Positions 1-32,304 of a DNA stretch of 32,304 nucleotides are shown piece after piece. This DNA comes from Oligoflexales bacterium (lineage in GTDB: Bacteria > Bdellovibrionota_B > Oligoflexia > Oligoflexales > RGVZ01): positions 1 through 32,304 of the forward strand of contig CANJQY010000013.1 in assembly GCA_947476525.1 (NCBI GenBank), written 5' to 3'. The notes beneath the pieces were generated by a model. The model worked only from the letters and a program-made list of their open reading frames with translations. It was not told the DNA's origin and made no database searches. Both the position numbers and the translations under genes were made by a program. Numbering within the stretch: the first letter of the stretch is position 1; each line of letters begins with the position of its first letter.

Positions 1-1
1 A

Positions 2-481
2 GTAGGCATTCAAGAAGAAGTATTAGCCATTCCATTGAATTCAGTCATTGAAAGCATTCGGATCAAACCCAGCGAAATTCAAACGGTAGGTAACAGTGAA
101 GTTATCAAACTTAGAAACACGGTGTTGCCACTTCTCTATCTAGACGACGTACTTGGACTTAACGCAAAACAAGAGGACTACTGGTATCGCCATCAGGACC
201 ATACTTCTAAGGCTAACATCATCACAAAACGCCGTCAAAAACGCGAAGAGAGACTTTTTGTGGTCGTAGTCGGCTCGGCTGATCGACGCTATGGATTGGT
301 CGTAGACGCACTTCTCAATCAACAAGAAATGGTGATAAAGCCACTAGGCGTTCTGATGCGAGGAACCCCATGCGTGGCGGGTGGCGCAGTATTGGGGAAT
401 GGAGAGGTTGTGTTGGTCTTGGATGTTCCTGAAATTGAAAACCACCACCGGGCAAAATTAAGAAAAAGTGTTGCTGCGTAA
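2..481 (+). CDS. cheA: CheA chemotaxis histidine kinase, C-terminal part (5' truncated)
   Basis: This is the 3' end of a gene that begins before the window. The frame is open from base 2 and ends in TAA at 479-481, giving 159 residues. The protein matches the regulatory (P5, CheW-like) domain of CheA. The opening Val-Gly-Ile-Gln-Glu-Glu-Val-Leu-Ala-Ile-Pro-Leu is the usual first strand pair, followed by a Glu-Val-Ile-x-Leu-Arg segment and the LPLLYLDDVLGL strand. The second half has the RYGLVVDALL and GGAVLGNGEVVLVLDV segments found at CheA C-termini. In CheA this domain docks CheW and the receptors at the cytoplasmic side of the membrane. A TTG at 35 lies inside the conserved domain and is not a real start. 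The kinase and phosphotransfer domains are not visible. A free-standing CheW is an alternative, but the cheW gene next door and the sequence type favour CheA. Confidence 0.88.
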   Translation, partial: VGIQEEVLAIPLNSVIESIRIKPSEIQTVGNSEVIKLRNTVLPLLYLDDVLGLNAKQEDYWYRHQDHTSKANIITKRRQKREERLFVVVVGSADRRYGLVVDALLNQQEMVIKPLGVLMRGTPCVAGGAVLGNGEVVLVLDVPEIENHHRAKLRKSVAA

Positions 482-501
482 TTTATTCATTGGAGGATGA
501 T

Positions 502-1092
502 ATGAGGATCGACCCTTGGGGAAACGAGATCGAGACTGTAGGTACTGGCTACGCTGGGCTATTTGCCATTAAAAAATCACTCGATGGCGATATTTCCACC
601 GAATTCGTAGATAGGACGCAATTTATCGGAACCAAAGTTTCCGGTGAAGAGTTCCTTCTAAACATCGATGTAATCAATGAAATCATCATGCTCACCCCCA
701 TTACTTTTGTACCAAATTCCGCAAAATATATTGAAGGCGTCATAAATCTTCGCGGCACGATTTTACCAGTGATAAACGTACGAAAAATGATGGGCATGCC
801 TCGAGGCACTCCCACCGCAGCCACGCGAATTATTATCTGCAAGGAAGAAACCCATAACATCCGAGTGGGACTCCTCGTTGACCACATTACGTTTGTCGTC
901 GCAATGCTTCCCGACTCCGTCGACGCAGCATCTCCACCGTTGGCCACTAGCGGTCACGACCTGCTATCAGGTGTTTCTAAAGAGGGAAATCAGATTCGAG
1001 GCGTTTTGGATCTCGTAAAGATATTAACTATCGCTGCTGATGGCAATGCCCTAGATGCCAACGAGACTGGCTCTGATGACGAAGCCGCCTGA
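502..1092 (+). CDS. cheW: CheW chemotaxis coupling protein
   Basis: CheW links chemoreceptors to CheA in the polar array. The 196-residue product has an N-terminal tail of about 35 residues, then one CheW domain: a QFIGTKVSGEEFLLNI first strand, a Glu-Ile-Ile region, the signature GVINLRGTILPVINVRK, and later the VGLLVDHI and GVLDLVKIL strands. It ends in an acidic tail. I place the start at ATG 502 because GGAGG (492-496) stands five bases upstream. A TTG at 490 in the same frame would put the Shine-Dalgarno inside the gene. It follows cheA by about 20 bases on the same strand, so the two are almost certainly co-transcribed. A strong terminator follows. The gene is about 30-40 residues longer than typical CheW because of the N-terminal extension. 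Confidence 0.93.
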   Translation: MRIDPWGNEIETVGTGYAGLFAIKKSLDGDISTEFVDRTQFIGTKVSGEEFLLNIDVINEIIMLTPITFVPNSAKYIEGVINLRGTILPVINVRKMMGMPRGTPTAATRIIICKEETHNIRVGLLVDHITFVVAMLPDSVDAASPPLATSGHDLLSGVSKEGNQIRGVLDLVKILTIAADGNALDANETGSDDEAA

Positions 1093-1130
1093 TAGCCCGT
1101 CAAGCCTCGCCGATGATTCGACCAACAAGC

Positions 1131-1174
1131 ATAAATAAGAGGGCGCCCGTTTCATTGGGCACCCTCTTATTTAT
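1131..1174. terminator. Bidirectional intrinsic terminator between cheW and flgE
   Basis: An almost perfect inverted repeat: 1131-1148 pairs with 1157-1174 around an eight-base loop, with a single C/A mismatch at 1144/1161. The GC core (GGGcGCCC) is flanked by A/T arms, so a U-rich tail forms on transcripts from either strand. It lies between the 3' ends of convergent cheW and flgE and can stop both. Confidence 0.9.
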
Positions 1175-1218
1175 TGGGCTTACTATTTAAACACTGACTT
1201 GCCGCGATTCAATTAAAC

Positions 1219-2541
1219 TTAGCGCTTAAGGTTTACGATTTCTTCAATCATGGAGTCGGTCGTGGTAATTGAGCGACTGTTTGCCTGGAATCCGCGCTGG
1301 GTCATAATCATGTTCACAAATTCTTGAGCCAAGTCGACGTTTGATTCTTCAAGAGTCGATGCATAGACCGCGCCACGAGTACCACTTTGTGCCAATCCTA
1401 CTTTTGCAGGACCAGAATCAAGGGTGGCGTAAAATAAGTTACGTCCAGCCTTCATCAATCCATCCTGATTTTCGAAGCTTGCTAGGGCGACTGCCCCAAG
1501 TTGACGTTGGACACCGTTTGTATAGATACCGCGAATCGTTCCGTCTAACTCGATTTTTAAACTCTTAATGTTACCAGCTTCATAGCCATTTTGACTGTGG
1601 AAGTTGGTGACGCTTTTTGCCGAAATTGAACGGGTTGAGTTTAAACCGCTACCTTTTTCTGCGCCCATGTTCTGGCCAAAATCAATTTCAATCACTTGAC
1701 CAGGCTCGGCACCTTCGCTAAAATCGACGCCGCCTCCGTTAAAAATCTCTTCCATTAAATTACCTTTGGCATCGAATTTTACTGTGCCTGAACTACCAAG
1801 CACATAATCCGCGCCTTCTGCTGCCGTCGTTACGTCCTTTGCGTCAACGCAAGCCTTCCAATTCCACTCGATTCCTTCACTCACAGCGACCCTTTGATAG
1901 AAGATGGTTAGGGGATGGCTTCGGCCGTGCGAGTCGAAAACCGTCATCGTATTGTTAAACTGCGTGCTGGCTTCAGGATTCATTATGTCAAACTCAGCAT
2001 CGTTTGGCTTAATTCTCGCATCAAGGTTGATATCCGTAATTATTTTGTCGGTTTTCTTCGGAGGAATCGAATTCGTTTCGATACGAACCTCTTGAAGACG
2101 AGACGACAAATTGCCTGCCTTGGTTGACATGAATCCCATAACTCGGCCGCCAGAAGGGTCGGAAAGATACCCATCTTTGTCAAATATAAATGACCCGACC
2201 CGAGTGAAGAATCGACCCGCAGATTCTTGCACCTCTGACGTAGAGTTACTCAAGACGAAAAATCCACTTCCTTGAATCGCCATATCAGTTAAGTTATCTG
2301 TAACAGCAAGTCCCCCTTGTGTGTGAAGGGTTCGAACCGCACGCATCCGCGCACCGCGACCAATCTGTCCACTACCGCTTCCAGTCGACATATCTGAAGA
2401 GAGCATATCCTCAAACTCAGCTCGATCTTTCTTGAAGCCTTTAGCATTGGCGTTCGCAATGTTGTTGGCAACAACTGACATACTGTCGGCCATTACTGAC
2501 AATCCTGTGACTCCGGTGTAGAGCGCTTGTGAAATCGGCAT
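1219..2541 (-). CDS. flgE: Flagellar hook protein FlgE
   Basis: FlgE polymerises outside the cell into the curved hook joining rod and filament. The 440-residue product has the N-terminal rod/hook signature (residues 1-40: ALYTGVTGL, then NNIANANAKGFKK), a middle FlaE-type domain from about residue 160 to 330, and the conserved C-terminal segment ESNVDLAQEFVNMI with QRGFQANSRSITTTDSM. Length is normal for FlgE and too long for FlgF or FlgG. The start is ATG 2541, preceded by GGGGGG and a short spacer, an all-G version of the ribosome site. It reads toward cheW and ends before the shared terminator at 1131-1174. A separate terminator lies upstream at 2665-2695, so flgE is probably transcribed apart from fliD-fliS. 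Confidence 0.94.
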   Translation of the reverse strand: MPISQALYTGVTGLSVMADSMSVVANNIANANAKGFKKDRAEFEDMLSSDMSTGSGSGQIGRGARMRAVRTLHTQGGLAVTDNLTDMAIQGSGFFVLSNSTSEVQESAGRFFTRVGSFIFDKDGYLSDPSGGRVMGFMSTKAGNLSSRLQEVRIETNSIPPKKTDKIITDINLDARIKPNDAEFDIMNPEASTQFNNTMTVFDSHGRSHPLTIFYQRVAVSEGIEWNWKACVDAKDVTTAAEGADYVLGSSGTVKFDAKGNLMEEIFNGGGVDFSEGAEPGQVIEIDFGQNMGAEKGSGLNSTRSISAKSVTNFHSQNGYEAGNIKSLKIELDGTIRGIYTNGVQRQLGAVALASFENQDGLMKAGRNLFYATLDSGPAKVGLAQSGTRGAVYASTLEESNVDLAQEFVNMIMTQRGFQANSRSITTTDSMIEEIVNLKR

Positions 2542-2664
2542 ACAGACCCCCCTAGGTTGAACGTTTAAGTCAAATCTTATTTAACTTGCATTCGTAAGAC
2601 TATCAACTGGGTGGCTGACCATGGCAAAAGTGGTGACTTTTCAAGGATTGCTGAATTTTGGAGG

Positions 2665-2695
2665 AAAAAAAGGCCACCCCAATATGAGGTGGCCT
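2665..2695 (-). terminator. Intrinsic terminator after fliS
   Basis: On the minus strand GGCCACC (2694-2688) pairs with GGTGGCC (2678-2672) around a nine-base loop. A run of T opposite A2665-2671 follows directly. It lies about 70 bases past the fliS stop codon and ends the fliD-fliS transcript before flgE. Confidence 0.88.
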
Positions 2696-2762
2696 GCATT
2701 TTCTGCCTGGATGCTGTTCATTTCGTGACAAAATTTCTGTTTTTATGTAAAAATAAAGGCAC

Positions 2763-3278
2763 TCACGCTACGATTTTGAGGGCGCCTCGACCCTGTTCTT
2801 TGTCGCCAGTTCGCTTGCCATCTGGCACTTCCTTACCTTCCGCAATCATTTGATCCTGATATTTCTTAAATTCTTCAGGTTGAAGCGCAGGTGAAGGCAC
2901 ACCATCCGCACGTGGATTTTCGATAACGTCTTTCCAGGCACCATATAAAGTGTTTAGCAAACGTTCGACGTCATCAAGACATTCCACTTTATTGTGGACG
3001 TTAGCTTCAATTAATTTATCAATCATAAATATATAGAGATTTTCTAGATCTTGCGCTAACTGGCCACCGACCTTGAAATCAAGGGTTGCCATCAACTCAC
3101 TAACGATGGCAGTAGCCTTGCTTATCGCCTTGCCTTTATCGGCGATTTTTTTGTCAATCATCGCCGCACGGGCCTGCTTCGTAAATCGAATGGCTCCTTC
3201 GTACAACATCAACAATATTTTCTCACGACTTGCTGTTACGACTTGAGTCTTCTGATACTGCTTGTAGGGATTTACCAT
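2763..3278 (-). CDS. fliS: Flagellin export chaperone FliS, with C-terminal extension
   Basis: FliS binds newly made flagellin in the cytoplasm and keeps it unfolded for export. The 171-residue product has the FliS pattern: N-terminal NPYKQYQKTQV, a TASREKILLMLYEGAIRF helix, a central helix with ATAIVSELMATLDF, then LAQDLENLYIFM and a final helix. Typical FliS proteins are about 125-135 residues; the last 45 or so here are an extra charged, Lys/Glu/Asp-rich tail with no family match that I know. The start is ATG 3278 with AGGAG upstream. It lies 69 bases after fliD on the same strand, a common arrangement for cap and chaperone genes, and a terminator follows. Confidence 0.92.
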   Translation of the reverse strand: MVNPYKQYQKTQVVTASREKILLMLYEGAIRFTKQARAAMIDKKIADKGKAISKATAIVSELMATLDFKVGGQLAQDLENLYIFMIDKLIEANVHNKVECLDDVERLLNTLYGAWKDVIENPRADGVPSPALQPEEFKKYQDQMIAEGKEVPDGKRTGDKEQGRGALKIVA

Positions 3279-3347
3279 GTCAATTCACTCCTTGTGTTTA
3301 GTCGTCTCATCCTTAAGACGACATGCTGTGATCTTCCGCCTCCACCA

Positions 3348-4685
3348 TCACCCACCATCACCTCCCATGCGGCCCGCCAGGACACTGCCCTGCGACTTCA
3401 TGTTGGCTATTTGCCCATCCAAAACTGCGAATCGCCTGCGAATGCTTTCACCTTTTTGCTCCGCTCGCGCTTCACGTTTTGCAATCTCTGTGTCCTGTGA
3501 CTTGATGACATTTTCAAGAGATCTAATCCTACTCTTGACCGTACCACTTGCCGGGTCTCGAAGGGCTTTTAGCTTTGAAGCCATAGTCTCTCCGATTCCC
3601 TGGCCGCCAACTCCTCGCACAAACAATTGAGCAACGCCTTCATAGTCTTCGGTGAGTGCAGATTTAACTTTAGTGTCGTCCATAGTGAGGTTACCAGTTT
3701 TGGCATCTGTCGTGATTCCTATGTCATTGATTGTTTGATACTTTATGCCATTTACTCGGCTCTCACCAATTGCGGATTGGACGCTGCGAAGTACCAAAGA
3801 AAGTGACTGATCTCCAGATAAGACTCCACGCTGTCCCGTATTTGGGTCTTTGACTTGCTGACCATGACCGAAGGTGTTCAATGCATTATATTTATCAACA
3901 AACGCTTTTATGCTTTCCATAGTCTTGTCGACGTCATGACTAATATTGACCTGCACACGTGTGCCAGGCTCCGAGCGTTTAATATTAAACGTCACACCGT
4001 CCACTAGTTCGTTAAGAGTGTTGCCAATATCTGTGACCGGAACGTCTTCAAATAGGACGTCCAAACTTTGACCCGCAACTTGATTTTGAAATTCAAGAAA
4101 TGTGGTGTCTGCATCTAGTTTTATACGGGCTTCCGCACCAGATTTTTCGCTGATCACTAATAATCTAAAACTGTCCGGGTTATATTTTGTGTTGATTACC
4201 ATGGCACGAATGCCGGCACCTGCGTCATTGATTTGTTTTGCAACATCCGACAGCGTGGAGCCAGGCTCAATGGTCACTTCTGCTGGCGACATATCCTCCC
4301 GTTCAATTTCCATGTAGCCAAAGCCAACGTTCGTAATGTCTTTGTCAGGAAATCCCATGGCTATTTGCTTATCTGCACGCGCCAGCTTACGCACCTCAAA
4401 CTCGTAACTTCCGGCTAGCGCATCTGTTTTGCACAGACCATCCATAATATCTGGATGGGAAGACTCCACCTTCATTTTAAAAAAGTTGGCCCTCGACTTC
4501 ATCGTATTGAGCGTGGTGTCTAGGTCGTTCAAAAATCCATTTAGCTTATCGACCTCTTTTTTCTCAGTGGTATATTGCTCTTTGCGCTTTTTCGCAGATT
4601 CAACCGGCATTTTTTCGACTTCAATAAGCTGTTCCACAAGCTTTGGATCAAAGCCACCACCAACCCCAGGCATTCTTATTGGCAT
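3348..4685 (-). CDS. fliD: Flagellar filament cap protein FliD (HAP2)
   Basis: FliD forms the cap at the growing filament tip and helps flagellin subunits fold into place. The 445-residue protein shows the FliD N-terminal domain (about residues 10-110: FDPKLVEQLIEVEKMPVES, a heptad-like helix, then SYEFEVRKLARADK), a middle part with the FRLLVISEKSGAEA and VDGVTFNI segments typical of the family, and a C-terminal domain with SIKAFVDKYNAL, a GVLSGDQSL segment and a long terminal coiled helix (about 385-430). It ends in a Gly-rich tail. The start ATG 4685 has AGGAGA upstream. It is transcribed with fliS and diverges from the acetyltransferase gene at 4777. Confidence 0.93.
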   Translation of the reverse strand: MPIRMPGVGGGFDPKLVEQLIEVEKMPVESAKKRKEQYTTEKKEVDKLNGFLNDLDTTLNTMKSRANFFKMKVESSHPDIMDGLCKTDALAGSYEFEVRKLARADKQIAMGFPDKDITNVGFGYMEIEREDMSPAEVTIEPGSTLSDVAKQINDAGAGIRAMVINTKYNPDSFRLLVISEKSGAEARIKLDADTTFLEFQNQVAGQSLDVLFEDVPVTDIGNTLNELVDGVTFNIKRSEPGTRVQVNISHDVDKTMESIKAFVDKYNALNTFGHGQQVKDPNTGQRGVLSGDQSLSLVLRSVQSAIGESRVNGIKYQTINDIGITTDAKTGNLTMDDTKVKSALTEDYEGVAQLFVRGVGGQGIGETMASKLKALRDPASGTVKSRIRSLENVIKSQDTEIAKREARAEQKGESIRRRFAVLDGQIANMKSQGSVLAGRMGGDGG

Positions 4686-4776
4686 AAATATTCTCCTTTA
4701 GTGAAAGTAAACCTACAGAGAAAAACCGTGATACTATTACGTTAGTAAGCAAAAAATCTAAGATGCAGGGGCCCAC

Positions 4777-5712
4777 ATGGACTCAAAAATCATTCTCGAC
4801 ATTTCAAATCCGAACTCTCACGGCGACTGTGAAATTCGCGATGCGATGCTCGCTCGCTCACTTCGCGATAGCAGCGTGTCGAGGGATTTTGCCCGCGAAT
4901 ACCCACTCGTACTGAGCCGTGGAGACACGGCCACTAGTTGGTGCGTCTATAAATACGGTACACTCGTTTCTCACGCTAATCTTTGGCCACGAACACTGAA
5001 ACATCTTTCTAGTAAAAACACCTTGCCCATTGGACTGATTGGCAATGTAGCCACTCACCCCGACCACCGAGGCCAAGGATACATGTCCACTCTTTTTGAA
5101 CACCTGGCAAAAATTGCCCAGCGGCAAAACCTCCAAGCTCTCGTCCTTTGGAGCGACATGTTTCCATTTTACCAAACTTTAGGGTTTTCGTCGATTGGTC
5201 GCGAAACTAGATTTTCAGTGGCTAAAGGTGATCGCTCAAAGGCCACTGGGATTACTTTTGGGACGGCATCTACATTGACTGATTTGGACCTCTATACGAT
5301 GCTGCAGAGCAGACCAAGGCTAGACTGGACCCTTGACCGCTCTCTAGACGAGTTTAGAAGGCTGTTATCTATTCCAGACACCCATATTTTTATTAGACGG
5401 AAGGGCCAAAAAATCGTGTCATGGCTCCTCATTGGAAAAGGTGGCGACATGCGTGGAGTCATTCACGAATGGGGCTCAGCGTCTGCAGACGAGCTCCTGA
5501 ACGATATTCAGTCGATTCTTCACGACCTGGAAATCAATGAGCTCTTGTTGCTAGCACCAGCAAACCTGCACCAGCACTGGCTATCGGCGTTCAAGTCGCG
5601 CGCAACGTCCAGTACAGACCACCCCATGGCCCTCGGAAAAACGGTTGGCACCAACAACGAGTCTATTTTGGCCCTAGCGCGAGGATTCATCTGGGGCCTT
5701 GATTCAATCTAG
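4777..5712 (+). CDS. GNAT-family N-acetyltransferase (possible double-GNAT fold)
   Basis: GNAT enzymes move an acyl group from acyl-CoA to an amine. Residues 15-150 form a GNAT domain: the acyl-CoA-binding motif A is at about 91-105 (VATHPDHRGQGYMSTL, with the Arg/Gln-x-x-Gly-x-Gly/Ala loop as HRGQGY) and motif B at 130-137 (FYQTLGF). Residues 160-311 show no clear motif, but their strand-helix pattern resembles a second, degenerate GNAT fold, as in Eis-like enzymes. That second fold is inference. The substrate cannot be told from sequence. The gene is the only plus-strand one between fliD and the flagellin gene, so a role in modifying a flagellar protein is possible but unproven. The start ATG 4777 has a GGGG stretch a few bases upstream. 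Confidence 0.8.
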   Translation: MDSKIILDISNPNSHGDCEIRDAMLARSLRDSSVSRDFAREYPLVLSRGDTATSWCVYKYGTLVSHANLWPRTLKHLSSKNTLPIGLIGNVATHPDHRGQGYMSTLFEHLAKIAQRQNLQALVLWSDMFPFYQTLGFSSIGRETRFSVAKGDRSKATGITFGTASTLTDLDLYTMLQSRPRLDWTLDRSLDEFRRLLSIPDTHIFIRRKGQKIVSWLLIGKGGDMRGVIHEWGSASADELLNDIQSILHDLEINELLLLAPANLHQHWLSAFKSRATSSTDHPMALGKTVGTNNESILALARGFIWGLDSI

Positions 5713-5734
5713 TCTGGATTTCGAGTCAAATGAA

Positions 5735-5769
5735 AACCCCCCTCTCCACGTTAGTGAGGAGGGGGGGTT
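5735..5769. terminator. G/C-rich terminator between the acetyltransferase and flagellin genes
   Basis: C-rich 5737-5747 pairs with G-rich 5758-5767 over about ten base pairs, with one G/T wobble and a bulge; A/T ends extend the stem. It lies between the 3' ends of two convergent genes. On the minus strand a short T run follows the stem, so it best fits the end of the flagellin message, but it may also stop the plus-strand transcript. Confidence 0.78.
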
Positions 5770-5814
5770 CTGTGGATTTTTCTACGTGCACGGAATTCTC
5801 ACAAAAACTCAGGT

Positions 5815-6657
5815 TTAGCCCTTAAGCAGCCCTAGCGCCATCTGAGGAATGCTGTTTGCTTGCGTTAATACGGCGAGACCAGATTGCATCAAAATATTAT
5901 GTTTTGAAAGCTCAGCGGTTTCATCTGCGACGTCAACATCTTTGATACGGCTGCGAGCAGCTGAAAGATTCTCGACGCTAATCGAGATGTTTCGGATGGT
6001 TGACTCTAATCGGTTCTCAACGGCGCCAAGTTCACCGCGAACTGAAGAAACATGCTCCAACGCCTCATCTAATAATGATAGACTTCGCTGCGCGGCGTTC
6101 TTATCGTTCACTCCAACTTCCTCGATGCCTAACTTGTCGCTGTTTACGTCAAGCTTGAAGGCATCAAAACTAATTCTGTCAACGCCCAAAAGATTCTGGC
6201 CACCAGTATTCACTTGAAAGTCGAGTGACCCTCCAGTTCCGTCGAGCAAATAGGTGCCGTTGAACTCTGTCGAATTTGCGATCCGGTCAATCTCTTCCTT
6301 TAGACTTTGAAATTCCTCATCCAAATATCGGCGTTCACGATTACCAATGGTATCGGATGCAGACTGGACGCCTAATTCGCGGAGGCGAACCAAAATATTT
6401 TGAACTTCGTTCAAGCCGCCCTCGGCCACTTGAATTAAAGATACGCCGTCAGAAGCGTTTCTCTGAGCTTGAACCAAGCCTCGCGTTTTTGCGCGCAACT
6501 TATCCGAAATAGCGAGACCGGCGGCATCATCACCCGCTCGATTGATTCGGTATCCACTGGACAGTCGTTCAATAGAACGATCTAACAATTGCCTCGTATC
6601 ACGCAAATGTCGTTGCGCTGTTAACGAAGAGACGTTAGTCGATATTCTCAATCCCAT
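5815..6657 (-). CDS. fliC: Flagellin (filament protein)
   Basis: Flagellin is the filament subunit, exported through the flagellar type III system. The 280-residue protein has the conserved N-terminal D0/D1 region (STNVSSLTAQRHL, RLSSGYRINRAGDDAAGLAIS, then the QVAEGGLNEVQNIL helix) and the C-terminal D1/D0 region (LGAVENRLESTIRNI, DVDVADETAELSKHNIL, and the ending LTQANSIPQMALGLL). The middle is only about 40-60 residues, so the surface D2/D3 domains are essentially absent, as in other short flagellins. I chose ATG 6657, giving the classic Met-Gly-Leu-Arg-Ile-Ser-Thr start with GGGGGG at 6665-6670 as ribosome site. An upstream GTG at 6672 in the same frame would leave that site inside the gene. 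Only one copy is visible here. Confidence 0.94.
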   Translation of the reverse strand: MGLRISTNVSSLTAQRHLRDTRQLLDRSIERLSSGYRINRAGDDAAGLAISDKLRAKTRGLVQAQRNASDGVSLIQVAEGGLNEVQNILVRLRELGVQSASDTIGNRERRYLDEEFQSLKEEIDRIANSTEFNGTYLLDGTGGSLDFQVNTGGQNLLGVDRISFDAFKLDVNSDKLGIEEVGVNDKNAAQRSLSLLDEALEHVSSVRGELGAVENRLESTIRNISISVENLSAARSRIKDVDVADETAELSKHNILMQSGLAVLTQANSIPQMALGLLKG

Positions 6658-6818
6658 TAGAATGCCCCCCACACAGTTGGTCTTCTTTAAAATCGTACCA
6701 CAGCGGGTTTTTAATCACCAACTTTTGGGCGTAACAATACCTAATTTTTTTAAGAAAAAACCTTGTCTTCCTCCAATAAAATTGGATATATCCTATGAAT
6801 TCAGATAGTTGTGATGCG

Positions 6819-7835
6819 CTAAGGCGACACAATTTGGGGCAAGTCTTTTAACAAAGACTCCCCCCTGGTAGCCGCAATTTTCACGTTCCAGCCGAGGTGG
6901 CCGCTGGTCAACCAATACTCTATTTGATTATTATTCGAAAGCTTTCGGAATTGAACCACTTCCGAGCGAGAGCCTCCACCCACTAACTTGACTTCAGCAT
7001 CGGCCGGAGCGGCGCTCAAGCGAGCCTGTTCACCAGGGGATGCATAGGCGGTCGCCTTCAATTGATCAAATCGCTCAAACCAAGACGTGGCGGAAACCGC
7101 GGGCGCACCATCGCCTTCAACGCCTGTCCAAATAAGCACTCCCTTAGAATCGCGCTTTACATGGCTTAGAGTTAAAGATTTACCGCCTACAGATAAAGTC
7201 GCCGACTGAATCTCCTCGGGATCAAGATCCATAAAATTCCGTTCATAATAGCTAATTTCTGCTTTTTCAAAGTCTGAAATTAATTCAGCGCTAATTAGAA
7301 ATACGGCCTTATCAACCTGATTCTGCACGTAGGTATTGCGCGCCCCGTACATCTGCTTGCCAATGGCCAGTGAAAGCAATAGCGCCCCCCCAGAGTCTTT
7401 CACCATCAAGAATTTCTTGGAATCCTTCAGGCCAAACCCCGCCAACTGTTCGTTACCGATATTTGGTATGATTCTAATCGCACGAAATGGAGAGAACACA
7501 GCGAGGCTGTCTTTAAATTTTTTCGACGCCAAAAAATTCTGTGGAACTGGCGGCGAAGGTGAAGCTGCAAGGGAAGGCACAGCCTTCGCTCGAGTTACGT
7601 TGATCCACCAACTGTCGACCAAGTCTACACGCCGCGAAGCCTCAATCACGCCCTCCGGTGAAGTCAATTCTACTTTCGCAATCTGACTCAATTCCAAATT
7701 GATAATCGCTATTTGCATTTCCGCATCACCACCTACTGGACGTGACGCCCAGTAGGCGCCGCCAAGGCTCGCCGCCAAAACTAACCACCAACGCCACATG
7801 AGGTTTTCCCAACAAAGCTTCATACTGCACTTCAT
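6819..7835 (-). CDS. DUF4340-like membrane-anchored protein of the GldG-type ABC operon
   Basis: The 338-residue product has an N-terminal signal anchor (about residues 13-29, WRWWLVLAASLGGAYWAS), then a soluble part that should face the periplasm. Its features, including an ELSQIAKVELTSPEG opening, a lengthy WW-containing beta segment and the GFGLKDSKKFLMVK stretch, resemble DUF4340, a domain of unknown biochemistry usually found beside GldG-like ABC genes. I chose ATG 7835 because GGAGG lies six bases upstream and the start overlaps the stop of the preceding gldG-like gene as ATGA (7835-7832), which suggests coupled translation. The reading frame is open further upstream, but that would overlap the neighbour by about 100 bases. 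A second ATG at 7826 is possible. It is the last gene of a four-gene unit. Confidence 0.75.
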   Translation of the reverse strand: MKCSMKLCWENLMWRWWLVLAASLGGAYWASRPVGGDAEMQIAIINLELSQIAKVELTSPEGVIEASRRVDLVDSWWINVTRAKAVPSLAASPSPPVPQNFLASKKFKDSLAVFSPFRAIRIIPNIGNEQLAGFGLKDSKKFLMVKDSGGALLLSLAIGKQMYGARNTYVQNQVDKAVFLISAELISDFEKAEISYYERNFMDLDPEEIQSATLSVGGKSLTLSHVKRDSKGVLIWTGVEGDGAPAVSATSWFERFDQLKATAYASPGEQARLSAAPADAEVKLVGGGSRSEVVQFRKLSNNNQIEYWLTSGHLGWNVKIAATRGESLLKDLPQIVSP

Positions 7836-9805
7836 ACTGCACCTCCAATGCGAGGACGTCGCGATCGCCGTGTGGCTAAGGCTCCTGCAAGCAGCACAAG
7901 GCCCGGCACCAAGACGATCGTCCCGTAAAACCACGCTGCATCCTCTTTACTAGTGTGCCGAATCCGGATGTCTTCTTCCGACACGGGAACGCCTGTCACT
8001 AAGGTTCCTCCGACTAGCCACCTTAGGGAATCCACGAAGTATACTAAGTTACCTTGATTTTGAATGAGGGGATCACTGATAATGGAGGCGTCGGCAAATG
8101 CAACGACGCGCCCAGGAGGGGTCTCGTCAGGTTTGGCCCCAGGCAGTGGGCTCGGCTGTGCGCCTGATTTTGGGTCTGGTTTCGTGCTGACTTTTTGCTC
8201 CGCAACGGCTCCGAGAACCTTTGGCCCGCGAACTTCTTTGCCTTCATCGTATTTGAAATTACGATTTTCATCCACAAACGTATCCGAGAGGCTGCGTACC
8301 GTATCATTCACACTCCATTCTGGAACGTCTTGTTTCGTCGTAAAATAACCAGACCTAAGAGTTAAAATGGCAGCACCCTTCTGATCATTTCGAGCTAGTG
8401 TCTGCACGGATTCATGGGACGTGAAAACGGTGGTATATAAAAACCAAACATCGGCCGCCGATTTTGTTCCCGCATAGTGATTCGTCATATTTGCCAGCAT
8501 TTTCGGCTCAAAGGTCAATCCGATTGTACTCAGCCATTTTACTAGGGGGTCATGGGTTGCATCTCGAACATTCGGACTCATCGTGGTGCCTAAGGGCACA
8601 TCCACGTCGAGCAAAAGCATTAATTTACCATGACCCTCAACATATTTTTGAAGCACTTCCGCCTCAGCAATGAGAAATGGCAGGTCACCACCGGCGACCA
8701 CGACCGCGTCAGCATCGGCAGGAACCTCTTTGGTAGAGCCTTCGGATACACCGAAAAATTTCACTGTATAATTCAAAGTACGAAGGTACTTCTCTATTAA
8801 TTTAATAGATTTCAGTCCAAGACCTTCATCTGCTCCATTCCAGGTTAATTCGCCGTGCCCCCGGGTAAAGTACACTACTTTTCTTTTTTGTGTGGTTGCA
8901 AGCAACGCCTTTTGAAATTCTATGTCGATATTTTTGAGAGTCTTTTTGGCGGTAGACATCGTCAAGCCTAGGTCAAATCTTTCAGTATTCGAACCAGACT
9001 TCAGTACGACGTAACCATTGCGGTTAACCTTAAACTCCTCCGCCGATAATGGATTGATTTCCACGTCAAAGGTATTGACGCTTAAGTGAGGGCTTAAAGC
9101 TGATATGCCGCTAAAATAAAGATGCACATGGGATAAGACTTCGTTGCCAAGTGGAAAAAATAGTGCCACTGAAACGTCTTGCTCTAAGCTGCTTATCACT
9201 TTAGCGGTCGACTCGCTTGGCCGCGTTGTTTTGAGGTAGCTAAGGTCCCATGTTACGTTCTTTTTTACGGCCATGTAGTTTAGGGAGGCAATGATCACAA
9301 AAAGCATTGCCACTTTCAGGGCACTGCGCGCAGTAAGCCTCACTCTTTGTGGCTCGGCCATCTCTGCTCGACCATTGTTTAGCTGAGCCCATTCAATGCC
9401 AAATCCCATAAAAAAGCCAAAGACGGCCATCAAAACCCAAGACGCCAACAAAGCCTTCATCGCAAACGTATCAGGAAATGGTCGACTGCCCAATAATTTA
9501 AAATAAAGAAAGTAGAGGCCCGAAGCTCCCAATATTTGGGACTGCCAACAAATCGCCAGGCGCCAGCTCGGTAACTCACGGTTGTGCCCGCGAGCTCTCG
9601 CATCAAGAAGACTTTTGATGGCAAAGGCTATGCCCGCGACCATCAAACTAATTCCTACGGCCACCAACCACATATGACTTGGGGCACCAACGAAATATCT
9701 TTCGCCTGCAAAAACCAGGCCGATACCGGCGACAGTCGAAACCACTCTTAAATTTTCAACAAAATGGGTACTCATATAGCGACCTACTCTCTTCCTTTGA
9801 ATCAT
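7832..9805 (-). CDS. GldG-like ABC transporter auxiliary membrane protein
   Basis: A 657-residue membrane protein with five likely N-terminal membrane segments (within about residues 15-185), a large soluble domain and one C-terminal membrane helix (about 630-650) followed by a basic tail. The soluble domain (about 195-480) has features of the GldG/ABC_transp_aux family: a STAKVISSLEQDVSVALFFP strand-helix, an FDVEINPLSAEEF segment, a VVYFTRGHGELTW motif and an ADAVVVAGG strand, all typical of this family. A Pro/Lys-rich linker lies near residue 560. In gliding Bacteroidetes GldG acts with GldA and GldF; in other phyla the homologues have no settled role. It starts at ATG 9805 with AAGG close upstream; ATG 9775 is an alternative. 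It overlaps the next gene by four bases. Confidence 0.8.
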   Translation of the reverse strand: MIQRKRVGRYMSTHFVENLRVVSTVAGIGLVFAGERYFVGAPSHMWLVAVGISLMVAGIAFAIKSLLDARARGHNRELPSWRLAICWQSQILGASGLYFLYFKLLGSRPFPDTFAMKALLASWVLMAVFGFFMGFGIEWAQLNNGRAEMAEPQRVRLTARSALKVAMLFVIIASLNYMAVKKNVTWDLSYLKTTRPSESTAKVISSLEQDVSVALFFPLGNEVLSHVHLYFSGISALSPHLSVNTFDVEINPLSAEEFKVNRNGYVVLKSGSNTERFDLGLTMSTAKKTLKNIDIEFQKALLATTQKRKVVYFTRGHGELTWNGADEGLGLKSIKLIEKYLRTLNYTVKFFGVSEGSTKEVPADADAVVVAGGDLPFLIAEAEVLQKYVEGHGKLMLLLDVDVPLGTTMSPNVRDATHDPLVKWLSTIGLTFEPKMLANMTNHYAGTKSAADVWFLYTTVFTSHESVQTLARNDQKGAAILTLRSGYFTTKQDVPEWSVNDTVRSLSDTFVDENRNFKYDEGKEVRGPKVLGAVAEQKVSTKPDPKSGAQPSPLPGAKPDETPPGRVVAFADASIISDPLIQNQGNLVYFVDSLRWLVGGTLVTGVPVSEEDIRIRHTSKEDAAWFYGTIVLVPGLVLLAGALATRRSRRPRIGGAV

Positions 9806-9846
9806 CCATCCTTAAACGACCACACGCTGACCCGGATTATTTGGAT

Positions 9847-10575
9847 TTACCCCTGACACCTACGCCCGACAAGAGCTCGTGTCGAACACTCCAAAAAAAA
9901 CACAATTAAACCCAAATAAAATACAACATCTTTCAAATTTACTTGGCCATTGCTAAACGGAATGAAGTGCTCACTATGAATTGACATCCAATCAAACACG
10001 TCGCGAAACGGCTGATCGACCACTTTGGCGAGCATCCATAGCGTCAAGAAAATAACCGTTAAAAATGAGCCTCCCACTGCTGCAACCAACTGGTTTGGAG
10101 CTAGGGTCGAGGCAAACAAGGTGATCGCTATGGTTGAGGCTCCGAGCAGGGACAAACACAGGTAACCCGCAGCGATGTGGCCAAAAGATATTTTGCCGTG
10201 GATCATAACCAATGCAGGCATATAGAGTGAAACCACGTGCAAAATAATCGAAAAAAGAAAAGCCGATAAAAATTTACCGTATATTATTTGACGCTCTGAA
10301 ATTGGCGATGAAAACAATAGGACTATGGTTCCCATTTGCCGTTCTTCTGCCATTAAACGCATGGCAAGAAAAACTCCCGCAACCATGCTTATGCCGCTTG
10401 CGAAATAGAAAAAATCCGCGATGACTTCTGCCGATAATTTAGGCTCGTTACCGATTGCAAAGGAGTTAAATAACAGGCCTGTAATCATGAGCGATGCTGC
10501 CACAATAACATAGCCCATCCATGTGCTAAAAAATGCGCCTAGATCTCGCGACGCTATTTGCCACGTCTTATGCAT
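9847..10575 (-). CDS. ABC-2 type permease (GldF-like)
   Basis: A 242-residue membrane protein with about six transmembrane segments, starting with RDLGAFFSTWMGYVIVAASL and including FASGISMVAGVFLAMRLMAEERQMGTIVLLFSSPIS. That Glu-Glu-x-x-x-Gly-Thr-x-x-x-Leu-x-x-x-Pro-Ile coupling-helix motif is characteristic of ABC-2 permeases, including GldF and gliding-like transporters. It would pair with the ATPase upstream; the two genes overlap by eight bases (ATGCATAA), so translation is probably coupled. The cargo is unknown. The gene ends about 40 bases before the GldG-like start. It could be an export system or a mechanical complex; sequence alone cannot decide. Confidence 0.85.
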   Translation of the reverse strand: MHKTWQIASRDLGAFFSTWMGYVIVAASLMITGLLFNSFAIGNEPKLSAEVIADFFYFASGISMVAGVFLAMRLMAEERQMGTIVLLFSSPISERQIIYGKFLSAFLFSIILHVVSLYMPALVMIHGKISFGHIAAGYLCLSLLGASTIAITLFASTLAPNQLVAAVGGSFLTVIFLTLWMLAKVVDQPFRDVFDWMSIHSEHFIPFSNGQVNLKDVVFYLGLIVFFLECSTRALVGRRCQG

Positions 10576-11551
10576 GCTTCACCCCCTCAGGCTTGCCAGT
10601 CGATTTATTGGACGATTTGACCAAATTCATAAACACGGCCTCCAGTCCATTTCCCTCACGGCTCATCTCCAGCAGATCTGCACCGGAGGAGACGATACTT
10701 TTTGCAATTTGCGCTCGCACGTCACCATCACAATCGAGAGTCACAACGGAAATATTAGCGGAATTATTTTGTGCGCCTGCATTTTGTGTAATCCCAACCT
10801 GCCGCACACCCTTGATCGCCTCGAGGGCGGCTACGTTAACCTCTCCTTGAACTTCTGCTATAATCCGCATCGTGGTGACAAACGCCGTTTCCAATTCTGA
10901 TTCTTTGCCTTCCGCAACAAGGCGCCCCTTGTCAATAATTAGAATTCGGTCACAGGTCCGAGTAATCTCAGAAAGAATATGGCTAGACAAAATAACCGTA
11001 TGCTTACCGCGAAGCGACAAGATCAAGTCGCGCATTTCGACAATTTGTACAGGATCTAGGCCATTAATTGGCTCATCGAGGATGATTATACTGGGGTTGT
11101 GAATCAACGCTTGAGCAATACCTGCTCGCTGCCGAAATCCGTGGGACAACTCTCCAAGGCATTTCCATGCCACCTCTTCGAGATTTGTTTTCCGAAGCAC
11201 GTCGGAAATTCTACTTTCGATTTGATCGGCTGGAATATTTTTCAGTTTTGCCACAAAACGCAAATAGGGCACCACCTTCATTTCATCATAGAGGGGAGGC
11301 CGGTCGGGCAAATATCCGATCAGCTCACGAACTCGGTCTGCGTCAAATTCGACAGAAAATCCAGCCATTGATGCCTGGCCAGCAGACGGCAACAGAAAAG
11401 ATCCCAAAATTTTAAGGATTGTACTCTTTCCGGCTCCGTTAAGTCCAAGAAGGCCAACAATTTCACCTTCCTTGATTTTGAAACTTACATCTCGCACGGC
11501 TGCGTGTGGGCCGTAAAACTTGGAAAGACTTTGCACATCAATTAATGCCAT
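10568..11551 (-). CDS. ABC transporter ATP-binding protein (GldA-like)
   Basis: This 327-residue ATPase powers the permease encoded next. It has Walker A GLNGAGKST (residues 36-44), a signature in the form LSHGFRQR (135-142), Walker B IIILDE (155-160), a D-loop GLDP (164-167) and the switch histidine H191. The LSHGFRQR signature, in place of the usual LSGGQ, is close to the LSxGxRQR form of GldA-type and other ABC-2 ATPases. Residues past about 215 form a C-terminal extra domain also seen in that group. The start ATG 11551 is preceded by GGTGAG. It is the first gene of the four-gene unit, with a 174-base divergent spacer to the lipoprotein gene at 11726. Confidence 0.9.
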   Translation of the reverse strand: MALIDVQSLSKFYGPHAAVRDVSFKIKEGEIVGLLGLNGAGKSTILKILGSFLLPSAGQASMAGFSVEFDADRVRELIGYLPDRPPLYDEMKVVPYLRFVAKLKNIPADQIESRISDVLRKTNLEEVAWKCLGELSHGFRQRAGIAQALIHNPSIIILDEPINGLDPVQIVEMRDLILSLRGKHTVILSSHILSEITRTCDRILIIDKGRLVAEGKESELETAFVTTMRIIAEVQGEVNVAALEAIKGVRQVGITQNAGAQNNSANISVVTLDCDGDVRAQIAKSIVSSGADLLEMSREGNGLEAVFMNLVKSSNKSTGKPEGVKHA

Positions 11552-11725
11552 TTCGGACTCACCTCAGCTTTGCGAAAACTTCAAGATTATGGTAACGTCG
11601 TCAACAGCATGCCAATTATTTTTCATTTCGTCTAGGTGGTTATTAAGGCAGAATATATTTCTCAGGCGAAATCTCAGCCAAAATTGAGACCGCCCAGTTT
11701 GCAACGTTGTATTTGGAGAAAATTT

Positions 11726-12553
11726 ATGATCAATATTAAATCAAACATCTGTAAAATCGCTGTGCTTCCCACCTGCCTTTTGCTCATCACACAAAGCTGC
11801 CGAACACCGCTTCGTACGCAGGGCGAAGACGCCGGGCCATCAACTATTGAAGTACGCTTGAGCAACATGACGGCGGCCGATCGAAGTCGAGCAGGATTGC
11901 AGTTTACGATCTCAGACTGCGGCACCTCGACAGCAAGTGGGACTAAAATAACACCAGCTAACGCTAGTGCTACGGTCATTTCTTTTGAAAGTCTGAGCGT
12001 CCATGTAGATGACCGGTGCAACGTTCAGGTACTCTCCGACAATCCTAAATCATCAACTGAAAATTGGTTTGATGAGCCGGGCGTGTTGTATTCCGCAAAA
12101 GGAGTTAAAATCGGCCGAACCTCCGGCAAGCTTACTGGCGTAGCGATTCTCAGGCAAGTATATGCCACAAAAACAGATCAACTTCCAGCCAGCGAGCTCT
12201 GGAAACTAACGGCTACTGTGAAGGCACCGCAGCCGTTTACGACTGGGTGCACCTGCTCGATAGCGAGCCTACCTGTCCTTGGAAATTCTGTTGCTAAACT
12301 TGAAATAGGCAGCGAAAATACCACCGGCTCTTGCTTATTTACCAACCTCGTTAGTCCTCTCCTTGAGTCGACGGCCTGCTCAAAACTAACGGTCCAGTGT
12401 GGCGCTGATATCTACGAAGGTCAATGGCCCGCCGGCACTACCGTTGATGGAAAGCAATCAAAGGATTGGGCGTTACATGAATTAATGCTAATCAAAGTCA
12501 ATCCAAACGACAGCGTCGAATCGGTCATTGACGTTGCCCTTCCGGGCCAGTAG
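11726..12553 (+). CDS. Predicted secreted lipoprotein of unknown function
   Basis: I do not recognise a family. The 275-residue product begins with a short basic stretch and a hydrophobic segment that ends in LLLITQSC, a plausible though imperfect lipobox, so the mature protein would begin at Cys-25 or so and sit on the cell envelope. The rest is rich in Ser, Thr and beta-forming residues and has about eight further Cys, often in pairs (such as GCTCSI and ACSKLTVQC), which suggests disulfides in the periplasm or outside the cell. I chose ATG 11726 over an upstream in-frame GTG (11636) because GGAG stands seven bases before it and because it places the hydrophobic segment at the N-terminus. 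It converges with the gene at 12566-13819, twelve bases away. Confidence 0.7.
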   Translation: MINIKSNICKIAVLPTCLLLITQSCRTPLRTQGEDAGPSTIEVRLSNMTAADRSRAGLQFTISDCGTSTASGTKITPANASATVISFESLSVHVDDRCNVQVLSDNPKSSTENWFDEPGVLYSAKGVKIGRTSGKLTGVAILRQVYATKTDQLPASELWKLTATVKAPQPFTTGCTCSIASLPVLGNSVAKLEIGSENTTGSCLFTNLVSPLLESTACSKLTVQCGADIYEGQWPAGTTVDGKQSKDWALHELMLIKVNPNDSVESVIDVALPGQ

Positions 12554-12565
12554 GAATTCAGACGC

Positions 12566-13819
12566 TTAATGAAAACTTAAAGATGCGTCACTGTTGAAGG
12601 TACTGATTCCGGAGACATCGATATCTCCAAAATTTCGGCTATTTCGGCGACTATTTTTAGCCATTTTACCCATTTTTTTCGCTGGGCGGGTAGCATTAAA
12701 TGTGCGCATTTCGCTTAGCTCGTAGTCCGCATCCGACTTCATTGCACCGTGATCCCAGTCGTATTGAAGCTCTGCGGCGAGGTTACGAATGCGGCGGGCA
12801 CTCAGCCAACGAAGGAAGATAAACGGAGCGAAGAAGGCAATAGCCAGTGAAACAGCGGTAACCGCTATGGTTACTTCATTTTCAAAGCGAACTGGGGGAA
12901 GCCCTTCAACGGAAATCGACGTCATCGCCTTCCAAGCGGACTCATAACTTGCTGGGGTTGCAAAATTTGCGGCGAGGTCACTATAGGTAAGGAGATAGGA
13001 CTTCTTAGAGCCAGAAACAATAACTTGCATTTGCATCATTGGGAAATTATTAACCGTCAACTGCGAGTACAGTACGATTCCATCGTTTTTCCCTTTGTAG
13101 TCAAATCGCTTTACATCCGTGAACATAAAATCGGTCAACGCGCCTTGGCGAGCAAACATTTTGGCCACATCTGCTTTAACTTCATCTACTGACATTTCAT
13201 CCATATGACGAGCTTCGGGAAGAGTCATCAGTGTAATGTTGCGTGCAAAAATTGGCTTGCTGTAATCGATAGGGCCAGTTTGCGTAGGCAAGACCTCTTT
13301 CATAATGAGCGCCATGCCTGAGGCTTTGCGCTCTATTTTCCAGCCAAGAATTGGCGTAATGGAAACGTCACCGTCTAATTTAATTTGTAGACCATTAGAA
13401 ATTTCGTCAACTTGAGATTCCAATGGCACGGAGGTCGTGGCGTCGGCCGTTGTTGCGGCAGTCGTCGAAGAGGCCATCGCGGTAGCAGGAGAATTTGCTG
13501 CGACAGTTGAATTTGCTGCGACAGTTGAATTTGCTGCGACAGTTGAAACCACCGTCGATGCGACCGCGTGCACTAAATCGGTTTTAGCGACTTTAGCGGA
13601 CGCTACAGCAGACTTAGCGATCTTCACGGCTCTTACCAACGGCGACGTCGCTTCGGCAGCCGGAGCCTCAATAGCCGGTTCCTCAATAACCGGTTCCTCA
13701 ATAGCGTTGTTTTCTGCGATGTTTGAGAGCGCAATACCAGCAAAACTCATCAAACCGGAAACGATCATCATGGATCTTAAAGCAGAAATCCTAATTAAAA
13801 CAATATACTTCGTTTTCAT
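12566..13819 (-). CDS. Ala/Thr-rich membrane protein with tandem repeats, unknown function
   Basis: The 417-residue product has an N-terminal hydrophobic segment (about 8-34, signal peptide or anchor), an acidic-to-Ala-rich linker (35-135) with EEPxIEEP and three TVAANS repeats, a folded domain (about 140-305), one clear membrane helix (about 315-338) and a basic, Asn/Ser-rich tail of 80 residues. The folded domain, with a Gly-Trp near the start and a YESAWKAMTSISV ending, has the shape of PsbP/DcrB/DUF1795-like alpha/beta domains, but I make that comparison with low confidence. The domain would face the periplasm and the tail the cytoplasm. The start ATG 13819 has GAGGA upstream. A good promoter and a 5' stem-loop lie further upstream. 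No function can be stated. Confidence 0.72.
   Translation of the reverse strand: MKTKYIVLIRISALRSMMIVSGLMSFAGIALSNIAENNAIEEPVIEEPAIEAPAAEATSPLVRAVKIAKSAVASAKVAKTDLVHAVASTVVSTVAANSTVAANSTVAANSPATAMASSTTAATTADATTSVPLESQVDEISNGLQIKLDGDVSITPILGWKIERKASGMALIMKEVLPTQTGPIDYSKPIFARNITLMTLPEARHMDEMSVDEVKADVAKMFARQGALTDFMFTDVKRFDYKGKNDGIVLYSQLTVNNFPMMQMQVIVSGSKKSYLLTYSDLAANFATPASYESAWKAMTSISVEGLPPVRFENEVTIAVTAVSLAIAFFAPFIFLRWLSARRIRNLAAELQYDWDHGAMKSDADYELSEMRTFNATRPAKKMGKMAKNSRRNSRNFGDIDVSGISTFNSDASLSFH
13491..13544. repeat. Three tandem copies of an 18-bp unit
   Basis: The unit GAATTTGCTGCGACAGTT occurs three times without change at 13491-13508, 13509-13526 and 13527-13544. On the minus strand it encodes Thr-Val-Ala-Ala-Asn-Ser in the linker of the membrane protein. 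Its length is a multiple of three, so copy-number change would keep the frame. The perfect identity points to recent expansion. Confidence 0.95.
13666..13705. repeat. Short 15-bp tandem repeat, about 2.7 copies
   Basis: CCTCAATAGCCGGTT (13666-13680) and CCTCAATAACCGGTT (13681-13695) differ at one base and are followed by a partial copy. On the minus strand they encode the Ile-Glu-Glu-Pro motifs of the acidic linker in the same membrane protein. Confidence 0.85.
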
Positions 13820-13861
13820 ACAACATCCTCAGCAGCAAGAGTTAACAACAGGAAGAGCAAC

Positions 13862-13885
13862 AACCTCATAACGTTATACGAGGTT
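13862..13885 (-). other. 5' stem-loop at the predicted transcript start
   Basis: On the minus strand AACCTC (13885-13880) pairs with GAGGTT (13867-13862) and encloses the self-complementary ATAACGTTAT. The predicted -10 box ends at 13891, so transcription would start within a base or two of the stem. A hairpin at the very 5' end can protect a message from decay; an operator is the other possibility. Confidence 0.5.
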
Positions 13886-13890
13886 CTTTA

Positions 13891-13919
13891 TTTGTATCAA
13901 TTATTATTATCAAAGTCAA
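13891..13919 (-). promoter_or_regulatory. Sigma-70-type promoter of the Ala-rich membrane protein gene
   Basis: On the minus strand TTGACT (13919-13914) is followed after 17 bases by TACAAA (13896-13891). The -35 box matches five of six consensus bases and the -10 box four of six. The setting is the most AT-rich stretch of the window. The start codon is about 65 bases downstream. Confidence 0.55.
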
Positions 13920-13991
13920 CAATATATTAAAGATTTTATAAATTAATATGCAAATGCCTGTATATATTAAGATTCATGAATACATAATTGC

Positions 13992-14020
13992 TTGCGAAAG
14001 ACTCCTGCCGGGTCTAAAAT
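13992..14020 (+). promoter_or_regulatory. Sigma-70-type promoter of the FAH-family gene
   Basis: TTGCGA (13992-13997) and TAAAAT (14015-14020) are separated by exactly 17 bases; matches are four and five of six. Transcription would start near 14027, which supports the ATG at 14055 and rules against the in-frame start at 13992. Confidence 0.5.
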
Positions 14021-14054
14021 CACCGTGAACGGGCGACATGCAAGCGGAGTAAAA

Positions 14055-14711
14055 ATGCAACCATTTGTATCTATTGAGGGTTTTGGCTCAGCAGCCGTCG
14101 GCACCATTTACGGGATCGGCCGCAATTATGCGGAGCATGCCATGGAACTGGGCAATTCGGTGCCAGTTGGCGAGCCAGTGGTGTTCCTAAAGGCCCCGTC
14201 CTCGGTCCGCTCACTGCTCAGCGGGGGATTGGCGTTTGCAGGCGAAACCTTTCATTTTGAAGCCGAACTCGTTATCCGCATTGGGCAAAATATCGCAATG
14301 GGATCCCAGGGCCTGGGGTGGGCATCGGTTGCGGGCATCGGGCTTGGCATTGATTTAACCCGGAGAGAAAAGCAAAATGAATTGAAGTCAAAAGGCCTTC
14401 CTTGGACCCTTGCCAAAAGTTTTGCAGGATCGAGCCTTCTATCACCTTTTATTCAAGCGAGTGAGGTAGGGGGGCAAGAGTTTTTTCAATTTAAATTTTC
14501 AGTCGACAATAAATTGCGACAAAATGGGGACACCCATCACATGATCTTCGACGTGCCGAGCATCCTCCAGTATCTGAGCTCGTTCAATACTCTGTTGACA
14601 GGCGATCTGATTTTTACAGGCACACCCGCTGGAGTCGGCACTATGTGCAAGGGTGATCCTTTCACGCTAGAGCTGATGGAGCCCCACCGTAAATGGGAAG
14701 GTATATTGTAA
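14055..14711 (+). CDS. Fumarylacetoacetate hydrolase (FAH) family protein, YcgM-like
   Basis: FAH-fold enzymes cleave or decarboxylate beta-diketo acids such as acylpyruvates or oxaloacetate, using Mg or Mn. The 218-residue protein, close in length to E. coli YcgM, has the IYGIGRNYAEHAMELG opening motif, VVFLKAPSSV, the metal-binding E-x-E in FHFEAELVIRIG, GLGIDLTRRE, and a closing LTGDLIFTGTPAGVG motif. These place it in the acylpyruvase/FahD1-like branch, but the true substrate is uncertain. ATG 14055 has GGAG just upstream, and the predicted promoter at 13992-14020 supports it. The gene ends 20 bases before the convergent mlaD gene with no terminator seen. Confidence 0.88.
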   Translation: MQPFVSIEGFGSAAVGTIYGIGRNYAEHAMELGNSVPVGEPVVFLKAPSSVRSLLSGGLAFAGETFHFEAELVIRIGQNIAMGSQGLGWASVAGIGLGIDLTRREKQNELKSKGLPWTLAKSFAGSSLLSPFIQASEVGGQEFFQFKFSVDNKLRQNGDTHHMIFDVPSILQYLSSFNTLLTGDLIFTGTPAGVGTMCKGDPFTLELMEPHRKWEGIL

Positions 14712-14731
14712 GGGATTGAAAACGGCAACCG

Positions 14732-16225
14732 TCAACGCGCTAACGCAGCCGCACCCATCAACGATTTCAAGTCTTGGTCATTGAATGCAAGGCCGAGACC
14801 ACCGAACGGTATGGGTCCATTTTCCGGCAAATAGGTGACACTATTTCTCTTGCGCGTAATATCATCAACTCCGGCCATCAAGTAAATATGATCTAGGAAC
14901 AGTACCTGCATGTAAGCTTTTAGGCGAGCCACACGGCGCCATTCGTTGTCGTAGCTTTTGAAGTCAAAGGCTTCGAGTGAAAAACGAAGTTTGTCGTGAA
15001 AGAAATTGAAATCAACGGCACTACCGCCGGTGCTTTCAAAGAGTCCCATGCGCGCCGTGACGAAGTACCAGCTTTTTGCAAGCTGAAGATTAAATCGTGT
15101 GGCTTTTCTCTCGGTTACACGCTCTCTAATTTTTGTGCTCGATGGTCTGTTGGCTGTACCTGGATCAGTTTCAATAGATTCCGTTCGTGTGTCACTAACG
15201 CTTTCATTAACCGCTGTCACACCGACCAGGTAAAAACGGTCTGGTCGCATTCTCAACATGACATTCAAATAAGTCTGACCGGTATTGTCAGACCTTGCTT
15301 CTGCGTGTGCATCCATGGTGATAATCGTTTTTGTGGCTGGCGAGATCGCCTCCCTCAAATCTTTAAGCGTCGATTCAATTTCGACGATAGCCGCGTCATC
15401 ATTGACAAGTTTACCGATGGTGCCCTCGCCTTTTTCAATTTTATCGCTGATGAGCCTAATATTTTTGGTTGCGCCTTTGACCTCGCTCATGCTGTCGTCA
15501 AACGATGCAATGATGCGGTTTAAGCGTTCTCTGTTGGAATCATCGAGCACGTTATTTAAGTTGCCAGTAAATTCTTTAAAATTCGCAAGAGATTTATTTA
15601 AGTTGGTAACAATGTTCTTGATGCCTTGAGGATCATCGCCTACCGCCCCTCGAATCGCAGCTGATGATTTCCTGAGATCAAGAGAAACCATTTCAATATT
15701 ATCAATTATATTCGCAAAACTTTTCTCGCCTTGACTACTGCCCACCACATTCGCCAACGTGCCGGTAATTCTTTTGACATCTTTTCCGATATTGCCGAGC
15801 AAAGCCATCATACCCTGCATATCCATTTGATCTTCTGATCGCGGGATTAGCCCCCCGGCCGGAATATACTGGCCGGAATCACTGACCCGAACTATTTCAA
15901 GATAAACATCCCCTAAGAGGCCCCTGGTTCGAATTTCAATTTTACTACCGACCGGTAGTTTTATATGTCCGTCAATTTCGACTATAATTCTGGTCGTGGC
16001 GATCTCCAACTCAACTGAACGCACTTTACCGACAGTCACGCCGTTAGTTTTAACATGTGTTTTAGGGATGATTCCGCCAGCATCGCTAAGTATTGTGTAG
16101 TACTGCACGCGTTTTGAATCAGACAGCATGTTTGGATTCAAAACAAAAAGCATATACCCAAGCGTGAAAAGCGCCGTGAGCGTAAACACCCCAACTTTAA
16201 ATTCGTCACCCATTTGCTTCCACAT
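14732..16225 (-). CDS. mlaD: MlaD-like MCE protein with C-terminal barrel-like domain
   Basis: MCE proteins form rings that carry phospholipid across the envelope. The 497-residue protein has an inner-membrane anchor (about 11-30), an MCE domain (about 40-112: YYTILSDAGGIIPKTHVKTNG, VGKVRSVEL, then RTRGLLGDVYLEI), a long helical tail (about 130-300) and a C-terminal region (about 310-497) of alternating polar/hydrophobic strands. That last part holds LRMRPDRFYLVGVT, ARMGLFESTGGSAVDF, LRFSLEAFDF and AGVDD motifs known from the C-termini of MCE proteins in deltaproteobacterial-type lineages. It looks like an outer-membrane or beta-barrel domain and makes the protein far longer than E. coli MlaD (about 180). 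The start ATG 16225 has GGGAGA upstream; ATG 16213 is possible. It follows mlaF by 99 bases. Confidence 0.87.
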   Translation of the reverse strand: MWKQMGDEFKVGVFTLTALFTLGYMLFVLNPNMLSDSKRVQYYTILSDAGGIIPKTHVKTNGVTVGKVRSVELEIATTRIIVEIDGHIKLPVGSKIEIRTRGLLGDVYLEIVRVSDSGQYIPAGGLIPRSEDQMDMQGMMALLGNIGKDVKRITGTLANVVGSSQGEKSFANIIDNIEMVSLDLRKSSAAIRGAVGDDPQGIKNIVTNLNKSLANFKEFTGNLNNVLDDSNRERLNRIIASFDDSMSEVKGATKNIRLISDKIEKGEGTIGKLVNDDAAIVEIESTLKDLREAISPATKTIITMDAHAEARSDNTGQTYLNVMLRMRPDRFYLVGVTAVNESVSDTRTESIETDPGTANRPSSTKIRERVTERKATRFNLQLAKSWYFVTARMGLFESTGGSAVDFNFFHDKLRFSLEAFDFKSYDNEWRRVARLKAYMQVLFLDHIYLMAGVDDITRKRNSVTYLPENGPIPFGGLGLAFNDQDLKSLMGAAALAR

Positions 16226-16324
16226 AGCTTTACGTCTCCCGTGATTCTAGTCCGCCTATCGGCACCTTGCTGAAAACCATTAGACCTTGCACCGTCACCC
16301 ACAAATAAACTTCGACCCCCAGGT

Positions 16325-17083
16325 TCAAAAAAACTCCATCGGCCCGTCAACTTTTCCACTGAAAAATTGCCTGACAACCCCGTCCTTCGAGGCTTTGAAG
16401 TCATTTGGTGTACCTGCCAAGGCAACTTTCCCTTGATACAAAAAAACGATATATTCGGCTGTCGCCAAAGCAGCTTTCAGGTCGTGAGAGATCACCACGG
16501 AGGTAATGTCGACAATATCTTTGTTTATTTTGACAATAAGTTCGTCAATCATCTCCGAGACGATGGGGTCCATGCCGGTGGTTGGTTCATCGTATAAAAT
16601 TATGGCCGGTTTCGCGACTAGCGCACGAGCCAATCCCACTCGCTTTTTCTCGCCGGTCGACAAATCTGTTGGATAGCGGTGCTGCATGTTTGGTAGCCCA
16701 ACTTGGGTCAGAGATTCTTCGACGCGTGTAAGCATTGCGGCCAAGGGCATTTTCGAGTGCTCTTTTAGGGGGAAAATTACATTTTGACCGATTGTCAGAG
16801 AGTCAAACAAGGCGGCTTGTTGAAATAGCATGCCAAAATTCTTTCGGTATTGACGCAGCTCCTCATGAGTAAAGTCAGTGATGTCCTGATCGTTCACAAT
16901 CACGCGGCCGTCATCAGGCTTCAAAAGGCCCATGATGTGCTTGATCGTAACAGATTTTCCTTCGCCGGATTTTCCGACAATAAACGTTATTTTACCGCGT
17001 GGAATGGTCAAATTCAAATGGTCCAAAACAACTCGGCTTCCAAATTTCTTCGTAATATTTTTGAATTCTATCGCTGCCGACAT
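16325..17083 (-). CDS. mlaF: MlaF-like ABC ATPase of the phospholipid transporter
   Basis: This 252-residue ATPase drives the MlaE permease. It has Walker A GKSGEGKS (residues 37-44), a Q-loop in MLFQQAALFDSLT (about 86-98), signature LSTGEKKR (141-148), Walker B IILYDE (161-166), a D-loop GMDP and the switch His-200. The GKSGxGKS Walker A, the FQxxALFDSLT motif and the LYDEPTTGMDP form are characteristic of the Mla/Mce/Tgd group. The gene starts one base after the mlaE stop (TGAaATG), so translation is coupled. No mlaB or mlaC is present in the window. Confidence 0.93.
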   Translation of the reverse strand: MSAAIEFKNITKKFGSRVVLDHLNLTIPRGKITFIVGKSGEGKSVTIKHIMGLLKPDDGRVIVNDQDITDFTHEELRQYRKNFGMLFQQAALFDSLTIGQNVIFPLKEHSKMPLAAMLTRVEESLTQVGLPNMQHRYPTDLSTGEKKRVGLARALVAKPAIILYDEPTTGMDPIVSEMIDELIVKINKDIVDITSVVISHDLKAALATAEYIVFLYQGKVALAGTPNDFKASKDGVVRQFFSGKVDGPMEFF

Positions 17084-17084
17084 T

Positions 17085-17888
17085 TCAAAACCTCAACTGT
17101 ATGAACGTAATGCACACGTCCACCAATAATATTGTTAACAATGTTGCTACCACCGACCGCGTCGTCGCTTGGCCTACACCTTTTGCCCCACCGTGAGCAT
17201 TCAATCCGTAACGACAGGCGATAGCGGCGATTATGAACGAAAAAACGAACGACTTTTCCAAACCATTTGCAATATCTCTTGGCTCGACCATCCACTTGAT
17301 TCGATCAACAAACACGCCGACGTCTACGTCAAAAACGGCTACTCCGGTAATATACGCACCAAAAATTCCTATAAAAATAAAAATTCCGCAGAGTAGCGGG
17401 ATGATGCACATTGATGCGATCACGCGAGGCACCACGAGGTAATTAATAGGATCAACGGCCATGGCCTCCATGGCGTCCACTTGCTCATTGACACGCATTG
17501 TTGCAATCTCAGCAGTCATCGAAGACCCTGCACGCCCGGTCAAAAGAAATGCGGTCATGAGAGGTGCCATCTCGCGAGTGAGAGCCTTGGCCGTGGCTGC
17601 GCCCATGATGCTTTCAGCCCTAAATATTTGAAAAATTCCACCGATCTGCAATGCGAAAACCGCACCGGTAAAAAAGCCTGTAAGAATAATAATGCTTAAA
17701 GACTGATTGCCGACGAATTCTAGCTGTTGAAAAATCAAGTCCCAACGAATCGGAGGCGTCAAGGCCTGGCGAAAAATTTCGTATATATACAGACAAAATG
17801 CGCCCAAAGCTCGAAACTGCGACGTCACATAACTGCCTATAACGGTGATAGCAGCAACCAAATAATTTTTTTCTACTGCCGTTGTCAA
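17085..17888 (-). CDS. mlaE: MlaE-like permease of the phospholipid transporter
   Basis: The 267-residue inner-membrane protein has the MlaE core: FVGNQSLSIIILTGFFTGAVFALQ, then LTREMAPLMTAFLLTGRAGSSMTAEIATMRVNEQVDAM, in which the conserved Gly-Arg-x-Gly and Glu residues contact the ATPase. Five or six membrane segments follow the usual layout. It starts at TTG 17888, chosen because GGAGG stands eight bases upstream and no ATG or GTG fits. Together with mlaF and mlaD it forms an operon for lipid transport between inner and outer membranes. A 144-base gap separates it from the ArsA-like gene upstream, so it may have its own promoter, although I could not identify one. Confidence 0.92.
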   Translation of the reverse strand: MTTAVEKNYLVAAITVIGSYVTSQFRALGAFCLYIYEIFRQALTPPIRWDLIFQQLEFVGNQSLSIIILTGFFTGAVFALQIGGIFQIFRAESIMGAATAKALTREMAPLMTAFLLTGRAGSSMTAEIATMRVNEQVDAMEAMAVDPINYLVVPRVIASMCIIPLLCGIFIFIGIFGAYITGVAVFDVDVGVFVDRIKWMVEPRDIANGLEKSFVFSFIIAAIACRYGLNAHGGAKGVGQATTRSVVATLLTILLVDVCITFIQLRF

Positions 17889-18032
17889 AACAAACGCCTC
17901 CAGATTTACTCACTTTTACTAGCTCTCACTAATAATTGTAGCTCAATATGGGGAAAATTTTGCTAGGCAGTTTCTACACACTTTGCAGATCGTAGCGAAC
18001 GGACAGACAAATTGATAGCGTTCGGCGGAGCA

Positions 18033-19175
18033 TCATTTTTGAGATTGCGCAAAAAATTTTGAAAACTTCAATATTCCAAGCATACTATGAATGTCGTCCA
18101 CCTGATCATCGATCCGAAACTCCCATGCATTCACATTTTTTTTGGATTCATGAATATCTTTTGAAAGACTAGCAATCACCTGATCCTCAAGGTGGCCTCG
18201 CGCGCGCAGTATTGCGCCGTCAGTGCCTGTTGCATCTTCCAAAGCACTGCGCACGACTCGCGGCAAACAGCGATTAAAAACAGCGCCTTCTAGGTTATAG
18301 CCGAGCCCGTGCAGTTCGCGCGTTAAGGATTTAGCAGCGCGGGCTGCAGCCTTATGTGGGACCGCGATAAGAACAAAACTGGTTGAATCGCGTTTAATAA
18401 TCTCCAAAACTCTTTCACCTGACCGATGAAAGCCATCAATCACTTCTTGCATCAATAAAATAAACTCGCCAAATGACTTCAAGGCACCAAACCCTGTGAC
18501 ACTAGTCACCCCGCCCAACATCTTCTCGCTAATCGTTGCAAGACCGCCAAGCCCAATACGACCCGCAAAAACCACGGGTTTCAGCAGCTTGGCGACCACT
18601 TTATTTTCGACGAAGCCGGAGAGCACGTTAGGTCGCGCCAAAAAATCCAATGCATGGGCGTCTGGTGGCGTGTCTAAGACGATCAAGTCCCAATCAGGAC
18701 TCTCGGCCAGCTCTTGTAGCCGTGCCAGTGCCATGTATTCCAACGGCCCACTGAGGTTGGTCGAGGCTGACACGTACAACGGGTCTCGCAGTATTCGGTC
18801 TGCGATCCTAGGCGACGGTGCGTGCTTACGCACCATCGAATCAAAAACCGCTTTTTGGTCAAGCATCGCTGCGTGGAGGCGTCCAGTTATCAAAGCATCG
18901 TCAGGGAAATGAACGGGCCTAAGTTCATGCCCTAGTTCAATTCCGAGGGCTGCCGCCAGTCGTTTTGCGGGGTCAATACTGAGCAACGCAACTCTGCGCC
19001 CAAGGCGCGCCGCATGGATCGCTAACGCCACTGACGACGTGGTCTTGCCGACGCCTCCAGCGCCGATAACAATGATGACCCGCTGGCTTCGCAGCATTTG
19101 CTCTATTGGCGTGCCTTCGACCGCGACAAATGTTGCTTTTTGGGAACCCACCTCAGCATTGAGTTTATCTGACAT
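18033..19175 (-). CDS. ArsA/Get3-like ATPase (pair member 1)
   Basis: A 380-residue P-loop ATPase of the ArsA/Get3 group, which dimerises around ATP. It carries the deviant Walker A GAGGVGKTT (residues 38-46), a LSIDPAKRLAAALG switch-I-like stretch and the motif LDTPPDAHALDFL, the form typical of the bacterial paired ArsA-like proteins. A long helical middle (about 185-290) matches the region that in Get3 binds clients. No arsenic-binding Cys triad and no arsenite pump gene are visible, so an arsenic role is unlikely. The start ATG 19175 overlaps the upstream ArsA-like gene by eleven bases. It is the third gene of the kinase operon. The partner cargo is unknown. Confidence 0.85.
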   Translation of the reverse strand: MSDKLNAEVGSQKATFVAVEGTPIEQMLRSQRVIIVIGAGGVGKTTSSVALAIHAARLGRRVALLSIDPAKRLAAALGIELGHELRPVHFPDDALITGRLHAAMLDQKAVFDSMVRKHAPSPRIADRILRDPLYVSASTNLSGPLEYMALARLQELAESPDWDLIVLDTPPDAHALDFLARPNVLSGFVENKVVAKLLKPVVFAGRIGLGGLATISEKMLGGVTSVTGFGALKSFGEFILLMQEVIDGFHRSGERVLEIIKRDSTSFVLIAVPHKAAARAAKSLTRELHGLGYNLEGAVFNRCLPRVVRSALEDATGTDGAILRARGHLEDQVIASLSKDIHESKKNVNAWEFRIDDQVDDIHSMLGILKFSKFFAQSQK

Positions 19176-20121
19176 TAGCCCCTCCTAAAAATAAATCCAC
19201 GGCTTCCGTTGTGATTGGCTCAGCCACCGCTCCTAGCTCCGGCAGGTACCACACGGGCAAATTTTCCAATACTGCTTGACGCGCAATTCCACCTGAATAT
19301 TTTTTAAATGCGAGCCGTTGGCGTTCGCGACGAGCCGCCATAAACTGCGTGGCCAAATTACCAAGTTTTGCGCCAAAGGCTAAAGCGTCCTGGACGCCTT
19401 CTTTTTGAGCGGTTGGCGCCTCAGCGAGCTCAGGAAGCGAACGATTCATAACGATTCCTGCCAAATTTACTGGAGATTTCTCGGCCAAAATCGGCAAAAA
19501 TTCAAGAGCCTCGCTAATCACCAAGTCTTCTGCCACCGCCACATAAAACATTGAGCACTGGTTTTTGTCTTCCAACCATTTTTTGACGGCTGTCGTGTGG
19601 TGAACAATTGGCCCGGCCAATCCAGATTGTAATACAGCGTCGGGCGTGGTCATCAGGCTCAGGAAGTGGCCCGAGGCATAGGAATCCATGATGATTAAAT
19701 CAGGCCGCGTCTTTTTTGAAAGATTCTGTGCAAAGTACAACCGCCCGAGCAACATCAATTCACCGAAGCCAGGTATCGCAGTAAACAAACTATGCACAAT
19801 TTTGTTCGAAAGTACGACGTCCAGCAAATGCGATTTCATCAGATGGTTCGAAACATAGTCTCTAAAGTTTCCGGCCGCACTGAAGTTTGCAACCCCCAAT
19901 AAGCCGATCCACTGCTCTTCATGGCCAATTTCGGCAAAACCTAAAAGCGGACCAATTTGCGCAACCGAAGATTGCTCTACGACCAGCACTCGCCGGCCAA
20001 GTGCGACGGCCCTCCTTGCCAACATACAGCTGACCAAGGTTTTGCCGATGCCCCCTTTGCCGGTAACCAAAATTAATTTTCGTTCGCGTAATAATGTGTC
20101 GATAGCGGTAACCAAAATCAA
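19165..20121 (-). CDS. ArsA/Get3-like ATPase (pair member 2)
   Basis: A 318-residue ArsA/Get3-type ATPase with deviant Walker A GKGGIGKT (residues 21-28). The switch-II position reads MDSYASGH instead of the usual DTAPTGH, so one Thr and one Pro of the family motif are replaced. It also has a PGFGELMLLGRLYF helix. It lacks the C-terminal parts found in full-length Get3. The start is TTG 20121 overlapping the kinase stop as TTGA (20121-20118), with AGGA a few bases upstream; a second TTG at 20115 is possible. Coupled translation with the kinase and with the next ATPase is therefore likely. Paired, unequal ArsA-like proteins are known from other bacteria, such as the adjacent Rv3679/Rv3680 pair of mycobacteria. 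Confidence 0.82.
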   Translation of the reverse strand: MILVTAIDTLLRERKLILVTGKGGIGKTLVSCMLARRAVALGRRVLVVEQSSVAQIGPLLGFAEIGHEEQWIGLLGVANFSAAGNFRDYVSNHLMKSHLLDVVLSNKIVHSLFTAIPGFGELMLLGRLYFAQNLSKKTRPDLIIMDSYASGHFLSLMTTPDAVLQSGLAGPIVHHTTAVKKWLEDKNQCSMFYVAVAEDLVISEALEFLPILAEKSPVNLAGIVMNRSLPELAEAPTAQKEGVQDALAFGAKLGNLATQFMAARRERQRLAFKKYSGGIARQAVLENLPVWYLPELGAVAEPITTEAVDLFLGGANVR

Positions 20122-23100
20122 ATTCCTAATCTTTTAACCGTCAAAAAATAGCGCGGCAAGGCTTTGTTTTGCAACGCAGACTCTAGTAGTGCCTCCGGAG
20201 TCCCCTCGCGTCCAGGCCCTGTAGGCACAGTTTCGCCGATTGATGAAGAAGAAGGGAGATCCACACTAATTCGACTTGTATCATAGCTAACCAGAAATAT
20301 CTGTGCGGAATTCATCACGGCGAAAATTTCCCAATAGCGCAAATCTCTACCGTCTTTAAGACGCAACGACGTTTGATTGAACGCCGCGAGGCGATTTTCT
20401 GTACCAATCACCACCGGACGAGCCGTTCCATAGTGCCCCGACGAGACAAAGTTCGAATCGTGATCAAATAAACTATAGGAAAACATAATTTCGTCCATTC
20501 TCGCCGTGTGTGCCGAATTTTTTAACAATTCTTGAATGGCAATCCGCAAGTCTATAACCTCACTCTTAACCTGCCCCCGAATGCTAGCCGATTCCCTTAT
20601 CAAATAGATCTGATAGAACAATTGCTGAGCGAGCATTTCTCGCTCCAAAGCTTCCCCTTTTAGACAGCAGTACACAACAACATATTGCCCACCACCCCAA
20701 TCAAGACCCAAAAACCAGCTAGACTCCCGATCAATGCGAAGTGTCCCATGCAGCTTAATTTCCAAATTTGATGCTGCCTCAAAAAACGACCCCCCAGTAG
20801 TATTCATGCCAATCGGAATAGCGCGCCGGGTTTCTTCCAAGTACCCGATAACTGGTGAAAATTTCTGCGACATCAACAGTCCCATTTGAGCGGCAAGGGC
20901 ATCGAAATCCCGTTTTTTTCTGGCCAGTTCGTTTTGAACCTCAGGGCCCAAATTTGTGACGACAATTATTCCAATGGTCTCACCACCCAAGCGAATTGGC
21001 ACTAAAACAAGCAGCGAAACGCCGCCTCTGCTCTGCTGGCTGGATTCACCTCGGTCTGACTGGCCTGTGCCAACGGCCATAGTGGCGTCATTTTTATCGG
21101 TGGCGGAGCTGCTTTGGACTGCAGAATTATTCACGTCTTGTGGCTGTGATTCTTGGGGGCGAAGCGTCTGGCCAAGGTCGATTATGGCTGTAGTGATGTT
21201 GTCGTCTGAAAAACTTGACGAAGGTTTCGCGTCCGATACATGCACGGACAAGGTTTGGCGAATTGTAAAATACGGCGCCACATCGCGTAAGATTTTTTCT
21301 GTAACCTCCCCACTCAACGAAGAATGCACGACCGGATCGCCTTTGATTTGGTTGCCTAGGTACACGGCTATTTTGCAATCCGGAATGAGCTGCTCAATGA
21401 ACTTCAGTGAGGCCATCAAATCTTCACGAAAGTCTGACTGGGTTCTAAATGCTCGAATAATGCCATCGAAGTTTTTAAGCCCAAGGTTTAGATCCTCGCC
21501 CGGATTGGTCCCGGCAACTGAACGATCATCTCGCTCGCGGCTAGACTTGTAACGACCTAAATCTCGACTCGATTTACCGGTTCTTAAAATGTGCGAAGCG
21601 AGTCCGTCCAGGCCATGTTCTGTGGCCATTTTGTGGGATATTTTAAGATAATCAGTTCTTCTCCCTGCTTTTAGCGAGAGCAAGTGCCTGCCGAACCAAA
21701 AATATGTTAGTACTTGGCAAATAACGTTATTCTCACTTTTCGCTGACAAGAGTGCTTCGTCATATAGTTTATTAAAATTATTTTTACCCATCAAATCGGC
21801 ACACCGCGCCTCAATCAACAATTGACACGGACGGCCGCCGGACTGCCAAGCCTGGCGGCGAATGGTTTCGTTTAGGCTAACGATCCAAGCGGCAGTCATT
21901 TTAAATCCTGATTCAGACTGCCTATTTTCAGCTTTAAAAAGCATTGGAAATACTAACGTAAAAATACCAATAAGATCCATTTGCCACACTTCGAATACTT
22001 CGTTGTCTTGTTGACTCATAATAAATTTTGTAACTTTCTGAAATTGCACCTGAGTTTGTGCCATCTCGCCGCGAGCAAAGAGTTGCATTGTCATAACAAT
22101 ATCCGTGAATAAATCCTCGCGCGCTCCGACGCTCCGTCGACGGCGAATAAATTCTTCACCAATGCCAACCAACCTCTGCCTACGATTCTGCAATAGCATG
22201 CCAAACATCAAAATTGCCATTGATACACTGCTAAGATGATTGCGCGTTGGGATGGCCATTCGAACACTTGCGTTAAGGGCTTCCGCATTTTCGATTTTGC
22301 CGGCAGTCAAATCAAAATACTGCTTAAACACCAATAGGTTTACATACGCGAGACCATCATGTTCTTGATAGATGTTATTGAAGGCCTCCTTTAGATGCAA
22401 CGCCGAGTCTTCCCGTCGACCCTTAATGTAATCAATAGTCGTCGCTCGAATTAAGGACACGTAGCCCGATGTTCGGGAAAACGAAAATTCGCTAGCAAAC
22501 CGGTCCGCCAAATCAAACAAGCGGTAGGATGCTGTGGTAAAACCCAAACCTGCTAATTGGCCTGCTCTGTCGGCCGCAATTCGTATGGCGGTTTGGGCGG
22601 AAGCCTGACCCCCGAAAACCAATTTCACCCCTTGGTCTACAGCACTCCTAGCCTGCATACCATTTTGACGAGACAAAACTACGGCGAAGAGACGGTATAA
22701 TTTCGCGGCAGAAAAAATTGGCTCCTCGACACCACTTTCACTGCGATAGTTCACTTTACAACGGTCCAAGCCTGCGCTCCATGGGCCACTTTCCCAGCCC
22801 ATAGTGAGCCCATCAACCAAAAGCCCCCAGTAGTACCGTATGGTTGACAATAGGTGAGTCTCAGGCTTAGGCGCACCTAATGCTTGCAAACCTTTTGAAA
22901 TAAGTTTTTTGGCATCAGAAATATTGCCACAAACATTATTCAATTCAGCTGATTTGGCTGCGGCGGCCGCGTATTCGAACTTAGACATTGGTAAATTTAG
23001 CCAGTGTGCATATTGTGTTAAGGCCACCTTGAAATTCGACCGCGCAGTATTTATATCGGCAAGATTTTCCACGACATGCCGCTCTGCGAATGCGCCAAAT

Positions 23101-25523
23101 TCTGATGGACCACCTTTGGAAATGACATCACTAGCAATACTGTAGTAGTTGTATGCGGCGGTCCAACCTTGTTTTTTACGCATGGCAGCACCCGCGGCCA
23201 TATTGAATTGCAGACACAAAGCCTCGAAATCATGGTTTCTAACTCCCCCATGCCGACTCTTATTTAGGTGCCGCACGAGCGAGAAAAGTACCTGGTCCTG
23301 AGGTTTTTCAACGCTGGCTAATAGCTGCCTTGCAATTTTTTCGTGAATAATCGCACGCTCCGCGTGATCGATGACATTGTATATGGCGTCTCTTACCTTT
23401 TTGTGGACAAAAATATAAACCTTGCCTAACTGCCTCAATCCTTCAGTTTCGTGGTGTCTGACGATAACACCGCCACTTAGCGCACGATCAATTAACCTTA
23501 TGACATTTGTGGCCGAATTTTGGCCCGCCAAAAGCAGCAATTCGTAATGGAATGACATTCCATTGCAAGCGGCGGCTCGAAGGATAGCAAGATCCACACC
23601 CTTAAATTCCCCAAGGGAACCGAGTACCAAATCAACCGCGTTCAGACTAATGACTGCGCCCTGAATCTCACGAATGTCCCATTCCCACAACATCGTCTTT
23701 CGATTTTGAGTGATCATGTCTAGGGCTACCATGCGTCTGGTTAGCTCCACTAGGTGCATTGGGACGCCACCGCTACGTGCTAACAAATACTGGACCAAAT
23801 CAAATCCCACCAGCTGATTTTGGCGCAACATCGAACTCACAAGCCTGCTAGAGGTGTCATATTCTAAGGCCTTCAAGTCTATTTCCGTGTAGCGTAATTT
23901 GAGGCCTTTGAATTTTTCAATAAATTTTTCAAATTCACTATCCACGCCTTCGACATCCAGACGACACGCAATGACGAGATGATATTGGTGTGAATTAGCG
24001 TTCGAAAAAATCTGAGTGATCAGTGCCAAACTTTTTGGATCCGCCCAGTGCACGTCGTCAAGGATCATAACCATCGGCTGTGTGTCTGGAGCCAAACTTC
24101 GAGCAAAATCGGCGAAGGCTTTCGCAAATCTTGGATAATTATCGCCGTCACTTTCAAGGCCGTCGGCAGGCTCCGGGATTTCGGCGAGAAAAGGCTTTAA
24201 ACCCGGAACTACGTTGGCCACGAGGTGAGCCTCGGGGCCAATAATTTGCTTAATTTTCTTCGATAATAAATCCGCTTCCACTGGATTAATACGGATAATT
24301 TTTACGAGTAGTTCGTTAAATGCGTTGGCTAGTGCGTTAAATGGCAAGGAGTTTTCGTGTTGAGTGAAAAGCCCAGCGACATACTGAATTCTCATGGCCG
24401 AGAGTTTGCTTTTGAATTCGTCTAGAACCCTAGTTTTTCCTATGCCTGCGCCACCGGTCACAACCGTGATTCTAGCCCGTCCCTTGTGGCTGGAAACTTG
24501 TTTATACTCGTTTAAAATGGCGTTAATTTCAGCGTCTCGACCCGTGATCGGAAGTTGCGCAGAAACGGCAAAAAACTCGTCTTTCAGAGCTAGTGGAAAA
24601 CTTGGCACCAGGCTCGGATCAAGCTCCCAAGCCGCTTTTGCTTTAAGCAAATCGGCCGACAACGAAAATGCCGTTTGATAGCGATCGTCAGGCCGTTTTT
24701 CTAAGAGCTTGTGAATAATTTGAGCGACCACCAGTGGCACATCTGGACGAACATTTCGGATTGATTCAGGCACCGAGGACTGGTGCGCCCTCTCTAACTC
24801 CTCGCGGTTTGCCCCGTGAAACGGCGGGCTCCCCGTAAGGATTTCATAAAGCACGCACCCCAAAGAATACAAGTCAACGCGGTGATCGGAAACCCCAAAA
24901 CCAGTGGCCGAAAGCTCGGGAGCCATATACAACGGGGTACCGGCTTTTTCTTGGTTTGCGTCGTCGTCACGCCCAATCATCGAGCCAAGGCGCGCGACTC
25001 CAAAATCCAGCACCTGCACGTGGACCCCTCGGTCACCTCCAACCACTTGGCTAACGATAATATTGTGGGGTTTAATGTCACTATGAATGATGTTTTTTCC
25101 ATGCGTATAATCCAGCGCATCTGCCACCTGTAAGCCTACCTGAAACAGGAAATGTAGGTCCTTGCGGCCTTCATGTTGGATGCTCTGATTTAGACTTTTG
25201 CCGCGTGCAAAATCCATGATGATGTAGTAGCCACCCGTAAAATCCTTTGATTCTTCGCCCTGAAAAATGCCGAGCTCATGGAATGCGATGATATTCGAAT
25301 GATACAGCTGACTCATGAGCGAGGCTTCTTTTTGAAAACGCAGAAGGTCAGCAGACGTCATTTTTTGTGTGCGATGGATCACTTTGATGGCGACATTGTT
25401 CGAAGGATCTTCAACATCAAAAGCTTGATACACCTCCCCCATGCCACCACGCCCAAGCTCAAGCTCAATGCAGTAGCGTTGGCCAATCCATTTGCCAATA
25501 AATTTTTTGGAAGGTGCGCTCAC
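20118..25523 (-). CDS. Giant Ser/Thr kinase with AAA-type NTPase, helical repeats, GAF-like and degenerate SpoIIE-like domains
   Basis: The 1801-residue protein starts with a Hanks-type kinase (about 15-290): glycine loop LGRGGMGEVY (23-32), Lys-47, catalytic HSDIKPHN (147-154, Ser where most kinases have Arg), DFG 173-175 and APE 201-203. An ATPase follows (about 325-640) with Walker A GGAGIGKT (357-364) and Walker B MVMILDD (484-490) followed by VHWADP, as in AAA_16/signal-transduction NTPases. Helical, TPR-like sequence fills about 750-1320. A GAF-like domain (about 1360-1554) holds a Gln/Ser-rich insert near 1455-1500. The last 245 residues look like a SpoIIE/PP2C fold that has lost key residues. 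The layout recalls HstK-type kinases of Anabaena, whose C-terminus is a histidine kinase instead. The start is GTG 25523 with GGAG five bases upstream. It heads the operon with two ArsA-like ATPases. The signal it senses is unknown. Confidence 0.88.
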   Translation of the reverse strand: MSAPSKKFIGKWIGQRYCIELELGRGGMGEVYQAFDVEDPSNNVAIKVIHRTQKMTSADLLRFQKEASLMSQLYHSNIIAFHELGIFQGEESKDFTGGYYIIMDFARGKSLNQSIQHEGRKDLHFLFQVGLQVADALDYTHGKNIIHSDIKPHNIIVSQVVGGDRGVHVQVLDFGVARLGSMIGRDDDANQEKAGTPLYMAPELSATGFGVSDHRVDLYSLGCVLYEILTGSPPFHGANREELERAHQSSVPESIRNVRPDVPLVVAQIIHKLLEKRPDDRYQTAFSLSADLLKAKAAWELDPSLVPSFPLALKDEFFAVSAQLPITGRDAEINAILNEYKQVSSHKGRARITVVTGGAGIGKTRVLDEFKSKLSAMRIQYVAGLFTQHENSLPFNALANAFNELLVKIIRINPVEADLLSKKIKQIIGPEAHLVANVVPGLKPFLAEIPEPADGLESDGDNYPRFAKAFADFARSLAPDTQPMVMILDDVHWADPKSLALITQIFSNANSHQYHLVIACRLDVEGVDSEFEKFIEKFKGLKLRYTEIDLKALEYDTSSRLVSSMLRQNQLVGFDLVQYLLARSGGVPMHLVELTRRMVALDMITQNRKTMLWEWDIREIQGAVISLNAVDLVLGSLGEFKGVDLAILRAAACNGMSFHYELLLLAGQNSATNVIRLIDRALSGGVIVRHHETEGLRQLGKVYIFVHKKVRDAIYNVIDHAERAIIHEKIARQLLASVEKPQDQVLFSLVRHLNKSRHGGVRNHDFEALCLQFNMAAGAAMRKKQGWTAAYNYYSIASDVISKGGPSEFGAFAERHVVENLADINTARSNFKVALTQYAHWLNLPMSKFEYAAAAAKSAELNNVCGNISDAKKLISKGLQALGAPKPETHLLSTIRYYWGLLVDGLTMGWESGPWSAGLDRCKVNYRSESGVEEPIFSAAKLYRLFAVVLSRQNGMQARSAVDQGVKLVFGGQASAQTAIRIAADRAGQLAGLGFTTASYRLFDLADRFASEFSFSRTSGYVSLIRATTIDYIKGRREDSALHLKEAFNNIYQEHDGLAYVNLLVFKQYFDLTAGKIENAEALNASVRMAIPTRNHLSSVSMAILMFGMLLQNRRQRLVGIGEEFIRRRRSVGAREDLFTDIVMTMQLFARGEMAQTQVQFQKVTKFIMSQQDNEVFEVWQMDLIGIFTLVFPMLFKAENRQSESGFKMTAAWIVSLNETIRRQAWQSGGRPCQLLIEARCADLMGKNNFNKLYDEALLSAKSENNVICQVLTYFWFGRHLLSLKAGRRTDYLKISHKMATEHGLDGLASHILRTGKSSRDLGRYKSSRERDDRSVAGTNPGEDLNLGLKNFDGIIRAFRTQSDFREDLMASLKFIEQLIPDCKIAVYLGNQIKGDPVVHSSLSGEVTEKILRDVAPYFTIRQTLSVHVSDAKPSSSFSDDNITTAIIDLGQTLRPQESQPQDVNNSAVQSSSATDKNDATMAVGTGQSDRGESSQQSRGGVSLLVLVPIRLGGETIGIIVVTNLGPEVQNELARKKRDFDALAAQMGLLMSQKFSPVIGYLEETRRAIPIGMNTTGGSFFEAASNLEIKLHGTLRIDRESSWFLGLDWGGGQYVVVYCCLKGEALEREMLAQQLFYQIYLIRESASIRGQVKSEVIDLRIAIQELLKNSAHTARMDEIMFSYSLFDHDSNFVSSGHYGTARPVVIGTENRLAAFNQTSLRLKDGRDLRYWEIFAVMNSAQIFLVSYDTSRISVDLPSSSSIGETVPTGPGREGTPEALLESALQNKALPRYFLTVKRLGI

Positions 25524-25628
25524 TCATTCTCCACTAACGCTTCTAAAACACTGCCTTTATATTAAACGACGCCTATTGTTTCGGCGACTTACAGAAAAAC
25601 CATAAGTCCCCAAAAAATTTGCGCCCCT

Positions 25629-25657
25629 TTGACGCGCCATCATATTCGGTGTAACAT
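25629..25657 (+). promoter_or_regulatory. Sigma-70-type promoter of pyruvate kinase
   Basis: TTGACG (25629-25634) and TAACAT (25652-25657) lie 17 bases apart; matches are five and four of six. The leader would be about 95 bases long and holds two copies of GGAAATTT (25679-25686 and 25694-25701), 15 bases apart, that could be a regulator site; this is only a suggestion. Confidence 0.5.
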
Positions 25658-25758
25658 ATCAATTGAACTTAACTAATTGGAAATTTTTGGTGTGGAAATT
25701 TGTTTCATTTTTGCCGCATAATAATTCGAAGTATTCGATTTGCCCTTGAGGAGCCCCT

Positions 25759-27252
25759 ATGACCGAGCCTATGTCCACACCAATTCCGGTACTTGCGAAC
25801 TTCCACGCCGAGGGTGTCGACACCATTCGCCACTGTAAAATTATTGGCACTCTAGGCCCATCTTCGTCGGATGAAGAGACGCTTCGCGCTCTGATATTGG
25901 GAGGATTGAACATTGCACGTCTCAACTTCAGTCACGGCGACCACGCGATGCACAAAAAGAACATTGACCTTGTTCGACGAATATCAGCCGATACGGGACA
26001 TCCTGTGGCTATCCTTCAGGATCTTCAGGGCCCGAAAATTCGTTGCGGAAAACTCATAGGTGGAAGCCTCGAAATAAAAACAGGTGAATCGTATACTTTA
26101 GTATATGCTGCCGAACAAACGGACCCGAAAATTATTCCCATCGACTACAAAGATTTGGTAAAGGACGTTTCTGTCGGCCAACGCGTGATGATGGACGACG
26201 GGAATTTTATATTGAGAATTGAAGCCATCAACGGACAAAATGTAGTGGTTCGGGTTGAATTCGGTGGAATATTGAAACCTCGCAAAGGGGTCAATTTTCC
26301 AGACGCAAAACTATCACTTCCCGCAATGACGGAAAAGGACAGCAAAGACCTGCTTTTTGGCATTCAAAACGGGGTTGACTACGTCGCACTTTCATTTGTT
26401 CAAGACCCCGCCGATATTCTTGGAATCAAAAAAATGATCAAGGCCATGGGGTCTGATATTCCCGTAATCGCAAAAATTGAAAAGCTTCCCGCCATCGATA
26501 CCATTAACGAAATTGCACAGGTTGCTGACGGTTTAATGGTGGCTCGTGGTGACCTCGGCGTGGAGGGTGACGTGGAACGTGTGCCCGGATTCCAACGCTT
26601 GATTCTCGCTGCCGGAGCTCGCTATGCGAAACCCGTGATTGTGGCTACCCAAATGCTTGAATCGATGATTGAAAACCCCCAAGCCACTCTTGCAGAGGTC
26701 GCCGACGTCGCCAATGCAGTGCTGGACGGAGCTGATTGCATTATGCTTTCAGGCGAAGTCGCCTCTGGAAAGTACCCGCTCGAATGCGTCGAAACGATGG
26801 TCGACATTATCCGAGAAGTCGAACACTGGACATTTAAACGTCCAGACCGCTATTCTGCGACAGAACTGCGCAAGGATACAACCTCGTGGGAAGACCACGA
26901 AGCGATCGCGCGTGCCGCGTGCGAAGCGGCCGACTCCCTCAACGCAAAGGCCATTGTTGTGTTAACGCTAACTGGTAGTATTGCGCGCAGTATTGCCAAG
27001 TGGCGTCCAAAAACACCTATTATCGCAATATCGCCACGCCCCGAGGTTGTACATAGGATGAGTTTGATTTGGGGCGTTTACGGCATGCAAAACAAATTGT
27101 TCTACAACACAGATGCATTGCTCGCAGAACTTCCGGACCAGCTTAAAAAATTAGGTCTTGTTGCTTCGGGGGACACGATTGTTATTACTGCCGGGATTCC
27201 AATTAATCATGTGCGTCCCACCAATATGATTAAAATCAATCGGATACCATAG
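25759..27252 (+). CDS. pyk: Pyruvate kinase
   Basis: Pyruvate kinase makes pyruvate and ATP from phosphoenolpyruvate and ADP, the last step of glycolysis, in the cytoplasm. The 497-residue protein has the full set of motifs: KIIGTLGPSS, NIARLNFSHGDH (substrate and potassium loop), LQDLQGPKIR, a B domain (about 105-190), DYVALSFVQ, the catalytic-lysine motif VIAKIEKLPAIDTINEI (the family signature), VARGDLGVE with the metal-binding Glu/Asp, and ATQMLESMI. The C-terminal domain (about 375-497) looks complete. After GDLGVE the sequence reads GDVERVP where most enzymes have a Pro-Ala-Glu-Glu-Val-Pro type stretch, a small variation. The start ATG 25759 has GAGGAG upstream. Its last 102 bases overlap the convergent GGDEF gene. 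Confidence 0.96.
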   Translation: MTEPMSTPIPVLANFHAEGVDTIRHCKIIGTLGPSSSDEETLRALILGGLNIARLNFSHGDHAMHKKNIDLVRRISADTGHPVAILQDLQGPKIRCGKLIGGSLEIKTGESYTLVYAAEQTDPKIIPIDYKDLVKDVSVGQRVMMDDGNFILRIEAINGQNVVVRVEFGGILKPRKGVNFPDAKLSLPAMTEKDSKDLLFGIQNGVDYVALSFVQDPADILGIKKMIKAMGSDIPVIAKIEKLPAIDTINEIAQVADGLMVARGDLGVEGDVERVPGFQRLILAAGARYAKPVIVATQMLESMIENPQATLAEVADVANAVLDGADCIMLSGEVASGKYPLECVETMVDIIREVEHWTFKRPDRYSATELRKDTTSWEDHEAIARAACEAADSLNAKAIVVLTLTGSIARSIAKWRPKTPIIAISPRPEVVHRMSLIWGVYGMQNKLFYNTDALLAELPDQLKKLGLVASGDTIVITAGIPINHVRPTNMIKINRIP

Positions 27253-28266
27253 ATTCATTCCAACAATAGTGTTACGCCCTCGACCTTTACTCTGGTAAAG
27301 CATGGCGTCTGCACCTTTCACGACATCTGTCGCATTGCCTTCAAAATTTGGGGGAACCCAACACAAGCCTTGACTACAAGAAACGTTGACTGAAAATCCT
27401 TGAAAGGCAAATATCTTTTTTTCAATCGTTTGCCGCAGCACCTCCGCTTGTTCTAAAAGAGCCGTTGCCTCGGTGCCGTGCAAAACGATGATGAACTCGT
27501 CGCCGCCAAATCTCGCCGCGAAATCCAAGCCCTTTCCTCCGGGACTGGCCGTGTCAATTTGTGGTCCAATTTGTTGTCCACTTTGTTGTCCAATTTGTTG
27601 TCCAATTTGTTGCGCAATCAAATGACCCACCGATTTTATGACAAAGCTTCCAACCATATGGTTCGTTGTATCGTTAACCTTTTTGAAATGATCCAAATCC
27701 AACATAATCAAAGCCAAGCCATATGCCCCGCTTCGGCATTTTTCAAAGGACGCGGCAAATTTTGCTAAAAAACTACGCATATTTGCGAGTCCTGTCAGCT
27801 CATCAACCAGATTCATATTCTGGAACTTGAACAAGGCAATGCGCATTTCGTCGGCTTCGAGCTTCTGAGTCAATAAAGCCAGCACATTGAGGTGAACCAC
27901 GATCAAACTAGTGCCTGTAGGAAGGATAACATCTGCTCCGGCCCGCAAATGAACCGTGGCAACATTATCATAAACGGCTGCCTTGGGTGACACCACGATG
28001 ATCCCTGTATGGCGCTCGCCATCAAGGGCCCGCGTTTGAAGTACGACGGCCTCAGAATGGCCGCTAGAAATTCCTGTAAGGATCACCACATCTGGATGGT
28101 GTTCTTTTATATAGGCCACGGCCATTTCGCCACCGTTGACCGCAGCAATTTTTTTGAGACCCTCCCCAACTAAATCTTCCATGGTAATTCTCAGCAGCTC
28201 TCCTTCCGTTTTGTCAGAGCAAACAATAAGAATACTTACTAAATTTGTTTGGCCTTTTTTGCGCAT
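27151..28266 (-). CDS. Diguanylate cyclase (GGDEF) with degenerate receiver domain
   Basis: The 371-residue protein has an N-terminal receiver-like domain (about 8-130) and a C-terminal GGDEF domain (about 150-335) that should make cyclic di-GMP. In the receiver the acidic pair reads CSD, and the phospho-acceptor position reads VVILTGIS where an Asp is expected, so phosphorylation is unlikely. The GGDEF domain keeps LDLDHFKKVND and RFGGDEF (the active site), but NHMVGSFV replaces the usual GHxxGDxV, and the I-site Arg is absent. A Gln-rich insert from 12-bp repeats sits between these two parts. ATG 28266 is chosen because AAGGA lies eight bases upstream; the frame is open to 28443. The last 35 codons run into pyk on the opposite strand and stop at 27151. 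Confidence 0.85.
   Translation of the reverse strand: MRKKGQTNLVSILIVCSDKTEGELLRITMEDLVGEGLKKIAAVNGGEMAVAYIKEHHPDVVILTGISSGHSEAVVLQTRALDGERHTGIIVVSPKAAVYDNVATVHLRAGADVILPTGTSLIVVHLNVLALLTQKLEADEMRIALFKFQNMNLVDELTGLANMRSFLAKFAASFEKCRSGAYGLALIMLDLDHFKKVNDTTNHMVGSFVIKSVGHLIAQQIGQQIGQQSGQQIGPQIDTASPGGKGLDFAARFGGDEFIIVLHGTEATALLEQAEVLRQTIEKKIFAFQGFSVNVSCSQGLCWVPPNFEGNATDVVKGADAMLYQSKGRGRNTIVGMNLWYPIDFNHIGGTHMINWNPGSNNNRVPRSNKT
27553..27612. repeat. Five tandem 12-bp repeats in the GGDEF gene
   Basis: The unit TCCAATTTGTTG occurs at 27565-27576, 27589-27600 and 27601-27612. A one-base variant lies at 27577-27588 and a more diverged copy at 27553-27564. On the minus strand it encodes Gln-Gln-Ile-Gly. 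The unit is frame-neutral, so copy-number change would lengthen or shorten the insert in the cyclase. Confidence 0.92.
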
Positions 28267-28552
28267 GATATTCATCCTTTCTGACGCTCTTATCTGACAT
28301 TCATATTTTTTGGCGGGCCCCTTTGGGTGTATCAATAAAACATATAAACCCAGTCTATCCATCAGGCATTTGCCCGTGAGAGCTTTCGGCATAAAATCAG
28401 AGGTCTTAAGTTTTTTTTTAATTAGACAAATTAAATGATTCATATCGGCATCTTAGGATTGATGGCGAGTCCCCAAGCTGGACCGCTGGCTTTAGCGCTT
28501 AGTCCCCCTGTCCGATACGAGAGATGTAAATTAAATAATAAGGGACTCAATA
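28267..28552. other. Divergent spacer between the GGDEF and PBP1A-type genes
   Basis: These 286 bases separate two divergent genes and must hold both promoters. I could not assign either with confidence. A nine-base A/T run lies near 28410. The weak inverted repeat TATCGG (28443-28448) and CCGATA (28512-28517) encloses two AGTCCCC copies; it may form a leader structure. I see no match to a cyclic di-GMP, TPP or cobalamin riboswitch. The GGDEF frame is open through much of it up to 28443, but the ribosome site points to 28266. Confidence 0.35.
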
Positions 28553-30685
28553 GTGCACCGCATTAAACCATTCCAATCTTTTCTGGCGGTTGAGGTCGAT
28601 CCCCGCATCGCACCTCGGCGGCATGATGCGCGCAGTAGGATTTTGCGGATTGTTTTGGGCATGGCCTTCATTTCTTCACTTGGCTTTGGAACTTTCCTAT
28701 TTTTTTGGTGTCAATCCATAGGACTATTTGCATTAGACAAGGCGAAAATTGCCAATCTCGATCGTTTCGAATATCAGGATAATTCCATTGTTTTCGATAA
28801 GAATGGAAATAAAATCGGGGAGTATTTTGATGAATATCATTTATTTGTGCACTACGACGAGCTTCCTCACGCATTTGTGGACGCTCTAATCGCAACGGAA
28901 GATCGACGATTCTTCGAGCATTCTGGGGTGGACTATCGTGGAATTCTCCGAGCTATCTGGACCAAAATCAAGCTTCGAAAGGCTTCCGGCGGCGGTGGCG
29001 CAAGCACTATCACTCAGCAAGTGGTGCGTTCTGTATTTCTAAACAATAAAAAAAATATTAGCCGAAAAGTGACCGAAATCGCCTACGCGCTAGAACTAGA
29101 GCGTACGATGTCGAAGCAAAAAATTCTTGAGTTCTACGTTAACACAATGTTCCTCGGCAACGGTTCTTACGGCGTGGGCGCAGCGGCAAAACGCTATTTC
29201 GGCAAAAAAATTCAGGACCTATCCCCTGCCCAATCAGCCATGATCGCAGGCCTTTTTCAGTCTCCAAGCCGATACAATCCCAAGAAATATCCGGATCGCG
29301 CGAAGAGCAGGCAGCTGAAAGTCATTAACTCGATGCTTCGCAATAAAATGATCACTAAAAAAGTTGCGCAAGAGCTATCGGGCGCCCCCCTCAACTACCG
29401 CGAATACAAATATCTCAACGCACAAAACGCCTCTTGGTTTGTCGACTACGTTCGCGAAAATATTCCTAAGTTGATCAGCATTAAGAGATCGGGAATTGGC
29501 TCGCAAGGCATTAGTGGCTACCGCATCTACACGACTTTGGATTCAGACCTGCAGACCCTTGCAGAATCGTCGGTACACGCCTACGATTCCCGGCTAAATG
29601 AGCTTAGTCGCCAAACAGGAATGATCCGAGACAGCGCCAATGGAGGTCTAAAGAAATCTCGAGTCGAAGCCTCCATGCTAGTGACCGATCCCAACACGGG
29701 CGACGTGCTCGCGATGGTCGGTGGCCGCGATTTCAAAAGATCTCAATATAATCGGGCTTCCAGCGCCATGCGTTCGCCCGGCTCTGCATTCAAACCCATC
29801 GTATTCACTGAAGCCTTGCTAGCCGGAAGCAAATGGAGTGACTTGCTTTACGTTAGCCCGATTAACATTGCTAACTACCGGCCGAAAAGTGAGGAGGCGG
29901 ACTATCTGACAGAAACCACATTGTTACGCGCCTTCTACCGCAGCATGAATGCACCTGCATTGGACTTGGCCGAATCAGTTGGGATGCCGGCCATCATAAG
30001 CCGCGCCAAAACTATGGGCGTGACGTCACCGATCAAAGATGAATTCGGATCGGCCATTGGCTCCTCTGATGTTTCGATGATGGACCTCTCTCGCATGTAC
30101 GGCACCTTTGCGACGGGGGGTGTTCTAACCGAAATTGATCCGATCACGAAAATTACCGATGCCAACGGGCAAGTTCTGTGGGAGCGCCCAACCCTCGCGT
30201 TACGCCAAAAAAGAGTACTAAATCAGCAGGTCGCCTATCTTATGACCCAAGGAATGATGGCCGTCCTTGCAAAAGGAACAGGTTCGTCGAGCAAAGATCT
30301 TTCGGGAATTTCCGCAGGAAAAACAGGAACAAGCAATGACAATGCCGACAACTGGTTTTGTGGTTACACGCCTAATCTCGTATCGATTGTTTGGGTCGGA
30401 ACCGACGAACACACCGCGATTCATGCAAACATCAGTGGGGGTGCCATTGCCTTACCGATTTGGGATCAATTTATTCGAGGCTCGCTACGCACGCGACGCG
30501 CTCCAAAATTTGTGCGTCCATCCGGCATTGTCGACGCCGATATAAATCCCATCTATGGCCATCTAAGTGAGAGCGGTATAAAAATGTCTTTTATCGAGCA
30601 AAATGTACCTATGGAATCTACGTCCCCCCTAGAGCACTTGGAAAATGATTCCTCAGGAGGTTTTCGCCATGCGTTCAACAACTAA
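28553..30685 (+). CDS. Class A penicillin-binding protein (PBP1A-type)
   Basis: A bifunctional peptidoglycan synthase of the inner membrane, with a periplasmic glycosyltransferase and transpeptidase. The 710-residue protein has a membrane anchor (about 30-60), then a GT51 domain (about 85-270) with catalytic Glu-116 in the motif ATEDRRFFEHSGVD, a GGASTITQQ motif at about 148-156, RKVTEIAYALELER and YGVGAAAKRYFGK. The transpeptidase domain (about 375-650) has the S-x-x-K motif at Ser-411/Lys-414 (PGSAFKP), S-x-N at 464-466 (SMN) and KTGTS at 590-594. The start is GTG 28553 with AAGGGA seven bases upstream. The next gene begins before this one ends, so the pair is translated together. I leave the exact PBP1a/1b/1c naming open, although the length and motifs favour PBP1A. 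Confidence 0.92.
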   Translation: MHRIKPFQSFLAVEVDPRIAPRRHDARSRILRIVLGMAFISSLGFGTFLFFWCQSIGLFALDKAKIANLDRFEYQDNSIVFDKNGNKIGEYFDEYHLFVHYDELPHAFVDALIATEDRRFFEHSGVDYRGILRAIWTKIKLRKASGGGGASTITQQVVRSVFLNNKKNISRKVTEIAYALELERTMSKQKILEFYVNTMFLGNGSYGVGAAAKRYFGKKIQDLSPAQSAMIAGLFQSPSRYNPKKYPDRAKSRQLKVINSMLRNKMITKKVAQELSGAPLNYREYKYLNAQNASWFVDYVRENIPKLISIKRSGIGSQGISGYRIYTTLDSDLQTLAESSVHAYDSRLNELSRQTGMIRDSANGGLKKSRVEASMLVTDPNTGDVLAMVGGRDFKRSQYNRASSAMRSPGSAFKPIVFTEALLAGSKWSDLLYVSPINIANYRPKSEEADYLTETTLLRAFYRSMNAPALDLAESVGMPAIISRAKTMGVTSPIKDEFGSAIGSSDVSMMDLSRMYGTFATGGVLTEIDPITKITDANGQVLWERPTLALRQKRVLNQQVAYLMTQGMMAVLAKGTGSSSKDLSGISAGKTGTSNDNADNWFCGYTPNLVSIVWVGTDEHTAIHANISGGAIALPIWDQFIRGSLRTRRAPKFVRPSGIVDADINPIYGHLSESGIKMSFIEQNVPMESTSPLEHLENDSSGGFRHAFNN

Positions 30686-32105
30686 ATTGATTTTAATGTG
30701 CTGTTTGCTTGTTTCGCTGGCCCAATTCCCGCGGCCCGTGGCGGCCAAAACTCCGGATGTCGCCGAAGATTGCGTCAAGCTATTTGACAGATATGCCGTG
30801 CCCCTGCAAGAGCTGTGGAGCAAACGCGGCAAGACTTTGCGCGGTGAAAATACGGATGGTGCCGCTCTCATTGAGGATTTCACATTGTCTCATTGCCAAG
30901 ATCCAGATACTCGCGTAGCGATAACCTCACTCATCTCAAAAATATTAAACGACCATTCCGGCAAAATCGGAGTGATTTTGCCACTGTCGAATAACAGCTA
31001 CTTTCTGCATGTCATTCGCAGCTTTGAAGCAAATCTTGCCTCTAAAAACTTGGATCCCAAAAAAATACTCGTCGTCCTAGACAACCAGGGTCGAGACGAT
31101 TTGACAATCCAAGGCATCGCATCCCTCATTTTTGAGCATAAAGTTTCGGTGATAATCGGCGGACAAAAAGCAGGAGATACTGCGCTCCTGCGGCTTTGGG
31201 GAAGCCGATTGATCGTTCCCACGTTTCTACTGACGGAGCCGCCCGCCGGGCCGCCGTTCCAGAATATTTACTACTCTCGCCCGACTCAGGCAACTCTAGC
31301 CAAGGCTGCCGTAGCGGCCAATATTCGGTTTGGCCACCGAAGAATTTCGGTGCTTAGTCCACAAGATCAACATAGTGACCTATTTATTGCCGCGTATGAA
31401 TTGGCGGCAAAGGCTGCGGGAATCTCTATTGTCAACCGGGTGCCTTATGACTCCACGCGTTTTGACTTGATGGAGGCCTCGGGCAAAAAAATATTTCATT
31501 TGGACACAAATGATCGCCAAGATGAATTGAAGGAACTCTATAAAGCCGCTAAAGAACAAGCCAAACAAAGTGGGGAAAAGTTTAATCCAAATATGGTCGC
31601 TCTCCAGCCCGATATTCGCCAAGATGCGGTGATGATCCCCGACAACTTCAAGGTCGTTCGACATTTTGCAAAAATTTTCGCCTATTTAGGCGTGAGAAAA
31701 ATGCCACTTTTCGGTCAATTTGAGTGGCGAAGTGAAGGGCTTATTGCCCCATGGGACGGCTTCCTCGGAGGCTCCTACTTCGTTGACTTTCTCGGCGCTT
31801 ACACATCACTTCCTGCGCCAATTAAGATTCCAACAACGTCAGCCTCACCATTTTTTGTGGCTCCTGATAAAATTGAACAAGCCGATTTTTCGCTGGTCGC
31901 ATGGCGTGCAATCGAGTGGCCCCTTCGCCTTTCGCAAAAAACCAGCGAAATGCGCCGTAAACTTTACCGACTGATTCCAAAAATCAAGGATGACCACACC
32001 GAAGGCAATTATGACGAACAGAACACCATCATATGGTCGCCGTCAATTTTCACAGTGAACGGAAATGGCAGCAAAAAAGGTGAACTAAACCTGATCGGGC
32101 AATGA
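30669..32105 (+). CDS. Periplasmic-binding-type protein, candidate activator of the PBP1A-type synthase
   Basis: The 478-residue product has an N-terminal signal peptide (about 1-26, ending VAAKT; no clear lipobox Cys), a short helical region (about 28-95), then a Peripla_BP/leucine-binding-like fold (about 100-400) starting KIGVILPLSNNSYF, with a SVIIGGQKAGDTALL segment and a RISVLSPQDQHSDLFIAAYE segment. The opening and order resemble the C-terminal half of LpoA and other ABC-type amino-acid-binding proteins. Since LpoA activates PBP1A in E. coli, a similar role is a reasonable inference from the 17-base overlap with the synthase gene. ATG 30669 has AGGAGG eight bases upstream and is preferred to an in-frame ATT/ATG-like start at 30645. 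A ligand-binding receptor is the alternative. Confidence 0.78.
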   Translation: MRSTTKLILMCCLLVSLAQFPRPVAAKTPDVAEDCVKLFDRYAVPLQELWSKRGKTLRGENTDGAALIEDFTLSHCQDPDTRVAITSLISKILNDHSGKIGVILPLSNNSYFLHVIRSFEANLASKNLDPKKILVVLDNQGRDDLTIQGIASLIFEHKVSVIIGGQKAGDTALLRLWGSRLIVPTFLLTEPPAGPPFQNIYYSRPTQATLAKAAVAANIRFGHRRISVLSPQDQHSDLFIAAYELAAKAAGISIVNRVPYDSTRFDLMEASGKKIFHLDTNDRQDELKELYKAAKEQAKQSGEKFNPNMVALQPDIRQDAVMIPDNFKVVRHFAKIFAYLGVRKMPLFGQFEWRSEGLIAPWDGFLGGSYFVDFLGAYTSLPAPIKIPTTSASPFFVAPDKIEQADFSLVAWRAIEWPLRLSQKTSEMRRKLYRLIPKIKDDHTEGNYDEQNTIIWSPSIFTVNGNGSKKGELNLIGQ

Positions 32106-32107
32106 AG

Positions 32108-32304
32108 TCACAGTGTCGTTCCTAAAAACTCCATCTGGGACAAATTCGCGACGGTGGGAGCCCTGAAGTTGGCAGGGTTTTGTCGCAAAAAAACGAGTTG
32201 GCGTAACCGCTCGCTATCGAGATTGAATGCTAGGCCGCAAGCGAATAGAATTGCTGAGCTGGCGTCTGTGGCCAGCCGTTCTTTTTCCGCATTTGGCCCT
32301 TTCG
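32108..32304 (-). CDS. 3' end of an unidentified gene (5' part outside the window)
   Basis: On the minus strand one frame is open from the window edge for 64 codons to a TGA at 32110-32108. The translation has ordinary coding character, with a helix-like ATDASSAILFACGLAF stretch, then an Arg-rich helix and RQNPANFRAPTVANL. The other two minus frames are broken by stops. The gene ends two bases after the convergent stop codon at 32105, which is typical of this compact genome. I do not recognise a family; the Ala-x-Gly-Leu-Ala segment is faintly like the ends of actin-fold pilus/secretion proteins, but this is weak. Confidence 0.5.
   Translation of the reverse strand, partial: KGPNAEKERLATDASSAILFACGLAFNLDSERLRQLVFLRQNPANFRAPTVANLSQMEFLGTTL

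Follow-up and report, generated by a model that had tools for sequence, protein, structure and literature searches.

BagA/BagB-type ATPases in a conserved tatA–mlaEFD gene block of Bdellovibrionota, with a giant kinase as a lineage-specific neighbor

BagA and BagB (Rv3679 and Rv3680) of Mycobacterium tuberculosis are encoded by adjacent genes and have been structurally characterized (PDB 6BS3–6BS5). They form the two chains of 6BS3, an entry titled 'bacterial Get3-like A and B'. Mycobacterial BagAB has been tied to tolerance of glycerol and nitric oxide, to killing by citrate, and to survival of drug treatment, and no BagAB client is named in these reports (PMC10597346, PMC12216072). A pair from the same two clades, with the same division of motifs, is encoded in a 32,304-nt stretch of DNA (the window) corresponding to contig C13 of a draft genome (G000; 2.74 Mb, 176 contigs, 88% complete) of the Oligoflexales, an order in class Oligoflexia, phylum Bdellovibrionota. 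Among named relatives, the closest is an Oligoflexales genome in which the second ATPase is 73% identical. Unlike the M. tuberculosis genes, the pair in this other phylum is associated with tatA, mlaEFD, and a kinase gene.

Three open reading frames on the minus strand form the center of the window, exactly as the initial annotation described them: a kinase of 1801 residues (25523 to 20118, GTG start), an ATPase of 318 residues (20121 to 19165, TTG start), and an ATPase of 380 residues (19175 to 18033, ATG start). The reported overlaps of 4 nt (TTGA) at the first junction and 11 nt at the second are present, as are the 144 nt between the second ATPase gene and mlaE. Scanning the window for Rfam families and tRNAs returns no matches, and promoter and terminator scans return results near chance level. 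Gene order was surveyed in 56 genomes, against 58 listed by a phylum-level search, which gives nearly full coverage of that listing.

The two ATPases belong to the BagA/BagB (Rv3679/Rv3680) type according to tree, motifs, and fold, so the ATPase pair of the system that the initial annotation took to be undescribed is of a known kind. In a tree of 74 rows, for which the Rv3679 and Rv3680 sequences used were partial, Rv3679 groups with the BagA rows (support 97/94) and Rv3680 falls inside the BagB clade (100/99). Among solved structures, BagB matches Rv3680 best (4e-51), and Rv3679 ranks second for the BagA profile (2e-35). A structure model of BagB (pLDDT 79) has 6bs3_B as its top match (E 2.4e-20), followed by many Get3 structures, and the window and M. 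tuberculosis BagB proteins share the same fold. Both window proteins miss the NCBIfam equivalog cut-offs (BagA, NF053622, 57.2 of 400 bits; BagB, NF053621, 226.3 of 521 bits); by sequence, the pair is placed in the same broad group as BagA/BagB and outside the mycobacterial equivalog.

Pfam assigns both proteins to ArsA_ATPase (BagA 8.6e-17, BagB 3.4e-24), a family name that would favor a role as arsenical or other anion pump ATPases. That role is extremely improbable here: the tree sets BagA and BagB apart from the true ArsA of L150 (support 100/98), no ars genes were found in the window, and the two proteins come from separate genes with asymmetric motifs. Likeness to Get3/TRC40 extends to the fold, the P-loop ATPase, and, as examined in BagB, a hydrophobic helical subdomain. 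BagB carries a hydrophobic two-helix insert (residues 186–260; 18396..18620, minus strand) at the place of the Get3 client-binding subdomain, with a GRAVY of 0.62 compared with 0.09 for BagB overall. Whereas Get3 is encoded by one gene, the window has an asymmetric two-gene pair. The CXXC zinc motif is absent from the window BagA and BagB sequences, which also miss the Get3 NCBIfam cut-off (TIGR00345; 55 and 83.9 of 135 bits).

In ATPases of the Get3/MinD/NifH type, a signature lysine acts on the nucleotide of the partner subunit, and a switch-I aspartate activates water. BagA (19165..20121, minus strand) has the signature lysine in GKGGIGKT and is missing the switch-I DPA; BagB (18033..19175, minus strand) has GAGGVGKT, without the signature lysine, and retains SIDPAKR. 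When rows were assigned to the A or B class by overall BLAST score, independently of the motifs scored, the GKGG signature lysine of the P-loop was present in 82/82 A and 0/109 B rows, and the switch-I DPA in 109/109 B and 1/82 A rows. The single DPA-bearing A row most likely represents the true L150 ArsA, which the score placed with A and the tree places with ArsA. The split is identical in the 6BS3 chains. Since the signature lysine is confined to A and DPA to B, the pair likely has one competent, composite ATP site, located in BagB and completed by BagA.

The P-loop lysine itself is replaced by arginine in 12 of the 82 A rows. In the sister order and in L050 (L047–L049, L050, L146), BagA reads GKGGxGR(T/S) at this position and, because of the arginine, may not itself hydrolyze ATP.

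Across the phylum, the older unit is tatA-bagA-bagB-mlaE-mlaF-mlaD. Of the 45 genomes that have BagB, 42 place it next to BagA; in G019, G034, and G037 the two genes are split between contigs. With adjacency defined as the same strand and within about 1 kb, BagB is followed by MlaE in 39 of the 45. Among the six genomes without this link, contigs end near BagB in G003 and G033, G019 could not be placed, and MlaE is missing beside BagB in G004, G010, and G018. The small open reading frame in the kinase–BagA gap of relatives is TatA, with Pfam TatA_B_E matches above cut-off, and TatA lies directly 5′ of BagA in 33/46 genomes, including 11 of the 12 sister-order genomes searched. In three genomes where BagAB was not found (G012, G020, G024), TatA directly precedes MlaE. 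The window's genus has tatA elsewhere (contig C41 of G000, with TatC on C58), best explained by its loss from the block site.

In the sister order, TatA–BagA and BagB–MlaE abut or overlap, with overlaps of 4 nt and gaps of 0–3 nt. The 144-nt gap in the window (17889..18032, minus strand), in which a minus-strand terminator scan reports no terminator-like site, is therefore no boundary: BagB–MlaE is the older link, and the gap, taken at the outset to allow separate control, does not split off the Mla genes. Identity of BagB between the two orders is only 26–27%, and the block is nonetheless kept. When 15 window genes were used as probes, only BagA, BagB, MlaE, MlaF, and MlaD were found in the sister-order loci. 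Because the block is kept while its flanks differ, general conservation of gene order is an unlikely cause. The Mla genes thus belong with the ATPase pair, and the envelope role suggested at the outset is likely.

Two further arrangements were observed. In a 1.2-Mb genome of the class (L050, 8029–9230), TatA and BagA overlap by 1 nt, and BagB and MlaE were not found. A second copy of BagAB in family f8 (L041, 8505–10516; L149, 90–2083) has no TatA, kinase, or Mla gene adjoining it.

The transporter genes of the window encode an MlaE permease (17085..17888, minus strand; Pfam MlaE 1.4e-75), an MlaF ABC ATPase (16325..17083, minus strand), and an MlaD/MCE protein of 497 residues (14732..16225, minus strand; Pfam MlaD 6e-15, Mtu_fam_mce 9e-19). 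MlaE-, MlaF-, and MlaD-type subunits are likewise encoded in one operon in the Escherichia coli MlaFEDB–MlaC system. In contrast to that system, there is no MlaC here, MlaB was not found, and MlaF stops before the C-terminal extension of its E. coli counterpart; the block of this phylum has BagAB and TatA as neighbors instead. MlaC (PF05494) was detected in 0/56 genomes, with positive controls in E. coli and Caulobacter. MlaB/STAS_2 (PF13466) was not found in the 88%-complete G000, and above the curated cut-off STAS_2 is in no Oligoflexales genome that has BagAB. These absences indicate an MlaEFD-type MCE transporter rather than a full E. coli-type Mla system.

With MlaB and the MlaF extension missing, BagAB could have a place as a cytoplasmic substitute. 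BagAB, together with the kinase, might thus be a regulator or assembly factor of MlaFED in the place of E. coli MlaB, a reading we consider rather unlikely. BagB–MlaE is the most constant link of the block, and the patterns of STAS_2 and MlaC described above fit such a role. In E. coli, the missing extension is needed for MlaF to stay assembled with MlaE (PMC7367683). Several observations point the other way: most Oligoflexales have a second MlaE locus without adjoining BagAB, several sister-order genomes combine STAS_2 with BagAB, and BagAB occurs elsewhere with no Mla gene adjoining. Many MCE systems also work without MlaB.

Beyond the phylum the BagAB pair is widespread, chiefly in genomes that carry the labels Myxococcota, Myxococcales, or Deltaproteobacteria, and nearly all of 67 such loci are without Mla genes beside the pair. 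Mla is therefore not the only partner of BagAB. TatA near BagAB in three distant loci (L080, L106, L127) was considered as wider support and was not counted; in L080 and L127 a long opposite-strand open reading frame lies between TatA and BagAB. Two other neighbors recur in the distant loci. A PhaR-like gene (KRYTNRKLYDT) lies near BagAB on the same strand in 15 of the 67 (L076, L080, L091, L098, L100, L102, L113–L115, L118, L122, L124, L127, L129, L130), mostly upstream and, in L080 and L127, downstream. Five loci, such as L126 (781–2094, labelled Bdellovibrio), have a minus-strand gene beside BagAB that is trigger-factor-like as read from the sequence of L126.

The giant protein encoded upstream of bagA (20118..25523, minus strand) combines a Ser/Thr kinase, a STAND-type NTPase, a helical repeat, and GAF-like and PP2C-like parts. 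The protein kinase domain spans residues 21–284 (24672..25463, minus strand; Pfam Pkinase 4.6e-42), and the AAA_16 NTPase domain spans residues 326–517 (23973..24548, minus strand; 8.5e-25). Kinase residues K47, E66, D149, N154, and D173-F174-G175, as well as the Walker A lysine K363, are invariant in an alignment of 13 relatives; kinase and NTPase are accordingly predicted to be active. The closest described architecture is the TOMM kinase/cyclase fusion (TIGR03903) of the Kinase-AAA_16 type, which likewise has a kinase domain, an AAA-type NTPase, and a long repeat region. The window protein differs in terminating in GAF-like and PP2C-like parts, and it scores 204 against a cut-off of 706.

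A structure model of the C-terminal 422 residues (pLDDT 79) comprises these two parts. The GAF-like part (residues 1380–1564; 20832..21386, minus strand) is proposed from the model and weak Pfam GAF matches, the best being 0.0028 in a relative and 0.1 in the window protein. The kinase and NTPase domains of the initial annotation are thus borne out by Pfam, and its GAF domain, weakly matched by Pfam, fits the model. The remaining part (residues 1578–1746; 20286..20792, minus strand), assigned by Foldseek and alignment, matches RsbX, RssB, and SpoIIE structures with probabilities of 0.99–1.00 and E-values of only about 1e-3 to 1e-2 (RsbX 3w40: E 8.5e-4, probability 1.00). The predicted fold is thus shared with the PP2C domains of RsbX, RsbU, SpoIIE, and RssB; in contrast to these, the window part has no sequence-profile match and no conserved catalytic aspartates. 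Searching the C-terminal sequence against solved structures gave no match. With the motifs placed by eye, no aspartate of this region is invariant over 19 relatives. Because the catalytic aspartate is unconserved, the part is predicted to be inactive as a phosphatase, and in the model the C-terminus looks like an inactive SpoIIE/RsbX-type fold, a putative pseudophosphatase.

The kinase adjoins BagA in 23 of the 27 genomes with both BagA and the kinase C-terminal domain detected; presence scored by the profile of this domain is a lower bound, and the kinase of G024 (L161) was missed by it. Kinase, BagA, and BagB are thus conserved neighbors within the order, and the survey of related genomes leaves the originally proposed association standing. 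All four members of the sister genus, and no others, lack this adjacency; in the three of their loci that were read, the kinase has stayed next to pyruvate kinase. The 4-nt kinase–BagA overlap occurs only in the window's genus, in 4 of 5 members with the junction measured. Where other families have the kinase beside BagA, 133–1354 nt separate the two, usually with tatA inside. Since those families hold tatA in the gap, the simplest view is that the overlap is derived and followed the loss of tatA from the site; the tight coupling described at the outset is real as an overlap and fails as an ancestral sign.

A dedicated three-component kinase–ATPase–ATPase signaling system, as first envisaged, would draw on the frequent adjacency of kinase and BagA and on the overlap in the window's genus. 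It is nevertheless very unlikely: BagAB–Mla persists without the kinase in the sister order and across most of family f11, the sister genus has the kinase parted from BagAB, and L161 (G024) has the order kinase-TatA-MlaE-MlaF-MlaD with BagAB lost. Rather than a core member, the kinase is the least constant one, a later neighbor dispensable for the rest of the block, and is best read as a lineage-specific regulator or input.

In the sister-genus loci read (L134, 11348–14357; also L133 and L141), the kinase is followed by an open reading frame of 93–100 residues without a Pfam match, then by an HflX-like GTPase and a PGI-like gene.

Taken together with the conserved block, the BagA/BagB identity suggests, tentatively and with somewhat less than even confidence, a Get3-type ATPase that serves co-encoded inner-membrane machines within an old envelope operon, with the kinase as an accessory. 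Beyond the computed family, motifs, synteny, and fold, we infer the heterodimer, its client, and the phosphorylation target as follows. BagA and BagB would form an asymmetric heterodimer like Rv3679–Rv3680, BagB providing the nucleotide pocket and catalytic aspartate and BagA the signature lysine across the interface. ATP-driven opening and closing, as in Get3, would expose a hydrophobic helical cradle contributed mainly by BagB, which may hold and deliver a hydrophobic segment or stabilize a membrane complex. The most likely clients would be the co-encoded membrane proteins TatA, MlaD, and MlaE. The kinase could act as an accessory switch of Oligoflexales that takes in signals by way of its NTPase, repeat, and GAF-like parts, with BagAB, MlaF, or a docked partner as its phosphorylation target.

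Conserved operons can also mean shared regulation only. A serious rival, though on balance somewhat unlikely, is that these are merely co-expressed envelope genes, with BagAB, TatA, Mla, and the kinase acting separately. The members do vary independently, BagAB occurring without the kinase and the kinase without BagAB; TatA is relocated in the window's genus, and BagAB is duplicated without Mla. Retention of BagA in L050, where BagB was not found, is a further point against BagAB serving its operon, as are the missing CXXC motif, the rarity of Mla genes beside BagAB outside the phylum, and the dispensability of the kinase. Simple co-expression accounts less readily for the gene order and 4-nt overlaps shared by two taxonomic orders whose flanking genes otherwise differ.

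The preferred reading, in which BagAB serves the membrane machines of its own operon, has a stricter form: a Get3-type heterodimer dedicated to the biogenesis or regulation of the Tat pore protein and the MCE transporter, controlled by the giant kinase with its dead phosphatase domain. This form is doubtful; if true, it would mean that an envelope operon encodes a GET-like route in bacteria. The presence of tatA and mlaEFD in a conserved operon offers concrete, testable partners for BagAB, and the context would tie bacterial Get3-like ATPases to membrane-protein or lipid-transporter assembly. A literature search of incomplete coverage returned no relevant report linking BagAB to Mla or TatA; neither the operon context nor the kinase turned up in it, an absence that is no proof of novelty.

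The outer parts of the window contain other genes. Flagellar genes (FlgE, FliS, FliD, and flagellin; 1219–6672) are followed by an ABC-2 type exporter with auxiliary proteins (6819–11551). Upstream of the kinase gene and divergent from it lies pyruvate kinase (pyk; 25759..27252, plus strand), a constant upstream neighbor of the kinase gene within the order that presumably lies outside the system. The pyk gene and a GGDEF gene are convergent, and their 3′ ends overlap by about 100 nt (27151–27252); a convergent overlap of 87–111 nt between these genes recurs in L031, L032, L034, L039, L042, and L044.
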